Origin: Actinomycetes bacterium
GTDB taxonomy: Bacteria; Actinomycetota; Thermoleophilia; Solirubrobacterales; 70-9
Assembly (NCBI GenBank): GCA_016861045.1
Contig: BOKP01000004.1
Location: 1 to 64,000 of the forward strand
DNA: 64,000 bases
Reading direction: 5' to 3'
Shown: positions 1 through 64,000 of the stretch, one piece after another
Position numbering within the stretch: the stretch's first letter is position 1
Layout of the letters: the number at the start of each line of letters is the position of its first letter
The notes under the pieces: model-generated
Seen by the model: the letters and a program-made list of their open reading frames with translations, nothing else
What the model was told of the DNA's origin: nothing
Database searches by the model: none
Position numbers and translations under genes: made by a program

Positions 1-103
1 CGCGGTGACCGCTCTGGAGCCCTCCTGAGCGTGGACACACGGCAGGGTTGGCCGAAAGGCGGCGCAATCCCGCTTGGGAAGCGGGATTGCGTGCGATTCG
101 CTT

Positions 104-275
104 GACTACCTACTGCGGAACTCGGGCCTCGGTCTTCGTCGCCCGCGAGAGCGGTCGTTCGCTCGGTGCGGTTCCCGAGGAGATTGCCGTCTCGGTGATC
201 ACCGCGGCCGAGCTCGAGCTCGGCGTCCTCCGGGCAGACGGCGACGCGGCCCGGGCGACCCGCTTGTCCCTTTGA
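104..275 (+). pseudogene. vapC (PIN-domain toxin) remnant
   Basis: The reading frame encodes SVFVARESGR near the start and then VITAAELELGVLRA, which match the beginning and the central acidic helix of VapC PIN-domain ribonucleases. The usual LDTS start of the domain is scrambled (it reads CGTRASVF) and a stop codon at 273-275 ends the frame before the two C-terminal acidic active-site motifs. A full VapC is about 130 residues; at most 60 remain here. No antitoxin partner is visible before it. It is best read as a decayed toxin gene at the edge of a toxin-antitoxin cluster; the identification as PIN is moderately sure, inactivity is nearly certain. Confidence 0.6.
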
Positions 276-399
276 GCTCCTGCCGAGCCTGCTCGGCCCC
301 GGCGTCGTGTTCGCCTACCTGCGGTCGCGGGTCCCGTGGCGGCGGGCGGGCCGGGGAGATTCGTCTTCGCGGTGAGCTTCCTGACCTGAGCCAGACGAT

Positions 400-612
400 C
401 TACACGGCGACCACGGTCGCCTGCGAGCGCGGCGGCGATACCGACTGGCCGTGACGCTCCAGCTCCTCCAGATGCAGGCTGATCGCCTCCCCGATCCGCG
501 CCTTGACCTCGTCGGGATCGCGTCCCGTAGCGACGACACCGGGAAGATCGGGGACGTATGCCGACCACGTCCCGTCGGCGGCGGGCTCCAGAACACAGGC
601 GTAGCTCGTCAT
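400..612 (-). CDS. hicB: HicB-family antitoxin
   Basis: This 70-residue protein starts MTSYACVLEPAADGTWSAYV and continues with PDLPGVVATGRDPDEVKARIGEAI, the HicB partial RNase H-like fold (beta strand, D-L-P-G-V turn, helix). HicB neutralises the mRNA-cleaving HicA toxin and usually represses its own operon. No C-terminal DNA-binding HTH or RHH domain is present, so it is a short HicB that stops after the fold. Its ATG overlaps the stop of the upstream hicA by 4 nt (ATGA), the normal translational coupling. The identification is strong from both sequence and context. Confidence 0.88.
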   Translation of the reverse strand: MTSYACVLEPAADGTWSAYVPDLPGVVATGRDPDEVKARIGEAISLHLEELERHGQSVSPPRSQATVVAV

Positions 613-812
613 CGCAGCTCCTTGATTCCGGTCGCCCTGCGGATGCTAGCGAGGGTCCCGACGGGCACGTCGCTGCTGCCGTCGCCGGCTCCCGGGACCG
701 TTGTCTGCCTTCCACCGGGGCCTCGCCACGTCTCATCGGAGCCGCGTTGACGGATCACTCTCCAGCCGTGGCGCCTCAGGATCGCACGCACCTCCCGGTA
801 CTCCTTGGCCAT
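609..812 (-). CDS. hicA: HicA-family toxin with altered catalytic site
   Basis: This 67-residue protein has the HicA double-stranded RNA-binding-like fold: YREVRAILRRHGWRVIRQRG, then a central strand and PVGTLASIRRATGI at the C-terminus. HicA cleaves mRNA using one histidine in a G-S-H-x-x-W motif. Here the motif is G-S-D-E-T-W: the codon is GAT (Asp) where CAT/CAC (His) is expected. All other family features are intact and hicB follows with a 4-nt overlap. The toxin is therefore probably inactive or attenuated while the module is kept, although a single G-to-C sequencing difference would restore His. Length and order (hicA before hicB) are canonical. Confidence 0.87.
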   Translation of the reverse strand: MAKEYREVRAILRRHGWRVIRQRGSDETWRGPGGRQTTVPGAGDGSSDVPVGTLASIRRATGIKELR

Positions 813-891
813 GGCCGGAGAAGCCCAGACGGGTGAACGCCGCCCTCCAAATAGAGTGACGGGCGTCGCAACCGCTTGATCGACCGGACCG

Positions 892-2445
892 GTGCCGATG
901 AGCGTCGCCGAGAAACCACCCCGTGAGGAAGCGCCGGAGCCGGAGATCCCCGGGATCTGGCCGAGCGCCCTCTACAACCTGCTCAAGCCGAGCCGCTGCG
1001 ACCTCCGGGTCTGGCTCGAAAGCCACGGCTTCGAGGAGGAGCCGCCCGATGCCTACCGCGAGGTCCTGTTCGACCTCGGCCACGCCCACGAGGCGCGGCA
1101 TCTGAAGCGTTTCCCCCGCGCCGTCGACGTCGCCGAGCTTCCCCGGGAGGAGCAGGAGAAGGCGACGCTGGAGCTGTTGGGCGAGCGCCGGCGCGTCATC
1201 TACCAGGGCGCCCTCCGCGCCCGTACGACGCTGGCCGGTCGCGAGGTCGAGGTCGTCGGCCACCCGGACTTCATGCTCCCCGCCCGCGAGCACTGGGCGA
1301 TCCGCGACTCGAAGGTGAACCGCAACGCCAGCGACTACATCGTCTTTCAGCTCCACACCTACGGCTGGCTCTACGAGCAGACGATGGGCGCCCCGCCGGT
1401 CGCCCTCCAGGTCCACTCGGGCTCGGACGAGATCATCGACGTCCCCTACGAGCGCGAGACGGTCGCGGAGACCCTGGCGCTGCTCGGGCGGATGATCGAG
1501 CTCCGGTTCTGCGACGAGCGCCCCGACGTCCACGTCTCGAACCCGAGGTGCTCGGGCTGCGGCTTTCGCGAGCATTGCTGGCCGCGGGCGATCGAGCGCC
1601 GCGAGGTCGGCATCCTTCCCGCGGTCGACCGCGGCACGGTCGAGGAGCTCCACGAGCGGGGGGCGGGCACGATCCCCGAGCTGCTCGCCGACTTCGACGT
1701 CGCGTCGCTCGCCGGGCTCGAAAGAACCTGGGCCGGGCGGATGAAGCCGGTCGGCGAGGAGTACGCGGAGCGGATCCTCCTCGGCGCCCGCGCGTTCGAG
1801 ACGGGCCGGCCGATCGTCCTTTCCGAGCCCGAGCTCCCCGATGCGAAAAGCTGGGTCATGTTCGACCTCGAGGGCATGCCGCCCCGCGTCGACGAGCTCG
1901 AGAAGATCTACATCTGGGGCCTGCAGGTGTTCGGCGAGAACGCCGGCCCCTTCCGCCCCGCCGTCGCCGGCTTCGGCCCCGGGGGAGACCGCGAGGGCTG
2001 GTTCGCCTTCCTCGACCAGTGCGGGGCGATCCTCGACGAGTACGGCGACATCCCCTTCGTCCACTGGGCGACCTACGAGCAGGTCAAGCTCGACACCTAC
2101 ATCACCCGCTACGGCGACCCCGACGGCATCGCCGCCCGCGTCAAGGCCAACCTCCTCGACCTCCTGCCGATCACCCGCGCCTCGGTCGCCGTCCCGGTCT
2201 CGAGCTACAGCCTCAAGGACGTCGAGACCGTCGCCGGCTACGAGCGCCGGCTCGAGGAGTACGGCGGAAGCTGGTCGATGGCCCGCTACATCGAGGCGAC
2301 GGAGACCAACGACGAGGCCGAGCGCGCCGCGATCATCGACGAGATCCTCGCCTACAACCGCGAGGATCTGGAGGCGACCTGGGCGGTGCTTGAGTGGCTG
2401 CGGGGACTCGGGGGATCAGGACGCTCGGCCGTCTTCCCCGTGTAG
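892..2445 (+). CDS. TM0106-family RecB-like nuclease
   Basis: The 517-residue protein combines two nuclease-like folds. Residues about 20-230 are a Cas4/RecB-type PD-(D/E)XK domain: Cys36, then GHPDFMLP, AIRDSKVN, and the cluster C-S-G-C-G-F-R-E-H-C, giving the four cysteines expected for an Fe-S cluster. Residues about 310-510 form an RNase H/exonuclease-like domain (VMFDLEGMPP, HWATYEQVK, AYNREDLEATW). This matches the TM0106 (YprB-like) family; some members carry a C-terminal helicase, but this one ends after the exonuclease-like domain. ATG at 892 or 898 are equally possible starts. The gene ends 33 bases before an orphan tRNA 3' half. The substrate is unknown; DNA repair or defence is inferred. 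Confidence 0.85.
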   Translation: MPMSVAEKPPREEAPEPEIPGIWPSALYNLLKPSRCDLRVWLESHGFEEEPPDAYREVLFDLGHAHEARHLKRFPRAVDVAELPREEQEKATLELLGERRRVIYQGALRARTTLAGREVEVVGHPDFMLPAREHWAIRDSKVNRNASDYIVFQLHTYGWLYEQTMGAPPVALQVHSGSDEIIDVPYERETVAETLALLGRMIELRFCDERPDVHVSNPRCSGCGFREHCWPRAIERREVGILPAVDRGTVEELHERGAGTIPELLADFDVASLAGLERTWAGRMKPVGEEYAERILLGARAFETGRPIVLSEPELPDAKSWVMFDLEGMPPRVDELEKIYIWGLQVFGENAGPFRPAVAGFGPGGDREGWFAFLDQCGAILDEYGDIPFVHWATYEQVKLDTYITRYGDPDGIAARVKANLLDLLPITRASVAVPVSSYSLKDVETVAGYERRLEEYGGSWSMARYIEATETNDEAERAAIIDEILAYNREDLEATWAVLEWLRGLGGSGRSAVFPV

Positions 2446-2477
2446 CTCCGCCATCAGCTCATCGGTGCAGCGACGTA

Positions 2478-2512
2478 CCCGGAGGTCGCGGGTTCAAATC
2501 CCGCCCCCGCTA
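2478..2512 (+). pseudogene. orphan tRNA 3' segment (likely attachment-site remnant)
   Basis: A perfect T-arm (stem GCGGG / CCCGC around loop TTCAAAT) is followed by an acceptor 3' strand CCCCGCT and discriminator A. A 5' acceptor partner AGCGGGG and usable D- and anticodon stems are absent upstream, where the TM0106 coding sequence ends. Tyrosine integrases that use tRNA genes leave exactly such 3' copies. No CCA is encoded. A full tRNA was tried and rejected. The amino-acid identity cannot be read. Confidence 0.65.
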
Positions 2513-2531
2513 TAGCCAAGACCCGCTTGGT

Positions 2532-2567
2532 CAAGCGCCCTCCCGGAGTGGAGGCGCTTGTTGTTGG
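2532..2567 (+). terminator. factor-independent terminator-like hairpin behind the tRNA segment
   Basis: A stem formed by CAAGCGCC(C)TCC and GGAGGCGCTTG with a 6-nt loop and one bulged C is followed by TTGTTGG. It lies 19 nt after the tRNA 3' segment, where a tRNA transcript would end. The T-tract is weak. Confidence 0.55.
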
Positions 2568-2573
2568 GGGCGG

Positions 2574-2591
2574 GTCAAACGGTTGTCAAAC
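2574..2591 (+). repeat. paired heptamer GTCAAAC-N4-GTCAAAC, left copy
   Basis: Two direct copies of GTCAAAC start 11 nt apart, inside a larger dyad GGCGGGT...ACCCGCC (2569-2596). The same two heptamers with the same 11-nt phasing and same orientation recur at 17913-17930. One helical turn of spacing suggests adjacent protein-binding sites, for example arm-type integrase or excisionase sites. The function is inferred from repetition and position only. Confidence 0.55.
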
Positions 2592-2624
2592 CCGCCGGCC
2601 AGTTGCCGGTTCGCTTGTTCGACG

Positions 2625-5348
2625 CTACGGGCCGGCTTCTGATGGCTCGAGCAGCTTCCCGGCCTTGCTCCCAAACGCGTAGTCGACCTTGATCGCCTCA
2701 AAATGCCGGTGCCCGAACTTGATCTTGAGTTTCTCGTGCTCGAAGCGAAGCGACTCGAGATCGTCACCGCCCTTGGTTTCGCGAACCAGGTACAAGATGG
2801 TGTCCTCATCGACCTCCCGGACGATGGCCCAGTCGGGGTTGTAGCCGCCGAGTGGGGTCGGCACCTTGAACCAGGTCGGGAGCTTCAAGTAGAGCTTCAC
2901 GTCGTCGCGCTTCTCCAGGGCCGCGGAGAACTGGCGCTCGACATCCGAGTCGACTGGGAGCTTCGCGGTGATCGACTTCGAAGCATCAACGAGGTTGCGG
3001 TCGTACGCGTAGCCGACGTGTGTCTCGAACTGCTCAGCCTCCCACCTATCGTCCGGGATCGGGGTGTAGTGGATCGAGTCAGCGAGTTGCGCATGCAGCG
3101 CGCCAAGGATCGCGTCGGTGGCCAAATCCAAAAAGGCGGTCGGGTTCTCCCGAGCGTCGTCGACACGGCCGGACTCACGCAAGATGGTGGCGATGGTGGA
3201 GCGCGAGATTGGCACTCGGCGGCTCAGTTCGCCCAGAATGTCCGGGACTCGCTGAACCCCTGTGACGGCCTCCGCCGTGTGGTCGGTCGTCTGGTCGACC
3301 TTGACCCCGGACTCGATCCTCATCTCGAGCCTGCCTTCCCGCACGATGAACCTGATCGGCTCGATGTCCTCGGCTGCCTTAAGCCGACGGACTGCCTCCG
3401 CGACCAGGTTCGCGGTGTCGAACTGGAGCCGGTAAGTCGTGCGGGGCGAGATCCGCTCCCAGAGCTCTCTGAACTCAGACGACTCCAGCGCGCCGTCCTT
3501 CAGGTCGAGCCGCACTCGCTCGTCCTCATTGACTATGCGGTCGTCGAACTTGACTCCGGTCTCCTCCTCGATCTCGCTCTGGAGCGTGGCCGCGAACTCC
3601 TCGAACGCCTCGTTCGCGATCACGGTGAGGTGGTTGACCTGGTCCACCCTGCAGCGCTCCCCGTTGTCCATAACCGGGAGCCGCAGCCCACGCCCGATCT
3701 GCTGCCGCTTGCGCACCTCGGACTTCCCGTCCTGGAGGTTGCAGATCACGAAGACGTTCGGGTTGTCCCAGCCCTCGCCCAGCGCTGAGTGGGAGAAGAT
3801 GAAGCGCAGCGGCTCATCGAGGCTGAGCAGCTTCTGCTTGTCGCGCATGATCAACTCGAACGCTCGTGTCGCAGCCGCCGAGTCCCGCCCCTCCTGGGTG
3901 TCTTTGGCGACTCCTCGGTCCGTCGCGAAGTAGCCGTCGTGGACCTCAGCTGGGTCCGGCATCTTGAGGTGCACGTGCTTGCCGTCCGCGCGAACCGCCT
4001 CGTACTCCTCCTCGAACCACTGGCGGAACTTCGCGTCATCTGGAACGTAGTTTGCGACCCTGTCGATGAAGAACAGGGTCAGCGGCTTCGTCCGGCTGAT
4101 CACCCCGCGTCGCGCCCGGAAGTCCAGCTCGCGCTCGCGCTCGAAATGGGCCTCAATGGCCTGCCGGATCATCAGCCGCTGGAGCTGGTCGCGCCCGCCA
4201 TGGTCCGTCGACGAGCCCTCCTCGATTCGCCGGCCGTTGGCGAACTCGACGTATGCCGGGCTCCCATCTGGGCGGACGATGTCCTCGACGACCCAGCCCC
4301 GGTACACGGCGCGTCCGCCACTCTCCTGCTCGACGTCCAGGTCCTTGCGCAGCGTGATGTTGGTCGGCTTCGTCCCGATTCTCGTTTCCTTCTGAATCAC
4401 GGCGCTCGCCGTGACGCCCGTCGTCCCGCCTCGGACCTTCTTGACTTCGATTTCGGGCACGTTCGGGTCGTGCTCCTGGACGATCCCGCGCACCCCGATC
4501 CGCTTCACCAGCCGCAGGTCATAGGCGTCGACCGGCGTCAGCCGATACACGAGGTGCTTCAGATCCCGATGCGTTGCCGAGTAGCGCAGTTTGAAGAGGG
4601 GATCGAGCGATGCGATTGCCGCCTGCCGGGTCTCGGTCTCCATGTTCTGCGGCTCGTCCACAACAACGATCGGCCGGCAGGCGCGGAGGAACTCGATCGG
4701 CGCGCGCCCGTTCATCGCATCAGTTGAGCGGTTGATCACGTTCGCGTCGCTCGTGAACGAGTCGATGTTGATGATCATCAGCTGTAGATGGCTCGCCGTT
4801 GCGAACTGCCGCACCCGGTTCAGAGCGTTGCTGTCGTACACGTACGAGTCGAACTGAAGACCGTCGAAGAGCTCGCGGAGGTGATCGCGGACCAGCTCGA
4901 TGCTCGTCATCACGCCTTCGCGTATCGCGACCCGAGGAACGACGATCACGAACTTGCGGAACCCGTACCGGCGGTTGAGCTCGGCGATCGTGCGCAGGTA
5001 GACGTACGTCTTCCCGGTGCCGGTCTCCATCTCCACGCTGAAGTCGAGTGGCGCCTCACCATCGGGAATGTCCTCACGCAGAGATTCTGAGATCGGCGGT
5101 GACTCATCGGCGTCAGCCGACCCGTCTTGAACGGCGCGGAGGTTCCTGCGCAGCTGCTCCGCCGAGAGCGCGAGGCTGTTCCCGAACACGAGCTCAGTAA
5201 ATCCGGGCAGGGCGCCCGGCGCACCGTTCTCCCCTGGGAGGGCAGTCGTCTGCTCGACCGCCTCCTGGCCCTCAAACAGCTCGACGACCGCGTTGATTGC
5301 GTCGACCTGGTACCGCTGGTTGGCGTCGAACTTGATCTCGACGGCCAC
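2625..5348 (-). CDS. res: type III restriction-modification system, restriction (Res) subunit
   Basis: This 907-residue SF2 translocase-endonuclease cuts DNA when two inversely oriented unmethylated sites are met by the Mod-Res complex. Visible motifs in order: N-terminal Q-like region (FDANQRYQVDAI), Walker A METGTGKTYV (about residue 108), DEPQNM as motif II, SATHR motif III, SHSALGEGWDNP motif V and RKRQQIGRGLRLP motif VI. The C-terminal endonuclease has YNPDWAIV and LVRETKG, the PD...ExK core, near residues 840-870. All key residues are present, so it looks functional. Length is usual for Res. It starts 3 nt after mod stops, forming an operon with it. The next feature downstream is the element end. 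Confidence 0.93.
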   Translation of the reverse strand: MAVEIKFDANQRYQVDAINAVVELFEGQEAVEQTTALPGENGAPGALPGFTELVFGNSLALSAEQLRRNLRAVQDGSADADESPPISESLREDIPDGEAPLDFSVEMETGTGKTYVYLRTIAELNRRYGFRKFVIVVPRVAIREGVMTSIELVRDHLRELFDGLQFDSYVYDSNALNRVRQFATASHLQLMIINIDSFTSDANVINRSTDAMNGRAPIEFLRACRPIVVVDEPQNMETETRQAAIASLDPLFKLRYSATHRDLKHLVYRLTPVDAYDLRLVKRIGVRGIVQEHDPNVPEIEVKKVRGGTTGVTASAVIQKETRIGTKPTNITLRKDLDVEQESGGRAVYRGWVVEDIVRPDGSPAYVEFANGRRIEEGSSTDHGGRDQLQRLMIRQAIEAHFERERELDFRARRGVISRTKPLTLFFIDRVANYVPDDAKFRQWFEEEYEAVRADGKHVHLKMPDPAEVHDGYFATDRGVAKDTQEGRDSAAATRAFELIMRDKQKLLSLDEPLRFIFSHSALGEGWDNPNVFVICNLQDGKSEVRKRQQIGRGLRLPVMDNGERCRVDQVNHLTVIANEAFEEFAATLQSEIEEETGVKFDDRIVNEDERVRLDLKDGALESSEFRELWERISPRTTYRLQFDTANLVAEAVRRLKAAEDIEPIRFIVREGRLEMRIESGVKVDQTTDHTAEAVTGVQRVPDILGELSRRVPISRSTIATILRESGRVDDARENPTAFLDLATDAILGALHAQLADSIHYTPIPDDRWEAEQFETHVGYAYDRNLVDASKSITAKLPVDSDVERQFSAALEKRDDVKLYLKLPTWFKVPTPLGGYNPDWAIVREVDEDTILYLVRETKGGDDLESLRFEHEKLKIKFGHRHFEAIKVDYAFGSKAGKLLEPSEAGP

Positions 5349-5351
5349 GGC

Positions 5352-7055
5352 TCAGACCGTCTTCATCGCGATGCCGGCTTGCTGGCAGGCGTAGAACGCG
5401 TTCGCCTTCGAGGAGTCGTTGTTCGCGAACCCATCCTCGAGGAAGACGAGGACGCGGGGCTTGAGCTCCAGTGCGGCTTCGACAACTTCCTCGGTCAGGT
5501 CCAGACCGAGGACAATTGCGACGTCGTGGCAGCGCACGACGTCCACGCCAGCGGCTTCGAGCCACTCCCAGGGCTTATCGAGGCGAACGCCCTCGCTGAG
5601 AAGAATCTCGGCGGCGAGATCCGGCCCTTCTGCGTTCCCTCGAATTAGAGTCAAACCCGAGAGATCAAGCTCAAGATTCTCATCATCAGCAATACGGAAG
5701 TTGCTCTCCTCGAGGGAAAAGATCCGCAGCCCTTGCTCTTTGGCCCCAACCACGCCTGCCATTACCTTCGCAATCCTGGAGATTGCGATGTCGTTGACGG
5801 ATTGGTAGCCGGCTTGGAAAGCCTCCGAGGTGTCGTCGAGCGGCTCCGGAATGTTGACGCTGATGCAACGTCGGCGCCCACCGTCCGCTGAGTTCTGGTC
5901 GAGCACTGCGTGTGCCGTGCTGCCCGATCCAGCGAAGAAGTCCAGGACAACGTCATCGTCACTAGTTGTTGCTTCGATAATGCGCCTGAGCATCTTGACT
6001 GATTTCTGGCCTTTGTACTCCTCGTTCACGCCAAGCAGCTTGGAAACCTTCTCTCCGGAGAAGGATACGATCGCGATGCTGTTCAGGTCGTCGTACTCGT
6101 TGCTGTTCCAGGTATCCTCGATCGGGTAACGATCAGGGCGATTCTCGTGGTTAATGAAGTTCAGTAACTCTGCCTGAGCAGCTTTGTCGAGACCAAGCTC
6201 ATCGAGCTTCGCAGTGACCGTGGAGTCCTTCTTGAGAAGCGGCTTAAAGTGCTCGTTCTCGATGTACTTCTTGATAAAGCCAACCTGGTCTGGATCCCGG
6301 GAATAGAACAACATGGTGTCGTGATTGCGAATAAAGTTGTTCGCCTGCGTCTTGTAGCCTGAGAGCCAGCCGATCCGCCAGATGATTTCCCGCTGAAAGT
6401 TCGTCTCACCAAAGACTTCGTCCATAAGCAGTCGCAAGCTGGCGACTTCGTTGAAGTCAATGCTCACAAAGATGGCGCCATCCTGCGTAAGCAGGTTGCG
6501 TGCGAGCACCAGCCTCGGGTACATCATCGATAGCCACCGGCTGTGCTTCCGCCCGCCCGTCTCGGCGTTGGCCGATCGCATCGCGCCCTCCTCATCCACC
6601 TGCCCGGTGAAGTCGAGATACCCCCGGAGCCCATCCGAGAAGTCGTCGTTGTAGACGAAGTCGTTCCCGGTGTTGTACGGCGGATCGATGTAGATCAGCT
6701 TGACCTGGTCGTTATAGGCCTTCTGGAGCAGCTTGAGGACCTCGAGGTTGTCGCCCTCGATGAAGACGTTCTCGGCGGTGTCGAAGTCGACCGACCGCTC
6801 GAGGTCGGGGACGAGTGCGGCTCGGCTCGGCGTGAGCAGCGACCGCACTGCCTCGTTCTTCCCCGCCCACATGAGCCCGTAGCGTTCGGCGCCCTCCTTG
6901 AGGCCGGCGACCTCGGTCCCGGTGAGCTCGCCCAGCCGTGCGGCGTCGAGCACGCCGTCGGCTACGACCCCCGGGAATCGCTCCTCGAGCGCAGCGAAGT
7001 TCTCCGCGGCTAGATCCGGGCTTCCGATCTCGACCTTCTCTGGCTCATCAGACAC
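5352..7055 (-). CDS. mod: type III restriction-modification system, methyltransferase (Mod) subunit
   Basis: This 567-residue adenine-N6 DNA methyltransferase provides sequence recognition for the type III complex and protects host DNA. The catalytic motif IV is LIYIDPPYNTGNDF (about residue 125), and the SAM-binding motif I, VLDFFAGSGSTAHAV, comes later (about residue 375), the beta-class order of type III Mod enzymes. The region between holds the target-recognition domain, the variable part. The 5' end ATG at 7055 is followed by an acidic leader. mod precedes res on the same strand with a 3-nt gap. Its start faces the helicase-nuclease gene at 7153 across a 97-nt shared promoter region. Confidence 0.94.
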   Translation of the reverse strand: MSDEPEKVEIGSPDLAAENFAALEERFPGVVADGVLDAARLGELTGTEVAGLKEGAERYGLMWAGKNEAVRSLLTPSRAALVPDLERSVDFDTAENVFIEGDNLEVLKLLQKAYNDQVKLIYIDPPYNTGNDFVYNDDFSDGLRGYLDFTGQVDEEGAMRSANAETGGRKHSRWLSMMYPRLVLARNLLTQDGAIFVSIDFNEVASLRLLMDEVFGETNFQREIIWRIGWLSGYKTQANNFIRNHDTMLFYSRDPDQVGFIKKYIENEHFKPLLKKDSTVTAKLDELGLDKAAQAELLNFINHENRPDRYPIEDTWNSNEYDDLNSIAIVSFSGEKVSKLLGVNEEYKGQKSVKMLRRIIEATTSDDDVVLDFFAGSGSTAHAVLDQNSADGGRRRCISVNIPEPLDDTSEAFQAGYQSVNDIAISRIAKVMAGVVGAKEQGLRIFSLEESNFRIADDENLELDLSGLTLIRGNAEGPDLAAEILLSEGVRLDKPWEWLEAAGVDVVRCHDVAIVLGLDLTEEVVEAALELKPRVLVFLEDGFANNDSSKANAFYACQQAGIAMKTV

Positions 7056-7152
7056 TGCGCTCTCCTCCGCCGCCGACCGCGGCGCGCATCAGGCTAGTCG
7101 CTCGCGCGTGCGAGCGTCTGACGAGCTCGCTCGTGCCGTATCGTGGGACTCG

Positions 7153-9921
7153 ATGGAGCGCGCGGGGGACAACGACGGCCCGCCGGCTCTCGAGGGCGAG
7201 GCCGCGAAGGCCGTCGCCCATCGGGGTGGCCACACCCAGATAATCGCCGGCGCGGGCTCGGGTAAGACCGAGGTCGTCTCCCAGCGCGTCGCCTCGCTGG
7301 TCTCGGACGGTGTCAACCCCTCGGCGATCGTCGCCTTCACCTTCACCGACAAGGCTGCCACGGAGCTCAAGGAGCGGATTCGTGCCCGCGTGGAAGATCG
7401 GATCGGTGCCGAGGCGACGGATCGGCTGGGTCAGCTCCAGGTCTCAACGATCCACGCGTTCTGCTTCCGCTTACTCCAGACCCACGTCCCGCTGTTCGAG
7501 ACGTACTCGGTGCTGGACGAAAACCAGCTCGTGTCGTTGCTCTCGCGGGAGGGCGGGTCGAGCCGGCTCGATCTGAAGCGGTTCGGGCCCGGGGGCCGCA
7601 AGTTCAAGGGGATCGATCGGTTCCTGAAGGCCGTCGACGTTGTCGAGAACGAGTTGCTCGACCCAGACAACCTCCCCGACGACGAGTTCAAAGAGACGCT
7701 GTTCGCGTACTACGAGGTGCTCGAGCGCTACCGCGCAATGACCTACGGCCTCCAGATCGTGCGCGCGGTGCGGACTCTCGAGGATCCAAAGCTACACGCG
7801 CAGATCACGGCGGGCCTGGAGCACCTGATCGTCGACGAATACCAGGACATCAACCCGGCCCAGGAACGGCTGATCGGCCAGCTTGCCAAACCGGTCGGCA
7901 GCGCCGACCTGGTGGTGGTCGGCGATGACGACCAGGCGATCTACCAGTGGCGCGGGTCAGACGTGACGAACATCGTCGCATTCCGTCACCAGGGCAGATA
8001 TCCGGACGCCACGCAGTTCAGGTTGCTCGTGAACCGGCGCTCGCGCCCTCCGATCGTCGAGGTGGCGAACTCGTTTGTGGAAACGATCTCCGAGCGGCTC
8101 GAGAAGACGATGCAGCCTGACCGAGCCGAGCTGGGCCCCTCCGTCAACGTGGCCGAGGGATTCGCGAGCGAAGAGGAGGAAGCCGACTTCCTCGCGATGA
8201 CGATCAAGAACCTCGCTGATCAAGGCGTCCCGTACCGCGCCATGGCGGTCTTGGTCCGTGGCAAGGTCGCATATAGGCGGATCCTCGAGGCGTTCGCCGC
8301 GTACTCGATCCCGGTGCAACCGGGCGGGCGCTCGGGCCTGTTCGAGCAGGGTGAAGCAGCGGCGCTGGGTGCCACGTTCGCGTGGCTCGCCGATGTTGAC
8401 TGGGCGGCGAATCGGTACGACCAGCGGGAGGAGGTGCGCCTCGCGGATCTTGTCGCGCTACATGCGGGGGTGTTTGACCTTGAAGACGAGGCCCAGGGTG
8501 AGCTGCGGTCCCAGCTCGAGCAGTGGAAGCAGCGCGTCCCGAGCGAGGCAGCGGACGTCGACCTGATCGGCGAGCTTTATGACTTGCTGGCGCTGCTTGG
8601 CGTGCGCTCCTGGGACCTCGACGAGCAGACGCTCAGAAACCGGCTCGGCACGATCGCGCGTTTTGCCGCGGTCCTCGCCGATTACGAGTCCGTAACCCGG
8701 CGGGCCAGGCGCGACGCCAACAACCCGGGCGAGCAGGTCGGGGGACAGGGGCGCGGCGAGTGGTACTACAAGAACCTCGCAATTCTGCTCGTCAACTACG
8801 CGACCGGCAACTACGACGACTTCGACGGTGAGGCCGGCGACATCACCGACGCTGTCGACCTTGGCACCGTGCACGGTGCTAAGGGTCTTGAGTGGCCAGT
8901 CGTCTTCCTCCCGTCGCTCACGGACGGGCGGTTCCCCTCGAGCAGAGTCGGAGAGCGTGGGGACTGGCTGGTGCCGCGCCAGCTGTTCGATGCGCCGCGG
9001 TATGAGGGCACGGACGACGACGAACGCCGGCTTTTCTACGTCGCGCTAACACGGGCCCGTGACTGGGTCGGCCTCTCCTCGCACCGGCGGGTCAACAAGC
9101 AGCAGCGCGCTCCGTCCCCGTATCTAACACACGTGGCCGAGAGCGTCGAGTCCCCGGGGCTCCCCGACCCGGATGCGCTCGAGTTGGCCGGTTACGAACC
9201 GGAGCTCGCGATCACGTACAGCGATCTGGCCGCATACCGATCGTGCCCGCGGAGTTACCTGCTTCGCACCCGTCTCGGGTTCCTGCCGCCGGTTGCGACG
9301 GAGCTTGGCTATGGGAACGCGGTCCACCACCTGATGCGGGCCGTCGCCGAGCGCGCTCGTGAGAAGGGCGAGCTGCCGACTCCGCGCGAGATCAACGAGC
9401 TGCTCAACACGGACTTCTTCCTGCCCTTCGCAAACAAGGCGGCGCACCGGGAGATGAAGGAGCGGGCACGGCGGCTGGTCTTCAAGTACGTGCGCAACCA
9501 TCCCGAGGACCTGATGCGGACCTGGGCGACCGAGCGCCCGTTCGAGCTTTACCTAGACGGCATCGTCGTCAGTGGCCGTGCGGACGTGATCTACGACGAG
9601 CATCACGGCCAGGCCGACAACCTCGCCATCGTCGACTACAAGACTGCGACTAAGGAGGAGGTGGACCCGCTCCAGCTCCAGGTCTACGCAGATGCGGGAC
9701 GACGAGAGGGCTTGACGGTGGGAGCCGCGTTCGTCCACGACATGAACGCGGCTGAGCGGCATTCCGTTTCAGTCGACCAGCCCGATGTTGAGGCTGCCGA
9801 GGCGGAGGTTCTAGAGCTTCGGGACGGCTTGCGGAGCCGCGACTTCGCGCCGAAGCCCGCGCCTACCAAATGCAGCCGGTGCGACGTGCGCAAGATGTGC
9901 AACGCCGCCGTGCTCAGTTGA
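7153..9921 (+). CDS. UvrD/AddA-like SF1A helicase fused to Cas4-type Fe-S nuclease
   Basis: The 922-residue protein begins MERAGDNDGPPALEGEA; this ATG is chosen because Walker A (AGAGSGKT, residues 32-39) then sits at the usual distance from the N-terminus. Helicase motifs follow: VDEYQDINPAQ (II), GDDDQAIYQWRG (III), GTVHGAKGLEWPVVF (V), FYVALTRARD (VI). From about residue 690 a PD-(D/E)XK nuclease is fused: a cysteine in SCPRSYLL, GRADVIYDE, AIVDYKT, and CSRCDVRKMC at the C-terminus, giving the four Fe-S cysteines seen in AddB and Cas4. It probably unwinds and degrades DNA ends. It diverges from mod and its last 8 nt overlap the convergent helicase gene at 9914. Its position suggests a defence role, which is inference. 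Confidence 0.88.
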   Translation: MERAGDNDGPPALEGEAAKAVAHRGGHTQIIAGAGSGKTEVVSQRVASLVSDGVNPSAIVAFTFTDKAATELKERIRARVEDRIGAEATDRLGQLQVSTIHAFCFRLLQTHVPLFETYSVLDENQLVSLLSREGGSSRLDLKRFGPGGRKFKGIDRFLKAVDVVENELLDPDNLPDDEFKETLFAYYEVLERYRAMTYGLQIVRAVRTLEDPKLHAQITAGLEHLIVDEYQDINPAQERLIGQLAKPVGSADLVVVGDDDQAIYQWRGSDVTNIVAFRHQGRYPDATQFRLLVNRRSRPPIVEVANSFVETISERLEKTMQPDRAELGPSVNVAEGFASEEEEADFLAMTIKNLADQGVPYRAMAVLVRGKVAYRRILEAFAAYSIPVQPGGRSGLFEQGEAAALGATFAWLADVDWAANRYDQREEVRLADLVALHAGVFDLEDEAQGELRSQLEQWKQRVPSEAADVDLIGELYDLLALLGVRSWDLDEQTLRNRLGTIARFAAVLADYESVTRRARRDANNPGEQVGGQGRGEWYYKNLAILLVNYATGNYDDFDGEAGDITDAVDLGTVHGAKGLEWPVVFLPSLTDGRFPSSRVGERGDWLVPRQLFDAPRYEGTDDDERRLFYVALTRARDWVGLSSHRRVNKQQRAPSPYLTHVAESVESPGLPDPDALELAGYEPELAITYSDLAAYRSCPRSYLLRTRLGFLPPVATELGYGNAVHHLMRAVAERAREKGELPTPREINELLNTDFFLPFANKAAHREMKERARRLVFKYVRNHPEDLMRTWATERPFELYLDGIVVSGRADVIYDEHHGQADNLAIVDYKTATKEEVDPLQLQVYADAGRREGLTVGAAFVHDMNAAERHSVSVDQPDVEAAEAEVLELRDGLRSRDFAPKPAPTKCSRCDVRKMCNAAVLS

Positions 9922-11218
9922 GGGGGGCTACGCGGCCTTCCTTCTCGAGCATGGCCCAGTAGCGCATGTGCGCGTCGTGGCCCCGGCCTACGGCGTCGGG
10001 CTTGCCGGGTGCTTGCTCGGCGCTCGGAACGAGGTTCGCGAGCGTTTCGGGCACGTGGTCGCGCGTGATGAGAATGTGCGCCGCTTGATGGCGCGACGCC
10101 ATGACGCAGAGGCGGCCGGTATCGAGGTCAAACGCCGTAGGGGCGGTAACGCCGCTCATCGGGTGAACCGCGAGCATCACAGGGCGCTCGACGCCCTGCC
10201 ACCTCTCGGGCGTGTCGACGCGGACGCCGCGAGCGCGCCCGCCGAGGACGGACTCGATCGCCGCGTTCATCATGCGGTGACTGCTCGTGATGCCAAGGTC
10301 GGTCGCGACCAGCTCGCGAGGTTCGCCGACCGAGCGCACGGTAGCATCGCTTGCCAGCAGGTCAACGACCAGCTCGGCGGCCGCAGCCGCAAGCTCTTGA
10401 TCGACCTCGAGCGGCGGCCCAGCTGGCGGCGTGGGGAGGGTTACGGCGAGTGGGCGTCCGTCCGCCAGCTCTTGGAGGCGGTGGCTCGCTGGCAAATCGA
10501 CGCCGCGCTCACCAGGGCCGACGTACGGCGCGAAGTTGAAGTCGTAGAACGGCATTATGTACGGGACGGCCTCGAAGGGGAGCCGGCGGCAGGCGGGGAG
10601 CGAGCCCGCGTACCCATCCTTCATCAGCGCCTCGTCGCCGAGGACTACGTCTGGCGCCGCTGCGTGTGGGCTCCGAGGGGATGTCTCCCAGCGCCGGACG
10701 TCGATTGTCACCACAGGCGGGATCTGCCCCGGATCACCGATGAGCAGGAACCGCTCGCTCACCGTCGCGCACTGCATGAGGTCAACCCAGGCCATCTGCC
10801 ACGCCTCGTCGACCGCGAGCACATCAAAGGGCCGGTCGACGTCCACGAGGGCCCACTTGGCCGATGTCGAGACCACCACGCCCTCCGCGCCGTGCAGGTC
10901 CCTGGTGGCCGTGGTCCAGGCTGCGCCGCTCGGGAAGTCCGGGGGTGGGGGGTGGCCCTGGCTCGCGAATCGCGTCAGCGGCACGGAGGGATCGGTTTCG
11001 GCCAGACGGCGCCAGATGTCGTCTGCCTGCGTGTTCGTTTGAGCGGCGACAGCGATTCGGAGATCTGTGGCCAGGCGCGTGAGCGTGCGGATCAATGTGT
11101 GCGTTTTTCCGGAGCCGGGTGGCGCCTTGACGACGCCCAGGCGACCGCCGTCGGCGTAGTGCTGGGCCAGGTCGCTCTCGACCTGCGCGACGGCCGCGTC
11201 CAGCTCCGCTGTGGTCAC
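9914..11218 (-). CDS. SF1B (Upf1/Dna2-type) helicase, compact
   Basis: The 434-residue protein has APPGSGKTHTL (Walker A, about residue 32), VLAVDEAWQM (Walker B), LLIGDPGQIPPV (motif III), RWQGVERPVML (motif V) and VMASRHQAAHILI (motif VI). These are motifs of SF1B helicases such as Dna2, Upf1 and RecD-like enzymes. At 434 residues it is short: it lacks the N-terminal nuclease and beta-barrel regions found in Dna2. Genes with those kinds of sequence lie immediately upstream in the same operon. Its start overlaps the stop of the 11215-12774 gene by 4 nt. The 3' end overlaps the convergent UvrD-type gene. Helicase assignment is firm; substrate and pathway are not known. Confidence 0.85.
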   Translation of the reverse strand: MTTAELDAAVAQVESDLAQHYADGGRLGVVKAPPGSGKTHTLIRTLTRLATDLRIAVAAQTNTQADDIWRRLAETDPSVPLTRFASQGHPPPPDFPSGAAWTTATRDLHGAEGVVVSTSAKWALVDVDRPFDVLAVDEAWQMAWVDLMQCATVSERFLLIGDPGQIPPVVTIDVRRWETSPRSPHAAAPDVVLGDEALMKDGYAGSLPACRRLPFEAVPYIMPFYDFNFAPYVGPGERGVDLPASHRLQELADGRPLAVTLPTPPAGPPLEVDQELAAAAAELVVDLLASDATVRSVGEPRELVATDLGITSSHRMMNAAIESVLGGRARGVRVDTPERWQGVERPVMLAVHPMSGVTAPTAFDLDTGRLCVMASRHQAAHILITRDHVPETLANLVPSAEQAPGKPDAVGRGHDAHMRYWAMLEKEGRVAPLN

Positions 11219-12774
11219 CGCGGCTCGTCCTCGATCTGAACGACGTCGTCAACGATCTCGTCTGGCGTGTCATTCGCGATGTCCGCGAGGATCTGCACTC
11301 CCGACCTGCCATGGGTCAGCCAGCCTCCTGGGCCGTCCTTGGCCTTCCAGACGCGGTGACTTCGCCGCCGGGTCAGCTCGGCGGCGTCATCGGCGACGAA
11401 GGCGATGGATTCGCCGACCCAGGTTTCGTCCGCTGGCTTGCCCCCGATTCCGGTCGCCAGCGGTTTCGTCTTGCGGCCGCTCCACTCGATCACGATCTGG
11501 AGCTGGCCGTCCCGCTCGATAGTCCGTACGGCCGCCCAGTGGCCGGCCGAACCCCTCGGAACGATGCGCCCGCCCTCGCGGATCCGATGCAGCGTGTCGC
11601 TGGCGAGTTCGATCGTCCACACCGGCCGGGTCGAGCGCCCTTCGCCTTCGTCGGTGACAGCGAGGACCCGGCCGTGGATGGCGCGGCCGTCTCCAATGGC
11701 CTCTTCGAAGAGGACGTCGTCGTCGTGGATCAGGCAGTTGATGTAGGCCTCGTCCGACGCGCAGTGGAACAGGTATCGGGAGGCAGCGGCCGACCCGTGG
11801 TGGTCGGTCTCGGGGTGGGGGATGAAGGGCGGGCCGGTTGTCTGGTCTGAGCGCTTCAGCTCCCTGGCCTGACACTGCCAGTAGAACTCGCCGAGGGCAA
11901 CGCGGACGAGCTCGTCGACGCCGGGGTTGGTGGGACGATCGGAATTGGCCAGGACGTCATAAGCCTGCTCGCAAAGGCGCCACCTCCGTTTCAGCTCCGC
12001 AATCAACACAGCTGCGATCTCAGCCTCAACCGAATCCACGTCGGCACCCTCGCGGAGCAAATCCCGACGCTTCGCGAGCGGGCCGTCGAGCTCGTCGCGC
12101 TCGAGGTTCGGATCCATGGTCGGCGAGACCGGGAACGCTTCTGCTACTTCGGCTGCCGCCATGCGGGTCGGACGATCCCCGTCAGTGAGCAGCCACCCGA
12201 GCAGATAGCCGAGGTGTGCCTGCCGGGCGTCCTGGGCCGGGAAGGCGTACGCCTCGCGCAGCGCCTTGCTCGCGTCAATGACGTGTTGGCTACCGGATCG
12301 GTTCGAGTCCCGAAACAGCCACCCTGCGAGGCGCCCCAGTGCGTTCAGGAGGTCGACGTTTGCACCGCCGAACGTGGTCTGTGAATACGCGTAATCCAAC
12401 TGGTGGAACATCGCGACGTGTTGGCCGTTCGGCACCCAGACCTGCCGGAGATCGCTCGGGTCGGCATCCTGGTACAGGGGGTTGATGGTCCAGTTCTCGA
12501 CGCGGAGGTGCTCGAGTAGTGCCTCCCCGAACTCCACCGCTATCTCTGCTACGTCATCGCGGATCCTCCCGTCCGGAACGCTGGCGATGACCGGCTCGTC
12601 TTCGGGATGTCCCCACGCGATGCCCCATGGCCGGGACTCTCCAGCCATCCGGACGAAAGCCACGATCAACGTTTCGCCGGGGCGTGCGACCGCATGGTGC
12701 AGCGTCGAGTAGCGCTCGACGGGCCGGCCCGCCTCCCAGGCACGAAGTCGACGGGCAACTTCGACGACCGTCAC
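11215..12774 (-). CDS. uncharacterised protein, middle gene of nuclease-helicase operon
   Basis: I do not recognise this 519-residue protein. It has no signal peptide or membrane segment. Residues about 1-330 are mainly helical by composition, with a possible dimer or partner surface (GRLAGWLFRDSNR, ALREAYAFPA). Residues about 345-490 look beta-rich: AYINCLIHDDDVLFEEA, IHGRVLAVTDEGEG, PVWTIELASDTLHRI, LQIVIEWSG. This alternation recalls the barrel domain inserted in Upf1/Dna2-type helicases, which the following gene lacks. It overlaps its neighbours by 4 nt on both sides, so the three proteins are probably made in fixed ratio. The barrel assignment is a guess that needs structure prediction. 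Confidence 0.7.
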   Translation of the reverse strand: MTVVEVARRLRAWEAGRPVERYSTLHHAVARPGETLIVAFVRMAGESRPWGIAWGHPEDEPVIASVPDGRIRDDVAEIAVEFGEALLEHLRVENWTINPLYQDADPSDLRQVWVPNGQHVAMFHQLDYAYSQTTFGGANVDLLNALGRLAGWLFRDSNRSGSQHVIDASKALREAYAFPAQDARQAHLGYLLGWLLTDGDRPTRMAAAEVAEAFPVSPTMDPNLERDELDGPLAKRRDLLREGADVDSVEAEIAAVLIAELKRRWRLCEQAYDVLANSDRPTNPGVDELVRVALGEFYWQCQARELKRSDQTTGPPFIPHPETDHHGSAAASRYLFHCASDEAYINCLIHDDDVLFEEAIGDGRAIHGRVLAVTDEGEGRSTRPVWTIELASDTLHRIREGGRIVPRGSAGHWAAVRTIERDGQLQIVIEWSGRKTKPLATGIGGKPADETWVGESIAFVADDAAELTRRRSHRVWKAKDGPGGWLTHGRSGVQILADIANDTPDEIVDDVVQIEDEPR

Positions 12775-13841
12775 AGGCTCTCCAGTTGACGCTGAAGATC
12801 CGCTTCTCGATCATCGGCAGGCTCCGCCCCGTTCATCAGTTCGACTGCGCGGCTAAGCGTTGTCTCGCCGAGTAGGCGGGCCGCCTCCTCGCCCAAGACG
12901 AGTCCGTGCTCCTTCTCGATGTGGGTCTTGTGACATCGGGGCGCCAGGTCGCAGAACGAAAGGCAAGCCTCCGAGTAGGCGGTGTCGGCCTCAAGAACGC
13001 GCTGAATGAGCTGCGGTGCGTCGGCCGAGAAGTCGTCGTCACGCACGAGCAACCCGGCCACCTCCTCGAGTCGATCGAAGCCACGTGCCGCGCGTACCGC
13101 CTGGTAGCTGAGATCCTCTCCGGGTCTGATCGACGGTTGGTTCGACCCCGGCCACGTGAAAACCAGGAACCCGTCGCGGGCAACGTTGAGGTCAGCGGCC
13201 CAGCCGCCGGCATCGACCGCCATCTCAAGCGCATGGCGGTAAAGACCGGCCTGCGCTCGCGCCGTCGCAAGCTCGCGGGCGTCGGTGTGCCCGCCGCGGT
13301 CCGGGAATACCTTGATCTCGCCGACGGTGAGCGTAGGTTTGCCGTCCTCCACGACCACGGTGACCGCGTCGATGATCAGGAGCGCCTCAGGGAGGATCAC
13401 CCCGCGCGGGATCTTGATCATCGGTGCTGCGACGATCGAGGCGGGCTGGGGGTCCCCCTCGCTAAGACCCTGCAGCCAGGTCTGAGTCGCCGCTAGCGCG
13501 TCGTCCACTGCGGCCAGGCGAGACCCGCCGTTCATCTTCAGGCGCAGGTCGAGGAACCCAGCTGAGCCTTCGGGCAGACAGGCTCTTCGCTCGAGCGCGG
13601 CGCGCAACCGGCTCGCGTCCTCGGCAAAGAGCCCCCACTCGAAGTTGTTGCCGCGCGCGAGGGCGAACGGGGACTGGCCGAATGAGGGCTTCAGCCCGAT
13701 GGCCTCGGCTGCCTTGTCCAAGCGGACGTTGTGAACCGCCGAGAGCGTGTTCGCGGCGCAGGTGGGGTTCTTCGCCCACTGCTCGAACCGAGCGCGCGTG
13801 TTCCGCCGCGCCTCCTCCCGAGTCTCGTCCACCTCCGTCAC
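12771..13841 (-). CDS. Cas4-like PD-(D/E)XK nuclease with probable Fe-S cluster
   Basis: The 356-residue protein shows a nuclease core at residues about 150-215: LLIIDAVTVVV followed by LTVGEIKVFPDRG and then TARAQAGLYRHAL, i.e. D...ExK plus the motif IV-type Q-x-x-x-Y helix of RecB/Cas4 nucleases. A cysteine near residue 28 (NPTCAANTL) and the group CLSFCDLAPRCHKTH near the C-terminus supply four cysteines in the Cas4/AddB arrangement. It is the first gene of a three-gene operon whose members overlap by 4 nt (ATGA). A free-standing Cas4-like nuclease next to an SF1B helicase reproduces the parts of Dna2. No adaptation genes or CRISPR array lie nearby, so a Cas role is unlikely. Confidence 0.75.
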   Translation of the reverse strand: MTEVDETREEARRNTRARFEQWAKNPTCAANTLSAVHNVRLDKAAEAIGLKPSFGQSPFALARGNNFEWGLFAEDASRLRAALERRACLPEGSAGFLDLRLKMNGGSRLAAVDDALAATQTWLQGLSEGDPQPASIVAAPMIKIPRGVILPEALLIIDAVTVVVEDGKPTLTVGEIKVFPDRGGHTDARELATARAQAGLYRHALEMAVDAGGWAADLNVARDGFLVFTWPGSNQPSIRPGEDLSYQAVRAARGFDRLEEVAGLLVRDDDFSADAPQLIQRVLEADTAYSEACLSFCDLAPRCHKTHIEKEHGLVLGEEAARLLGETTLSRAVELMNGAEPADDREADLQRQLESL

Positions 13842-13927
13842 CCCCAGGATCGTGGCAGAGGGGGCCGCGGAATTCCGCTGCCAAGGGGGGCGTGAAACGG
13901 CGTGCAGGAGTTCTTACGGATGAGATC

Positions 13928-14380
13928 GTGATCTGTCGCCTCTCATCCGACCGTGGGGCCCTCGGAACTATGTTCTGTTGGCACCCTCGATATGAACTCG
14001 GCCACGAGCAATTCCACCACGGCTCGCACATGGATGAACGGGAGGACGAGGACGGGCTCGTATGGCAGTGGAACAACCTCGACAATGTGACGGCTTGGCT
14101 CGAAGTTGCGCGTGGTGCGATCGAGACCGTGCCGCTGTACCTCTACGAGCACGGAGCGCTGTTGCTCACCACCGAGGATCCGCGGCTCTCGATCGATCCG
14201 GGTGGCTGGGACACGACCGCCGTCGGCTTCATCTACACGACGCGCGAGCGAGTCGCCGAGCGACTTCGGCTCAACCCCGCCGGGTGTCGCGGCACTCGGG
14301 GGCAGTGGGTGCGGGAGGCGTTGCGCGACGAGGTCCGCGAGTACTCGCTCGCTCTTGACGGCTTGGTGTCCGCCTCTTAG
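13928..14380 (+). CDS. conserved phage/plasmid-type protein (CWHRRYxLG family)
   Basis: The frame encodes LGTMFCWHPRYELGHEQ, later VPLYLYEHGALLLTTEDP, then GWDTTAVGFIYTTRERV and a C-terminal REALRDEVREYSLAL. I recognise this pattern from small proteins of phages and plasmids that read 'LGTMVCWHRRYNLGDEQ ... LPLYLYDHSG ... GQVGFIYVTREKV ... EVETYDQYL'; their function is unknown to me. The start is uncertain: GTG at 13928 keeps the family core, while GTG at 13892 would add 12 residues. No strong ribosome-binding site decides. Its stop overlaps the convergent integrase stop by 4 nt. It supports a mobile-element origin for this region. Confidence 0.6.
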   Translation: MICRLSSDRGALGTMFCWHPRYELGHEQFHHGSHMDEREDEDGLVWQWNNLDNVTAWLEVARGAIETVPLYLYEHGALLLTTEDPRLSIDPGGWDTTAVGFIYTTRERVAERLRLNPAGCRGTRGQWVREALRDEVREYSLALDGLVSAS

Positions 14381-15557
14381 CGGTCCAGCGCCTGGGCTGA
14401 TCCCACGAGCTCCGCCACCTGCACCGCGGCCTCCGCCTGCATCCCCGGCACCACATGCGCGTACTGCCTCAGCGTGAACGCCGGCGACTCATGCCCGAGG
14501 CGCTCGCTGATGACTTTGACCGGGACGCCGGCCTTGATCGCGATCGTCGCGTGGGTGTGGCGGAGGTCGTGGAGCCGGATCCGGCGCAGGTCGGCCTTGG
14601 CGACGATGCGGTCGAACGCCTGGCTGAAGCTCTGCGGGTGGAGCGGCTCGCCGTTCTCCTTCGCGACCACGAGGTCGCCGTCGCGGTAGTCGCTGCCCCA
14701 TAAGTCGCGCTCGGCCTGCTGGCGGGCGCGGTGCTCGCGGAGCAGCGCGACGGTCTCGGGATCGAGGTCGACGACGCGCGCCTGGTGGCTCTTCGGGGAG
14801 GCCTCGAGGATCGCGTAGCTGACGGTCACGACGGCGTTTCGGACCGAGAGCCGCGCGGCTTCGAGGTCGATGTCTGCCCAGCGCAGGCCGAGGACCTCGC
14901 CGCGGCGCATGCCGGTCATCACTACGAGGCGCCAGGCGGCCTCAAGCCGCGTGCCGCGCACCGACTCCAGGAATCGCGCGAGCTCGTGCGGCTCCCAGCA
15001 GCAGATCTCGCGCCGCTGGTGGCGGTTCGGCCGCGGCGGCTTCGCCCGCTCGGCGACGTTCGCTGCAGGATGCCTGAATCCACGGCGTCTGAGAGCGCCT
15101 TGTGGATCGTCGCGTGGATGTAGCTCACGGTCTTCGGGGTGAGCGGACCACGCTCACCGCCGCGGGCGAGGAGCTCGCCGTAGAGCGCGTTCAGGTGTGC
15201 CGTGGTCAGCTGCTGGAGCGGCCGCGCGCCGAGCCTCGGGAGCACGTGTGTCTCCATGCTCGAGCGGTACGAGTCGAACGTGCTCGGCTTGATCCGCGCC
15301 TCGATCATCGGTAGCCAGCTCGCGCGGACCCACTCGGCGAGCGTCGTCCGGTCGGGGGCGACGTAGGAGCCTGAGTGGAGGTCGTTGACGAGCTTCGCCC
15401 GGGCGACCTCGGCCTCGCGGCGGGTGCGAAAGCCGCCGTGCCACTTCTGGCGCCGGCGGCCATCCGCGTCGCGGCCGGTGTCGAGGACGACGTACCAGCG
15501 GGTTGTCTCCGTGCCGTTGCTCGCCCTGCGGACGCGCTTGTGGATATGGCCGCGCAT
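14377..15557 (-). pseudogene. int: tyrosine recombinase/integrase, frameshifted
   Basis: Two reading frames together make one phage-type integrase. The first (15557 to about 15060) has the AP2-like/arm-binding start MRGHIHKRVRRASNG and the SAM-like core-binding domain ending ATIHKALSDAVDSGILQR. The second (about 15060 to 14377) continues NVAERAKPPRPNRHQRREIC and carries the complete catalytic set: R in TGMRRGEVLGLRW, HDLRHTH, ERLGHES and the nucleophile Y in LRQYAHVV. Continuity needs one extra base near 15056-15062 (coding strand CAGCGAACG). Either the gene is inactivated by a 1-nt deletion or this is an assembly error. It lies directly behind xis with a 1-nt overlap. Confidence 0.85.
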
Positions 15558-15757
15558 CAGTGGGCCTCGAGCCAGGAGAGAAGGGCGGGGACGAGGACGA
15601 CGAGCCGGCGCCCGAGTCGGCGGGTCGGGAACTCGCCGCGGCGGGCGGCCTCGTAGGCGGCGGTCCGCCCGAGTCCGAGCAGTCGCGCGGTCTGCTCAAT
15701 CGTGATCGTCGCCTTGCCGGCAAGCTGGTCGAGCCGGGGTTGCGTAGCCTGTTTCAT
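15557..15757 (-). CDS. xis: excisionase-type HTH DNA-binding protein
   Basis: The 66-residue protein contains a MerR-like winged HTH: TITIEQTARLLGLGRTAAYEAARRGEFPTRRLGRRLVV. This is the excisionase/HTH_17 family, whose members bend DNA at attachment sites and steer integrases toward excision. It lies directly upstream of int; its TGA overlaps the int ATG (TGATG), so both are made from one transcript. A C-terminal LVPALLSWLEAH helix completes the fold. Length is typical. Confidence 0.82.
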   Translation of the reverse strand: MKQATQPRLDQLAGKATITIEQTARLLGLGRTAAYEAARRGEFPTRRLGRRLVVLVPALLSWLEAH

Positions 15758-15834
15758 GTCGGACCTCCTAGTCAGGTTCCGGCCGGGCCCCGGGGTGTTC
15801 GCGCACCGCCGGGGCCGACTTCTTGGTTCTGAGC

Positions 15835-15867
15835 GTCCGTCGGACGGAACTGTCTATGTCCTTAGAC
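15835..15867. promoter_or_regulatory. two dyads between xis and the divergent HTH gene
   Basis: GTCCG-T-CGGAC (15835-15845) is a perfect dyad and GTCTA-N6-TAGAC (15852-15867) is a second. They sit in the 114-nt gap between the divergent xis and HTH start codons, where operators would be expected. The second ends 4 nt before the HTH start codon. Binding by either HTH protein is inferred. Confidence 0.45.
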
Positions 15868-15871
15868 GCCG

Positions 15872-16075
15872 ATGGCGCCCCGGGTAAACACCGAGGATCT
15901 GATCGACGCGCATGAGGTGGCGGAGATCCTCGGCCTGTCGCACAGCAACTCGGTCAGCCTCTACCAGCGCCGCTACGCGGACATGCCGCGGCCGGTCGTG
16001 GAGCGGGGAGGCGGGAAGACCAAGCTCTGGCTGGGCCCGGAGATCGAGCGGTGGGCTCAGGATCGGGGAGCGTGA
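15872..16075 (+). CDS. small HTH (AlpA/excisionase-like) regulator
   Basis: This 67-residue protein starts MAPRVNTEDLIDAHEVAEIL and continues LGLSHSNSVSLYQRRYADMPRPVVERGGGKTKLWLGPEIERW. This is a single MerR/AlpA-type winged helix as found in phage and island regulators and excisionases. It is transcribed away from xis-int across a short gap with two palindromes, so it may control the switch between them. It has no second domain. The HTH identification is good; the regulatory target is inferred from position. Confidence 0.72.
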   Translation: MAPRVNTEDLIDAHEVAEILGLSHSNSVSLYQRRYADMPRPVVERGGGKTKLWLGPEIERWAQDRGA

Positions 16076-16143
16076 TGCGCTCGCAGCTTCGTGTCCGCTC
16101 GGGTGAGTCGTCGGGCACCTGGTCTTGCAGCGGTCAGGGGAGC

Positions 16144-16171
16144 TTGCCCGCCGTCCACTGGCGCGTATACA
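16144..16171 (+). promoter_or_regulatory. sigma70-type promoter for the NYN/GIY-YIG operon
   Basis: TTGCCC (16144-16149) and TATACA (16166-16171) are separated by 16 nt. This is one of the best -35/-10 pairs in the accessory region, and it points to the NYN gene about 100 nt downstream. A small hairpin CCCCG-TCGT-CGGGG followed by CCTTTG at 16186-16204 lies in the predicted leader and could act as an attenuator or stray terminator. Confidence 0.5.
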
Positions 16172-16274
16172 CTTTCCGCACTGCTCCCCGTCGTCGGGGC
16201 CTTTGTGCCCGGATTGGCGGGGATTATCTCTTTCAGCGGCGGAACGCTCTGCGTCCGGGAACTACGATCCTGCG

Positions 16275-16895
16275 ATGGCCGCTCGCGTCGCCGTCTTCCT
16301 CGACTACCAGAACGTCTACATGGGCGCTCGGAGCGCCTTCCACGCTCATGGCACTGCCCACCAAGATGGGCAGATCGATCCGTGTCGCTTGGCCAAGCTC
16401 CTTGTCTCGAAGGGCCCGCCGGATGTCGATCGCGAGCTGAGCGAGGTGCGCATCTACCGCGGGCAACCCGACCCCCAGAAGGATCCGCGGGGATACGCAG
16501 CCAACGATCGCCAGTGCAATCACTGGCGCACCCTGCCGAACACGACGGTCATCACGCAGACGTTGCGGTACCCGTACGGCTGGCCGCGAGAGAAAGAGCA
16601 GGAGAAGGGGATCGACGTCAAGCTCGCAATTGACCTCGTGGCCGGCGCCGTGCGCCGCGACTACGAGGTTGCGATCCTCATGTCGACCGATACGGACCTG
16701 AAGCCAGCCCTTGAGTTTGTCCGCGACCTTGAGGGCAGGCCGTATCCGCGCTGCGAGGTCGCCGCGTGGTCGTCGTCCGACAGCTACTCGCGGCGGCTGA
16801 GCATCCCAGGCCGTCAGATCTGGTGCCACTGGCTCGTCGAGTCTGATTACCGGTCCGTTGCCGACCCGACGAACTACGCGGAGCCTCTCGAGTAA
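16275..16895 (+). CDS. NYN-domain (PIN-like) ribonuclease
   Basis: The 206-residue protein begins MAARVAVFLDYQNVYMGARS, where the D-x-Q-N is the first metal-binding acidic site of NYN domains. EKGIDVKLAIDLVAGAV and AILMSTDTDLKPALEFV carry the second and third acidic positions. NYN proteins are metal-dependent endoribonucleases of the PIN superfamily (LabA/Limkain-b1 type). ATG at 16275 is chosen because the core strand starts right there. It is the first gene of a set with a GIY-YIG-like gene 3 nt behind it. No membrane segment. It probably cuts RNA, perhaps as a defence or toxin nuclease, which is an inference from the neighbourhood. Confidence 0.82.
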   Translation: MAARVAVFLDYQNVYMGARSAFHAHGTAHQDGQIDPCRLAKLLVSKGPPDVDRELSEVRIYRGQPDPQKDPRGYAANDRQCNHWRTLPNTTVITQTLRYPYGWPREKEQEKGIDVKLAIDLVAGAVRRDYEVAILMSTDTDLKPALEFVRDLEGRPYPRCEVAAWSSSDSYSRRLSIPGRQIWCHWLVESDYRSVADPTNYAEPLE

Positions 16896-16898
16896 CCC

Positions 16899-17624
16899 AT
16901 GCCCTCCTCGGTCAGGTCGATCTTCGCCGCCGCAGAGCTCGAGCCGGATGGCTCGGTCAGCTGGGGCGAGCCGATCCCGGCGCCGGAGTCGGGACCCACA
17001 ACCGGCGTGTACGCGATAGCCGTGACAGCTGACGTCGGCGCCAGAGACAACCCGCACCCGATCTGCCCGCGTTCCGAGAACGCGCTCAACGCCCTCCTCA
17101 CTGCCCGACCGGAACTCCGCCTGGACGGCGAGAGGCCGGATCCCGAGTCGCTCGCCGACCGGCTCGCAGCGTTCTGGTTGCGTGACGCGCCTGTGCTGTA
17201 CATCGGCCTCGCCGGCCCGCGCAGGAGCGCAGCAAGGCCGGAAGAACTGTCGGACCGGGTTGCCGAGTACTACGCGACCCCGCTCGGGGCACGGTCACCG
17301 CACGCCGGTGGGTGGCCGCTCAAGGCGCTCTCCATCCTGGACGACCTCGTCGTCCACTACGCCTACTCCTCGGATGTCGCTGGTGCTGAGCGGGCGATGC
17401 TCAAGGCGTTCGCGGCCGCTGTTTCGCCGACCGCTGCGACCGACATTCATGACCCCGATCATGTGATGCCGTTCGCAAACCTCGAGCATCCCCCTGGGGT
17501 TCGGAAGGGTCACGGGATCAGCGGAGCCACCGAGCCACGGCGACGCAAACGCAGCAGAGGCGACGGCACCGGTTCTCGGGTCGCCCGCCTCGAAGTCGGC
17601 CCCGCCCACCAGCGCGCCGCTTGA
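16899..17624 (+). CDS. GIY-YIG-like nuclease family protein
   Basis: This 241-residue protein has GVYAIAV followed by PVLYIGLAG, the two strands of a GIY-YIG endonuclease, then LSDRVAEYY (Arg position), AERAMLKAF (metal-binding Glu) and MPFANLEHP (Asn). That order fits the GIY-YIG fold, with a long insertion between the Y-I-G strand and the acidic helix. The last 50 residues are basic (RRRKRSRGDG) and probably disordered. It starts 3 nt after the NYN gene and is almost certainly co-expressed with it. The family call is moderate because the motif spacing is wide. Two different metal-dependent nucleases in one transcript suggest a joint system. Confidence 0.62.
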   Translation: MPSSVRSIFAAAELEPDGSVSWGEPIPAPESGPTTGVYAIAVTADVGARDNPHPICPRSENALNALLTARPELRLDGERPDPESLADRLAAFWLRDAPVLYIGLAGPRRSAARPEELSDRVAEYYATPLGARSPHAGGWPLKALSILDDLVVHYAYSSDVAGAERAMLKAFAAAVSPTAATDIHDPDHVMPFANLEHPPGVRKGHGISGATEPRRRKRSRGDGTGSRVARLEVGPAHQRAA

Positions 17625-17640
17625 CACGCCGGATGGGTCG

Positions 17641-17907
17641 ATGACGCAAGTCGTCACCGAAGGCGATCGAAACAGTGGCATCATCCGAATTCCGAGGGAA
17701 GCGAAGCGCCTGTTCCCGGCGGCGAAGGCACGTGTCAAGGTGGAGCTGCGCGGCGAGGACATCGGCGACCGTCGGTGGGATCCGCGCGCTGGCCCTGACC
17801 GGGAGAGGTCAGGCGTCCTCGGGGTCGGGAAGCCAGCGGCCCAGGGCCTCGCCGTGGGGGTCAGATTGGTCGTAGCGCGAACGAAGGACGGGGTTCGACT
17901 CAGGTGA
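17641..17907 (+). CDS. small beta-rich protein of unknown function
   Basis: The 88-residue product (MTQVVTEGDRNSGIIRIP...) has a pattern I associate with small beta-barrel DNA-binding folds: SGIIRIPREAKRLFP, RVKVELRG, RRWDPRAGPDRERSGVLGVGK and VGVRLVVART. It lies 16 nt behind the GIY-YIG gene on the same strand and could be the third member of that operon. The gene ends 5 nt before the right-hand GTCAAAC pair. No family is named with confidence; it could also be the N-terminal remnant of a larger restriction-type protein. Confidence 0.5.
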   Translation: MTQVVTEGDRNSGIIRIPREAKRLFPAAKARVKVELRGEDIGDRRWDPRAGPDRERSGVLGVGKPAAQGLAVGVRLVVARTKDGVRLR

Positions 17908-17912
17908 TCCGT

Positions 17913-17930
17913 GTCAAACGCACGTCAAAC
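17913..17930 (+). repeat. paired heptamer GTCAAAC-N4-GTCAAAC, right copy
   Basis: Two direct GTCAAAC copies begin 11 nt apart (17913 and 17924), the same orientation and phasing as at 2574-2591, 15.34 kb away. Unlike the left copy it is not inside a large dyad. It follows a sequence GGGGTTCGACTC (17890-17901) reminiscent of a tRNA T-arm but without a stem. I read it as the right end region of the integrated element. Confidence 0.55.
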
Positions 17931-18049
17931 GAACCGCGACGGACGGGGCGGTTTCGAGACGGAGGGACGGACGATTCTGGGCCGGAATCCCGCACGAACA
18001 AGCGGTTCACCCGGATCCAGCCGAACGGGCGATGACGCTCCCTCCCGGC

Positions 18050-18568
18050 TCATAACCCGGCTGCGTCCTCGTCGCTCAGCTCGCTCAGGTCGAACGGCTC
18101 GAGATCGGCGATCGCCGCGACGTGTTCCTCGGCGACACGCGCCGCATGGGAGTCGTCGCGATACAGCTCGCGTCGGTCGATCGCAGTCCTCAGCAGCCAC
18201 CGAACCTGCTTTGAGGTCGTCGCGTAGTAGACGCCCCAGACCTCCTCTAGCGGCAGGCTCCCGACCACCTCGTGGACGATTGCCGCCCAAGCTTCCTCAT
18301 TCGGGAAGCCGAGCGCCGCCAGCGCTGAGCCGGTACACCAATCGAAGTCCGAGGCGCCACCGACGAGCATCGCATCGAAGGCGCTGAGCCCCGATAGGTC
18401 GCCCGACCCACGGAGCGCCGGGTTGTCGGCCAGCAGCCGGAACCGCGCGGGCCAGGACGGGCGTTGCTTCGAGGTCAGACCGTATCTATGCCCAGCCGAA
18501 TCGGTTTCGGCTTCTGCTTTGCGGTGCTGAGCGATCCCCCTCAAGAAGCCGTTGCGCACCCCCGGCAA
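18050..18568 (-). CDS. hypothetical protein
   Basis: I do not recognise this protein of up to 172 residues. Composition is that of a soluble acidic helical protein: FDWCTGSALAALGFPNEEAW, LPLEEVWGVYYATTSKQV, WLLRTAIDRRELYRDDSH, and an acidic tail DLSELSDEDAAGL. Third-position GC and the absence of a longer opposing frame support coding. The start is uncertain; the first 30 residues overlap the region needed for the divergent DUF5343 promoter, so translation may begin later. It sits just outside the proposed right end of the integrated element. Confidence 0.5.
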   Translation of the reverse strand: MPGVRNGFLRGIAQHRKAEAETDSAGHRYGLTSKQRPSWPARFRLLADNPALRGSGDLSGLSAFDAMLVGGASDFDWCTGSALAALGFPNEEAWAAIVHEVVGSLPLEEVWGVYYATTSKQVRWLLRTAIDRRELYRDDSHAARVAEEHVAAIADLEPFDLSELSDEDAAGL

Positions 18569-18587
18569 ATCTGCTCTGATCTACGAA

Positions 18588-19229
18588 ATGGCCGAAAGCA
18601 AGCTTCCCTATCTCAACGCATACGGAAATATCAAGCGCGCACTTGACAAGATCAAGACGGCGGCGACCCCCACCCGGTTCTCGCAGGACTTTCTCGAGAA
18701 CACACTCGGAATGACCGGGGGCGGTGCCCGCCCGCTGATCCCTTTCTTCAAGCGAACCGGATTCCTTGGATCGGACGGCACCCCGACTCAGCTCTACCGC
18801 GAGTTCCGCAACCCGGCACTGTCAGGTGCTGCTGCCGCGAAGGCGCTCAAGACCGGTTATGCCCCGATCTACGAGATGGACGAGGAGGCCCATAGGCGCG
18901 ATGCAACAAAGCTGAAGGGGTTGGTCGTTCAGGCGACTGGAGCCGATGCGGATGCGCCGTCAGTGAAGGCGATCGTCAAGTCTTTCGACGCACTAAACGG
19001 ATTTGCGGACTTTTCCGCCGTCGATGAGGAGGTCGCCCCTGATGACAATCTCGAGGACGGCAGCGGCAACGGAGCTGGAGGAGGAGCAGAAGAGGGAGAG
19101 AGGCAGGTCACGCTTACCGGTCTCAATCTCGGCTACACGATCAACCTCCATTTGCCGGCGACATCCGACGTCGCCGTATACAGCGCGATCTTCAAGAGCC
19201 TTCGCGAGAATCTACTTCGAGATCTCTAG
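18588..19229 (+). CDS. DUF5343 domain protein
   Basis: The 213-residue protein starts MAESKLPYLNAYGNIKRALD and continues ATPTRFSQDFLENTLGMTGG, RPLIPFFKRTGFLGSDGTPT, LYREFRNP, the DUF5343 signature. The fold resembles a winged helix followed by helices, and a Gly/Glu-rich linker (about 155-175) leads to a C-terminal beta element (QVTLTGLNLGYTINLHLP). The biochemical role of DUF5343 is not known to me. It is followed after 2 nt by a Swt1-type HEPN gene, so the two are a unit. GC content here is visibly lower than in the flanks, which suggests recent transfer. The ATG at 18588 fits the conserved family start. Confidence 0.85.
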   Translation: MAESKLPYLNAYGNIKRALDKIKTAATPTRFSQDFLENTLGMTGGGARPLIPFFKRTGFLGSDGTPTQLYREFRNPALSGAAAAKALKTGYAPIYEMDEEAHRRDATKLKGLVVQATGADADAPSVKAIVKSFDALNGFADFSAVDEEVAPDDNLEDGSGNGAGGGAEEGERQVTLTGLNLGYTINLHLPATSDVAVYSAIFKSLRENLLRDL

Positions 19230-19231
19230 CC

Positions 19232-19825
19232 ATGTCACCGAAGGAGACCGCCGAGAACACCCTCAAGCGTTTCGTATTCTCCAATCATCTTGCGGAGCGC
19301 GAGCTCGACCGGATCGAAGCCGAGAACGACATTGACCTCAACCGCGACCATCGGCGGCTGGCAGCCGAGGAGGATTACTACCCCCAGATCGAACAGTCGA
19401 TTCGCGCAGAAGCAGCCACGATGGCCCCCCATTACGAGGTCTTCTATTCGCTCGAACGGACCATTAGGGGCTTGATCGTCGACACTTTGAAGGCCGCCGA
19501 GGGCGAAGCTTGGTGGGCGAGCGGACGCGTTCTGCCAGCAATTCGGAGTTCCGCTGAAGCGCTCCAACAGGCAGAGATCGACAAGGCGGTGACTCCTCGC
19601 TCCGATCATCCGATCGACTACACGACCTTTGGCGAGCTGAGTCAGCTGATGACCTCGAACTGGGATCTCTTCGATCAGACCTTCTCCAGCAAGAAGGCCG
19701 TGGAGCGCGTGATGGCGAGTCTCAACACGCTGCGTGGGCCTATCGCGCATTGCAGCCCCCTGGCAGAAGACGAGATCGTTCGCCTTCGTCTCTCGGTACG
19801 TGACTGGTACCGGCTCCAGGAATAG
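19232..19825 (+). CDS. Swt1-type HEPN domain protein
   Basis: This 197-residue protein ends in an all-helical Swt1-like HEPN domain: YEVFYSLERTIRGLIVDTLK, then IDYTTFGELSQLMTSNWDLF, and near the C-terminus LNTLRGPIAHCSPL. The R-G-P-I-A-H is the R-x4-H catalytic motif of HEPN ribonucleases, so it is probably active. The first 75 residues are a charged helical extension. HEPN proteins act as RNases in toxin-antitoxin, abortive-infection and CRISPR effectors. It begins 2 nt after the DUF5343 gene, and a terminator follows at 19886. I infer a two-gene toxin or defence module with DUF5343 as sensor or antidote. Confidence 0.83.
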   Translation: MSPKETAENTLKRFVFSNHLAERELDRIEAENDIDLNRDHRRLAAEEDYYPQIEQSIRAEAATMAPHYEVFYSLERTIRGLIVDTLKAAEGEAWWASGRVLPAIRSSAEALQQAEIDKAVTPRSDHPIDYTTFGELSQLMTSNWDLFDQTFSSKKAVERVMASLNTLRGPIAHCSPLAEDEIVRLRLSVRDWYRLQE

Positions 19826-19885
19826 GCGCGCCTGCCGGGGGGCGCGACGGGGGCGCGCGGCAGCAGCCGAACTGGGCCGCCAAGA

Positions 19886-19912
19886 GAAAAACGCTGCGTT
19901 AGCGGGGTTTTC
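19886..19912 (+). terminator. bidirectional hairpin terminator after the DUF5343-HEPN operon
   Basis: AAAAACGCT and AGCGGGGTTTT flank a 5-nt loop; the CGCT/AGCG stem is bordered by an A-run on the left and a T-run on the right, so it can end transcription from both strands. It lies 60 nt after the HEPN stop and 5 nt beyond the 3' end of the tRNA-Arg segment on the minus strand. Confidence 0.6.
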
Positions 19913-19916
19913 CTAG

Positions 19917-19966
19917 CGCGCCCGACTGGATTCGAGCCAGTGACCTTCGGTTTCGTAGACCGAATG
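19917..19966 (-). pseudogene. 3' half of a tRNA-Arg(ACG) gene
   Basis: Read on the minus strand: anticodon stem TCGGT/ACCGA with loop CTACGAA (anticodon ACG), variable loop AGGTC, T-arm ACTGG-CTCGAAT-CCAGT, acceptor 3' strand CGGGCGC and discriminator G. The complementary 5' acceptor GCGCCCG and a D-stem are absent upstream (19967-20020), so only positions from about 26 onward exist. GCGCCCG is a usual acceptor for actinobacterial tRNA-Arg(ACG). This is the shape left by integration or excision at a tRNA gene. Confidence 0.7.
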
Positions 19967-20027
19967 ACATCCCGAGCCACGAACTCATCCACGCGACGTG
20001 GGGCCGGGCTCTTGCTCAGCGGCCCGT

Positions 20028-20062
20028 GGAATTACCCCATCTGGGGGAGGTTCCGCGGTTCC
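20028..20062. repeat. 35-nt dyad repeat, copy 1
   Basis: The 35-nt sequence from GGAATTACCCC to GGTTCCGCGGTTCC recurs at 24083-24117 with three base differences, all in the 5' half. Within it ACCCCA and TGGGG form a hairpin, and GGAA...TTCC extends it. Both copies lie in gene-free DNA downstream of mobile or toxin-antitoxin genes. It may be an extragenic palindromic element. Confidence 0.55.
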
Positions 20063-20096
20063 GGTGGGGCGGTTCCGGACGGGGCGCGGCCGGCGA

Positions 20097-22034
20097 TCAG
20101 CGCAGGCGGATCCGCTCCTTCGCCTCGTTGAACGTGTCGCCGGCGCGGGCGGTGAGCTTGCGGCGGCCGTGGCCGCGGACGCGGAGGACGGCGCGGCCGG
20201 AGCGGCTCGTGGTTGCCCTGGTGCCGCCGATCTTGACGGTCGCGTTGCGGACCGGGCGCCTGTCGCCGTAGACGTCGGCCTTGACGCGGACGGCGATCCG
20301 GTTCCCCTTGCCCTTGCCGCGGACGCGGGTGCGGACCTGGAGGTCGCTGCGCTGCGGCAGGTCGTCGTAGCAGGGGCCGAGCTCGGGCAGGGGCGGCGCC
20401 TGCTCGCCGTCGTAGACGGCGATGAAGTGACCGGTCTTGGCGGGCAGCGGCTGGGCGCCGTTGTTGACGATCAGGTCGGCGTCGAGCGAGCCGGTGTGCT
20501 CGCCGGTCACCTCGATGTCGGCCTTGATCGTCCAGTACGACCCGGAATTGGTGCTGGTCACCTCGTAGGGGCCGTCGACGAACGTCTTGCCGTCGGCCGA
20601 GTAGTCGTGGAAGGTCGCCTTCCAGGTGCCGGCGGCGAGGTTGCCGCTGTAGGCGATGTCGGCGGTGCCGCCTCCCTGGCCCTCGACGGTGACCGTCGCG
20701 TTCGAGCCGGTCGTCGCGACGTACTCGCTCGGCGGCGGCGCCCAGTCGCCGACCCGCGATGGGACGATCCGCTCGGGCTTCGTCGCCCGGCGGTCGATCC
20801 GCGCGACCATGATCCGGCTCGGGACGAGGCCCTTCTGGCCGACGTGCTCGGAGGCGCCGGCGGGCGGCCGCTTGCGGAGCCGCTCCTGAAGCAGGACGCT
20901 GCGACTGTCGGGGCTCCAGAACTGGTTGCCGGAGAGGTTGTTGCCGGGCGTCAGCCGGTTGCCCGGGTAGACGTTGAGGGGCTGGCCGAGCAGCCTGCCG
21001 CCGCGGTCGCCGGCGGCGCCGAGCAGCCAGGGCGAGAGGTCGCACTGAAAGCCGGGCCAGGTCGAGACGTAGTGGGGGGCGAGCGCCGCGAACGCCGGCA
21101 TCTCGACGAACGGCTCGATCTCGGGGATCCACGACATCGCGTCCATCCGGTGGCGAGTCCGCCACGAGTAGAGCGCGTAGAGATCGCCGTCGGGCGAGAT
21201 CGCGCCGTCCTCGTCCCAGTCGTGGTTGGCGGTCAGGCGGGTGATCTTGCCGTCCGAGAGGCGGATCTTCAGCGCGTCGACGTTGAACTGCGGGCCGCCG
21301 ACGACGATCGCCGCGGCGCCGCCGTCGGCGAAGCTCTTGAGCTCGTAGAGCTGGTTGTTGTTCGCCCAGCCGACGGGGTCGGTGTCGGTGAGCGTCGCCG
21401 GGCCGGGTGGGTTGATCGCCTTCTGGTCGGTGACGACGTAGCGGTCGGACTGGCGCTCGAGCCGGCCGACGATCATCACGGTGCCGTCGAGCCGCAGGTC
21501 CATCCAGCCGAGGTGCCTGCCGTCGGGGGCGAGGTGCCAGGTGCGGCGCTGGACGATCAGCGGCACCGAGGGCCCCTTGTCCTCGGACATGTCGACCGGC
21601 AGGTAGCTGTGGTCGCGGCAGCGGTAGATCGACGGCGCGCACTCGAGGACGAAGGCGTCGGCGTTCGGCCCCGAGTCGACGCCGGCGAGGCCGCCGAGCT
21701 CGTGGCTTACGAAGAGGCGCTTCTCGTCCGGGAAGGCGTAGGTGAAGCCGCCGATGATCTCTGGGGCATCGGCGAAGCCGCAGGTGATGCAGGTCGGCTT
21801 CGAGCCGTCCCTGCGGGCGACCCACCGCGTGCCGTCGAGCTGGTTCTGAAAGACGATGTGGGAGCCGTCCGGCGTCCAGGTCGGAAGCCAGGGCTGGACG
21901 CGGTCGGGGACCTGGAGGGCGTCGCGGTCGATCGGGTAGAAGGCGGGCTTGTCCTTGCTCGCCGCCGCCGTGCCCGTGCCCGCGAGCAGCGCGAGCGCCA
22001 GCGCGGTCGCCGCGATCGTCCCGATCCGCCTCAT
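20097..22034 (-). CDS. secreted WD40/TolB-like beta-propeller protein
   Basis: The 645-residue protein begins MRRIGTIAATALALALLAG, a signal peptide with cleavage near TAAAS; this ATG has GGAGG 7 nt upstream, which decides the start over the longer frame. Repeats of the PD40/TolB type follow: PTWTPDGSHIVFQNQ, GGFTYAFPDEKRLFVSHE, SPDGDLYALYSW, FWSPDSRSVLLQERL. The C-terminal 200 residues are beta-rich, ending in an Ig/bacterial filament-like segment (KIGGTRATTSRSGRAVLRVRG). It is probably an exported propeller protein, perhaps binding carbohydrate or peptide. It diverges from a TetR gene that may control it. No catalytic motif was recognised. Confidence 0.78.
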   Translation of the reverse strand: MRRIGTIAATALALALLAGTGTAAASKDKPAFYPIDRDALQVPDRVQPWLPTWTPDGSHIVFQNQLDGTRWVARRDGSKPTCITCGFADAPEIIGGFTYAFPDEKRLFVSHELGGLAGVDSGPNADAFVLECAPSIYRCRDHSYLPVDMSEDKGPSVPLIVQRRTWHLAPDGRHLGWMDLRLDGTVMIVGRLERQSDRYVVTDQKAINPPGPATLTDTDPVGWANNNQLYELKSFADGGAAAIVVGGPQFNVDALKIRLSDGKITRLTANHDWDEDGAISPDGDLYALYSWRTRHRMDAMSWIPEIEPFVEMPAFAALAPHYVSTWPGFQCDLSPWLLGAAGDRGGRLLGQPLNVYPGNRLTPGNNLSGNQFWSPDSRSVLLQERLRKRPPAGASEHVGQKGLVPSRIMVARIDRRATKPERIVPSRVGDWAPPPSEYVATTGSNATVTVEGQGGGTADIAYSGNLAAGTWKATFHDYSADGKTFVDGPYEVTSTNSGSYWTIKADIEVTGEHTGSLDADLIVNNGAQPLPAKTGHFIAVYDGEQAPPLPELGPCYDDLPQRSDLQVRTRVRGKGKGNRIAVRVKADVYGDRRPVRNATVKIGGTRATTSRSGRAVLRVRGHGRRKLTARAGDTFNEAKERIRLR

Positions 22035-22105
22035 CTCATGTCCTCCCATTGCCGATTGCAGTCTCGCCAGAGCGGCGGAAAGCTTCTCGCCGCTGCCTCG
22101 TGGTG

Positions 22106-22137
22106 GAACATAACATGATTTCATCTCACATGCATAC
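22106..22137. promoter_or_regulatory. AT-rich divergent promoter/operator candidate
   Basis: A 32-nt AT-rich stretch stands out in very GC-rich DNA between the divergent secreted-protein and TetR genes. It contains ACATAACATG, ATTTCAT and ACATGCAT: CATG arms and an ATGCAT palindrome. On the minus strand TATGTT can serve as a -10 hexamer for the secreted-protein gene. TetR autoregulation here is an inference. Confidence 0.4.
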
Positions 22138-22180
22138 GTCGTGGGGATGCGTCGCGTCAACCCGGTACGCTGCGCCCGCG

Positions 22181-22816
22181 ATGAGCGTCGAAGCAACCAC
22201 CTCGCGCGCCTACGAGCAGCTCCGCGCGGAGGAGCGCGGCGCCGAGGCGGAACCCCGGGCCACCCCCGCCGACGCCTTCCGGGCCGCGGTGCGGATGTTC
22301 ATCGACGGGCCCCGACTCGAGATGGGGCCGCTCGCGGCTGAGCTCGGGATCTCGAAGGCGACCCTCTACCGCTGGACGGGGTCGCGCGAGCAGCTGCTCA
22401 GCGAGGTGCTCACCTACCTCGGCGAGCAGTCGGTCACGATCGGGCTCGAGCGGGGCGAGGGTCGCGAGGGACCCGAGCGGATCGAGGCCTTCTTCCGCGG
22501 ATTCGTCGGCGCGATCGTCAACTTCGAGCCGCTGCGCCGCTTCGTCCGCAGCGAGACGCCGCTCGCCTTCCGGCTGCTGACGACCCGCGGCGGGCTCGTG
22601 CAGTCGACGGTGGCGCGGCGGATCGCCGAGCTGCTCGAGTCCGAGCGCGAGCGCGGCACGCTCGCCCTCCGCGCCTCCGCCGCCGACCTCGGCTACGCGA
22701 TGACCCGGATCATCGAGGGCTTCATCTACAACGACGCGATGGCCGAGATCGACACCGACATCGACACCGCGGTCGAGATCGTCTGCCTGCTCGTCGATCG
22801 GCCCGACCACTCCTGA
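22181..22816 (+). CDS. TetR-family transcriptional regulator (QsdR-like)
   Basis: This 211-residue protein has an N-terminal TetR HTH at about residues 30-75: ATPADAFRAAVRMFIDGPRL, GPLAAELGISKATLYRWTGS, REQLLSEVL. The Tyr-Arg-Trp recognition helix is typical. The C-terminal helical ligand domain contains FFRGFVGAIVNFEPLRRFV and resembles QsdR-type TetR regulators. ATG at 22181 is taken because the HTH then starts about 30 residues in; upstream in-frame ATGs would place non-coding AT-rich DNA inside the protein. It diverges from the secreted propeller gene and likely represses it or itself. Confidence 0.85.
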   Translation: MSVEATTSRAYEQLRAEERGAEAEPRATPADAFRAAVRMFIDGPRLEMGPLAAELGISKATLYRWTGSREQLLSEVLTYLGEQSVTIGLERGEGREGPERIEAFFRGFVGAIVNFEPLRRFVRSETPLAFRLLTTRGGLVQSTVARRIAELLESERERGTLALRASAADLGYAMTRIIEGFIYNDAMAEIDTDIDTAVEIVCLLVDRPDHS

Positions 22817-22844
22817 CTTCCAGGCGGCTTAGTAGGTTTCCCGC

Positions 22845-23018
22845 ATGGACGAGATCTTCTGGATCCCGATCGGCGCGATCGTCGCCGGGCTGCTGCTCGG
22901 CATGATCGTCGGCGCCCGCTCGCGGAGCAGCTCGGCCGGAAGCGGGGCGCTGGTCGGCATCGCGCTGGCGATCATGGCGACCTTCCCGCTCTGGGCGATC
23001 GGCCTCTCGAACGCCTGA
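22845..23018 (+). CDS. small two-helix membrane protein
   Basis: A 57-residue frame starts MDEIFWIPIGAIVAGLLLGM and continues IVGARSRSSSAGSGALVGIA, LAIMATFPLWAIGLSNA. Two hydrophobic helices flank a short Arg/Ser-rich loop, the pattern of small GlsB/YeaQ-like or uncharacterised inner-membrane proteins. It lies 28 nt behind the TetR gene on the same strand. The function is unknown. Coding is supported by codon bias, a clear hairpin-membrane pattern and the good position of the start. Confidence 0.6.
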   Translation: MDEIFWIPIGAIVAGLLLGMIVGARSRSSSAGSGALVGIALAIMATFPLWAIGLSNA

Positions 23019-23069
23019 GCCCCTGGGCCCGGCGGGGGCGGGCCCGGTGCCCGGCGGGGTTGACCGGGC

Positions 23070-23402
23070 ATGGCGATCCTCGTCGAACCGCTCGAGGGAG
23101 CCGAGCTCGATCGGCTGATCACGGCGCTTCTGAACGCGACCGGGGCGGTCCATCAGGTCGTCGGGCGCGGGATCGCGGCCGGCGGCGAGGGGGTCGAGGT
23201 GATCGGGCGGAGCGCCGAGCGGCTGCGGGCGATCCTCGCGGTGGTGGCCGAGCACCACGGCGACGAGGAGCTCCGGGTGATCACCGAGTTCCTCGCGATC
23301 GCGACGCTGCTGATCGCCGAGGAGGAAGGGTTCGCGGCGGCTTTCCGCCCCGACGACGACGACCGCGACGATCCTGATGACCTGCATGCAGATTGGGTGT
23401 GA
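23070..23402 (+). CDS. hypothetical protein
   Basis: I do not recognise this 110-residue protein, MAILVEPLEGAELDRLITAL and onward. It is largely helical and acidic with an amphipathic centre (LRAILAVVAEHHGDEELRVI, EFLAIATLLIAEEEGFAAAF) and an extremely acidic tail (RPDDDDRDDPDDLHADWV). No membrane helix is convincing. The end overlaps the palindromes that precede the vapB antitoxin. It could be a real small gene or an accidental frame; codon use is consistent with coding. Confidence 0.42.
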   Translation: MAILVEPLEGAELDRLITALLNATGAVHQVVGRGIAAGGEGVEVIGRSAERLRAILAVVAEHHGDEELRVITEFLAIATLLIAEEEGFAAAFRPDDDDRDDPDDLHADWV

Positions 23403-23409
23403 TGCATGC
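23383..23409. promoter_or_regulatory. vapB operator candidate
   Basis: TGCATGCA (23383-23390) and TGCATGC (23403-23409) are two self-complementary boxes 20 nt apart, start to start, directly before the ATG at 23421. Antitoxins of the VapB/FitA type bind such repeated palindromes to repress their operon. The position favours 23421 over 23406 as the start of vapB. Confidence 0.5.
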
Positions 23410-23420
23410 GCGTTGGTAGC

Positions 23421-23660
23421 ATGAGGGCAGTGAAGACGATCCAGATCCGCAACGTGCCCGACGACGTCCACGCCGAGCTCCGGGTCCGGGCCGCCCGGGC
23501 CGGCATGTCGCTGTCGGACTACGCGCTCGCCCAACTCGAGCGGACGACCGAGAAGCCGCCGCTCTCGGAGGTCCTCGAGCGGGCGAGCAGGCGACCCGGC
23601 GGCGTCAGCGGAAAGCTCATTGTCGAGACGATCCGGGCCGGGCGCGACGCGCTCGATTGA
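23421..23660 (+). CDS. vapB: VapB/FitA-type antitoxin
   Basis: A 79-residue antitoxin starting MRAVKTIQIRNVPDDVHAEL, a ribbon-helix-helix DNA-binding domain (strand TIQIRNV, helices HAELRVRAARAG and SLSDYALAQLERT), followed by a flexible C-terminal tail (LERASRRPGGVSGKLIVETI) that would wrap the toxin. VapB neutralises VapC and represses the operon. It ends 3 nt before the PIN toxin gene. A longer frame starts at 23406 but overlaps the operator palindromes. The identification is firm from sequence and pairing. Confidence 0.87.
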   Translation: MRAVKTIQIRNVPDDVHAELRVRAARAGMSLSDYALAQLERTTEKPPLSEVLERASRRPGGVSGKLIVETIRAGRDALD

Positions 23661-23663
23661 CGC

Positions 23664-24065
23664 ATGCTCGTCGTCGACGCCTCGGCCGTCGTTCGCGCCA
23701 TCGGTGAGACCGCCGCCGCGGGCGAGCTTCGCGAGCGCCTCGACGACGATGGCGAGCTGGCGGCTCCGCACCTGATCGATCTCGAGGTCCTGCAGGCGCT
23801 GCGACGGTTCGCGCGGAGCGGCGATCTCAGCCCCGATCGCGCCCAGATCGCGATCGGGGACTTCGAGGACCTCAGCCTGACGAGGTATCCGCAGGTGGCG
23901 CTGCTCGATCGGATCTGGGCGCTCCGCGACCGGTTGAGCGCCTACGACGCGGCCTACGTCGCGCTCGCCGAGGCGATCGGCGTGCCGCTCGTCACCTGCG
24001 ACGCGAAGCTCGCCTCCGCCGCCGCGGGCATCGCCGCGGTCGAGCTCTTCAGCCCGGTCGACTGA
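23664..24065 (+). CDS. vapC: VapC PIN-domain toxin
   Basis: The 133-residue PIN-domain ribonuclease starts MLVVDASAVVRAI (first catalytic Asp), has HLIDLEVLQALRRF (Glu), LSAYDAAYVALAEAIGVPLV (Asp) and TCDAKLASAA (Asp). All four acidic active-site positions are present, so it should be active. VapC toxins cleave tRNA or rRNA and stall translation. It follows vapB by 3 nt. This is the first of four antitoxin-PIN modules between 23.4 and 32 kb. Confidence 0.9.
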   Translation: MLVVDASAVVRAIGETAAAGELRERLDDDGELAAPHLIDLEVLQALRRFARSGDLSPDRAQIAIGDFEDLSLTRYPQVALLDRIWALRDRLSAYDAAYVALAEAIGVPLVTCDAKLASAAAGIAAVELFSPVD

Positions 24066-24082
24066 CCGCAGTGCGGATCCGC

Positions 24083-24117
24083 GGAACTACCCCACTTGGG
24101 GGAGGTTCCGCGGTTCC
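24083..24117. repeat. 35-nt dyad repeat, copy 2
   Basis: Second copy of the repeat at 20028-20062: GGAACTACCCC through GGTTCCGCGGTTCC, with three differences. Here the outer arms GGAAC/GTTCC pair perfectly and ACCCCA/TGGGG form the inner stem. It starts 17 nt after the vapC stop and could end that transcript, though it has no T-run. The following 150 nt (24118-24266) hold nothing recognisable. Confidence 0.55.
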
Positions 24118-24266
24118 AATCGCTGTCGCGGCTTCTGGGTCATCCGCTGCGACCGCTCAACACCGTCGGCGGCGGGGTCGGCAAGCTGACGTGGGCGGGT
24201 GCCCGGGCGGGCGGAGCGGCGCCGGGGTGTCTGGGGAGGCGCCGCGCACGGAGCCGGGGCGACGCA

Positions 24267-24283
24267 ATGTACGATCTATACAT
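24267..24283. promoter_or_regulatory. operator candidate for RHH-PIN module
   Basis: ATGTA-N7-TACAT is a 17-nt inverted repeat placed immediately before the ATG at 24285. It is AT-rich in a GC-rich setting and probably combines a -10-like element with the antitoxin binding site. The upstream ATG at 24267 lies inside it and is rejected as start. Confidence 0.5.
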
Positions 24284-24284
24284 C

Positions 24285-24566
24285 ATGCGTAGAACTCAGA
24301 TCTACCTGGATGAGTCGCAGGGTGAGCGCTTGGCCCGCTCGGCGACGGCCGGCGGGACGACCGTATCGGCGCTGATCCGCGCGGCGATCGACGCCTACCT
24401 CGACGGCCCGCCGTCGAGCGAGGAGCGACTGCGGCGGTTCCGCTCTGCCGTCCGCGAGGCGGCCGGAACGTCGCCCGATCTCCCCCCTGGGGACGAGTAC
24501 GTCGAGGCGATCCGACCCGACTACCGGATCCGGGAGCGGGCCCTGCGCGGGAACGACTCCGGGTGA
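24285..24566 (+). CDS. ribbon-helix-helix antitoxin (VapB-like)
   Basis: A 93-residue protein starting MRRTQIYLDESQGERLARSA, with the RHH strand RTQIYLDE and helices GERLARSATAGG and VSALIRAAIDAYLDG, followed by an extended toxin-binding tail (REAAGTSPDLPPGDEYVEAI). It is the antitoxin and autorepressor of the following PIN toxin, whose GTG start overlaps its stop by 4 nt. ATG 24285 is chosen because RHH strands begin within the first five residues. Confidence 0.82.
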   Translation: MRRTQIYLDESQGERLARSATAGGTTVSALIRAAIDAYLDGPPSSEERLRRFRSAVREAAGTSPDLPPGDEYVEAIRPDYRIRERALRGNDSG

Positions 24567-24934
24567 GGCACCTGCTCGACACCTCCGTCCTGATCGATGC
24601 GCTCAGAGGAGACGAGGAAGCGGTTGGGTTCCTCGCCGGGCTCGCGGAGGTCCCATGCTGCTCGGAGGTGACGCGGACCGAGGTCCTGCGGGGCGTCCAC
24701 TCCGGCGAGCGCCGCGCCGTGGCTCGGCTGTTCGAGTCCCTCGATTGGATCGTCGTGGACGAACGGACCTCGCAGACCGCCGGCGAGCTCGGACGGACGT
24801 GGCGCCAGAGCCACCCGGGGATCGACACCGCCGATCTGCTGGTCGCGGCATCGGCGGAGCTGGCCGGCGCGGTGCTCGCGACCGCGAACGTGCGGCACTT
24901 CCCGATGTTCGAAGGACTGCAGCCGCCGTACTGA
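24563..24934 (+). CDS. vapC: VapC PIN-domain toxin
   Basis: The 123-residue PIN domain starts (GTG) MRHLLDTSVLIDALRGDEEA, with the catalytic D in LDTS, Glu in TRTEVLRGVHSG, and Asp in GIDTADLLVAASAELAGAVL; the final acidic position in ATANVRHFP is replaced by Asn, as in many VapC proteins. It is coupled by a 4-nt overlap (GTGA) to the RHH antitoxin. It should be an active RNase. Confidence 0.87.
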   Translation: MRHLLDTSVLIDALRGDEEAVGFLAGLAEVPCCSEVTRTEVLRGVHSGERRAVARLFESLDWIVVDERTSQTAGELGRTWRQSHPGIDTADLLVAASAELAGAVLATANVRHFPMFEGLQPPY

Positions 24935-24991
24935 GTCGTCGGCGGGCATCCGCGGTCGGCGGCACGACTCAGCCGGGCCGAGACCGTTCGC

Positions 24992-26206
24992 TCAGCCCTC
25001 CCCCACCTCGTAGCCGGCTGCGGCCAGGGCGTCGCGGAGCTCCGCGGTGTGCTCGGGGCCGCGGGTCTCGAGGACGAGGTCGACCGAGGTCTCGCTGAGC
25101 GGCAGCTCGGCGATGTCGCGAACGTGGGAGACCTCGAGGATGTTGGCGCCGGCGGCGGCGATCGCGGCGAGCAGGTCGGAGAGCCCGCCGGGGCGGTCGG
25201 GGACGCGGGTGGTGATGCGGACCCGGCGGCTCGCGGTGATCTCGTGGCGGTTGATCGCCGCGGCGAGCAGGCGCGGGTCGACGTTGCCGCCGGAGAGGAC
25301 GACCGCGGTGGCGCCCGCCGGGGCCGGCTCGACGGCGCCCGCCAGCAGCGCGGCGAGGCCGATCGCGCCGGCGCCCTCGGTGACGAGCTTGGTGCGCTCA
25401 GCGAGCCGCACCATCGCCTCGACGATCGCCTCGTCGCCGACGGTGAGCATGCCGTCGAGCCAGCGCCCGAGCAGCGGCAGGGTGAGCTCGCCGGGGCGCT
25501 TGACCGCGATCCCGTCGGCGATCGTCTGCGCGTCGGCGACCTCGACCGGCGCGCCGCGGGCCAGCGACTCGGCGACGGCCGCGCAGCCGCTCGCCTGCAC
25601 GCCGAAGACCTCGATCGAGGGGTCGGCCGCCTTCAGCGCGATCGCCGTGCCGCTCGCCAGCCCGCCACCGCCGACCGGGACGACGACCCGCCGCAGGCCC
25701 GCGACCTGCGCGGCGAGCTCGAGGCCGACCCCGGCCTGCCCGGCGATCACGTCGGGGTCGTCGAAGGGGTGGACGAAGAGCAGGCCCTCGGAGGCGGCGG
25801 CCTGGCGCGCGGCGGCGACGCAATCGTCCACCGAGGCGCCGCCGAGGACGACCTCGCCGCCGAAGGCGCGGACCGCCTCGACCTTGCCGATCGCCGCCGC
25901 CTCCGGCATGTACACCCGGCAGCGAACGCCGCGCGCCCGGGCCGCGTAGGCGAGCGACTGGGCGTGGTTGCCGGCGCTGCCGGTGACGACGCCCGCGCAG
26001 GCGGTCGGATCTACCCCGCGCAGCTTCGCGAGCGCGCCGCGCAGCTTGAACGAGCCGGTCCGCTGGAGGTTCTCCGCCTTCAGCACGATCTCGCCGCCGA
26101 TCTCGCGGCTGAGGCTGCGCGAGGTCATCGCCGGCGTCTCGCGGACGAGCTCGCGCGAGGCCGCGTGGACGGCGCGGAGGCCGTCGAGGTCGAGCTCGAC
26201 GCTCAC
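24992..26206 (-). CDS. ilvA: threonine ammonia-lyase (threonine dehydratase) with ACT domain
   Basis: The 404-residue PLP enzyme converts threonine to 2-oxobutanoate and ammonia, feeding isoleucine synthesis or threonine breakdown. The PLP lysine is in GSFKLRGALAK (about residue 54), the phosphate-binding loop is VGGGGLASG, and LSGGN near residue 310 closes the fold-type II core. The C-terminal ACT domain ITTRVPDRPGGLSDLLAAIA (about 325-400) is for allosteric control; a single ACT domain fits the TdcB/short IlvA type. The GTG start overlaps the ridA stop (GTGA), so the longer frame upstream is discarded. Coupling to RidA is functionally sensible. Confidence 0.92.
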   Translation of the reverse strand: MSVELDLDGLRAVHAASRELVRETPAMTSRSLSREIGGEIVLKAENLQRTGSFKLRGALAKLRGVDPTACAGVVTGSAGNHAQSLAYAARARGVRCRVYMPEAAAIGKVEAVRAFGGEVVLGGASVDDCVAAARQAAASEGLLFVHPFDDPDVIAGQAGVGLELAAQVAGLRRVVVPVGGGGLASGTAIALKAADPSIEVFGVQASGCAAVAESLARGAPVEVADAQTIADGIAVKRPGELTLPLLGRWLDGMLTVGDEAIVEAMVRLAERTKLVTEGAGAIGLAALLAGAVEPAPAGATAVVLSGGNVDPRLLAAAINRHEITASRRVRITTRVPDRPGGLSDLLAAIAAAGANILEVSHVRDIAELPLSETSVDLVLETRGPEHTAELRDALAAAGYEVGEG

Positions 26207-26589
26207 CCGAGGGCGACGGCCGCGGCGATCTCGACGCTCGCGCCGAGCGGCAGGCCCGCGACCTCGACCATCGCGCGGGCGGGCGGCCCGGTCGCGAACC
26301 GCTCCGCGTAGGCGGCGTTGACCTCGGCGCCGGCGGCGAGATTGGTGACGTAGACGGTGACCATCAGCGCCCGGTCCAGGCTCGTGCCGGCGGCCGCGCA
26401 GACCACCTCGAGGTTCTCGAGGCATCGCGCGGCCTGCTCGCCTGGGCCGGCCTCGACCAGCCTGCCGGTGTCGGGGTCGATCGGGACCTGGCCCGAGCAG
26501 TAGAGGACGTCGCCGTGGGCGACGGCGTGCGAGTAGGGCCCGGCCGCCTCCGGTGCCCCGATCGCCTCGACCGTCCGTCGTTCCGCCAT
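26203..26589 (-). CDS. ridA: RidA enamine/imine deaminase
   Basis: The 128-residue protein has the RidA/YjgF fold: EAAGPYSHAVAHGDVLYCSG, QVPIDPDTG, LENLEVVCAAAGTSL, VTVYVTNLAA, PARAMVEVAGLPLGASVEI. The substrate-binding Arg (PARAMVEV) and Tyr (GPYS) are present. RidA hydrolyses reactive enamines and imines such as 2-aminoacrylate released by threonine/serine dehydratases. Its stop overlaps the ilvA start, so producer and detoxifier of the intermediate are translated together. Confidence 0.93.
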   Translation of the reverse strand: MAERRTVEAIGAPEAAGPYSHAVAHGDVLYCSGQVPIDPDTGRLVEAGPGEQAARCLENLEVVCAAAGTSLDRALMVTVYVTNLAAGAEVNAAYAERFATGPPARAMVEVAGLPLGASVEIAAAVALG

Positions 26590-26609
26590 CGTCAGCTCCT
26601 CTCCCTCGA

Positions 26610-27842
26610 TCAGGTCGCGTCGTCGAGGCCGACCGTAGCGGCGGGCCCCTGCCCCAGTCTCCCGGACCCGGGCGGCGCGGGGATCGGCTTGCGCGGGAGG
26701 CGCACGTTGGCGAACCCGGCGAGGGCGATGAAGATCGCCATCGCGACGAACGCGGCATCGCCGTTGCCGTCGGAGAGCGCGGCGCCGAACACGGGGATGA
26801 CCGCGATCGGGATGGCGCTGCCGACCAGGCTCATCAGCGCGACCGGCTCGGTCGGCTCCCGCGGCCAGAGGCGCTGGGCGGCGAGGATCATCACCGCGTA
26901 CGGGAGGGCGAAGCCGGCGGCGATGAGGATGACCGCGGGCAGCGCCACCGCGAGCGACTGGTCGAAGGCGATCGCGACGATCCCGGCGCTGGCGAGGAGC
27001 GGCATCACCCCGGCGAGGACCGCGTCGGGGATCCCGGCATCGTTGAGGCGGGCGCCGCCGAAGCGGAAGAGGCCGGAGGCGGCGAAGAGCAGGAAACCGA
27101 GCAGGCCCGCCACCGCGAGCTGCATGCCACCCTGGACCGAGAGGAAATGGACGAGCCAGGCGCCGATCGTGAGCGGCGCGGCGAACATCGCGACGAAGAG
27201 CAGCGCCAGGCGCCAGACGGCGGCGCTGCGGACGGCGGCGGCGAGAAAGCCCCCGCCGGTCAGCTCGAGCTCGATCCTGCGGTCGGCGGGCAGAACGGTC
27301 AGCGCCGACAGGCCGGCCGCCGCGGAGACGAGGAAGCCGACCCGCCAGTCGATGCCGGCATCGGCGAGGACGCTGCCGGCGCCGAGGCCGAGCGCGATGC
27401 CGCCCTGGAAGGCGCCGCCGAAGAGCCCGACGCCCTTGATGCCGCCGACCGTGCGGGCGAAGACAGGCCCGACCGCAGCGATCACTCCGAGCCCGAGGCC
27501 GGCGAGGACGCGACCGGACGCGAGCGCCCAGAAGCCCGGCGCGGCGGCGAGGACCAGACAGCCGGCGCCGACCAGGACGGCGCTCAGCCGCAGGCTGCGG
27601 ATCACGCGGATGCGCTCGGCGAGCTTCGGCCCGCCGGCCTCGCCGGCGATCGTGCCGATGAAGAAGAGCGTGCCCGAGATCAGGCCGACGCTGGCGAGCG
27701 AGAGGTCGAAGGCGCTCGCCAGATCGGGGACGATCGGGGCGATGTTGCCGGCGCCCCAGGCGCTGCCCGCCGCGAGCAGGAGGATCGCGGTCGCATCGCG
27801 ACGGCTGAGCGCCGGTTCCGCCGGTTCGCCCGATTCGCTCAC
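26610..27842 (-). CDS. MFS transporter
   Basis: A 410-residue protein with 12 predicted membrane helices in two halves; first helix ATAILLLAAGSAWGAGNIAP, and the motif GEAGGPKLAERIRVIR between helices 2 and 3 is a variant of the MFS motif A (G-x-x-x-D-R-x-G-R). The two halves are joined by a loop near residue 190-200 (PADRRIELELTG). No substrate-defining motif was recognised; drug or metabolite export is possible. Its ATG overlaps the stop of the preceding secreted protein by 4 nt; ridA follows on the same strand after 20 nt. Confidence 0.85.
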   Translation of the reverse strand: MSESGEPAEPALSRRDATAILLLAAGSAWGAGNIAPIVPDLASAFDLSLASVGLISGTLFFIGTIAGEAGGPKLAERIRVIRSLRLSAVLVGAGCLVLAAAPGFWALASGRVLAGLGLGVIAAVGPVFARTVGGIKGVGLFGGAFQGGIALGLGAGSVLADAGIDWRVGFLVSAAAGLSALTVLPADRRIELELTGGGFLAAAVRSAAVWRLALLFVAMFAAPLTIGAWLVHFLSVQGGMQLAVAGLLGFLLFAASGLFRFGGARLNDAGIPDAVLAGVMPLLASAGIVAIAFDQSLAVALPAVILIAAGFALPYAVMILAAQRLWPREPTEPVALMSLVGSAIPIAVIPVFGAALSDGNGDAAFVAMAIFIALAGFANVRLPRKPIPAPPGSGRLGQGPAATVGLDDAT

Positions 27843-28228
27843 TTGCGCTTGCGCTTGGCGACCCTGAGCTCGTCCCGCGCCCGGCTCGAGCCGAGGCTCG
27901 TCAGGACATCGACCGCGTAGACGGTGAACCGGTAGCGACCCCGGCCGAGCCCGCCGTAGGTGACCGGCGAGCTGCAGGGGGCGATCAGCCCGTGGCCGGT
28001 CAGCTTGCAGGTGAACATCGCCGTGCGGTCGGCCGAGAACTCCCAGGTCGCCGTCGCGGTCCCGTGCCCGCGGACCTTCAGCTTCGCCGGCGGCGAGCTC
28101 GTGAACGCGACCTGCGGCGGCGGCACGTCGCGGCCTGCCGCGAGGGCGGACGCGGCGAGCGCCAGCAGCGCCGCAGCGGCGGCGAGCATGACGAGGCGGG
28201 TCCTCCCGGCGACCCCACGCGAAGTCAT
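27839..28228 (-). CDS. secreted small Ig-like protein
   Basis: This 129-residue protein begins with a signal peptide (RTRLVMLAAAAALLALAASA, cleavage near LAAG) and then a beta-rich domain VAFTSSPPAKLKVRGHGTAT, TWEFSADRTAMFTCKLTGHG, PCSSPVTYGGLGRGRYRFTV. Two cysteines (FTCKL and PCSSP) probably form a disulphide. This resembles Ig-like domains that recur in actinobacterial surface proteins. The tail is very basic (AKRKRK). It is translationally coupled to the MFS gene. Function is unknown. Confidence 0.68.
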   Translation of the reverse strand: MTSRGVAGRTRLVMLAAAAALLALAASALAAGRDVPPPQVAFTSSPPAKLKVRGHGTATATWEFSADRTAMFTCKLTGHGLIAPCSSPVTYGGLGRGRYRFTVYAVDVLTSLGSSRARDELRVAKRKRK

Positions 28229-28304
28229 GGCCCGACCCTAGCGCGGTTCGGCGCTCCGGCGGGGCGCCGGGTACAGCGGTTCGTTGCCGACCGGTTCCAC
28301 TATT

Positions 28305-28334
28305 GTTACATCACGGCTTCGGAGGTGATGTAAC
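28305..28334. promoter_or_regulatory. 10-bp perfect inverted repeat at vapB start
   Basis: GTTACATCAC and GTGATGTAAC are perfectly complementary arms around a 10-nt spacer, ending at the vapB GTG start (28335). GGAGG in the spacer/right arm junction (28321-28325) is the ribosome-binding site, so a bound antitoxin would cover both promoter and start. It is the clearest operator in the window. Confidence 0.7.
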
Positions 28335-28577
28335 GTGGCGAGGATGAAGCGCCTGCAGATATCGCTCGAGCCCGAGCTCGATGAGGAGCTCGGGCTCGCC
28401 GCCGCGGCGCAGGGGGTCTCGAAGGCGGAGCTCGTCCGGCGCTCGCTGCGGGATCGCCTGCGACCGCCGCCCACGGTCGAGCTCCCGGTGAGCAGCAGCC
28501 GCGGCGATCTGCGCCCCGGGATCGACCTCGCTGACGGCCGGGCCCTGCGCGAGACCATGGACGGCCTGCGCGAATGA
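28335..28577 (+). CDS. vapB: ribbon-helix-helix antitoxin (VapB-like)
   Basis: 80 residues: MARMKRLQISLEPELDEELG gives the RHH strand and first helix, AQGVSKAELVRRSLRDRL the second helix, and residues 50-80 the toxin-wrapping tail (LRPGIDLADGRALRETMDGL). Start GTG 28335 has GGAGG 9 nt upstream; ATG 28344 is an alternative that removes three residues. The following PIN toxin overlaps its stop by 4 nt. A perfect palindrome precedes it. Confidence 0.85.
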   Translation: MARMKRLQISLEPELDEELGLAAAAQGVSKAELVRRSLRDRLRPPPTVELPVSSSRGDLRPGIDLADGRALRETMDGLRE

Positions 28578-29023
28578 CGGCTCCGCGCGATCAGCCCCTG
28601 CTCGTCGACACGAATCTGCTCGTCTACGCCTTTTGCCCGGAGCGGCCGGAGCACGCTGCGACGCGCGCGTGGCTGGCCGAGGCATTGCGCGGGCCGCGGC
28701 CGACCGCCCTGACGAGCTCCGCCCTTGCCGCGTTCGTCCGGATCGTCACCCACCGCAGGATCTTCGGTGACCCGGCGGGGATCGACGAGGCCCTCGGCTT
28801 CATCGCCGTGCTGCGCGGCGCGCCGGCCGTACGGGCGATCGAGCCGGGGGACGGGTACCCCTCACTGTTCGACCGGATCTGCAGCTCCCTTCACCTGCGC
28901 GGCGACGAGATCCCGGATGCCCATCTCGCGGCACTCGCGATCGAGCATGACGCCGACCTCGCCACGCACGACCGTGGGTTCGAGCGCTTCCCCGGCCTTC
29001 GCGTTGTCGACCCGCTCGCCTGA
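28574..29023 (+). CDS. vapC: VapC PIN-domain toxin
   Basis: 149 residues. LLVDTNLLVYAFCPERPEHA carries the first Asp and is typical of PIN toxins of the VapC43/TTHA-like group; TSSALAAFVRIVTHRR takes the place of the Glu helix, and GDEIPDAHLAALAIEHDADL plus THDRGFERFPGL bring the last two Asp residues. The acidic Glu in the second motif is not obvious (A-A-F-V), so activity may be altered. ATG overlaps the vapB stop (ATGA). Confidence 0.87.
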   Translation: MTAPRDQPLLVDTNLLVYAFCPERPEHAATRAWLAEALRGPRPTALTSSALAAFVRIVTHRRIFGDPAGIDEALGFIAVLRGAPAVRAIEPGDGYPSLFDRICSSLHLRGDEIPDAHLAALAIEHDADLATHDRGFERFPGLRVVDPLA

Positions 29024-29044
29024 GCGGCTGGTTGACTGTCGGTT

Positions 29045-31201
29045 GTGAGGCTCGAGACCGAGCAGGGAGCATTGATCGAGCCCGGTCCGGGGACCGGCGA
29101 GCGGTTCGAGGGCGAGGCGACGATCGAGCGCCTCCGCTTCCTCTCCGCCGACGGCGGCTTCGCCGTCGCCGAGGCGGTCCTCACCGACGGCACCGAGATG
29201 CCGCTCGCCGGGCCGATCGGCCACCTCGCCGCGGGCGAGCGGGCACTCGTCCGCGGGGCCGTCGTCCACCACCCCCGACACGGCCTCCAGATCACGGTCG
29301 CCGAGGCCCAGCCGCTCGACCCGGCCGGGGCCGAGGGCGCCCGCCGCTACCTGCGATCGCTGCCCGGGATCGGTCCCAAGCGCGCCGCCGAGCTCGTCGC
29401 CGCCCACGGCGAGGACGTCTTCGGGGTGATCGACGCCGACCCGGCCGCCGCCTTCGCGGCCCTCCGCGGCGTCGGGCTAAAGACGGCCGAGCGCGCCGCC
29501 GAGGAATGGACCGACCGCCGGATGGAGCGTCGTCTCTACACCCTGCTCGCCCCGCACGGGCTCTCCCGCCACGTCGGCGAGGTCGTCGCCCTGCACGGCT
29601 CCGGCGCCGCCGACCTCGTGCTCGAGGACCCCTACTCGCTGACCGCGATCTCCGGGATCGGGTTTCAGAGCGCCGACCGGCTCGCGGTCGCCAACGGGGT
29701 CGAGCCGGGATCGCGGTCGCGGACGCGGGCCGCCGCCACCCACGCCCTCCGCGACGCCGAGAATCGCGGCCACACCCACCTCCCCCGCGCCGAGCTGATC
29801 GGGGAGATGCGGTCGCTGCTCGGAGCCGAGCCCTCCCTTCCCCACCTCGAGGGCGACGAGTCGATCGTGGTCGAGGACGGGCTCGTCTACCGCGAGTGGA
29901 CCTGGCGGGCGGAGCGCTGGCTCGCCGCGACCCTGGCCGCGATGGCGCGGGCGGAGCCCGCCTGGAGCAGGCCGCCGGTCGAGGGCGAGGCGGCCGGGCT
30001 CAACTGGCAGCAGCTCGACGCCGTCCGCAACGCGATGACCTGCCGGCTCAGCGTCATCACCGGCGGCCCCGGCACCGGCAAGACGCACCTGACCCACGCG
30101 ATCGTCGAGATGGCCGCCTCGAGGCGCCTGAGTCTGCGCCTGCTGGCGCCGACCGGGCGGGCGGCGCGACGGCTCGCGGAGGCGACCGAGGGGGCGCCGA
30201 CGGCGACGATCCACAAGGCGCTCGAGTGGATCCCCGGGGAGCTCCCCGGCCGCGACGAGGACGCGCCGATCGAGGCCGACCTGGTGATCGTCGACGAGGC
30301 CTCGATGCTGTCGCTCGAGATCTGCCGGCACCTCGTCGCGGCGATCGGCCCCGAGACCCATCTGGTCTTGATCGGCGACGTCGACCAGCTCCCGCCGGTC
30401 GGCCCCGGCAAGCCGTTCTGCGAGCTGATCGACTCGGGGCTGGCGCCAACCGTGCGGCTCGAGTACGTGTTCCGGCAGGCGCGGCGGTCGATGATCGTCG
30501 GCGCCGCGCACGCGATCCGCGCCGGCGAGCAGCCGTCGGGCGAGCCGTCGGGCGACCAGGCGCTGATCGAGGTCCAGGACTTCTACCGCCACAGCCGCTC
30601 GAGCCCGGCGGCGCTGGCCGACGATGTCGTCACGATCGCGACCGAGCGGATCCCGGCCCAGTTCGACCTCGACCCGGTGCGTGACGTCCAGGTGCTGGCG
30701 CCGATGTACCGGGGGGTGCTCGGGATCGACTCGCTCCACTCGCGGCTCCGCGACGTCCTCTGCGCCGGCGCCGAGCCGGTGCTCGACGACCGCTTCCGGG
30801 TCGGCGAGAAGGTGATCACCACGCGTGCCCTCCCCGAGCTCGAGCTCGCCAACGGCACGCTGCTGGTCATCGACTCCGCCGACGACGAGCGCTCCGCGAT
30901 CAGGCTCGAGACGGACCTCGGCGAGGCCGTCGTGATCCCCTACGAGCAGGCGCGGGCGCTGCGCGGCGCGTTCTGCACGTCGGTCCACAAGGCGCAGGGG
31001 ATCGAGGTGCCGGCGGTGATCGTCTGCCTGCACTCGAGCCACGCGCCGCAGCTGCTCTCGCGCAACCTCCTCTACACGGCCGTTACGCGGGGGCGGAAGC
31101 TCTGCGTCCTCGCCGGCGACGAGAAGGCCGTGGCCCGGGCGCTGGCGAACACCGGCGCCAGCGACCGCCACTCGCGGCTGCGCGAGCGGATGCTCGGCTG
31201 A
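29045..31201 (+). CDS. recD2: RecD2-type ATP-dependent helicase
   Basis: The 718-residue SF1B 5'-3' helicase begins with an N-terminal OB-like domain (RFEGEATIERLRFLSADGGF) and tandem helix-hairpin-helix segments (LRSLPGIGPKRAAELVAAHG, GVGLKTAERAAEEW), then the motor: VITGGPGTGKTHLTHAIVEM (Walker A, about residue 340), APTGRAARRL, VIVDEASMLSLE, LIGDVDQLPPVGPG and the C-terminal KAQGIEVPAVIV and LYTAVTRGRKL. RecD2 proteins act without RecBC in DNA repair. GTG at 29045 is the natural start. It lies 21 nt behind vapC but is probably independent. Confidence 0.92.
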   Translation: MRLETEQGALIEPGPGTGERFEGEATIERLRFLSADGGFAVAEAVLTDGTEMPLAGPIGHLAAGERALVRGAVVHHPRHGLQITVAEAQPLDPAGAEGARRYLRSLPGIGPKRAAELVAAHGEDVFGVIDADPAAAFAALRGVGLKTAERAAEEWTDRRMERRLYTLLAPHGLSRHVGEVVALHGSGAADLVLEDPYSLTAISGIGFQSADRLAVANGVEPGSRSRTRAAATHALRDAENRGHTHLPRAELIGEMRSLLGAEPSLPHLEGDESIVVEDGLVYREWTWRAERWLAATLAAMARAEPAWSRPPVEGEAAGLNWQQLDAVRNAMTCRLSVITGGPGTGKTHLTHAIVEMAASRRLSLRLLAPTGRAARRLAEATEGAPTATIHKALEWIPGELPGRDEDAPIEADLVIVDEASMLSLEICRHLVAAIGPETHLVLIGDVDQLPPVGPGKPFCELIDSGLAPTVRLEYVFRQARRSMIVGAAHAIRAGEQPSGEPSGDQALIEVQDFYRHSRSSPAALADDVVTIATERIPAQFDLDPVRDVQVLAPMYRGVLGIDSLHSRLRDVLCAGAEPVLDDRFRVGEKVITTRALPELELANGTLLVIDSADDERSAIRLETDLGEAVVIPYEQARALRGAFCTSVHKAQGIEVPAVIVCLHSSHAPQLLSRNLLYTAVTRGRKLCVLAGDEKAVARALANTGASDRHSRLRERMLG

Positions 31202-31324
31202 CGGCGCCCCGGGCAGCGGGCCCCCGGCCGGGGCGTGGAGGCGCGGGCGAGCTCGAACACGGCGCGGCGGGCGGCGTCCGCGGCCTGCCCGGGGAACGGC
31301 CCTGCGGCCGTGCCCTGCCGCGAG

Positions 31325-31741
31325 CTACCAGAGGGTCCCGCGCGGATCGAAGTCCCGCAGGAGGCGATCGCGGGTCACGAGGACGGCTCCCTCGTCGCGG
31401 GCGCTCGCGTAGATCATCCGATCGGCGGGATCGCCGTGAAACTCCGCGGGCTCGAGCGTTCCGGCGAGCGTCGCCGCGCGCGGCCCGAGCGGCAGCGCCC
31501 GCAGGCCGGGGCGGGCGAGCGCCTGCCGGACCCAGGTCTCGATCGGCCGGTCGAAGGCGATCCGCCCCTTCGCCGCGAGCATCCCGAGCTCCCAGCAGGA
31601 GACCGCGGAGACGAGGATCGTCCCGGCCGAGTCGATCGCCGTGGCGGCGCGATCGCTGAGCCGCCACGGCGACGCGCACCACCAGAACCACACGTGGGTG
31701 TCGAGGAGGACGGTCAGGCGGGCCCGCGCTCCGCATCCCAC
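31325..31741 (-). CDS. PIN-domain toxin (VapC-like, Phd-linked)
   Basis: The PIN domain begins LTVLLDTHVWFWWCASPWRL, the D-T-H-V variant typical of PIN toxins paired with Phd/YefM antitoxins. VSAVSCWELGMLAAKGRIAF holds the Glu, HGDPADRMIYASARDEGAVL the Asp pair, and TRDRLLRDF the last Asp. The catalytic set is complete. The annotated start overlaps the antitoxin by 28 nt; a later non-ATG start is possible. It is 138 residues with this start. Confidence 0.87.
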   Translation of the reverse strand: MGCGARARLTVLLDTHVWFWWCASPWRLSDRAATAIDSAGTILVSAVSCWELGMLAAKGRIAFDRPIETWVRQALARPGLRALPLGPRAATLAGTLEPAEFHGDPADRMIYASARDEGAVLVTRDRLLRDFDPRGTLW

Positions 31742-31941
31742 CGCCCGCCGACCGGCGCGACGAGCTCCTCGTCACCGACGAGCTGCTCGGCGCTGCCGAC
31801 GAGCGAGGCGTCGGGATCGACCGGTCCGACCCGCGCGACCGGCGCGCCCCGCTTGGTGACGATCAGCTCGGCGCCGGACCCGGCGACCTCGTCGAGCAAT
31901 GCCAGGCACCGGGCCTTGAACTGGCTGGCGGAGATCTCCAT
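31714..31941 (-). CDS. Phd/YefM-family antitoxin
   Basis: 75 residues starting MEISASQFKARCLALLDEVA, then GAELIVTKRGAPVARVGPV, the Phd/YefM fold whose N-terminal half binds DNA as a dimer and whose tail (SLVGSAEQLVGDEELVAPVG) blocks the toxin. It precedes a PIN gene, and an inverted repeat covers the region directly before its ATG. The assignment is firm. Confidence 0.87.
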   Translation of the reverse strand: MEISASQFKARCLALLDEVAGSGAELIVTKRGAPVARVGPVDPDASLVGSAEQLVGDEELVAPVGGRWDAERGPA

Positions 31942-31969
31942 ATGATCGTGGTCAGATTACCATAGTCAT
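31942..31969. promoter_or_regulatory. operator candidate of the Phd-PIN module
   Basis: An imperfect 28-nt inverted repeat: outer arms ATGA/TCAT and inner arms TGGT/ACCA, starting at the base before the antitoxin ATG (read on minus). It is AT-rich compared with its surroundings, as expected for combined promoter and operator. Confidence 0.5.
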
Positions 31970-32052
31970 TACCTGCCTCGAGCCGCCGGCCAGCCCGCGA
32001 GCCCAGCGCGGTTGCGCGGGCGCTCGGCTTGTGCGATCGTGCCCGGAGATCC

Positions 32053-32499
32053 GTGAAACCGACCGCGCGCACAGGCACGGGGAGCGAGCCGGCCCGGCGC
32101 CAAGGGCTGCGGGCGGTCGCCGCCATCCTCGCGACGGCGCTCACGCTCGGGCTCCTGCTCGCGGCGGCGGCGGAGGGGGCGCGCGCGCCGTCGAACGTGC
32201 TCGCGTTCACCGGCGGCGAGTTCGGCCCCGACCACGAGACCGTCGTGATCGGGGTCGTCAGGTCGCCGAACCGGCGCTGCCTGAGCGGCCGCAGGATCGA
32301 GGTGACGCTGACGAAGGACGGCGAGAGGATCCCGCTCGACGTCGCCAGAAGCGGCAGCAACGGCGGCTGGCAGGCGCGGGGGCCGTCGGGGCTGCTCGGC
32401 CCCGGCGTGACCGCGATCCACCTCGAGCTCGAGAAGCGCAGGGTCGGCAGCGGCCCGGGTGCGCTCCGCTGCCGCGGCGACCGGGAGACGCTGTCGTGA
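32053..32499 (+). CDS. secreted protein, tandem paralogue 1
   Basis: 148 residues from GTG 32053 (GGAG 6 nt upstream). A long positively charged N-terminus (KPTARTGTGSEPARRQ) precedes a hydrophobic export segment LRAVAAILATALTLGLLLAA and a beta-rich domain with two cysteines (NRRCLSG and LRCRGD). The next gene encodes a related domain: both contain C, then R-x-V/I-x-V-T-L, D-V-A-R-(S/T)-G, G-G-W and V-E/L-V/L-E. No named family was recognised. The two genes overlap by 4 nt. Confidence 0.62.
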   Translation: MKPTARTGTGSEPARRQGLRAVAAILATALTLGLLLAAAAEGARAPSNVLAFTGGEFGPDHETVVIGVVRSPNRRCLSGRRIEVTLTKDGERIPLDVARSGSNGGWQARGPSGLLGPGVTAIHLELEKRRVGSGPGALRCRGDRETLS

Positions 32500-32909
32500 G
32501 CCGGGCGGCGGTCGCGATCCTCGCCGTCGTCCTCGGCCTCGCGCCGGCCGCGACGGCCACCGCCGGCAGGGGGGACGTCAGGGCGGCGACCAGCGTCGCG
32601 ATCGACGTGGTGACCGACAACTCCGAGTACGCGATCGTCTTCGGCTCGATCGACTCGAACAAGCCGAGGTGCCGCGACAACCGCAGGGTGCTGGTGACGC
32701 TGGTCCCGCAGAGCGGGCCCGACTTCCGCTTCGACGTCGCCCGGACCGGCGGCGGCGGCGGCTGGTTCGCCCTCCGCCCGAGCGACGCGGTCGACGCGCT
32801 CGGCCCGATCGCTTCGGTCAGGGTCGAGGTCGCCAGGCGGAAGGTCCCGCTCGCCGGCGGCCGGGCGCTGATCTGCGGCAAGGCGCGGCGGATCGTCCCG
32901 ACCGTCTGA
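32496..32909 (+). CDS. secreted protein, tandem paralogue 2
   Basis: 137 residues, GTG start overlapping the upstream stop (GTGA). Signal peptide SRAAVAILAVVLGLAPAATA, then a domain with NKPRCRDNRRVLVTL, FRFDVARTGGGGGWFALRP, VRVEVARRKVPLAGGRALIC. The alignment with the upstream protein (same cysteine positions, DVAR-G-GW, V-E-x-x-x-R-K/R-V) indicates a local gene duplication. Likely an exported domain of about 110 residues with one disulphide. Function is unknown. Confidence 0.65.
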   Translation: MSRAAVAILAVVLGLAPAATATAGRGDVRAATSVAIDVVTDNSEYAIVFGSIDSNKPRCRDNRRVLVTLVPQSGPDFRFDVARTGGGGGWFALRPSDAVDALGPIASVRVEVARRKVPLAGGRALICGKARRIVPTV

Positions 32910-32981
32910 GCCCGAGGACCCGCACGCCGGCCTTGCGGGCCGCCCGGGGGAGCGGCGCCGCAGCCCGGCGGCGCGAAGGAG

Positions 32982-34166
32982 TCAGCTCGGCGGCGCCGAG
33001 CCGTGGCGGAGGCGGTCGCGGAGCTCGGCGAACCGCCAGGCCTCATAGGCGATCAGGGCCGTCATCAGGGCGGCCGCGAGCGCCAGCGTCGCGACCGACG
33101 CGATCGCCGTCGCGAGCGGGATCAGCGCGAGGGCGAGCAGGGCGGCGGCGAGCCGCTGGGGGCTGAAGCGGCGGACGTTGCGCCAGCGGAAGGCGACGTG
33201 GGCGAGCAGGTAGAGCGCGAGCCCGCCCAGCATCGCCGTCGCGACCTCGATCGCGAGCGGCTCGGCGACGTGGGCGAGCGTCTTCTTCAGGCCGAGGGCG
33301 AGCAGGGCGATGCCGGCGACCATCGGGAAGTGAAGGTACGAGTACGAGTCGCGGGCGATCTCGTTCTGCTCGCGACCCGGCGCCGCCCGTGCGAGGCGGC
33401 GTCGCGCGACCAGGGAGACGACGTCGAAGTAGGCCCACCAGAGCGCCGCGGCGAGCGCGATCCCGAGGACGGCGGCGGCGGAGATCCCGAAGCTCAGCGT
33501 CTCCTCGGCGCCGACGCCGATCGCGACGATCGACTCGCCGAGGGCGATGATCACGATCAGGCCGTGGCGCTCGGCGAAGTGGTCGGGGACGAGCTTCCAG
33601 CCCTCGGCGCCGAAGAAGTAGGGCTCGGCCATGTCGAGGGCGAGCGCGAGCGCCCACAGGGCGCCCTGCTCGACGCCGTCGAGCTGCGAGGCGACGACGA
33701 GCAGCCCGGTGCCGACCGCGGTGCCGACCGCGAGCCCGTTGGTCGAGCGGCGGAGGCTCGCGTCGTCGCGGCTCGCGAGCCGGAAGAGGAGGATGTGGGC
33801 GCCGCGGACGACCATGTAGCCGCCGGCGAAGACGAGCCCGAGATCGCCGAAGGCCTCGGGCACGCAGAGCGCGATCACCAGCAGCGCCGCCATCGCCGCG
33901 AACATCGCCAGCCGCACCATCCCCTCCTCGGGGTCGACGACGCTGGTCAGCCAGGCGTAGGCGGTCCACGCCCACCAGAGGACGCCGAGGACGAGCAGCC
34001 CCCGGGCGAGACCGGCCCAGCTCGGGTCGGCCGCCATCAGCGCCGTGCACTGGGTCAGGGCGAGGACGAAGACGAGGTCGAAGAAGAGCTCGAGCGGCGT
34101 CACCTCCTCGCGATCGCGCATCGTCGGCTCGACGTGGGGACGGCGGGACCTGGCGAGGCCTGGCAT
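32982..34166 (-). CDS. ltrA: low temperature requirement protein A (LtrA) family
   Basis: 394 residues with 11-12 membrane helices; the family signature TPLELFFDLVFVLALTQCTA is at residues 22-41. Other markers are YAWLTSVVDPEEG, HGLIVIIALGESIVAIGVGA and YSYLHFPMVAGIALLALGLK. LtrA was named from a cold-sensitive Listeria mutant, but the molecular function is unproven. It is monocistronic or co-transcribed with the upstream glycosyltransferase-like gene (12 nt gap). Confidence 0.9.
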   Translation of the reverse strand: MPGLARSRRPHVEPTMRDREEVTPLELFFDLVFVLALTQCTALMAADPSWAGLARGLLVLGVLWWAWTAYAWLTSVVDPEEGMVRLAMFAAMAALLVIALCVPEAFGDLGLVFAGGYMVVRGAHILLFRLASRDDASLRRSTNGLAVGTAVGTGLLVVASQLDGVEQGALWALALALDMAEPYFFGAEGWKLVPDHFAERHGLIVIIALGESIVAIGVGAEETLSFGISAAAVLGIALAAALWWAYFDVVSLVARRRLARAAPGREQNEIARDSYSYLHFPMVAGIALLALGLKKTLAHVAEPLAIEVATAMLGGLALYLLAHVAFRWRNVRRFSPQRLAAALLALALIPLATAIASVATLALAAALMTALIAYEAWRFAELRDRLRHGSAPPS

Positions 34167-34178
34167 GCCTTCGGGTTC

Positions 34179-35942
34179 CTAGCGGATCGGGGTGTCGGCG
34201 GCGACGTCGTCGGCGTCGCGGGCGACGAGCGCGACCAGCAGAGGCCCGAGGAACCATGGGATGTAGAGGTAGAACCAGTGCTCGAGCACGAGCTCGGCGC
34301 CGATCACGAGCGCCGCCGCCAGGGCCGCGATCTGGATCAGCGTCCGCCGCCATGGGAAGAAGGCAACCAGCGCGGCGAGCGCGGCGAGCGCGGCCTTGAG
34401 CGCGGTCTGCAGCCACTCGAGGTCGGCCTGGCCCCAGATGCTGAACGGGCTGTCGCGGTCGAGCTGGCTCGCCACGGTCCGCTCCCAGAACCGGCCGAGC
34501 CCGGGATCGACCGCCGGGTGGGCGAGCAGCAGCGCCGCGAAGAGGGCGAAGGCGAGCCCGAAGCGAACGAGCGGCCGCAGCGAGGCGCGGCGGTCGGCGG
34601 CGCTGCGGACGCGGATCCCGCGGCCGCCGGCCGCGAACAGGGGGAGGAGCGGCAGCGGCGCGAACTTCGCCGCCGCCGCAACGGCGAGCAGGGCGCCGCG
34701 CGCGATCGGGCTCGCGAAGAGGACGAGGCTCCAGACGACCAGGGCGGCGATCAGCTCGTCGTTGGAGTTGCTCTGGGTCGCGTAGGCGGTGAACGGGTAG
34801 GCGACCCAGGCGAAGACGAGGACGAGGCCGAGGGCGTTCCCCTCGCGGTCGGGGAACCAGCGCGACAGGCGGCGGCGGACGCGGCCGTCCGGGAGCAGCG
34901 GGCCCAGCGGCGGCCGCGGATCGGGGTCGGCGCTGCGACGGCGGCGCGCGAGGGCGAGCCCGAGCGCGAACAGGCCGGCGATCGTCGCCAGGTCGAAGAA
35001 GATCGCCGCCGCGTGGGCGGCCGGGAGGTCGTCCCAGGAGCCGCTCCACGGCAGCGCCGCCTCGAACGGGACGTAGGCGAAGTAGTTCGCCGGGCCGTAG
35101 GTGTCGCCGGTCGGGTTGTCCTCGGGGAAGGAGTCGTCGTAGAGGGGCTCGGCGTGGGTGATCTTGTCGGCGCCGATCACGCCCGCGTAGCCGACGTCGA
35201 TCACCCCCGAGTCGGCGAGGTTCGCGGTCAGCCGGAGCACGATCAGCGCCGCGATCGCGGCGGTCAGAAGCCAGGCCGGCGCCGACGGACGCAGGCCCTC
35301 GCCGGCGGTGCCGTCGAGGCCGTGGCCGCGGAAGCCGATCCAGAGCATCCGCGCGAGCAGGTAGGCGAGCAGCGGGTAGACGAGCGGCACCGACGTGCCG
35401 ATCTCGGCCGCGTTGAAGTACGCCTCGCTGACCCCGAAGCCGAGCAGCACGAGGAGGTCGAGGTGGACCCACTTGCGGAGCCGGCGGAAGTCGAGCAGGC
35501 CAGCGACGAAGACGAGCGCGAGGGCGGCCCAGACCCAGGCCGAGTTGAGGATGTGGCCAAACTGGCCGGGCTTGCCGCGCGCCATCGGCCAATCGACCGC
35601 GGCGCCCGTCCACGACTGCGTCACGGCGCCGGTCGCGCCGTCGACGACGACGAGGTTGACCTTCTCGCCGTTGAGGAAGTAGCCGACCTCCCAGACCCGG
35701 ACCGGCTTCGCCTCGACGCTGGCGCTGAACGCGTCGCCACGGTCGAGCTCGGCCTCGCGGGCGACGATCTTCGGGTCCGTGTCGGCGACCCGGACCGCCT
35801 CGCGGGCGCTGATCGCATAATCCTCGGGCGTCGCCGGATAGCCGGAGGGAACCGGCGTCGGCGAGGGGGCGGCCGCAGCCGGGCCGGCGAGCGCCAACGC
35901 CGCGAGCAGGAGGGCGCCGAGGGTCGTCCCGGCGCGGATCAC
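34179..35942 (-). CDS. polytopic glycosyltransferase-like membrane protein
   Basis: 587 residues. Signal-like start (MIRAGTTLGALLLAALALAG), then an extracytoplasmic segment of about 100 residues with VWEVGYFLNGEKVNLVVVDG, similar to PepSY-like propeptide domains, then ten or more membrane helices. The loop with D-T-Y-G-P-A-N-Y-F-A-Y and helix motifs fit the GT87/mannosyltransferase-type C-fold enzymes that use polyprenyl-phosphate sugars. The catalytic Asp of such enzymes is not certain here. It probably glycosylates an exported or cell-envelope substrate. Confidence 0.65.
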   Translation of the reverse strand: MIRAGTTLGALLLAALALAGPAAAAPSPTPVPSGYPATPEDYAISAREAVRVADTDPKIVAREAELDRGDAFSASVEAKPVRVWEVGYFLNGEKVNLVVVDGATGAVTQSWTGAAVDWPMARGKPGQFGHILNSAWVWAALALVFVAGLLDFRRLRKWVHLDLLVLLGFGVSEAYFNAAEIGTSVPLVYPLLAYLLARMLWIGFRGHGLDGTAGEGLRPSAPAWLLTAAIAALIVLRLTANLADSGVIDVGYAGVIGADKITHAEPLYDDSFPEDNPTGDTYGPANYFAYVPFEAALPWSGSWDDLPAAHAAAIFFDLATIAGLFALGLALARRRRSADPDPRPPLGPLLPDGRVRRRLSRWFPDREGNALGLVLVFAWVAYPFTAYATQSNSNDELIAALVVWSLVLFASPIARGALLAVAAAAKFAPLPLLPLFAAGGRGIRVRSAADRRASLRPLVRFGLAFALFAALLLAHPAVDPGLGRFWERTVASQLDRDSPFSIWGQADLEWLQTALKAALAALAALVAFFPWRRTLIQIAALAAALVIGAELVLEHWFYLYIPWFLGPLLVALVARDADDVAADTPIR

Positions 35943-35961
35943 GCCGGGCGTTCGGCGGCGG

Positions 35962-36162
35962 CTATCGGCCCTGTTCCTCCGGCTTCGGCTTCTCCTTGGC
36001 GACCTCGGCCGCCGCCTTGGCCTTCTCGGAGACCGAGCCCTGGCCGCGCGCGATCCCCTTGATCCGCTCGGCCTTCTCCTTGAGGGCGTCGGCGCCGCCC
36101 TGCTTGTCGATCAGTTCCTTCGCCTTGTCGGCGCGGGCGGTGAGCTTCCTGAAATTGACCAT
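35962..36162 (-). CDS. small charged helical protein, possible MT0933-like antitoxin
   Basis: 66 residues of alternating Lys/Glu/Ala helices: MVNFRKLTARADKAKELIDK, GGADALKEKAERIKGIARGQ, SEKAKAAAEVAKEKPKPEEQ. This composition matches Rv0909/MT0933-type putative antitoxins and other small coiled proteins. No toxin gene is adjacent (the neighbours are the glycosyltransferase-like and GtrA genes), so the antitoxin label is weak. It is 19 nt upstream of the glycosyltransferase-like gene. Confidence 0.5.
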   Translation of the reverse strand: MVNFRKLTARADKAKELIDKQGGADALKEKAERIKGIARGQGSVSEKAKAAAEVAKEKPKPEEQGR

Positions 36163-36200
36163 GGCCGGAACTATGCCAGCAGCGGCGCGCCGGGACCGGC

Positions 36201-36719
36201 TCAGCGGTCGAAGGTCCAGAGCTTGTTGCCGATGAAGTTGACCGGCGTCGCCAGCGCCACGGCGATCGCCTGGCTCGGCAGCTCGGCGAGGCCGGCGGCG
36301 GAGACGAGGAGCTCGAGGATCGCGAGGTTGACGGCGAGGCCGACGACGCTGACGGTGAGGAAGCGCGCCGCCTGAAAGCCCGCGTGGGACTCCCTCGACC
36401 CCTGGCGCCGGAACGTCCAGTGCCGGTTGAGCAGGAAGTTGTTGGTGACGGCGACCACGAAGGCGCCGACGGCGGCGAGCAGGTGGTTGACGTCGGCCCC
36501 CTCCGCCAGCAGCGTGAAGACGGCGAGGTTGACGACGTAGCCGCTGCCGCCGACGACCGCGAACTGGAAGAGCTGGACCCAGTTGGCGGGCTGCCGGGTG
36601 CCGAGCCGGATCCGGCGGATCAACCCCCAGGTCGCGTTCGCGGCCGCCTCCCAGCGTCGCGACGGCGGCGCCGTCGGCGCGCCCTCGCCGCTGCCGGTTT
36701 CCGTCCCCACCGCGGGCAT
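36201..36719 (-). CDS. GtrA-family membrane protein
   Basis: 172 residues with four membrane helices and the GtrA start LFQFAVVGGSGYVVNLAVFT, followed by HLLAAVGAFVVAVTNNFLLN and RHWTFRRQG, the conserved N-F-x-x-N-R-x-W-T-F of the family; a second W-T-F (NKLWTFDR) is at the end. GtrA proteins are thought to flip or handle polyprenyl-linked sugars for cell-surface glycosylation, consistent with the nearby glycosyltransferase-like gene. It is followed by the phosphodiesterase gene 1 nt upstream. Confidence 0.9.
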   Translation of the reverse strand: MPAVGTETGSGEGAPTAPPSRRWEAAANATWGLIRRIRLGTRQPANWVQLFQFAVVGGSGYVVNLAVFTLLAEGADVNHLLAAVGAFVVAVTNNFLLNRHWTFRRQGSRESHAGFQAARFLTVSVVGLAVNLAILELLVSAAGLAELPSQAIAVALATPVNFIGNKLWTFDR

Positions 36720-36720
36720 C

Positions 36721-38226
36721 CTAGTTCGCGAGGCCGAAGTGGCCCTCGACCAGCCCGTAGACGTCGCTGATCGCCCACTGCTCGCGCCCGGCCGGCCGCT
36801 CGCCGTCGAGGCCGACCGTGAGCAGCGCCCCGAGCGAGTCCTCGGCGAGCAGCGACCCGTGGCTGCCGCCCGGCAGGTGATCGGCGCCGCCCCAGTCGAC
36901 GCACTCCCACCCGGCCGCGAGGCTGACGAGGATGTCGGCCGCGTTCGGGTTCGCGAGCGCGGCCCAGAGGCGGGCGAGCGCGTCCGGGTACTCGTCGCTG
37001 ACGAAGGCGTCCCCGGCGACGCGGGCGCTCAGCGCCGCCGGATCGCCGTCGAGCTCCCAGCCGCGGCCGCGGCGGTCGCGGACGGCGGCGCCGGGGCGGA
37101 AGCGAAGCTCGATCCCGCTGCCGCTGACGGCGGCCCAGCGACCGCGCTCGTCCCCCTCGGGGGTGATCCAGGCGAGCAGGTCGACCCCCTCGACGTCGTG
37201 CTCGAGAAAGCCGGATACCTCGGCGCCGAGCCGAGCGCGCTCCTCGCCGTCGTCGGGCAGCAGCCAGATCCCGGCCGCGCGGCCGGAAGGCCCGACCGCG
37301 AGCCGGTCGTCGGGGCCGAGCTCGGCGTTCGGACGCAGGACCTGCCAGCGCTCGCCGAGGGTCCCCTGGAGGTCGAGCCGCCGCTCGACGAGCGACTGGG
37401 CGTGATCGGCGACGACGATGACGCCGTTGTCGGCGAGGAAGCGGTCGGTGCCGCCGTGGGCGGCGACGAGCTCCGCAAGCGCGTCGTCGGCGAGCGCGAT
37501 CGCCGCCCGCATCCCCTCGGGCCCGTCGCGGTGGGAGTAGTAGTCGTTGTCGGGGAGCGAGAACAGCAGGAAGTCGTAGAGGTCGTGCTCGACGAGGTCG
37601 CGGGCGACGCACGCCGAGTAGGCGTCGCGGGTCGCGGGGCGGGCCAGGGTCGGGCGGCAGTCGACCTTGCGCGACGAGTAGAGCTCGCCGTAGAAGAGCT
37701 CCTCCGGGCCCCAGACCGCGTGGTGGAAGCGGGCGGCGCTCGCGAACGCCTTCAGCAGGCCCTCGAGCCCGACCTCGTGCCGGGTCCGGCCCCGGTAGAT
37801 CAAAAACGGCGTGCAGGCAGTCCGCAGGCCGGCGTCGGCGAGGCGCTCGAACAGCGTCGGGGTCTCGAAGTTGAGGTGCCCCATGTTGAGGTTGTAGACG
37901 GTGTCGTAGAGCGAGCGGAAGAGCCCGAACGCCCGCGTCGCCTCGAACGAGGAGCCGTACTCGACGTAGCGGCGCTCGGCCCGGTGGTACCAGTTCATCC
38001 CCGGGATAAGGTGGCGGTCGGGCCGCTCTCCGGTCGTGATCTCCGAGGTGCAGACAGGGGTCACCGAGGGGAACGACGCGACGCAGTCGGCGACGAGCTC
38101 GCCGCGGTCGATCAGCTTCCGGAACGTCGGCGCCTCCCCCGCCCGCACCGTCTTCAGCAGCATGTCGGCGCGGAGCGAGTCGACGACGACCAGCACGAGC
38201 TTCCGTTGTCCGTTCGCGGCGGCCAT
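36721..38226 (-). CDS. alkaline phosphatase superfamily phosphodiesterase/nucleotide pyrophosphatase
   Basis: 501 residues. LVLVVVDSLRADML gives the first metal Asp; FPSVTPVCTSEITTG contains the Thr/Ser nucleophile region with T-G-x-x-P-x-x-H following; FLLFSLPDNDYYSHRDGPEG and IVVADHAQSLVE bring the D-N-D-x-x-H and D-H metal ligands. This is the nucleotide pyrophosphatase/phosphodiesterase (type I PDE) fold. No signal peptide is seen, so it is probably cytoplasmic. Substrate unknown. It ends 1 nt before the GtrA gene starts and may share its operon. Confidence 0.82.
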   Translation of the reverse strand: MAAANGQRKLVLVVVDSLRADMLLKTVRAGEAPTFRKLIDRGELVADCVASFPSVTPVCTSEITTGERPDRHLIPGMNWYHRAERRYVEYGSSFEATRAFGLFRSLYDTVYNLNMGHLNFETPTLFERLADAGLRTACTPFLIYRGRTRHEVGLEGLLKAFASAARFHHAVWGPEELFYGELYSSRKVDCRPTLARPATRDAYSACVARDLVEHDLYDFLLFSLPDNDYYSHRDGPEGMRAAIALADDALAELVAAHGGTDRFLADNGVIVVADHAQSLVERRLDLQGTLGERWQVLRPNAELGPDDRLAVGPSGRAAGIWLLPDDGEERARLGAEVSGFLEHDVEGVDLLAWITPEGDERGRWAAVSGSGIELRFRPGAAVRDRRGRGWELDGDPAALSARVAGDAFVSDEYPDALARLWAALANPNAADILVSLAAGWECVDWGGADHLPGGSHGSLLAEDSLGALLTVGLDGERPAGREQWAISDVYGLVEGHFGLAN

Positions 38227-38302
38227 CGCGGCCCAGCAGGGTTGCAGATGCCTCGCTCGCCCGGGCCTGGCTTCGGCGCTCGCGGCCGCCGACGTCGTGA
38301 CC

Positions 38303-38893
38303 TCAGCGAAGGATTCGCAGGCCCTCGTACTTCTCGCCGGCCCGGCGGCGCCGCGACAGCGCCAGCCACACCAGCGCCGCCAGCGCGACGAGCGACACCG
38401 GCGGCAGGAAGAGGCTCGCGGCGGCGAGCACGATGCCGGCCGCGGCGAAGGCGACGATCATCACGTTGGCCGCGTCGGCCTCCCTGCTCCCCGGCTCGCT
38501 GCCCGCGGCGCGGCTGACCGCGCCGGCGAGGATCGACCAGGCGACGAGGGCCGCGAAGCCGGCGGCGGCGGCGCCGAGGATGAGCCCGGGCCAGGCCGCC
38601 TCGCCCTCCTCGGCGAGCGAGGCGGCGCAGACGACGGCGCCGATCGCGGCGAGCACCGCGACCTGGGGCCACCGCATCACGTTGCGGCTGCGGGCGAGCA
38701 TGAAGACGACGACGATCGCCAGCAAAGTGACCAGGAACCAGGTCGCGCCGAGGAACTCGTAGTCGGTCGCCTCGGGCCGGATCCCGCTCTCGAGCGCCGC
38801 CATCATCGCGATGAACAGCGCCGTGAGCGGACCGCCGACGCCGACGGCGAGCGCCAGCCCGAGTCCCTGGCAGATCGCCGAGAACAGGTCCAT
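38303..38893 (-). CDS. multi-pass membrane protein of unknown function
   Basis: 196 residues with six predicted helices: ICQGLGLALAVGVGGPLTAL, TWFLVTLLAIVVVFMLARSR, VAVLAAIGAVVCAASLAEEG, GAAAAGFAALVAWSILAGAV, VMIVAFAAAGIVLAAASLFL, SLVALAALVWLALSRRR. The loop SRAAGSEPGSREADAANVM is cytoplasmic or external. It starts MDLFSAICQGLG. DUF4126-like proteins look similar, but I cannot confirm it. Confidence 0.6.
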   Translation of the reverse strand: MDLFSAICQGLGLALAVGVGGPLTALFIAMMAALESGIRPEATDYEFLGATWFLVTLLAIVVVFMLARSRNVMRWPQVAVLAAIGAVVCAASLAEEGEAAWPGLILGAAAAGFAALVAWSILAGAVSRAAGSEPGSREADAANVMIVAFAAAGIVLAAASLFLPPVSLVALAALVWLALSRRRRAGEKYEGLRILR

Positions 38894-38983
38894 TGGCCGG
38901 CCAGCGTAGTTGATCGGCGGCGAGCGGCACCCGCGCCGCCGATCGCCCCCGCTCCGCGTTGACCTGAGGTCAACGCGGAGCCG

Positions 38984-39490
38984 TCAGCCCGGGCGCTCGG
39001 GCGGCGGCTCGTCGCCGCCGCCGGCGAAGTCCTCCGGCGTCACCTCGTCGAGGAAGTCCTTGAACTTCTCGACGACCTCCTCCTGGTCCTCGACCTCGTG
39101 CTCGAACTCGATCGAGGACTCCTCGATCACCTCCTCGGCGGCGTAGATCGGCGCGTCGCAGCGGACCGCGAGCGCGAGCGCATCGGAGGGACGGGAGTCG
39201 ACCTCGACCTCGGTGCCGTCGATCGAGAGCGTGATCGTCGCGTAGAAGGTGTTGTCGCGGAGCTCGGTCACGGCGATCCGCTCGCAGCGGGCGTCGATGT
39301 TGTCGAGCAGGTCGGCCATCAGGTCGTGGGTCATCGGCCGGGGCGTGCTCGCCCCCTGCAGCTTCATCAGGATCGCGGCCGCCTCCGGATGGCCGATCCA
39401 GATCGGGAGGAAGCGGTTGCCGTCGGTCGTCTTCAGCAGGACGATCGGCTGCTTGCCGACCATGTCGAAGCTGACGCCGTAGATCTGCAT
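38984..39490 (-). CDS. bifunctional nuclease domain (DUF151) protein
   Basis: 168 residues from ATG 39490: MQIYGVSFDMVGKQPIVLLK, TTDGNRFLPIWIGHPEAAAI, RPMTHDLMADLLDNIDARCE, FYATITLSIDGTEVEVDSRP, SDALALAVRCDAPIYAAEEV. This is the BFN/DUF151 fold found in most actinobacteria; plant homologues have DNase/RNase activity. An acidic C-terminal tail follows. The start lies just 11 nt downstream of the tRNA-Ile 3' end and has no ribosome-binding site, so translation may be leaderless after tRNA processing. Confidence 0.9.
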   Translation of the reverse strand: MQIYGVSFDMVGKQPIVLLKTTDGNRFLPIWIGHPEAAAILMKLQGASTPRPMTHDLMADLLDNIDARCERIAVTELRDNTFYATITLSIDGTEVEVDSRPSDALALAVRCDAPIYAAEEVIEESSIEFEHEVEDQEEVVEKFKDFLDEVTPEDFAGGGDEPPPERPG

Positions 39491-39500
39491 CCGTTGCAAG

Positions 39501-39574
<74 letters not shown>

Positions 39575-39606
39575 TCGGCCGCGATTCTAGTCGGCGCGAG
39601 TGTGCC

Positions 39607-40464
39607 CTACTCGCGCCGCAGCGAGCGCGTCAGCTCGAGCAGCTCGTCGAAGTCGTCGAAGCGGATCCGGGCGGTGACCCCGCGGGCGCCCGAGCTGACC
39701 CTGACGCCGCGGCCGAGCGCCCGCTCGAGCGCGTCCTCGGCCTCGCCGATCGCCGCCTCCTCGTCGGGATGGAGCGTCCGCGTCCGGCGGCCAGGACGCG
39801 CCGGCCGCTCGCCGCGGGCGCGCTGCTCGGTCTCGCGCACCGACCACCCCTCGTCGACGGCTCGGCGGGCCAGCGCCCGGCGCTCGTCCTGCCCCCGCGC
39901 GGCGAGCAGCGCCCGTCCGTGGCCCTCGCTGAGCGCGCCCGACTCGAGCAGGGCGATCACCTGGTCGGGGAGGTCGAGAAGGCGGATCAGGTTCGAGATC
40001 GCCGAGCGGCTGCGGCCGAGGCGGCGCGCCACCTCCTCCTTGCTGAGCTCGAGCCCCTCGACGAGCTCCGCGCAGGCACGCGCCTCCTCGATCGGGTTCA
40101 GGTCCTCGCGGGCCATGTTCTCGATCAGCGCGATCTGCAGCCGCTGCATCTCGTCCTCGCTGCGGAGGACGGCGGGCACGGTCGCTAGGCCGGCGCGCTG
40201 GGCGGCGCGCCAGCGGCGCTCGCCGGCGATCAGCTCGTAGCGGCCGTCGCTGAGCGGCTGGACGACGAGCGGCTGGACGACGCCGGTCTCGACGATCGAG
40301 TCGGCGAGGCGGGCGAGCGCCTCGCCGTCGAACGACTTCCGCGGCTGGCCGGCGCTGGGACGGATCAGCTCGATCGGAACGTCGCGGTAGGTCGGCTCGG
40401 CGACCTCGTGGGACTCCGGCAGGATCGCGGCGAGGCCCCTGCCCATCCCGGCCTTCCTAGCCAC
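39607..40464 (-). CDS. parB: chromosome-partitioning protein ParB
   Basis: 285 residues. N-terminal CTPase/clamp domain: VPIELIRPSAGQPRKSFDGE, then GRYELIAGERRWRAAQRAGL (box II, G-E-R-R-x-R) and ENMAREDLNPIEEARACAEL. The central HTH is EVARRLGRSRSAISNLIRLL, which reads parS; the C-terminal dimerisation domain is RIRFDDFDELLELTRSL. ParB loads at parS as a CTP-dependent sliding clamp and positions origins through ParA. Two parS-like sites are found 3.3 kb away in yidD. parB overlaps parA by 8 nt. Confidence 0.96.
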   Translation of the reverse strand: MARKAGMGRGLAAILPESHEVAEPTYRDVPIELIRPSAGQPRKSFDGEALARLADSIVETGVVQPLVVQPLSDGRYELIAGERRWRAAQRAGLATVPAVLRSEDEMQRLQIALIENMAREDLNPIEEARACAELVEGLELSKEEVARRLGRSRSAISNLIRLLDLPDQVIALLESGALSEGHGRALLAARGQDERRALARRAVDEGWSVRETEQRARGERPARPGRRTRTLHPDEEAAIGEAEDALERALGRGVRVSSGARGVTARIRFDDFDELLELTRSLRRE

Positions 40465-41215
40465 GGGCCAGCACCTCCTCGGCGAGCGCGCGGTAGGCGA
40501 GCGCCCCGCGCGAGGCGGGCGCGTGGGCGATCACCGGCAGCCCGAAGCTCGGCGCCTCGGCGAGGCGGACGCTGCGGGGGACGACTGTCTCCAGCACCAG
40601 ATCTTCGAAGTGGTCTCTCAACTCGCGCTCGACATCCTGGGAGAGGCGGGTACGTTCATCCGCCATGGTGATCGCAATGCCGGTCAGAACCAGGGAGGGG
40701 TTGAGCCGCCGCCGCACGGTCTGCAGCGTGTCGAGGAACTGGACCAACCCCTCGAGGGCGAGGTACTCGGCCTGGACCGGCACGATCACGCGGTCGGCGG
40801 CGGTCAGCGCGTTGACCGTGATCGGTCCCAGCGACGGCGGGCAGTCGAGGAGCGTGGCGGCGAACCGCTCGCGGATCGGGCCCAGCCCCTCGCGGAGCCG
40901 GAGCTCGGACCGCTCCAGCCCCGGCAGCTCGACCGCGGCGCCGGCGAGGTCGCGGCTGGCGGGGACGAGCCAGAGGTTGTCGGTCGCCGTCGGCCGCGCC
41001 GCGGCGGCGACCGACACCTCGCCGCAGAGCGCGTCGTAGGTCGACGGCTCGGCGTCGCGGTCGAAGCCGAGGGTCACGGTCGCGTTGCACTGCGGGTCGA
41101 GGTCGACGACCAGGGTCTGCCGGCCCGACTCGGCGGTGCAGGCGGCGAGGTTGACCGCGGTGGTGGTCTTCCCCACCCCGCCCTTCTGGTTCGCGATCGC
41201 GTAGACGTGGCCCAT
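40457..41215 (-). CDS. parA: chromosome-partitioning ATPase ParA
   Basis: 252 residues with the deviant Walker A ANQKGGVGKTTTAVNLAAC, Walker A' LVVDLDPQCNATVTLG, and Walker B LLDCPPSLGPITVNAL. This is the Soj/ParA type without an N-terminal HTH, expected of chromosomal systems. It moves ParB-bound origins apart. parA overlaps parB by 8 nt and follows rsmG after a 307-nt gap. The ATG at 41215 places the Walker A at residue 9, as usual. Confidence 0.96.
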   Translation of the reverse strand: MGHVYAIANQKGGVGKTTTAVNLAACTAESGRQTLVVDLDPQCNATVTLGFDRDAEPSTYDALCGEVSVAAAARPTATDNLWLVPASRDLAGAAVELPGLERSELRLREGLGPIRERFAATLLDCPPSLGPITVNALTAADRVIVPVQAEYLALEGLVQFLDTLQTVRRRLNPSLVLTGIAITMADERTRLSQDVERELRDHFEDLVLETVVPRSVRLAEAPSFGLPVIAHAPASRGALAYRALAEEVLARG

Positions 41216-41522
41216 TGGTGATCGAATGCTTCCGGGTGATCTCGCGCCGATCCGACGGCGCCGGCGCGTTCGTGCCCCCCGGCCGCGCCGGGTCGGGCGA
41301 CTCTAGATCAAGCCGCGGGCGGCGACCGGCCGCCCGGCGCAACTCCGCCGCGGCGCCGGTTGACGGCGGCAGGCGAGGGCAGGTGGCGATGCGGCGCGAA
41401 GAGCGATGCCGGCGGCGATCGTGCTGGCGGCGGTTCGGGAGGCGCAGGCGGGGAGCGGGCGGGCCGCCGGTGACCCTCCGCCCGACGCGGGAGGCGCCCC
41501 CCCCCGCTCCGGCGCCGTCCCG
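41216..41522 (-). other. parA-rsmG intergenic DNA (307 nt)
   Basis: No credible gene is present; the open frames here are high-GC artefacts. It contains a run of nine C residues (near 41499-41508) and GC-rich dyads. A promoter for parAB is expected here because the distance breaks the otherwise overlapping operon, but no convincing -35/-10 pair was found. Confidence 0.5.
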
Positions 41523-42227
41523 TCAGCTGCCCCGGGGACGCTTCTTGGCGGCCCCGGCCCGGCGCGGCAGGTCGGGCGGGGTCGGGCCCGACTTCCGCAT
41601 CAGGTGCAGGTGCCGGTTGCGGCTGCCCGGGTACGGCTCGGCGGGCCGGATCGCCACCGGCTCGACCGCGAGTCGTGGGTGTCCGCGTTCGAGTTCGGCC
41701 TCCTCGTCCCGATCCCTGCGTCCCTTCCAGGCGACGACGACACCGCCCTCGCGGAGCAGCGGCGAGGCGAGCTCGGCGATCGTGCTGAGCCGGGCGACCG
41801 CGCGGGCGGTGACGGCGTCGTAGGCCTCGCGACCGGGCGCACCGGCACGGGCCCAGTCCTCGGCGCGGGCGTTGACCGCGCGGGCGTTCGCGATCCCGCC
41901 GGCGGCCGCGGCGCGCTCGATGAAGCCGCACCTGCGCGCGACCGACTCGATCAGGTCGACCTCGGCGTCGGGCGCCATCGCCGCCACGACGAGGCCCGGG
42001 AAGCCGGCGCCGGCGCCGACGTCGGCGATTCGCCCGGCGGCGGCGAGCTCGGGGAAGCCGAGCCCGCTGAGGCTGTCGGCGACGTGAACGATCCAGGAGC
42101 GGGCCGGCGCGATCACCGTGGTCGGCGCGGCCGCGTCGGACGCGAGCAGGGCGACGACCGGCTCGAGCCGCGACCGGGCCGCCGCGGTCAGCTCCGGCTG
42201 CGGCAGCGGGGCGCCGTCCGCGCCCAA
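41523..42227 (-). CDS. rsmG: 16S rRNA (guanine527-N7)-methyltransferase RsmG
   Basis: 234 residues; SAM-binding motif IADVGAGAGFPGLVVAAMAP at about residue 70, then VDLIESVARRCGFIERAA and VNARAEDWARAG, YDAVTARAVARLSTIAELAS and LREGGVVVAWKGR. It methylates G527 of 16S rRNA. The C-terminus carries a basic extension (GAAKKRPRGS) that may contact rRNA. It starts 1 nt after jag and belongs to the rpmH-rsmG run. Confidence 0.94.
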   Translation of the reverse strand: MGADGAPLPQPELTAAARSRLEPVVALLASDAAAPTTVIAPARSWIVHVADSLSGLGFPELAAAGRIADVGAGAGFPGLVVAAMAPDAEVDLIESVARRCGFIERAAAAGGIANARAVNARAEDWARAGAPGREAYDAVTARAVARLSTIAELASPLLREGGVVVAWKGRRDRDEEAELERGHPRLAVEPVAIRPAEPYPGSRNRHLHLMRKSGPTPPDLPRRAGAAKKRPRGS

Positions 42228-42228
42228 G

Positions 42229-42707
42229 TCAGTCCGAGAGCAGCGGCGCGACGACGATCCGGCGCTCCGGCTCGTCGCCCTCGCTGTAGGTCTCGACGTC
42301 GCTGCGGTCCTTCAGCACCTCGTGGACCATTCGCCGCTCGCTCGCCGACATCGGCTCGAGCCGCACCGGCTCGTCGTTGCGGACCGCGCGCTGGGCGGCG
42401 ACGGCCGCCTCCTCCTCGAGCAGCCGGCGGCGACGCTCGCGGTAGCCGGCCGCGTCGAGCGTCACCCGCTTGCGCTCGCTGACGCCGAGCGAGGCGGCGC
42501 GGTAGCAGAGGAGCTGCAAAGCATCGAGCGTCTGCCCGCGGCGGCCGATCAGGATCCCGAGCTCGTCCGGCCCGTCGATCTCGGCGATGATCTCGTCTTC
42601 GGTCTCGCTCACCTCGACGTCGGCGTCGAGGTCGATCTCGTCGAGCACCCGGTCGACGATCGCGCGCACCCGCTCGGCCGGCTCCTCGGGGAGCTCCTCG
42701 ATCTCGC

Positions 42708-42711
<4 letters not shown>
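42229..42711 (-). CDS. jag: Jag/KhpB RNA-binding protein (KH-R3H)
   Basis: 160 residues: acidic N-terminal region, KH domain IAEIDGPDELGILIGRRGQT with the G-R-R-G loop, LDALQLLCYRAAS, then R3H domain AVRNDEPVRLEPMSASERRM (R-x3-H in SERRMVHEV). The Jag_N domain at the very start seen in many Firmicute proteins is missing, as usual in Actinobacteria. It binds RNA and is tied to cell elongation/division control. ATG overlaps the yidC stop by 4 nt. Confidence 0.93.
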
Positions 42712-43474
<763 letters not shown>

Positions 43475-43478
<4 letters not shown>

Positions 43479-43807
43479 CGGCTACGTCCCCCGCGAGTCG
43501 GGGCGGAGCGGAAGAGCCGGCGCGCGGCGAGCGGGTCGAGGCCGCCGGGGCTGAACGGGTTGCAGCGGAGGACGCGCCACGCGGCGAGGATCAGTCCGCG
43601 AACGGGGCCGAGGTCGCGGACCGCCTCCTCCGCGTAGGCCGAGCAGGTCGGGTAATAGCGGCAGCGCGGGCCGAGGGCGGGGGAGACGAAGCGGCGGTAG
43701 AAGCGGATCGGCAGCAGCACGAGCGTCGTCGTCGGACGCGCGGCCGGGGCCGTTTCACGTGCAACGGGGCGGGGGCCCATCGTCCCCGTTTCACGTGCAA
43801 CGCTCAC
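43475..43807 (-). CDS. yidD: membrane insertion efficiency factor YidD
   Basis: 110 residues from the GTG that overlaps the rnpA stop (GTGA); the core IRFYRRFVSPALGPRCRYYP, TCSAYAEEAVRDLGPVRGLI, RVLRCNPFSPGGLDPL has the three conserved cysteines of YidD. The first 29 residues are not part of the family and include VARETG and VARETA, encoded by two parS-like sites. A GTG at 43718-43720 would give the standard N-terminus and leave parS in a non-coding leader. The overlap pattern of the operon favours the longer form; both are possible. Confidence 0.9.
43752..43765. promoter_or_regulatory. parS-like ParB-binding site 1
   Basis: GTTTCACGTGCAAC matches the 14-bp core of the bacterial parS consensus GTTTCACGTGAAAC at 13 of 14 positions. 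It is one of two identical copies separated by 22 nt, close to the parAB genes and dnaA. It falls inside the long form of yidD. Confidence 0.8.
43788..43801. promoter_or_regulatory. parS-like ParB-binding site 2
   Basis: The second GTTTCACGTGCAAC, identical to site 1 including the single deviation from the consensus palindrome, starts 36 nt from site 1 (about 3.4 helical turns). It is 3 nt from the rnpA stop codon. Confidence 0.8.
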
Positions 43808-44175
43808 TCGCCGGCCTCGTCGAGCAGGGCCGCGAGCGACTCGCTCAGGGCGCCGGCCCCGGCGCGGTCGACCAGCGCGGCAACCTCGGCGCGGCCGACG
43901 AGGACGAAGTCGTAGCCGTCGGGAAGGCGGTCGGCGAGGCTCCAGAAGGCCTCCCGCATCGCCCGCTTGACCTTGTTGCGCTCGACCGCGCCGCCGACCT
44001 TCTTGCCGACCGAGACGCCGAGCCGGACCTCGCCGCCTCCCTCGCCGCGCGGGAACGCGTACAGGACCAGGTACCGGTTCGCGTGCGAGCTGCCGTCGCG
44101 ATAGGCGCGGTCGAAGTCGCCGCTGCGCGAGAGGCGACCACGCTTGCGACCCTCGCCACCCGGCCTGGACACCAT
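43804..44175 (-). CDS. rnpA: ribonuclease P protein component
   Basis: 123 residues starting MVSRPGGEGRKRGRLSRSGD, with FDRAYRDGSSHANRYLVLYA, LGVSVGKKVGGAVERNKVKR and the RNR-type motif VERNKVKRAMREAF. It binds RNase P RNA for tRNA 5' maturation. The ATG at 44175 is used; the frame open to 44325 runs through rpmH in a different phase and is not real. The stop overlaps yidD. Confidence 0.94.
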   Translation of the reverse strand: MVSRPGGEGRKRGRLSRSGDFDRAYRDGSSHANRYLVLYAFPRGEGGGEVRLGVSVGKKVGGAVERNKVKRAMREAFWSLADRLPDGYDFVLVGRAEVAALVDRAGAGALSESLAALLDEAGE

Positions 44176-44180
44176 CCGAC

Positions 44181-44318
44181 CTACGAGACCGTCAGGCGCT
44201 TGCGACCCTTGCGCCGGCGGCGGCGGATGATCTCGCGGCCATGCCGCGTCCGCATCCGGGCGCGGAAGCCGTGCGTGCGGGCGCGCTTCCTCTTCTTGGG
44301 CTGCCAGGTTCGCTTCAT
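44181..44318 (-). CDS. rpmH: 50S ribosomal protein L34
   Basis: 45 residues: [20 protein letters not shown], then [20 protein letters not shown], ending RLTVS. This is a canonical bL34, invariably next to rnpA and dnaA in this layout. It stops 5 nt before the rnpA start. Too short for many gene finders. A TATACT -10 is 42 nt upstream of the start. Confidence 0.97.
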
Positions 44319-44516
44319 CGCTCATCCCCCTGCCGCGGGACGGCCGGGCGGGACGGCGCAGTATAGGGAGGTGGGCGGGAGGGGCGGGGACGAGGTTCTG
44401 GCGCGATTTGCGGACTTGCCGCCGCTGCCCGGCTCCGGCCGGCCGCGGCCGACCTATGATCGCCGCCGGGAGCGGGCCGGGGTGCCCCGGCCGCCGCCGC
44501 GATCACGCAGACGAGC
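44319..44516. promoter_or_regulatory. rpmH-dnaA divergent region
   Basis: 198 nt between the divergent rpmH and dnaA starts. It holds TATACT on the minus strand (44360-44365) for rpmH and TATGAT on the plus strand (44455-44460) about 57 nt before the dnaA TTG. -35 elements are unclear for both. No DnaA box of the TTATCCACA or TTGTCCACA type is present in either strand. Confidence 0.55.
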
Positions 44517-45890
44517 TTGCACGACGATCCCCGACAGGAGCTGGCGACGATCTGGGACGGAGTCCGCGAGGAGCTCCGCCAGACGCTGCCGCAATCCGCG
44601 TTCGAGCACTGGCTCGAGCCGTTGCGGGCGATCGGGGTCGAGGGCACGAGGCTCTACGTATCCGGGCCGGAGCGGGTCCGTGACTGGTTCCGGCGCCGCT
44701 ACGGGGCGAGCGCCACCGCCGCGCTGCGGCGGCGCTCGCCCGCCCTGACCGAGATCGTCTTCACGAACCCGCCCGCGGGCGGCGACGGGCGCGATCCGGA
44801 CCCGGGCCCCGGCTTCGCGCCCCCCGTCCCACCCGGCCTCGCCGCCGGGCTCGACTTCGACCACTTCGTGATCGGGGCCGGCAACCGCTTCGCCCACTCG
44901 GCCGCGCTCGCCGTCGCCGAGTCGCCGGGCGAGTCCTACAACCCGCTGTTCCTGTACGGCTCTCCGGGCCTCGGCAAGACCCACCTGCTCGTCTCGATCG
45001 CCGGCTACCTCGCCGACCGCCGCCCCGACCTCGACGTCGCCTATACCACCGTCGAGCGGTTCACGTCGGAGTTCGTCACGGCGCTGCGCGGCGACGGTCG
45101 TCCCGCCGAGCGGTTCAAGCAGCGCTACCGCGGCGTCGACGTGCTCTTGATCGACGACGTCCAGTTCCTCGAGGGCAAGGCGCGGACCGAGGACGAGTTC
45201 TTCCACACGTTCAACGAGCTCTACGCGCAGGGGAGCCAGATCGTGCTCTCGAGCGACCGGCCGCCGGAAGCGCTCGGACGGCTCAGCGAGCGGATGCGGG
45301 ACCGGTTCGCGTGGGGGCTCACGATCGAGCTTCAGGCTCCCGATCCGGCAACCCGGGTCACCCTCCTGCGGCGGCTCGCGGCCGGGCACGGGATCCCGAT
45401 CCCCGACGCCGAGGTCCTGCAGCAGATCGCCGGGGCCGCGCCCGCCAACCTGCGGCGGCTCGAGGGCGCGCTGACCCGCGTCACCGCCTTCGCCTCGATG
45501 CTCGGTGAGGCGCCGAGCGTCGATCTCGCCCGCAGGGCGCTCGGCGCCGACGCCGGTCCCGGCGAGCCCACGGCCGGTCCCGCTCCCGGCGGCGAGCCGC
45601 TCGAGCGGATCCAGCGCGCGGTCTGCGACGTCCTCCACCTCTCGCTCGAGGACATGAGCTCGCCGCGACGCGCGCCCAACGTCGTCCGCGGCCGCCAGCT
45701 CGCCATGTACGTGGCGCGCAACCGCACCGACCTCAGCCTGGCCGAGATCGCGCGCGGCTTCGATCGCGACCACTCCACCGTGATCCACTCGATCCGCCGG
45801 ATCGAGCGCGACCTCGAGCCGGGGTCCGACGTCCACAGGGTGTTGGAGCGAATCCACGAGCGGCTCCACCGTGACGGGGAGGGCGCGTGA
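44517..45890 (+). CDS. dnaA: chromosomal replication initiator DnaA
   Basis: 457 residues, TTG start giving MHDDPRQELATIWDGVREEL; domain I continues to PLRAIGVEGTRLYV. AAA+ domain III: NPLFLYGSPGLGKTHLLVSI (Walker A), VLLIDDVQFLEGKARTEDEF (Walker B), LSERMRDRFAWGLTIE (sensor/box VII), ANLRRLEGALTRVTAF. Domain IV carries the DNA-binding signature FDRDHSTVIHSIRRIERDL. The linker domain II is very short. DnaA opens oriC; the boxes it would bind here are degenerate. Confidence 0.95.
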   Translation: MHDDPRQELATIWDGVREELRQTLPQSAFEHWLEPLRAIGVEGTRLYVSGPERVRDWFRRRYGASATAALRRRSPALTEIVFTNPPAGGDGRDPDPGPGFAPPVPPGLAAGLDFDHFVIGAGNRFAHSAALAVAESPGESYNPLFLYGSPGLGKTHLLVSIAGYLADRRPDLDVAYTTVERFTSEFVTALRGDGRPAERFKQRYRGVDVLLIDDVQFLEGKARTEDEFFHTFNELYAQGSQIVLSSDRPPEALGRLSERMRDRFAWGLTIELQAPDPATRVTLLRRLAAGHGIPIPDAEVLQQIAGAAPANLRRLEGALTRVTAFASMLGEAPSVDLARRALGADAGPGEPTAGPAPGGEPLERIQRAVCDVLHLSLEDMSSPRRAPNVVRGRQLAMYVARNRTDLSLAEIARGFDRDHSTVIHSIRRIERDLEPGSDVHRVLERIHERLHRDGEGA

Positions 45891-46032
45891 GCGGGCGCCG
45901 CGATCCACCGGCAAATGCCCTTTCCACGGGGCCGCCAACAGCCCGCGATCACGCATCGCTTCTGCCGTCGCGGGCTTCTGAAAGGGTTTCCACCGAGCAA
46001 ACATCAACTGAGAGAACCGGAAGAGGATCGAG
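45891..46032. other. dnaA-dnaN spacer, possible oriC
   Basis: 142 nt between dnaA and dnaN, where oriC lies in many actinobacteria. It is less GC-rich than the flanks near 45980-46020 and holds two TTTCCAC elements (45921-45927, 45987-45993) that could be degenerate DnaA boxes (consensus TTATCCACA). No AT-rich unwinding element is clear, and the length is small for an oriC. A similar GC-poor patch is at 48650-48680, before gyrB. Confidence 0.4.
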
Positions 46033-47139
46033 ATGCAACTGAAAGCCGAACGCGATCCGCTGCTCGACGCGCTGCAGACCGCCGCCCGGGCGCTGTCGAC
46101 GCGGTCGACCCTGCCGTCGCTCGGCGGGATCCTGCTCGCCGCCGAGGCGGGCAAGGCGGTCGCGCGGGCGACCGACGGCGAGCTGGCGATCACCGCGTCC
46201 ATCGATGCCGAGGTCGACGGCGACGGCGAGATCCTGCTTCCCGGCCGGCTTCTCGCCGACGTCTCGCGGGCGTTGCCGGAGGGCGCGGTGACGATCGCCG
46301 AGCGCCCGGACGAGAAGGACGTGGAGCTCACCGCCGGCACCGCGCGGTTCCACCTGCGGCTGCTCGACAAGGCGGACTTCCCGCCGCTGCCGGCGCTCGA
46401 GGGCGAGACGCTGCGGATGCCGGCCGCCGCGCTCGCCGAGACCGTCGAGCGGGTGGCGCGCGCGGCCTCGCGCGACGAGGTGCGGCCGATCCTGACCGGG
46501 ATCCTCGTCAGCGTCGAGGACTCGACCCTGACGATGGTCGCCACCGACTCCTACCGGCTCAGCGTCAAGCGGACCGAGCTCGAGGGAGAGGCGCCGAGCG
46601 CCTTCGAGGCGAACGTCCCGGCGCGGGCGATGCGCGAGCTGGCTCGCGCCGTCGCCCAGGACGGCATCGGGGAGGTGGAGATCGCGCTGCCGGGGAGCCA
46701 GATCGTGTTCCGGGCCGGGGGCGTGACGCTGTCCTCGCGGCTGATCGAGGGCCAGTTCCCGAGCTACCGGCAGCTCCTGCCGGACGCGTTCGATCACGAC
46801 GTGCGGCTCCCGCGCGGCGAGCTGCTCGACGTGACGCGGAGGATCCGCCATCTCGCCCAGCGCACGGCGCCGCTCAAGCTGGCGTTCGCCGAGGGGGAGC
46901 TGACGGTCGCGGCCGAGACGCCGGAGATCGGCGACGCGGCGGAGTCGATGCCGTGCTCGTTCAGCGGCGAGGCGATGGAGATCGCCTTCAACCCGCAGTT
47001 CTTCATCGAGGGCATCGAGAGCGTCGATGCCGACGAGCTGGTCCTGCGGCTGACTTCGCCGCTGCGGCCCGGGCTCCTGCAGCCGGCCGGCGCGGAGGAC
47101 TTCAGCTACCTCGTGATGCCGATCCGGCTCAACGTCTAG
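46033..47139 (+). CDS. dnaN: DNA polymerase III beta sliding clamp
   Basis: 368 residues in three clamp domains: MQLKAERDPLLDALQTAARA, LPSLGGILLAAEAGKAVARA (domain I), LPALEGETLRMPAAALAETV and ILTGILVSVEDSTLTMVATD, SYRLSVKRTEL (domain II), FPSYRQLLPDAFDHDVRLPR, MEIAFNPQFFIEGIESVDAD and the C-terminal VMPIRLNV (domain III). It tethers polymerase to DNA. The start has an A/G-rich leader (GGAAGAGG) about 9 nt upstream. Confidence 0.97.
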   Translation: MQLKAERDPLLDALQTAARALSTRSTLPSLGGILLAAEAGKAVARATDGELAITASIDAEVDGDGEILLPGRLLADVSRALPEGAVTIAERPDEKDVELTAGTARFHLRLLDKADFPPLPALEGETLRMPAAALAETVERVARAASRDEVRPILTGILVSVEDSTLTMVATDSYRLSVKRTELEGEAPSAFEANVPARAMRELARAVAQDGIGEVEIALPGSQIVFRAGGVTLSSRLIEGQFPSYRQLLPDAFDHDVRLPRGELLDVTRRIRHLAQRTAPLKLAFAEGELTVAAETPEIGDAAESMPCSFSGEAMEIAFNPQFFIEGIESVDADELVLRLTSPLRPGLLQPAGAEDFSYLVMPIRLNV

Positions 47140-47179
47140 GGCGCACGTTGCAGGCGGCGGCTGCTGCCGGGGGGATCGC

Positions 47180-48274
47180 GTGAGGGTCGTCCGGGTCGCT
47201 CCGCGCTCGTTCCGGAACCTGGCCGACGAGCCGATCGGCTTCGGGCCCGGCTTGACCGTGCTCCACGGCCCGAACGGCGCCGGCAAGACGAACGTGCTCG
47301 AGGCGGTCTTCTTCGCGCTCACGGGCCGCTCCTGCCGGACCCGCCGCGAGCGCGAGGCGATCGCGTTCGGGTCGTCCCTGGCCCGCGTCGAGGCCCGGCT
47401 CGAGCCCGATCCGGGCGACGACGGCGAGCCGCTGACGATGATGGCGTCGATCTCGGGCTCGGAGGCGAGGCGGCGCCTGGTCGACGGGGCGCCGGCCGAG
47501 CCCGGCGACGACCTCCGCCGGCCCGCGATCTCGGTCTTCATGCCCGACCGGCTTGCCCTGGTGAAGGGCGCGCCGGCGCCACGCCGGGCGCATCTCGACC
47601 GCCTCGTCGCGGCGCTCCACCCGGCCCGGGCCGGCCTCGCCCGCGAGTACGGACGGGCGCTGGCGCAGCGCAACGGCCTGCTGGCGCGAGCGCGCCGCGG
47701 GGCCGAGGCAGCGGCGCTCTCCGCCTGGGACCGGGCGCTGGCCGAGCGGGCGGAGCCGCTGGTCGCCGCCCGGGCAGCGGCAGCGGCGGCGCTGGCGGCG
47801 CCGTTTGCCCGGGCCGCCTCCGAGCTCGGGCTCGACGGCTCGGCCGCGCTGGCCTACCGGCCGCGGACCGGCGAGCTCGACGCCGGCGGGATCGCGGCCG
47901 AGCTGGCGGCCCGCCGCGAGAGCGACCTGGCCCGCGGCTTCACGGGGTTCGGTCCGCATCGGGACGAGGTCGAGGTCAGCGTCGGGGGCCGCTCGCTGCG
48001 GCGCTACGGATCGCAGGGGCAGCAGCGGCTCGGGCTGCTGGCGCTGCTGTTCGCGGAGCGCGAGGCGCTCCGGGCCGCACGCCGGCGGCTGCCGCTGCTC
48101 CTGCTCGACGACGTGATGAGCGAGCTCGACCCGGAGCGCCGCGCGCGGCTCGTCGCGATGGTGGACGATGGCGGGCAGACCTTGATCACCGCGACCGAGC
48201 TCGACCACGTCCCGGCCGCCGCCGCCGGCCTCGCAATCGCCGACGGCGTGGCGACGGCGGAGGAGCGGCGGTGA
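47180..48274 (+). CDS. recF: DNA replication and repair protein RecF
   Basis: 364 residues; SMC-like ATPase with FGPGLTVLHGPNGAGKTNVL (Walker A at residue 30), LTGRSCRTRRER, and the C-terminal signature GFGPHRDEVEVSV, YGSQGQQRLGLLALLFAERE (LSGGQ-like) and LPLLLLDDVMSELDPERRAR (Walker B). RecF loads RecA at gaps through RecO/RecR. GTG start; the gene follows dnaN by 40 nt and overlaps the DUF721 gene by 4 nt. Confidence 0.95.
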   Translation: MRVVRVAPRSFRNLADEPIGFGPGLTVLHGPNGAGKTNVLEAVFFALTGRSCRTRREREAIAFGSSLARVEARLEPDPGDDGEPLTMMASISGSEARRRLVDGAPAEPGDDLRRPAISVFMPDRLALVKGAPAPRRAHLDRLVAALHPARAGLAREYGRALAQRNGLLARARRGAEAAALSAWDRALAERAEPLVAARAAAAAALAAPFARAASELGLDGSAALAYRPRTGELDAGGIAAELAARRESDLARGFTGFGPHRDEVEVSVGGRSLRRYGSQGQQRLGLLALLFAEREALRAARRRLPLLLLDDVMSELDPERRARLVAMVDDGGQTLITATELDHVPAAAAGLAIADGVATAEERR

Positions 48275-48585
48275 GCGCCGGGCGACCGGGCGATCCGCGC
48301 CGGATCGGCGCGGCGCTCGACCGGATCGTCGCCGAGCGCGCCCCGCGGACGCTGCTGGCCGATGTCCAGACCGCGTGGCCGGAGGTCGCCGGCGCGGCGA
48401 TCGCGGCCCGGGCGGAGCCGGTGGCCGAGCGCGGCGGGACGGTGACGATCGCCTGCGAGAGCGGCGCCTGGGCCCAGGAGCTCGACCTGATGGGAGACCT
48501 CCTGCGCGAGCGGATCGACGCCGCGATCGGAGCCGGGCGGGTGAGCGCCCTGCGCTTCACGGCGGACCTGTCGCGGCGCAGGTAG
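48271..48585 (+). CDS. DUF721 (DciA-like) protein
   Basis: 104 residues; GAALDRIVAERAPRTLLADV, AWPEVAGAAIAARAEPVAER, GTVTIACESGAWAQELDLMG, LRERIDAAIGAGRVSALRFT. This is the DUF721/DciA fold, whose members in bacteria without DnaC help load the replicative helicase DnaB. Between recF and gyrB is its standard actinobacterial site. GTG overlaps the recF stop. Confidence 0.92.
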   Translation: MSAGRPGDPRRIGAALDRIVAERAPRTLLADVQTAWPEVAGAAIAARAEPVAERGGTVTIACESGAWAQELDLMGDLLRERIDAAIGAGRVSALRFTADLSRRR

Positions 48586-48713
48586 CCGGCGCGATCTCCA
48601 CCGCGGGGACGGCGCCGCCGCGGGCCTGCGCCCGCAGGCGCCGTTTCCATCCAGAAAATTGCGATTTTGCAGGGATTTCGTCGCTGATCGGGAGGGCCCG
48701 GGCCGATCGGCCC

Positions 48714-48722
48714 TGATATACT
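48714..48722 (+). promoter_or_regulatory. extended -10 promoter for gyrBA
   Basis: TGATATACT combines the TG-n extension with a TATACT hexamer, 102 nt before the gyrB ATG. It follows a locally AT-richer patch (48650-48680). A good -35 is missing, which extended -10 promoters do not require. Confidence 0.55.
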
Positions 48723-48749
48723 TATGACAACCGACCGGCGCGCCCCTGA

Positions 48750-51272
<2,523 letters not shown>

Positions 51273-51327
51273 AGCCCGGAGCCCGCTTCGCCGGAGCACC
51301 GATTCCGGTCTCGGGGGGGTCGCGTAG

Positions 51328-53889
51328 ATGGAAGGCTCGGATGTCCTGAGCGGGGGGAACGTCGAGGAGCGCGAGATCTCGATCGAGATGCGCTCGGCGT
51401 ACCTCGACTACGCGATGAGCGTGATCGTCGGCCGGGCGCTGCCCGACGTCCGCGACGGCCTCAAGCCGGTCCACCGGCGGGTGCTCTACGCGATGCACGA
51501 CCTCGGCCTGCAGCCGAACCGGCCGTACCGGAAGTCGGCCTTCATCGTCGGCGAGGTGATGGGCAAGTACCACCCGCACGGCGACCAGTCGATCTACGAC
51601 ACGCTCGTGCGGATGGCGCAGGACTTCTCGCTGCGCGAGGTCCTCGTCGACGGCCAGGGCAACTTCGGCTCGATCGACGACGACCCGCCGGCGGCGATGC
51701 GGTACACGGAAGCGCGGCTCGCGAAGCTCTCGACCGAGCTGCTTCGCGACATCGAGGCGGAGACGGTCGACTTCGGGCCCAACTACGACGAGTCCTCGGC
51801 GGAGCCGCTGGTCCTGCCGTCGCGATTCCCGAACCTGCTCGTCAACGGCTCGTCGGGGATCGCGGTCGGGATGGCGACGAACATCCCGCCGCACAACCTG
51901 CGCGAGGTCTGCGGCGCGGTCCAGGCGTTCCTCGACGACCCCGGGGTCGACACGGAGGCCCTGATGAAGCACGTCAAGGGCCCCGACTTCCCGGGCGGCG
52001 GGACGATCATGGGCTCGGAGGGGATCCGCTCCGCCTACCGGTCCGGGCGCGGGTCGGTCCGGGTCCGGGCGAAGGCCCACATCGAGCCGATCAAGGGCGG
52101 CAAGGAGGCGATCGTCGTCTCCGAGCTGCCGTTCATGGTCCGCAAGGGCGGCGACGGCGGGCTGATCACGAAGATCGCCGACCTCGTCCGCGACAAGAAG
52201 ATCACCGAGATCTCCGACCTGCGGGACGAGTCGGACCGCTCCGGGATGCGGCTCGTGATCGAGCTGAAGCGCGACGCGATCCCGAAGGTCGCGCTCAACA
52301 AGCTCTACAAGCACACGCAGATGCAGTCGACCTTCGGCGTCAACATGGTGGCGCTGGTCGACGGCGTGCCGCGGACGCTGTCGCTGAAGGAGGCGATCCG
52401 CCACTACGTGCTGCACCAGCGCGAGGTGGTGATCCGGCGCACGCAGTACCAGCTCCGCCAGGCGGAGGCACGGGCGCACGTGCTCGAGGGGCTGCTCGTC
52501 GCGCTCGACAACCTCGACGCGGTGATCGCCCTGATCCGCGGCTCGGCCAGTCCGGACGAAGCGCGCGCCGGCCTGATCGAGAAGTTCGACCTCAGCGACA
52601 TCCAGGCGCAGGCGATCCTCGACATGCGCCTGCAGCGGCTGACGGCGCTCGAGTCGGACAAGGTCCGCGCCGAGCACGCCGAGCTGGTCGAGCGGATCGG
52701 CGAGCTGCGCGCGATTCTCGGCGACGAGAAGCGGATCGACGGCGTGATCGGGACCGAGCTCGGCGAGATCGCGGAGCGCTACGGCGACGAGCGTCGCACC
52801 GAGATCACCTTCGCCGAGGGCGAGGTCGACATCGAGGACATGATCGCCGACCAGCAGATGGTGATCTCGCTGACCGCCTCGGGCTACGCGAAGCGGCTGC
52901 CGCTCGCGACCTACCGCCAGCAGCACCGCGGCGGCAAGGGGGTCAGTGGGGCGAACCTGAAGGAAGGCGACTACATCGAGCACCTGCACATCTGCTCGAC
53001 CCACGACTTCCTGCTGTTCTTCACCAACCGCGGCAAGGTCTACCGGCTCAAGGTCTACGAGCTGCCGGAGGGCTCGCGGACCGCGCGCGGCAAGGCGCTC
53101 GTCAACGTGCTGCCGCTGCGCGAGGGCGAGCGGGTGATGGCGGTGATCCCGACCCGCGACTTCAGCGAGGGCCGCTACCTGGCGTTCGCGACCGCCGGCG
53201 GGCTGATCAAGAAGACCGAGTTCACGCAGTACAACACGCCGATCCGCGCCGACGGGATCATCGCGATCAAGGTCCGCGACGGCGACGAGCTCGTCCAGGT
53301 CCGGCTGACGAGCGGCGACGACGACATCCTCATGGTCTCGCGCTCCGGCAAGGCCTCCCGGTTCAGCGAGGAGAGGGTGCGGGCGATGGGCCGCGACACC
53401 TCGGGGGTCCAGGGGATGAACGTCTCCGACGAGGTCGGCGGCGAGCCGAACCGGGTGCTGGCGATGGACATAGCCCGCCCCGACACCGACCTCCTCGTCG
53501 TCACCGAGAACGGATACGGCAAGCGGACGTCGATCGAGGACTACCCGGTCAAGGGCCGCGGCACGAAGGGCAACCTGACCGCGAAGCTGACCGAGAAGAA
53601 GGGCGGCCTGGCCGGCGCGCTGATCGTCCGCGAGCACCAGGACCTGCTGTTCATCTCGGTCAACGGGATGGTCCAGCGGACCTCGGTCAAGGGGATCTCA
53701 CGGATGGGGCGCGCGACCCAGGGGGTGAAGGTGATGAACATCGCCGACGACGATCGCGTCAGCGCGGTCGCCCTCGTCGTCGAAGAGCAGGAGGCCGGGG
53801 CCCTGCCCGAGGGCGAGCCGGTCGCCGAGTCGGAGCTGCCCCTGAACGGAGCCGCAGTCGACGGCTCCGCCGGCGCCGGGGCGGGCTGA
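51328..53889 (+). CDS. gyrA: DNA gyrase subunit A
   Basis: 853 residues. Breakage-reunion domain: [40 protein letters not shown] (quinolone-resistance region with Ser/Ala near KYHPHGD), [20 protein letters not shown] (catalytic Tyr about 131). C-terminal beta-pinwheel with the GyrA-box-type [20 protein letters not shown], required for wrapping. The C-tail is Ala/Gly/Glu-rich and disordered. gyrA follows gyrB by 55 nt. All catalytic positions are kept. Confidence 0.97.
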
Positions 53890-54075
53890 GGTCAAGGCCG
53901 AAGGCCGAAGGGCCGCCGCCCCTCTGCCGCCCGGGCGCGCGAGCGGGCCGCGAACGAGCTCTCGCGGCGCCCCGCCCGGGCCTCGCCCGGGTCCCGGCCC
54001 GGCCGGCGCGGAGCATCCGGTCGGAGTGGTCCATCTGCTTCAATCGTCCGACCAGAGAGAGGAGGTGGTCCGAAG

Positions 54076-54120
54076 TTGGATGACATGGTTTCCGGGACCC
54101 TGGAGGTGACGGGCCGCTAG
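54076..54120 (+). CDS. possible 14-residue peptide ORF
   Basis: A TTG-initiated ORF encodes MDDMVSGTLEVTGR and stops. GAGAGGAGGTGG is 5-15 nt upstream, the strongest Shine-Dalgarno sequence in this gap. Just after the stop, GGGCCGC-tag-GCGGC and further GC hairpins follow and then a 12-bp stem at 54226. No downstream gene on this strand would make it a leader of anything in the window. It may be a real micropeptide or part of a small RNA. I do not know a family for certain. Confidence 0.35.
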   Translation: MDDMVSGTLEVTGR

Positions 54121-54225
54121 GCGGCGCGCGGGCCGCCCGGCGAATACCACCCGGGCACCGGCGGAGCCGACGGGATCGGGGCTGGTCCCGCCGATCGACC
54201 ACCGTCCTCCGTCCTCGACCGCACA

Positions 54226-54265
54226 GCGGGAGGCCGCCGCGGCGCCGCCGCGCGCGGCCTCCCGC
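54226..54265 (+). terminator. 12-bp perfect hairpin, probable terminator
   Basis: GCGGGAGGCCGC and GCGGCCTCCCGC pair perfectly around a 16-nt GC loop, followed by TCGTTCG. It closes the 53890-54376 gene gap region. There is no T-run, so it would be an L-shaped/actinobacterial-type terminator. It fits both the gyrA transcript and the small ORF unit. Confidence 0.6.
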
Positions 54266-54376
54266 TCGTTCGGGCCGCCGCCGCGGCGGGCGCTCGTGAC
54301 CCGCGGCCCGGTGCCGGTGGCCTGCGGGCGGCGGGGGTGCGCCGGCCCGGCGTCCCGGTGCGCGGCCGCGCGGCGG

Positions 54377-54898
54377 TTACGGGCTCGGCACGTAGCCGCG
54401 ATCGGGGGCGACGTCGGCGAGATCGCCGCCGCGCCGCTGGGTGAGCGCCGCCCAGCCGTAGCCGGCGCCGAGGCCCGGGACGTCGTCGAGGTCGAAGCGA
54501 TAGCTCCAGCGGCGCCGCTTCGAGGTCAGGGCGGCAGCGCCGACCGCCCTCGGCGCTCCCCTCGCGGGAACCCGGAAGATCGTCGATCCGAGAGCGATGT
54601 ACTCGTAGGGGCTGCGCCGGCCGCCGCGGGTGTTGATGATGATCGCGGGCCGCTCACCGGGCCGCGCCGGGCGGGCCGGCGACCGCATCGTCACCGAATG
54701 GCGAACGACGCCGAGGTCGCGGGCCGCGGTCGCTCTGGTGATGTCGACCCGCCCGTGGCCGGACAGGTAGGGGGTGTCGAAGCGCGGATCGCGGACGACC
54801 CGCGCGCCGCTCGCAGCCTCGGCGACCGCCGCGAGCAGGAGCAGCGCGACCGCCGCGACGGCGAGCCCCGGCACCGATCTCGAGCCTGCGCGCGTCAT
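54377..54898 (-). CDS. secreted protein of unknown function
   Basis: 173 residues from ATG 54898: signal peptide SVPGLAVAAVALLLLAAVAE, then a beta-rich domain (HGRVDITRATAARDLGVVRH, RPAIIINTRGGRRSPYEYIA, RRRWSYRFDLDDVPGLGAGY, GWAALTQRRGGDLADVAPD). No known motif, one possible exported domain of 140 residues. The upstream in-frame extension is GC artefact. It is isolated from other genes. Confidence 0.6.
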   Translation of the reverse strand: MTRAGSRSVPGLAVAAVALLLLAAVAEAASGARVVRDPRFDTPYLSGHGRVDITRATAARDLGVVRHSVTMRSPARPARPGERPAIIINTRGGRRSPYEYIALGSTIFRVPARGAPRAVGAAALTSKRRRWSYRFDLDDVPGLGAGYGWAALTQRRGGDLADVAPDRGYVPSP

Positions 54899-55036
54899 CT
54901 GCCCAGCACCAACCCGCCCAGGACCCGAAAGTAGCAGTGCCGGGGCGATCCCCGCCCGCCGGCACCGGGCCCGGCGGTGAAGCGGCGGGCCCGCCATCGC
55001 ACGCGGGCAGGCGCGCCCGGGCCGGCGCCGCGGGAG

Positions 55037-55621
55037 TCAGGCGGCGGCGGCGGCGGGCAGCAGGTAACGCTCCCAGCTCGGTGGCGGCTTCGGAGCGGCG
55101 ACGCGGATGAAGACGGTCGGTCCGGGCGCGCGCGGCGCGGTGCGGGGATGCATCTCGATCTCGCGCGGGAGGCGGTTTCCCTTGCGCCGGTTGCAGGGCC
55201 CGCAGGAGGCGACGATGTTCTCCCATACCGACTTGCCGCCGCGGCTGCGGGGGATGACGTGGTCGACCGTCAGCCGCCCGCGCTCGCTGCCGCAGTACTG
55301 GCAGGTCCAGGAGTCGCGCGCGAGCACGGCCTTGCGCGTGATCTTGCGGCGATGGACGTCGCGCGGCACCCGCACGTAGCTGACCAGGCGGATCACGAGC
55401 GGCCGGTCGAGCGCCAGCCGCTCGGAGTGGAGCGCCCGCCCGCCGCGCTCGAGGATCTCGGCCTTGGCCTTGAGGATGAGGACGGTGGCGCGGCGGACGC
55501 TGCAGACGTGGAGCGGCTCGTAGCTGGCGTTGAGGACCAGCACCCGGCCGCCGATGACCGTCCCCACGCCCGGGCCCTCCGTAGCCCGGGCCCCGCGGCC
55601 CGGTGCGGACACCACGCTCAT
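55037..55621 (-). CDS. HNH endonuclease
   Basis: 194 residues. VLVLNASYEPLHVCSVRRAT and VLILKAKAEILERGGRALHS begin a domain typical of actinobacterial HNH proteins; the HNH core is DSWTCQYCGSERGRLTVDHV, IPRSRGGKSVWENIVASCGP, CNRRKGNRLPREIEM, with the two CxxC pairs for Zn and the D-H metal-binding histidine. This standalone form is a housekeeping gene in many actinobacteria; its physiological role is not established. ATG 55621 is used; a later start (GTVIGGRVLVLN) is possible. It lies 14 nt from pheA on the same strand. Confidence 0.9.
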   Translation of the reverse strand: MSVVSAPGRGARATEGPGVGTVIGGRVLVLNASYEPLHVCSVRRATVLILKAKAEILERGGRALHSERLALDRPLVIRLVSYVRVPRDVHRRKITRKAVLARDSWTCQYCGSERGRLTVDHVIPRSRGGKSVWENIVASCGPCNRRKGNRLPREIEMHPRTAPRAPGPTVFIRVAAPKPPPSWERYLLPAAAAA

Positions 55622-55635
55622 TCCGGCCGCCGATT

Positions 55636-56523
55636 CTAGCCGCGCCCGCCGCCCTCTCGGCGGGGCAGCGGCGCCGGCCCCCCGACCGGGTAGCTGCCGA
55701 GGACGCGCACGGTCCCGGCCCGCTCGCGCAGCGCCTCGATCCCGGCCGCGACCGCCCCCCGGTCGGCGCGGCCCTCGAGGTCGATGAAGAACATGTAGGC
55801 GCCGAGGCCGCTGCGCCGCGGCCGCGACTCGATCCGGGTCATGTTGATCCCGCGGTCGGAGATCGCCGCGAGGGCCTCGACGAGCGCCCCGGGGCGATCG
55901 TCCCCGAGCTCGTCGAAGACGAGCGTCGTCCGCCACGCGCGCCCCCGCTCGTCCGCCGGGGCCGGCTCGGAGGAGGCGGCGAGCCAGGCGAAGCGGGTGA
56001 CGTTGTCGGCCACGTCGGCGACGTCCTCGCGGAGGACGGTGCCCCCGTAGGCGGCCGCGGCCGCGGCGGAGCCGAGCGCGGCCCAGGGGCGGTCGGCGGC
56101 CTCGAGCACGCGCCGCACCGCCTCGGCGGTGCTGCTGACGGCCTCGACCGCCGCCGCCGGCAGCTCGCTGCGGAGGAACCGCGCGCACTGCGCGATCGGC
56201 TGCGGGTGGGAGAGCACCAGCTCGACGGCGGCCGGCTCGATCGCCGCGGCCGCGATCAGCGCCTGGTGCACGCGATGGTCGAGCTCGCCGACGATGCGGA
56301 CGTGCTCGGCCTCGAAGGCGAGCGCGTCGAGGGTCGGGCGGACGGTCCCCTCGATCGAGTTCTCGAACGGGACCAGGGCGCGCTCGGCGGCGCCGCTCTC
56401 GACCGCGGCCACCGCGGCGTTGATCGTCGCCACCGGCACCGCCTCGTACTCGCACCCGGCGGCGGCGATGCGCAGGGCCTCCTCCGAGAAGGTCCCGGCG
56501 GGGCCGAGGTAGGACACCTTCAT
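55636..56523 (-). CDS. pheA: prephenate dehydratase
   Basis: 295 residues; start MKVSYLGPAGTFSEEALRIA, catalytic region RALVPFENSIEGTVRPTLDA, LSHPQPIAQCARFL, and VADNVTRFAWLAASSEPAPA with the T-R-F motif. The C-terminal ACT domain with ESRPRRSGLGAYMFFIDLEG (E-S-R-P phenylalanine-binding motif) provides feedback control. It makes phenylpyruvate for phenylalanine synthesis. It overlaps the DUF4446 gene by 4 nt. Confidence 0.95.
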   Translation of the reverse strand: MKVSYLGPAGTFSEEALRIAAAGCEYEAVPVATINAAVAAVESGAAERALVPFENSIEGTVRPTLDALAFEAEHVRIVGELDHRVHQALIAAAAIEPAAVELVLSHPQPIAQCARFLRSELPAAAVEAVSSTAEAVRRVLEAADRPWAALGSAAAAAAYGGTVLREDVADVADNVTRFAWLAASSEPAPADERGRAWRTTLVFDELGDDRPGALVEALAAISDRGINMTRIESRPRRSGLGAYMFFIDLEGRADRGAVAAGIEALRERAGTVRVLGSYPVGGPAPLPRREGGGRG

Positions 56524-57032
56524 CGGTCCCCCTCCCCGCCGCCGCGGCGCGCCTGCTCCATCGCCGCGATCTCCTCCGGGGAGAGGTCGAAGCTGGAGCG
56601 CCCGGCGACGATCGGCTTGGCGTAGACGCGCGCCTGCTCGCGCTGGAGGATCGCCGAGATGACGACGCCGTTGTCGCGGTCGTCGAGCAGCGCGATCGTG
56701 CTCGACTGGCGACCGCTGGTCTCGTTGAACGCGTCGTAGCGGAGCACGGCAGTCCTGCTGACGGCGACGTCGAGCCGCTCCTCCGCGGCGGCGATCCGGG
56801 CGGCGCTGCGCTCGGTCTCGGCCCGCAGCGCGGCGTCCATCTGCTCGACGGTGCGACCGAGCGCGGCGGCGTGGCCGACGAGATCGACCGGGCCGTCGCC
56901 GAGAAGCTGCCTCTGGTCGGCCCGCAGCCGCCGCAGCCTGACCGTCAGGGCCAGGCAGAGGAGCAGCGCCAGCACGGCGGCCGCGGCCGCGGCGACGGCG
57001 ACGATGCCGACGGTCGAATCGAGGCTCCGCAC
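56520..57032 (-). CDS. DUF4446 membrane-anchored protein
   Basis: 170 residues: one N-terminal membrane helix (VGIVAVAAAAAAVLALLLCL), a short coiled region, and the DUF4446 core LRYDAFNETSGRQSSTIALL, DDRDNGVVISAILQREQARV, YAKPIVAGRSSFDLSPEE. The function is unknown in any organism I know. It is upstream of pheA and overlaps its start (ATGA). Confidence 0.86.
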   Translation of the reverse strand: MRSLDSTVGIVAVAAAAAAVLALLLCLALTVRLRRLRADQRQLLGDGPVDLVGHAAALGRTVEQMDAALRAETERSAARIAAAEERLDVAVSRTAVLRYDAFNETSGRQSSTIALLDDRDNGVVISAILQREQARVYAKPIVAGRSSFDLSPEEIAAMEQARRGGGEGDR

Positions 57033-57054
57033 GGCGTACAGGTTAGGCGCGCGC

Positions 57055-58185
57055 TCAGAAGGTGACGGTGAAGCTGGCCTCGTTGTTGTCGGCGACCTGC
57101 TCGCAGGGGACGGTCGCGACCGAGACGTCGAGCGTGACGGTCTCGCCCGCCTTCGGCGCGGGCTGCAGAGGCAGCTTCACGGTCTGCGTCTCGCCGGCGG
57201 CGATCTGGTCGATCGTGCCGGACTCGGAGATGCCGCTGTCGCTGGAGACCTCGACCGAGATGTCGCTCTCGTCGGCGGTGCCCTGGTTCTGGACTGCGAC
57301 CTCGATCTCGTCGTCGCCCGCCGCCGCCGCGATCGTCGAGCCGTTGACGAGGGCCGTCCCCGACGGCTGCAGCAGCGTGCTGCCGTCGACGAGTCCGAGG
57401 CCGTGGGTCTCGCCGTCGTCCTTGCAGGTCGCGTCGCTCGCGGTCGATCCGGCGCCCGCGACTCCACCGAAGGCCGCCGCGGTCACGTCCGGGTCGAGGA
57501 AGTCCGGGCTCTCGGGGAGGAAGCTGCTGTCGGGAACGCCGCCCTCGACGGCGATCTCGTTGTCCTCGAGCGCCTGCTCGATCTGGTCCTTGCCGCGGGC
57601 GTAGAGGATGTCGCTCGCCGACAGCACCTTCATCTGCGTGTAGATGGCCTTCTCGGCCTTCACGGCCTGATCGCCGCCGGCGCTCAGGCCCGCGAGCTGG
57701 GCGGAGATGCCCTCGAGCGCGTCGTGGCGGAGCTCGAACGCGAGCTCGATCTGCTCCTGGGCGCCCTTGATGTCGTCGGGGGCGTCGAGCCCCTGGGCGC
57801 GGGCGAGGAGCCCCTGGGCGGTGCCCGTGTCGCCGTCGACCTCGGTCTGGAAGCTGACGTCGCCCGGCGAGTCGCCGCCCTTGCCGTCGAGCCGGTCGAA
57901 GAAGCTCGTGCTGAGCTGCTCGTTCTCGGCCGTGATCGAGCTCAGGTCGCTGACGTAGTTCTCGAACGAGCGGTCCTTGCGGGCCTCGAGGCAGCCGCGG
58001 AACGCGATCACGATGAGGACGAGGAGGACGATCGCGCCGAGCAGGAGCCCCGCCTGGCGCAGCCGCGCCTGCTGCTTGGTGGCCGGGGCGCCGCCGTGCG
58101 GATGATGCGCGCCGGTCCGCGACGAGCGGGTCGGCTCCTCGCTCGTCGGGGGGTCGTGCGGGTCGTCTTCGTCGAAGAAGTCCAC
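57055..58185 (-). CDS. single-pass membrane protein with extracellular CARDB-like domain
   Basis: 376 residues. A Pro/Arg-rich cytoplasmic N-terminus (TRSSRTGAHHPHGG) precedes one membrane helix LLLGAIVLLVLIVIAFRGCL (about 50-70). The external part has a helical segment (ENYVSDLSSITAENEQLSTS) and, at residues 270-376, a beta-sandwich resembling CARDB: GDDEIEVAVQNQGTADESDI, KLPLQPAPKAGETVTLDVSV, ADNNEASFTVTF. It lies beside the kinase and FHA genes, in the opposite direction. It may sense or organise the envelope; this is inferred. Confidence 0.68.
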   Translation of the reverse strand: MDFFDEDDPHDPPTSEEPTRSSRTGAHHPHGGAPATKQQARLRQAGLLLGAIVLLVLIVIAFRGCLEARKDRSFENYVSDLSSITAENEQLSTSFFDRLDGKGGDSPGDVSFQTEVDGDTGTAQGLLARAQGLDAPDDIKGAQEQIELAFELRHDALEGISAQLAGLSAGGDQAVKAEKAIYTQMKVLSASDILYARGKDQIEQALEDNEIAVEGGVPDSSFLPESPDFLDPDVTAAAFGGVAGAGSTASDATCKDDGETHGLGLVDGSTLLQPSGTALVNGSTIAAAAGDDEIEVAVQNQGTADESDISVEVSSDSGISESGTIDQIAAGETQTVKLPLQPAPKAGETVTLDVSVATVPCEQVADNNEASFTVTF

Positions 58186-58349
58186 GGCTCGGTGGCTTTC
58201 GCCACCGTCAGTATGACCCCTGCCCCGGCCGCTGCCGCCCGCGCCCGCGCGCGGCGCCGCCGTCGCTGCCGCGCGGGTCCCGCCGCCCGCGGCACGGGGA
58301 CGCCCGCCCGGGCGGAGGAGGGCGCCGAGAAGCGGCGAATCGGGCCCCC

Positions 58350-60086
<1,737 letters not shown>

Positions 60087-60146
60087 CATTGAGGCCCCGA
60101 TTCGGGGCCCGGAGGGTGCGGTCGGGGTCGACGGGCGGACTTAGCC

Positions 60147-60917
60147 ATGAGCGTTCTACGCAATCTCGAAGCGAGGATCGAGGGCCTCGTCGAAGGCGTC
60201 TTCAGCCGCGCCTTCAGCTCGCAGGTGCAGCCGGTCGAGATCGCCCGCAAGCTCGCCAAGGAGATGGACTCGCACAAGACCGCATCGGTGTCGCAGACCT
60301 ATGCGCCGAACAGCTACACGGTCTGGCTCTCGCCCGAGGACCACGAGCGGCTCGAGGGCTACGCGCGCTCGCTCTCGCAGGAGCTCTCCGCCTACCTGCT
60401 CGAGCACGCCCGGCGCCAGGACTACGCGCTGCTGACCCGACCGGAGGTGAAGATCGAGGTCGACGACCGGCTCCGGCTGGGGGAGTTCGGGATCCAGCCG
60501 CGGCTGGTCAAGCCGCCGGTCCGCAAGGGGGACAGCGGCGAGCAGGGCCAGCACGGGCACACGATGGTCTACTCGGCACCCGCGAAGCAGAAGGAGCCGC
60601 GCGGCGCCCGCCGCCCCGCCGCCCCGCTCACGCAGACGAGGGCGATCGTCTCCCTCCGCGACCGCCGCTACGTCCTCGAGGGCCCGGTCGCGACGCTCGG
60701 CCGCTCGCGCGAGTGCGACTGCGTGATCGACGACCAGAACGTCTCCCGCCGCCACGCCGAGCTGCGCCGCAACGACTCCGGCGACTGGCAGATCGTCGAT
60801 CTCGGCTCGACCAACGGCGTCAAGGTCAACGGCCGCCGGATCGACACCTCGCGCCTCGCTCCCGGCGACGAGGTGGCGTTGGGCACGGTGACCTTCGTCT
60901 TCGACATCGAGCAGTGA
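60147..60917 (+). CDS. fhaA: FhaA: DUF3662 and FHA domain protein
   Basis: 256 residues. The N-terminal DUF3662 region (MSVLRNLEARIEGLVEGVFS, SQVQPVEIARKLAKEMDSHK, QTYAPNSYTVWLSPEDHERL) is followed by a linker and a C-terminal FHA domain GPVATLGRSRECDCVIDDQN, VSRRHAELRRNDSGD, IVDLGSTNGVKVNGRRI. FhaA binds phosphothreonine proteins of the PknA/B pathway and regulates peptidoglycan synthesis at the septum. All phosphopeptide-binding positions (G-R, S-R-R-H, N) are intact. Confidence 0.95.
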   Translation: MSVLRNLEARIEGLVEGVFSRAFSSQVQPVEIARKLAKEMDSHKTASVSQTYAPNSYTVWLSPEDHERLEGYARSLSQELSAYLLEHARRQDYALLTRPEVKIEVDDRLRLGEFGIQPRLVKPPVRKGDSGEQGQHGHTMVYSAPAKQKEPRGARRPAAPLTQTRAIVSLRDRRYVLEGPVATLGRSRECDCVIDDQNVSRRHAELRRNDSGDWQIVDLGSTNGVKVNGRRIDTSRLAPGDEVALGTVTFVFDIEQ

Positions 60918-60972
60918 TCGAGATTGACCGGCCCGCCCGGAACCGGACCCGATGCCCGCGGGGCGCCGCGCG

Positions 60973-61455
60973 ATGGACGCTGAGCCGGCCGCGGTAGCGC
61001 TCAAGTTCGCCTTCCTCGGCGTCCTCTACCTGTTCCTGCTGGTGATCGCCCGCAGCGCCCTCAAGGACCTGCGCGGGAGCCGCGCGGTCGCCGACGACGG
61101 GACCGGCATGCACGCGATCGCCGCCGGCCGCGTCGCCGCCACCGACGCGGCCCTGGTCGCCGTCCAGGGGGGCGGCCTCGACCCGGGGGAGCGGATCGAC
61201 CTCTTCGGCGGCGTCACGATCGGCCGCGCCGAGGAGGCCGACGTCCGGATCACCGACCGCTTCGCCTCCGGCGTCCACTGCCGCGTCCACACCCGCGGCA
61301 ACACCTACCTGGTCGAGGACATGGACTCGACCAACGGGACCTATCTCAACGGCGCCGAGCTGCGCGGCGAGGCGCCGCTTGCCGACATGGACGAGATCCA
61401 GATCGGCGACACCGTGCTGCGCTTCGAGCTCGTCCTCGAGGGGGACACGACCTGA
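60973..61455 (+). CDS. fhaB: FhaB: membrane-anchored FHA domain protein
   Basis: 160 residues from ATG 60973: one N-terminal helix (LKFAFLGVLYLFLLVIARSA), then an FHA domain with VTIGRAEEADVRITDRFASG, VHCRVHTRGNTYLVEDMDST, NGTYLNGAELRGEAPLADM. The S-x-x-H is kept, but the S-R-x-H arginine is replaced (A-S-G-V-H). FhaB (FipA-type) recruits FtsZ/FtsQ-linked phosphoproteins. The frame opens at 60952, but the ATG matches family starts. Its stop overlaps pstP by 1 nt. Confidence 0.93.
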   Translation: MDAEPAAVALKFAFLGVLYLFLLVIARSALKDLRGSRAVADDGTGMHAIAAGRVAATDAALVAVQGGGLDPGERIDLFGGVTIGRAEEADVRITDRFASGVHCRVHTRGNTYLVEDMDSTNGTYLNGAELRGEAPLADMDEIQIGDTVLRFELVLEGDTT

Positions 61456-62792
61456 TGCTGCGGATCGCCGAGGCCGCCCAGCTGACCGACACCGGCCGCC
61501 AGCGCGAGGCCAACGAGGACTCCTACCTCGCGCGCGGGCCGCTGTTCGCCGTCGCCGACGGCATGGGCGGCGCCCAGGCGGGCGAGGTCGCCTCGCGGAT
61601 GGCGGTCGCGGCGTTCGAGCGTGTCGACGATCCCGTCGCGGCGCCGGAGGAGCTGCTGCGGCGCACCGCCGAGGACGCCAACCACGAGATCTTCGAGCTC
61701 GCGCAGGGGGACAGCTCGCGCTCGGGAATGGGCACGACCCTGACGGCGGCGTTGGTGCATGGCGACGAGATCAGCTTCGGCCACGTCGGCGACAGCCGCG
61801 CCTACGTCTTCCGCGACGGCAGGCTGCGCCAGATCACCAACGACCACTCGCTGGTCGAGGAGCTGCGCCGGCAGGGCAAGCTGACCCGCGATCAGGCCGC
61901 CGATCACCCGCAGCGCTCGGTGATCACGCGGGCGCTGGGGCCGGAGCCGACCGTCGACGTGGACACGCTCACCTTCAGCGCCCGTCCCGGCGACGTCTTC
62001 CTGCTCTGCTCCGACGGGCTGACGACGATGCTCGACGACGAGGACGTCGCCGCCGTCCTCGATCGCGAGGAGGATCTCGCCCGCGCCGCCCGCCGCCTCG
62101 TTCGCGAGGCCAACGAGCGCGGCGGCCGCGACAACATCACCGTCGTCCTCTTCCGGCTCGAGGCGGCTGGCGAGGCTGCGGCGGGGGAGGGCGAGACGCT
62201 GATCGGCCCGGCCGCCGCCGCCGCCGGGTTGAGCGCCGAGGCGGTCGCCGCGGGCGCGGCGGGAGGATCGCGGGGCGGGGCGGCGGCAGAGGCCCCGCCC
62301 CGGCCGCCCCGCCGCCGGCCCCGCCGCCCGGCCGCCCCGCCGCCGGCCCCGCCGCGGCGCTGGCCGCGGCGGCTGCTCGCGGGCGGGGTCGGCCTCCTGC
62401 TCGCCGCCGCCATCGCGTCCGCCGCGGTCCTGGGGGCGCGCCAGGTCTGGTTCATCGGCACCGACCCGGGCCCCGGCGGCGCCGATCGGCTCGCGCTCTT
62501 CCGCGGCCTCCCCTACGAGCTCCCGTTCGGGATCGAGCTCTACTCCGTCCGCGAGGTGTCCGCCGTGCCCCTGCTGGCGCTGCCCGCCGACCGGCGCGGG
62601 GTCGCCGTCGACCACGAGCTGCGCTCCGAGGACGATGCCCGCTCGCTGCTCGAGGACCTCGAGAGCGCGGCGGTGACGGCGCCGCCGGACCGCAAGCGGG
62701 GCGGCGGCGAGCGCGACCGAGGCGAAGGTGGCGGCGCCGGCGGGCAGGGCGGCGGAGGGGCCGCGGGGGGATCCGGCGGGGGCGCGGGTTGA
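61455..62792 (+). CDS. pstP: PP2C-type Ser/Thr phosphatase (PstP-like)
   Basis: 445 residues. Catalytic domain 1-235: QREANEDSYLARGPLFAVAD, GMGGAQAGEVASR (metal Asp and Gly), SGMGTTLTAALVHGDEISFG, HVGDSRAYVFRDGRL, LLCSDGLTTMLDDEDVAAV, ERGGRDNITVVLF. An unusually long Pro/Arg-rich linker (about 270-300) precedes one membrane helix LLAGGVGLLLAAAIASAAVL and an external segment, ending in a Gly-rich tail (GGGAGGQGGGGAAGGSGG). It reverses kinase phosphorylation. Its TGA overlaps the ftsW TTG start by 4 nt (TTGA). Confidence 0.95.
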   Translation: MLRIAEAAQLTDTGRQREANEDSYLARGPLFAVADGMGGAQAGEVASRMAVAAFERVDDPVAAPEELLRRTAEDANHEIFELAQGDSSRSGMGTTLTAALVHGDEISFGHVGDSRAYVFRDGRLRQITNDHSLVEELRRQGKLTRDQAADHPQRSVITRALGPEPTVDVDTLTFSARPGDVFLLCSDGLTTMLDDEDVAAVLDREEDLARAARRLVREANERGGRDNITVVLFRLEAAGEAAAGEGETLIGPAAAAAGLSAEAVAAGAAGGSRGGAAAEAPPRPPRRRPRRPAAPPPAPPRRWPRRLLAGGVGLLLAAAIASAAVLGARQVWFIGTDPGPGGADRLALFRGLPYELPFGIELYSVREVSAVPLLALPADRRGVAVDHELRSEDDARSLLEDLESAAVTAPPDRKRGGGERDRGEGGGAGGQGGGGAAGGSGGGAG

Positions 62793-64000
62793 GCGCTCGC
62801 AACCGCGAGCTGCTCGGCCTGATCCCGGTCGCCGGCCTCCTGATCGCCGGCTTCGCGGCGGTCTTCGTCGTCCGCAGGGACGAGGTCGCCGACGCGTCGC
62901 TGGTCTTCGGCGCCTACTTCTTCGCGATCTGCCTCGCCGCCCACGTCTTCCTGCGGATCCGCCTGCCCAACGCCGACCCCTACCTGTTCCCGCTCGTCGC
63001 CCTGCTCGCGGCGATCGGGCTCGTGATGCTCTACCGGATCGACGAGAGCCTGGCCCGCGATCAGGCGAACTGGTTCGTGGTCGGGCTCGGCCTGTTCGTG
63101 CTCACGATCGTCTTCCTCCGCGACTACCACGTCCTCGAGCGCTACCGCTACCTGATCGTCGTCGCCGGCCTCTTCCTCCTCCTGCTGCCTCGCGTCCCCG
63201 GGATCGGCGCCCCGGTCAACGGCGCCTACCTCGGCGTCGAGATCGGCCCGCTCGCCTTTCAGCCCGCCGAGCTCGGGAAGCTCGCGATCGTGATCTTCCT
63301 CGCCAGCTACCTGCGCGAGCACCGCGAGGTCCTGGTCGTCGGCGCCAGGCGCGTCGCCGGGATCACCTTCCCGCCGATCAAGCACCTCGGCCCGATGCTC
63401 GTCGTCTGGGGCGCGGCGATGCTGATGCTCGTCTTCATCAGCGACCTCGGCAGCTCGCTGATGTTCTTCGGCGCCTTCCTGGCGCTGATCTACACGGCGA
63501 CGAACCGGATCTCGTTCGTGATCATCGGCCTTGCGATGTTCCTCGTCGGGGCGTGGTTCTTCGCCTCGACCGTCGACCACGTCGGCGACCGGATCGACAT
63601 CTGGCTCGATCCCTACCAGGACGCGAGCGGCACCGGCTACCAGGTGCTGCAGTCGATGTTCGCGCAGGCCGACGGCGGCCTCTTCGGGACCGGGATCGGC
63701 GAGTCGCTGCTGTACGCGCCCGGGGCGAGGGAGACCCTGGGCAACACGCTGATCCCCGAAGTCCAGACCGACTTCATCTACGCCCTGATCGTCAACGAGC
63801 TCGGGCTGTTCGGCGGCTGCGGGGTGATCACGATCTACGCCCTGATCGCCGCCCGCGGGTTCAAGATCGCCTCGCTCGCCCGCGACGGGTTCTCGAAGCT
63901 GCTCGCCGCCGGGCTGACCGCGGTGTTCGCGCTGCAGGCGTTCGTGATCATCGGCGGGGTGATCAGGGTGATCCCGCTGACCGGCGTCACGCTGCCGCTG
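62789..64000 (+). CDS. ftsW: FtsW/RodA/SpoVE family glycosyltransferase, 3' truncated by window
   Basis: The frame begins at TTG 62789 (404 codons visible) and continues past the window end. Multiple helices, e.g. LLGLIPVAGLLIAGFAAVFV, LFPLVALLAAIGLVMLYRID, LIVVAGLFLLLLPRVPG, then VEIGPLAFQPAELGKLAIVI (the QP-x-E-x-x-K signature), DPYQDASGTGYQVLQSMFAQ, GTGIGESLLYAPGARETLG and PEVQTDFIYALIVNELGLFG. These are diagnostic of SEDS peptidoglycan polymerases. It is coupled to pstP by a 4-nt overlap; the rest of the cluster (pbpA, pknA/B) is presumably downstream. Confidence 0.93.
   Translation, partial: MSARNRELLGLIPVAGLLIAGFAAVFVVRRDEVADASLVFGAYFFAICLAAHVFLRIRLPNADPYLFPLVALLAAIGLVMLYRIDESLARDQANWFVVGLGLFVLTIVFLRDYHVLERYRYLIVVAGLFLLLLPRVPGIGAPVNGAYLGVEIGPLAFQPAELGKLAIVIFLASYLREHREVLVVGARRVAGITFPPIKHLGPMLVVWGAAMLMLVFISDLGSSLMFFGAFLALIYTATNRISFVIIGLAMFLVGAWFFASTVDHVGDRIDIWLDPYQDASGTGYQVLQSMFAQADGGLFGTGIGESLLYAPGARETLGNTLIPEVQTDFIYALIVNELGLFGGCGVITIYALIAARGFKIASLARDGFSKLLAAGLTAVFALQAFVIIGGVIRVIPLTGVTLPL

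Follow-up and report, generated by a model that had tools for sequence, protein, structure and literature searches.

Dna2 is an essential eukaryotic enzyme. In eukaryotic DNA2, an Fe-S nuclease, a barrel with its stalk and an SF1B helicase are held within one chain, with barrel and stalk coming after the nuclease and ahead of the helicase, as in Ighmbp2 (PMC4716839). This barrel/stalk module has been described as a hallmark of UPF1/DNA2-like helicases in general (PMC11090510). Among bacterial counterparts, the one considered here that has been characterised is the DNA2-like helicase-nuclease Bad of Geobacillus, which is sporadic and whose role is unknown; the characterised iron-staple RecB-family nucleases (AddB, Dna2, Cas4 and Bad) are DNA cutters (PMC7430649). 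Here we describe a bacterial operon that we read as a split Dna2-like helicase-nuclease distributed over three genes, a reading to which we give a probability of roughly 0.6.

An operon of three overlapping genes

The window (the whole 64,000-nt stretch that was analysed) carries three ORFs on its minus strand that encode, in order of transcription, a nuclease, a middle protein and a helicase (Table 1). The nuclease/middle junction reads CTGTGACG and the middle/helicase junction reads CGGTGACC; in both, the TGA stop of the upstream gene is interlocked with the GTG start of the next one as GTGA. The first-pass annotation had described three overlapping minus-strand genes with 4-nt junctions, and its coordinates proved exact. 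The overlap at the nuclease/middle junction was found again in many relatives. In contrast to DNA2, which is a single polypeptide, the trio consists of three separate proteins, each ORF having its own stop codon.

Table 1. Positions of the operon, its parts and its neighbours in the window.
Feature	Position	Strand	Basis or remark
Type III restriction-modification: res 2625-5348, mod 5352-7055	2625..7055	-	PADLOC REase_III 2e-245, MTase_III 2e-140; neighbour, genomic context only
UvrD helicase + PD-(D/E)XK nuclease ending CxxCx5C	6898..9921	+	Neighbour, convergent
Helicase subunit	9914..11218	-	434 aa; SF1B Upf1/Dna2-type RecA1-RecA2 core; Pfam and PDB profiles
GTGA overlap (4 nt), middle stop/helicase start	11215..11218	-	Sequence
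Middle subunit	11215..12774	-	519 aa; AlphaFold2 model
Proposed stalk and 1B-type barrel (Upf1/Dna2-family kind)	11368..12135	-	Middle residues 214-469; Foldseek
Middle beta barrel	residues 365-461	-	AlphaFold2
Middle long helices	residues 222-361	-	AlphaFold2
Middle N-terminal part, alpha/beta	residues about 1-200	-	AlphaFold2; no known relative
GTGA overlap (4 nt), nuclease stop/middle start	12771..12774	-	Sequence
Nuclease subunit	12771..13841	-	356 aa; RecB/Cas4-type PD-(D/E)XK with iron-staple cysteines; conservation in relatives
C-terminal Fe-S cysteine triad C293-x3-C297-x5-C303 of nuclease	12933..12965	-	Alignment of relatives
First Fe-S cysteine C28 of nuclease	13758-13760	-	Alignment of relatives

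The nuclease and the helicase

In an alignment of 26 diverse homologues of the nuclease, C28, C293, C297 and C303 were invariant (26/26). The catalytic motifs, laid out as D158, E175-I-K177 and Q197xxxY201, were also kept (D158 in 24, E175 in 22, K177 in 25, Q197 in 24 and Y201 in 24 of the 26). By motif conservation the protein is thus a RecB-family nuclease with four iron-staple cysteines, as in DNA2, and the Cas4-like Fe-S PD-(D/E)XK motifs that had been noted earlier are upheld. Its cysteine spacing, Cx3Cx5C, differs from that of DNA2. Four of the 26 nucleases have E175 substituted and, judged by this catalytic residue, some of these may be inactive. There was no confident family match, only weak matches to Pfam PDDEXK_1 in 4/26 relatives, and none to Cas4 models. 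Neither Cas1 nor Cas2 was present among the window genes scanned, so the linkage expected of a CRISPR Cas4 is absent there.

The helicase matched AAA_11 (9e-13), and its best PDB profile matches were SMUBP-2 (5e-18), DNA2 (3e-15) and NAM7/UPF1 (1e-12), with RecD2 far worse (9e-8). Its motifs PPGSGK, DEAW, GDPGQ, QG and SRH show little or no variation among 27 relatives. Both results agree with the earlier description of a compact SF1B helicase, and the profile E-values assign it a core of the Upf1/DNA2 type. The match to SMUBP-2 starts at SMUBP-2 residue 193; by its sequence, the helicase is devoid of an N-terminal barrel and stalk and starts where those of IGHMBP2, Dna2 and Upf1 end. A 434-aa match, PDB 9kwf, comes from an acidophile and is a helicase of interest for nanopores; it was uninformative on function.

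The middle protein and its predicted barrel

Searches of Pfam, NCBIfam, PADLOC and PDB detected no sequence related to the middle protein, and profile comparison with 1B domains gave no link. The AlphaFold2 model (pLDDT 84.5, pTM 0.83) shows long helices followed by a beta barrel, with strands at (365-375, 384-390, 403-406, 413-422, 424-433 and 456-461), in keeping with the beta-rich C-terminal half proposed in the first-pass annotation. When residues 214-469 were compared with 350,542 PDB chains using Foldseek, the best seven matches were all Upf1-family helicases (Senataxin, Sen1 and Ighmbp2), with sub-significant E-values of 0.006-0.04 (above 0.001) and probabilities of 0.75-0.99. Dna2 itself was not among the best 50 matches listed, and a fold search of viral structures gave nothing usable. 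No unrelated known enzyme emerged as the fold of the protein.

It is distinctly unlikely, in our view, that the middle protein is unrelated in function, serving for instance in DNA-site recognition or regulation through its N-terminal part, and resembles these helicases only because small barrels are common. Such a role would fit the E-values, the small barrels of ferredoxin reductase, HerA and F1-ATPase that rank directly behind the Upf1 family, and the lack of any known relative for the N-terminal 200 residues. The best seven matches, however, belong to one helicase family, the same as that of the neighbouring gene's product, and span 141-189 aligned columns, beyond the barrel alone; furthermore, that neighbouring helicase is without exactly the barrel/stalk part.

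Because the structures closest to the barrel belong to RNA/DNA helicases, the substrate of the complex might instead be RNA or RNA:DNA hybrids (R-loops), as for Sen1, Senataxin and Upf1, and not DNA ends. We consider this very unlikely because the gene is coupled to one for an iron-staple RecB-family nuclease, and characterised members of that group cut DNA (PMC7430649).

Comparison with described helicase-nucleases

The trio resembles DNA2 in the order of its parts, the four iron-staple cysteines with RecB motifs and the helicase profile match, and the long helices and barrel predicted for the middle protein may correspond to the DNA2 stalk and barrel. In addition to being split, it differs in that no N-terminal OB domain was identified and in that the middle protein carries some 200 extra residues at its N terminus and shows no recognisable sequence similarity to DNA2. 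Bad likewise has an iron-staple nuclease and an SF1B helicase with a conserved central region between them, but in a single chain (PMC7430649); no profile link was found between the middle protein and Actinobacterial single-chain Fe-S nuclease + RNase_H_2 + helicase proteins, used as stand-ins for Bad. IGHMBP2/SMUBP-2, Sen1, Senataxin and Upf1 provide the best matches to the helicase profile and to the fold of the barrel half, although in them a single chain holds barrel, stalk and core, and no Fe-S nuclease is linked to them. AddB/AdnAB-type and UvrD-PD-(D/E)XK enzymes also combine a RecB-family nuclease with an SF1 helicase, but theirs is an SF1A UvrD-type motor in one chain, whereas the trio has an SF1B Upf1-type motor and a separate nuclease gene.

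CoCoNuT type II/III restriction systems are operons with an Upf1-like helicase (CnuH), coiled-coil proteins and nucleases, but unlike the trio helicase, CnuH itself retains an OB barrel and a stalk (PMC11090510). They are defined by McrB/McrC-type CnuB and CnuC, and neither was found among the three proteins or in the gene conserved beside them. That fourth coupled gene, present in 45 loci, is the sole gene consistently linked besides the trio, and its protein had no McrB/McrC match; none is annotated in plasmid locus L042 either.

Conservation of the trio and its plasmid versions

We then looked at 69 helicase relatives with sufficient upstream sequence (Actinobacteria and two sphingomonads). 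The order nuclease-middle-helicase was kept in 66 of these informative loci, spanning Acidimicrobiia, Actinomadura, Nocardia, Nonomuraea, Streptomyces and the sphingomonads, so the trio recurs far above chance. In a 67th locus (Viridilinea) the nuclease is present only as fragments, and in Micromonospora neither partner was detected near the helicase. The three gene trees are congruent (Spearman of distances 0.84-0.90) and each recovers an accessory Streptomyces clade with support 1.0. Joint conservation of the three genes, which had been proposed as a check, was therefore borne out. Our literature searches, one of which used guessed SCO numbers, found no description of the trio, and none of the databases searched describes it. 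Viral contigs contained no match to the middle protein, helicase or fourth gene, nor did phage records contain one to the helicase, and the trio is thus not an evident phage module.

Searching with the helicase also recovered plasmid versions, in which MoxR-VWA partners take the place of the nuclease; with the middle protein or the nuclease as query, plasmids gave no match at E 1e-3. The plasmid protein preceding the helicase was considered as a nuclease and rejected, as the alignment shows it to be a short protein related to the middle one. Such relatives align to the profile mainly across the barrel-containing C-terminal half, which suggests that barrel protein and helicase are the core pair.

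A proposed split helicase-nuclease

In the reading we favour, the 434-aa protein would be an SF1B motor core of Upf1/Dna2 type, and the 519-aa protein a separate subunit supplying the stalk and 1B-type barrel that usually stand in front of that core, together with an additional domain at its N terminus. The iron-staple RecB-family nuclease of the same complex would be the 356-aa protein. By analogy with Dna2 and Bad, the motor would run 5' to 3' on single-stranded DNA and thread it through the nuclease, which may cut 5' flaps or tails, either at the ends of DNA or where forks have stalled. If this is true, bacteria have a common Dna2-like activity in split form, nearly universal in antibiotic-producing Streptomyces and open to easy genetics, and two protein families without a name in Pfam, NCBIfam or PADLOC gain a function.

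A broader proposal, to which we give slightly less than even odds, is that stalk and barrel form an exchangeable subunit. On chromosomes, the core pair of barrel protein and helicase would join an Fe-S nuclease, accompanied in many lineages by a coiled-coil protein; on Actinobacterial plasmids, it would join a MoxR-VWA pair instead. In Streptomyces, the form with the nuclease would be a core complex of genome maintenance that has so far gone undescribed. An Upf1-family barrel could then work as a separate, swappable subunit.

Genome maintenance or defence

The middle gene was present in 79 of the 81 Streptomyces genomes sampled. Group-wise locus comparisons showed stable neighbours there (histidine phosphatase, PAP2, Prim-Pol and GGDEF-EAL genes), a pattern that looks like housekeeping. 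The Streptomyces trio is therefore probably a general DNA-processing enzyme and not just a defence gene. Of the earlier interpretation, the Dna2-like enzyme divided over three genes is supported by the predicted middle fold, the joint conservation and the helicase profile, whereas 'probably for defence' does not hold as a general statement.

Copies on genomic islands, such as that of the window, may have a defence role and could have been recruited beside restriction systems. The window copy lies in a low-GC stretch (60-70% GC, against about 70-80% beyond) that also carries integrase, NYN and HEPN genes beside the type III restriction-modification system; the window showed no second, att-like copy of the end of the tRNA-Arg gene. 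Among 299 genomes of the window's class, the middle gene occurs in only 2 and the nuclease in only 3, and the trio is missing from both of the other sampled genomes of its genus. In the closest relatives extra Fe-S nucleases adjoin the trio, and Wadjet jetABCD follows the accessory Streptomyces copies in 6/8 loci. The island setting, the sparse occurrence in the class and the nuclease and Wadjet neighbours would fit a trio that is primarily an anti-phage or anti-plasmid system unwinding and degrading invading DNA, near-universal in Streptomyces as a fixed defence set. We nevertheless regard that as unlikely: defence genes are typically patchy, in contrast to the Streptomyces pattern, the Wadjet-linked cases are near-identical elements and not independent, and in PADLOC-DB 2.0.0 the nuclease and the middle protein matched no model, the helicase giving generic helicase matches only.

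The convergent helicase-nuclease gene overlaps the 3' end of the trio helicase gene by 8 nt. It is a possible associate of the trio, because a 44% identical homologue adjoins the helicase in locus L045 too.

Organization of the three-gene operon

The first-pass annotation had described a three-gene operon resembling a Dna2 nuclease-helicase split into parts. An ORF listing confirmed the three minus-strand genes at the positions claimed, and the reported 4-nt overlaps were seen in the window sequence as GTGA at both junctions. The end of the convergent UvrD-nuclease gene overlaps the helicase stop by 8 nt. We consider it most likely that the trio is a split Dna2-like enzyme, which differs from Dna2 in not being a single chain and from the CoCoNuTs in missing their McrB/McrC partners.

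Coordinates of the trio and associated features (L-numbers are loci of trio or helicase relatives)
Feature	Location	Strand
Nuclease (356 aa)	window 12771-13841	-
Middle protein (519 aa)	window 11215-12774	-
Helicase (434 aa)	window 9914-11218	-
UvrD-nuclease	window 6898-9921	+
Tyrosine integrase, apparently broken in two overlapping ORFs	window 14377-14961 + 14922-15557 (span 14377-15557)	-
Low-GC stretch (about 2-20 kb): type III RM, UvrD-nuclease, trio, integrase, NYN, DUF5343, HEPN_Swt1	window 2000-20000	
Fourth gene	L042:2318-3163; L036:12226-13101; L049:4606-5445; 42 other loci	
Plasmid version	L039 (R. erythropolis PR4 pREL1) 8053-13134; L040 (M. avium plasmid) 7674-13134	
Acidimicrobiia Fe-S nuclease/RNase H-like gene	L027:7059-8744	-
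Same	L046:2730-4439; L047:5680-7365; L048:2131-4047	
Wadjet jetABCD after accessory Streptomyces trio	L042:7362-14021; L078, L082, L088, L099, L111	

The motor and its missing module

The helicase matches Pfam AAA_11 (9e-13), and a profile of 27 relatives matched SMUBP-2 (5e-18), DNA2 (3e-15) and NAM7/UPF1 (1e-12) in the PDB, followed by RecD2 (9e-8). The SMUBP-2 match begins at residue 193 of that protein, within its RecA1 domain, and only 34 residues precede Walker A in the helicase, too few to hold a stalk or a barrel; in L151, which is a single-chain Upf1-like protein of the same phylum, about 210 residues occupy the corresponding place. The profile ranking and the short stretch ahead of Walker A together identify an Upf1/Dna2-type motor without the accessory module. 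A stalk and OB barrel have been described as a hallmark of the UPF1/DNA2-like family (PMC11090510), and in Dna2 a barrel on a two-helix stalk separates the nuclease from the helicase and can be superposed on Ighmbp2 (PMC4716839).

No sequence relatives of the middle protein were found in Pfam, NCBIfam, PADLOC or the PDB. An AlphaFold2 model built with 36 relatives (mean pLDDT 84.5, pTM 0.83) predicts an N-terminal part of alpha/beta structure, then long helices (222-361), six strands forming a barrel (365-461) and finally a low-confidence tail. For the whole model, the leading Foldseek matches included Sen1, Senataxin and Ighmbp2 together with flavin-reductase barrels. With residues 214-469 only, the best seven of 350,542 chains were Senataxin (two chains), Sen1 (three entries) and Ighmbp2 (two entries), individually not significant (141-189 aligned columns, E 0.0057-0.04, probability 0.75-0.99). 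The main evidence for reading these residues as the accessory module is that the entire top of the list belongs to the adjacent motor's family, over the very part that the motor is missing.

The nuclease

The nuclease had no match in Pfam, NCBIfam or PADLOC and no convincing one in the PDB; 4 of 26 relatives matched PDDEXK_1 weakly (best E 0.0015). Across the alignment of these 26, cysteines C28, C293, C297 and C303 are invariant and the RecB-family residues D158, E175-x-K177 and Q197xxxY201 are kept in 22-25. The nuclease shares the iron-staple cysteine arrangement described for AddB, Dna2, Cas4 and Bad (PMC7430649), here with C-terminal spacing Cx3Cx5C. The catalytic glutamate has been lost from some family members in the alignment, and these may be inactive.

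The analysis shows directly the genes and their overlaps, the motifs, the co-conservation, the helicase family and a predicted fold; assembly of the three proteins is inferred, the motor would translocate 5'-3' on ssDNA, as expected of SF1B, and ssDNA would be threaded through the Fe-S nuclease for flap or end cleavage. The individual parts are of known kinds; for an arrangement that spreads them over three genes and makes the barrel a subunit of its own, we found no description in the profile libraries or openly readable literature searched.

Conservation and distribution

We recovered at least 491 helicase relatives from 84,980 species genomes and kept the best 80 loci, 69 of which had more than 3.2 kb upstream. 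Nuclease, middle gene and helicase occur in this order in 66 of these 69. The exceptions are a Viridilinea (Chloroflexota) locus, with the middle gene present and the nuclease in fragments, and two Micromonospora loci with the helicase alone; neither partner gene was detected near the same-family helicases of L073 and L114 (both Micromonospora) and L033. Many relatives have junction overlaps of 4 to 16 nt, and the three gene trees agree (Spearman 0.84-0.90), each recovering an accessory Streptomyces lineage as a clade with support 1.0.

The trio is rare in the class to which the window belongs: the middle gene was present in 2/299 genomes and the nuclease in 3/299, with neither of the two congeners sampled carrying it. 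The middle gene was found in 79 of the 81 genomes of genus g136, identified as Streptomyces by nucleotide-level matches to named contigs. Histidine phosphatase, PAP2, Prim-Pol and GGDEF-EAL genes are kept as neighbours in the Streptomyces loci compared. This core distribution favours a putative role in genome maintenance. Some Streptomyces carry second copies. One contig (G704:C1) has two equal-scoring middle genes near its ends (21498-22946 and 10654192-10655640), as if in terminal inverted repeats.

Variants and linked genes

In 45 loci, both sphingomonads among them, a fourth gene of about 280 aa sits immediately before the nuclease gene and often overlaps it by 4 nt. Its product has a coiled-coil-like N-terminus, the motif SLRRDEERSF and no convincing Pfam match; no copy was detected in the core Streptomyces loci, in the window or in the relatives nearest to it. 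In plasmids of Rhodococcus and Mycobacterium, a shorter middle-protein relative precedes the helicase, and MoxR-type AAA and VWA (DUF2201) genes stand in place of the absent nuclease; the helicase was present on 26 plasmid records from Rhodococcus. Such short relatives, Euzebya included, align chiefly with the C-terminal half, where the barrel lies (E 2e-7 to 7e-13).

The gene that follows the helicase in Acidimicrobiia combines, by motif, a Cas4/TM0106-like Fe-S nuclease part (CxxCx5C) with an RNase H-like part, and resembles single-chain Dna2-like proteins minus their helicase half. In the window and the RBG_16_64_13 relative, a UvrD-PD-(D/E)XK protein takes its place. The UvrD-nuclease at L045:2723-5437, 44% identical to that of the window, adjoins the helicase of the closest relative among the matches listed, in the opposite relative orientation. 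The accessory Streptomyces trio is followed directly by Wadjet jetABCD in 6/8 loci, in nearly identical elements.

Genomic setting of the window copy

The middle gene is single-copy in this genome. The window trio, in a low-GC stretch with type III RM, integrase, NYN and HEPN genes, may have a defence role, and the apparently broken integrase suggests that the element may be immobile. GC content is 60-70% in this stretch and about 70-80% beyond. Positions 19906-19963 match part of a longer tRNA-Arg(ACG) gene (G000:C2:73596-73654) at 97% identity. No second copy of the tRNA stretch was found within the window; this one is 4 nt shorter at its 5' side than the gene, resembling an att site.

Follow-up and report, generated by a model that had tools for sequence, protein, structure and literature searches.

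The window (the whole 64,000-nt stretch of DNA analysed here) contains a small RNA element located behind gyrA, and the next gene in the window is on the opposite strand. An initial annotation had described at this place a 14-codon TTG ORF with an excellent GGAGG site, and both are present: the ORF (54076-54120, + strand) consists of 14 codons and TAG and translates as LDDMVSGTLEVTGR, where the TTG start would give Met, and GGAGG at 54061-54065 lies in the top match to the 16S rRNA tail in the window. When 20-nt segments were scanned with a step of 2 on both strands (n = 63,980), the duplex between the ribosome-binding site (RBS) and the 3' tail of 16S rRNA ranked first with 16 pairs and -30.0 kcal/mol, compared to -22.7 kcal/mol for the runner-up independent site; the tail was a typed-in sequence that is present in 16 of 61 genomes, including one of the window's genus, and the window's own genome has no exact match to it by a longer or a shorter pattern. 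Positions 54060-54071 are invariant in all 44 rows of alignment A1, most of which were selected by a pattern that itself contains GGAGGTGGTCC, and AGGAGGTGRTCC was found 7 times in the 2.7-Mb genome. The micro-ORF and its RBS exceed chance, and the micro-ORF is genuine and belongs to a larger element.

Table 1. Features of the RNA element and its flanks (positions in the window).
Feature	Position	Strand	Basis
Extended -10-like promoter element TGCTTCAAT	54036..54044	+	column counts, 46 rows
Ms_IGR-5 (RF02471) homologue, from the 5' end to hairpin P4 inclusive	54050..54215	+	RF02471, model R1
Extended Shine-Dalgarno block AGAGAGGAGGTGGTCC, 16 possible pairs with 16S rRNA 3' end	54056..54071	+	duplex -30.0 kcal/mol
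Micro-ORF TTG...TAG, 14 codons and stop	54076..54120	+	reading-frame list, frame statistics
Pseudoknot 5' strand GGGACC (codons Gly-Thr)	54094..54099	+	covariation
Helix P2 5' strand, within last codons	54105..54113	+	89.1% of cells paired; 4/9 pairs changed on both sides
Helix P3 5' strand CGCTAG (last sense codon and stop)	54115..54120	+	90.9% of cells paired; 0 pairs changed on both sides
Helix P3 3' strand	54137..54142	+	covariation analysis
Conserved GGCGAATACC motif, part P3, part internal loop	54139..54148	+	alignment A1
Helix P2 3' strand	54151..54159	+	covariation analysis
P4 inner hairpin with pseudoknot loop	54174..54196	+	81.3% of cells paired; 5/5 counted pairs changed on both sides
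Pseudoknot 3' strand GGTCCC in P4 loop	54184..54189	+	covariation
Perfect 13-bp hairpin, presumed transcript end	54225..54266	+	hairpin search; similar placement in relatives

The reading frame was examined in relatives collected in different ways. A pattern scan, in which the pattern fixes the stop codon, found at least 119 loci, by title mostly from Actinomycetes, Acidimicrobiia and Thermoleophilia; a few have other phylum labels and are perhaps misbinned. The 119 pattern matches listed and 31 Thermoleophilia loci, picked by a looser expression that also includes the stop, gave 150 loci with 132 unique variable regions. Among these, 129 of the 132 regions have a start and remain open in the frame of the stop, compared to 1 and 41 in the other two frames, and internal stops occur in 1 region in that frame versus 90 and 92 in the others. 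The lengths of the same regions leave remainders of 0, 1 and 2 on division by three in 19, 35 and 78 cases, and start and stop are nonetheless in frame in the 129. The frame is lost in one variable region (L009), whereas two others (L076 and L092) and one model match (L221) have none of the six allowed start codons. All 16 relatives fetched by blastn position alone carry the ORF, which ends in TGA in three of them (L181, L188 and L189).

Selection by the ORF was avoided in a scan with our own covariance model, R1, which matched 113 of 296 genomes of the phylum at E ≤ 0.01 and gave no match in the remaining 183 under strict filters. Most of the loci used to train R1 had been selected by the stop-fixing pattern, and some training genomes (G000, G037 and G046 at least) contribute a few of the matches. 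We tested 110 of the 114 matches, leaving out the three weakest, short ones and that in G297. An ORF of 9-17 codons starting 0-9 nt 3' of the RBS is carried by 108 of the 110, where one counted miss (L231) was scored as such although an ATG-TAG ORF of 15 codons is present. For unique sequences, 102 of 104 pass the ORF test compared to a mean of 24.0 and a maximum of 35 in shuffled sequences (n = 300), and with ATG, GTG and TTG as the only starts 83 pass compared to 13.8 (maximum 25). The starts are TTG (48), ATG (26), CTG (12), ATT (11), GTG (6) and ATC (5), and the stops TAG (79), TGA (26) and TAA (3). The stop lies 17 nt 3' of AGGTG in 94 matches and 16 nt in 10, together 104, at the place of helix P3. 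In the ten matches with 16 nt (L287, L289, L291 and L294-L300) AGGTG is read in another frame and start and stop are still matched. Four further matches (L218, L234, L278 and L293) pass with stops at other distances (10-24 nt); in L293 AGGTG and the stop are 12 nt apart when the first start is used and, as judged by eye, 16 nt apart with the following one. The model-match and variable-region counts are not independent because the sequences are related. The reading frame is conserved across several classes of the phylum, and the peptide is not.

The ten other-frame matches and L293 (families f5, f9, f52 and f70) form a divergent subtype with GGAGGTG in another frame, mostly without a visible pseudoknot, and with the peptide end GGGSS in several members.

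Freedom of the peptide is seen in 330 close pairs of 197 unique ORF front parts, where changes number 222, 310 and 244 at codon positions 1, 2 and 3. Synonymous changes account for 101 of the 474 single-change codons (0.21), compared to 0.19 expected, so constraint on the amino acids is not apparent in the variable codons. The last codons of the ORF are conserved, but they are located on paired RNA. Conservation of the frame, with its start and stop, but not of the variable residues makes a stand-alone small protein, which had been offered as one interpretation, unlikely.

Of 883 variable residues in the relatives' ORFs, 255 are serine, mostly encoded by AGT and TCT, and the variable ORF segment has 50% G+C compared to 68% downstream. 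The serine richness and low G+C of the ORF front would fit an open ribosome entry site; the serine excess could be a codon signal or a mere effect of low G+C.

The computations demonstrate that the 3' half of the ORF is engaged in P2 and P3 and, together with the P4 loop, in a pseudoknot that covaries. In the alignment of 44 sequences, 87.7% of the cells are paired compared to 79.5% (sd 0.6) when shuffled and 31-46% when slid, and the covariance analysis suggested in the initial annotation yields changes on both sides in 13 of the 26 pairs; the scored structure was named from the same alignment on which it was tested, and the rows were cut by an automatic location of GCGAAT that is unreliable, with 1 of the 45 chosen loci skipped. 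For further pair types, one of five structure measures, 24 of 500 shuffles reach the observed value, and the minimum-energy fold of the window element alone is not better than that of shuffled sequences. Over 100 R1 matches the pseudoknot helix has a mean length of 5.28, compared to 4.01 in permuted pairings (maximum 4.3, n = 200). Its variants still pair (GGGAC/GTCCC, GTGAC/GTCAC, GCGACC/GGTCGC, CGACC/GGTCG, AGACC/GGTCT, GGATG/CATCC and others), and in some loci it is reduced to four pairs. Among the ten other-frame matches and L293, an ORF-loop helix longer than 4 nt is found in L298 alone, a weak match that perhaps retains the pseudoknot. Two of the loci ending in TGA (L181 and L188) have CTCTGA at the end of the ORF and a downstream P3 partner of the TCAGAG/CTCAAAG type, read by eye. 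The constant GGTCC of the RBS is a possible alternative pairing partner for the ORF segment, and a switch is therefore conceivable.

The GC hairpins noted earlier behind the ORF are present and belong to this covarying fold. The proposed masking of the RBS by 54197-54211 did not stand: the segment pairs with the RBS in the minimum-energy fold, but that fold is at shuffle level (z = 0.33), and the longest uninterrupted complement of the RBS, 8 nt, is located elsewhere and is equalled in length by 26% of shuffles. We dropped the masking segment, as its complementarity is within chance; by hand, 54197-54211 was assigned to hairpin P4 as its 3' strand.

Some loci carry additional segments 3' of the ORF. 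L190 (G044) has a tandem segment copy including a GTTGTCCC loop that resembles the pseudoknot loop, and the P3 loop of L101 (Mycobacterium sp. ZLKRG22) contains an inserted repeat segment, as if insertions were tolerated there. In L074 and L115, for example, GCTGGAC in the P3 loop is complementary by eye to TCCAG-like letters behind P4; the two may form an additional helix, which the window does not show.

Transcription would start near 54051. The promoter-like columns of the window and 45 Thermoleophilia relatives (46 rows) have T in 34 and G in 38 at -22/-21 and T39 T32 C29 A38 A32 T39 at -19 to -14, with A in 45 of 46 rows at the putative +1; a consensus promoter scan called none. At the 3' side, 54225-54237 pairs with 54254-54266 in 13 perfect pairs around a loop of 16. 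The hairpin of the presumed 12-bp terminator is thus present with one pair more than described, whereas a terminator scan of 53000-55200 scored none because the hairpin has no T-run. In 18 of the 20 relatives examined (exceptions L008 and L102), too, the longest hairpin, of 8-15 bp and different sequence, is located directly 3' of the element. Such placement suggests that the 3' hairpin is terminator-like and marks the transcript end, which would give a transcript of about 215 nt from the putative start near 54051.

The 46 Thermoleophilia loci examined for gene order, one genome being represented twice, have gyrA in the fetched stretch in 24 cases, upstream on the same strand in 23; in the other 22, some with short fetched stretches, gyrA was not seen. 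The next downstream gene, by a simple gene caller, is on the + strand in 63, on the - strand in 45 and absent from the calls in 11 of the 119 listed among at least 119 pattern loci, and the ten pattern loci read have downstream neighbours of different kinds. The earlier description of an attenuator-like leader followed by a gene on the other strand is accurate on both points, with the downstream gene on either strand in relatives. Judged by gene order, the element appears to stand alone.

In the window, the gene following the element (54377-54997, - strand) would code for a protein of 206 aa that, judged by eye, may begin with a signal sequence.

Computation establishes homology between the window element and Ms_IGR-5, an sRNA of Actinobacteria. 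The Rfam family RF02471 matches 54051-54219 (23.9 bits, E = 0.0017) without reaching its gathering score of 45, and we therefore call the element a distant homologue and not a filed Ms_IGR-5 member. At gathering thresholds tRNA is the sole Rfam match in the window, and at E ≤ 10 RF02471 is the sole match in 53880-54400. Model R1 scores the window 121.6 bits, with the window row belonging to its training set. Homology is supported by bridging sequences. blastn across 61 genomes (own included) found matches in 49, of which 47 overlap the block 54034-54192 by hand count, with 71-85% identity in the others' sequences. RF02471 at E ≤ 10 matches 34 of 41 genomes (own included), one of them above the cut-off; this locus in G046 (45.5 bits, followed by 43.5 and 37.8) is linked to the window by blastn. 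Of 14 control genomes, 2 match at the lax E ≤ 10, none above the cut-off. When 18 loci were scanned with RF02471, 9 passed the cut-off, 4 fell below it at E ≤ 0.01 and five (L224, L231, L246, L278 and L294) had no match at E ≤ 0.01; Mycolicibacterium (L060) scored 175.5 bits, Nocardioides (L061) 124, Salinispora (L087) 99.4 and Cellulomonas (L066) 84.5. The RBS block and the GAGGTG, CGCTAG, GCGAAT and CACC motifs follow in identical order in the Rfam alignment. In contrast, the window copy has another genomic neighbour, the Rfam structure line contains no pseudoknot, and the Rfam type is sRNA without an ORF.

In the mycobacterial loci the RNA sits between a preceding gene and a following gene whose proteins we take to be PabC-like and Rv0813c-like, respectively. 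This placement agrees with the published finding that IGR-5 overlaps ncMSMEG15794c of M. smegmatis (PMC10454040). A smORF with a transmembrane domain has been predicted in the 5' UTR of Rv0813c (PMC11133741), presumably an ORF other than the micro-ORF of Ms_IGR-5. Ribosome protection of IGR-5 was seen in M. abscessus and M. smegmatis, and the same Ribo-seq paper states that classical non-coding RNAs also give footprints (PMC4974804). RNA-seq supports IGR-5 in S. lividans (PMC8079986), and in S. avermitilis it matches a separate sRNA unit (PMC8780764); a term search of the main text of an RNA polymerase RIP-seq study (PMC11077062) gave no mention of it. Neither an ORF or pseudoknot in Ms_IGR-5 nor a function for it was seen in the papers examined other than the original one, which PMC4109619 cites as Li et al., RNA 19, 74-84.

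Leader ORFs are known for a conserved frame with a free peptide, where the passage of the ribosome counts. The act of translating the micro-ORF likewise seems to be what matters, as a tiny frame is kept while its amino acids change freely. A regulatory RNA, already proposed in the initial annotation, is the best reading of a conserved frame within a covarying RNA with an unconstrained peptide. We consider a stand-alone, translation-coupled small RNA that switches with ribosome passage the probable explanation (about 60%). Ribosomes would bind tightly at the RBS and initiate weakly, mostly at non-AUG codons; those crossing the ORF would melt the pseudoknot, P2 and P3, and ribosome-free RNA would close, so that the RNA would behave as an attenuator leader does, but with no gene in cis. 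Ribosome supply or initiation would set how much RNA is engaged relative to closed, and this ratio could decide RNA stability, ribosome capture or contacts in trans. As there is no common downstream gene, the RNA itself should carry the output. A bolder extension, which we put forward tentatively and at less than even odds, is that these are phylum-wide stand-alone "ribosome gauge" RNAs, in which a 16S match close to the maximum and a weak start codon let ribosome supply or initiation fidelity set a trans-acting pseudoknotted RNA, and the ORF is translated solely for the act of translation.

A ribosome sponge, in which the RNA chiefly retains 30S subunits by pairing over 16 nt with the 3' end of 16S rRNA and the ORF merely releases captured ribosomes, would shift translation between leadered and leaderless mRNAs. 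It would draw on the strongest anti-SD site in the window, the mostly non-ATG starts and the published ribosome footprints on IGR-5 (PMC4974804), but the sponge by itself leaves the covarying pseudoknot and helices unexplained, and we consider it unlikely. Still less probable is a dual-function sRNA with an active peptide. Retention of the ORF in 108 of 110 R1 matches and a recurrent T-x-E-V-x-x pattern near the C-terminus of many would speak for it; however, the recurrent residues coincide with paired RNA motifs, 10 matches read the motif in another frame, and the synonymous fraction is 0.21 versus 0.19, without amino-acid constraint in the variable codons, so we dropped peptide activity as the principal explanation of the ORF.

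That the ORF is incidental to a non-coding sRNA accords with the Rfam type of Ms_IGR-5 and the strong RNA-level conservation, but the frame statistics and the interchange of TAG, TGA and TAA make it very improbable. A cis-acting attenuator leader of the downstream gene has equally poor prospects: it has the anatomy of a leader-peptide attenuator and a same-strand downstream gene in 63 of the 119 listed loci, but a regulated same-strand gene does not follow in the window, 45 of those loci likewise have the next gene on the other strand, the downstream genes in ten loci read differ in kind, and hairpins follow the element in 18 of 20 relatives. We dropped the cis leader on the strand evidence.

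Comparisons with known systems place the translation-coupled RNA among related designs. Attenuator-derived RNAs that act in trans include the Sinorhizobium trp leader with peTrpL, which belongs to the trp operon. Like that leader, the window RNA has a short leader-type ORF that would have effects beyond a cis gene, whereas the Sinorhizobium leader is part of a transcription attenuator (PMC7298713) and the window RNA has no cis operon and an unconserved peptide. The sRNAs SgrS/SgrT and SR1/SR1P also combine an sRNA with an ORF; in contrast to the unconstrained variable part of the window ORF, their peptides are functional, and SR1P is highly conserved (PMC11133741). Ms1 and 6S RNA are likewise stand-alone RNAs in Actinobacteria, but the sole Rfam match of the window element at E ≤ 10 is RF02471, and Ms1 adjoins an HAD hydrolase gene in most species (PMC9130861); an identity with either was dropped on these grounds.

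If the translation-coupled reading is true, a family filed by Rfam as sRNA would prove to be coupled to translation, in mycobacteria and Streptomyces too, and the mostly non-AUG starts of a stand-alone RNA would make initiation itself the likely signal.
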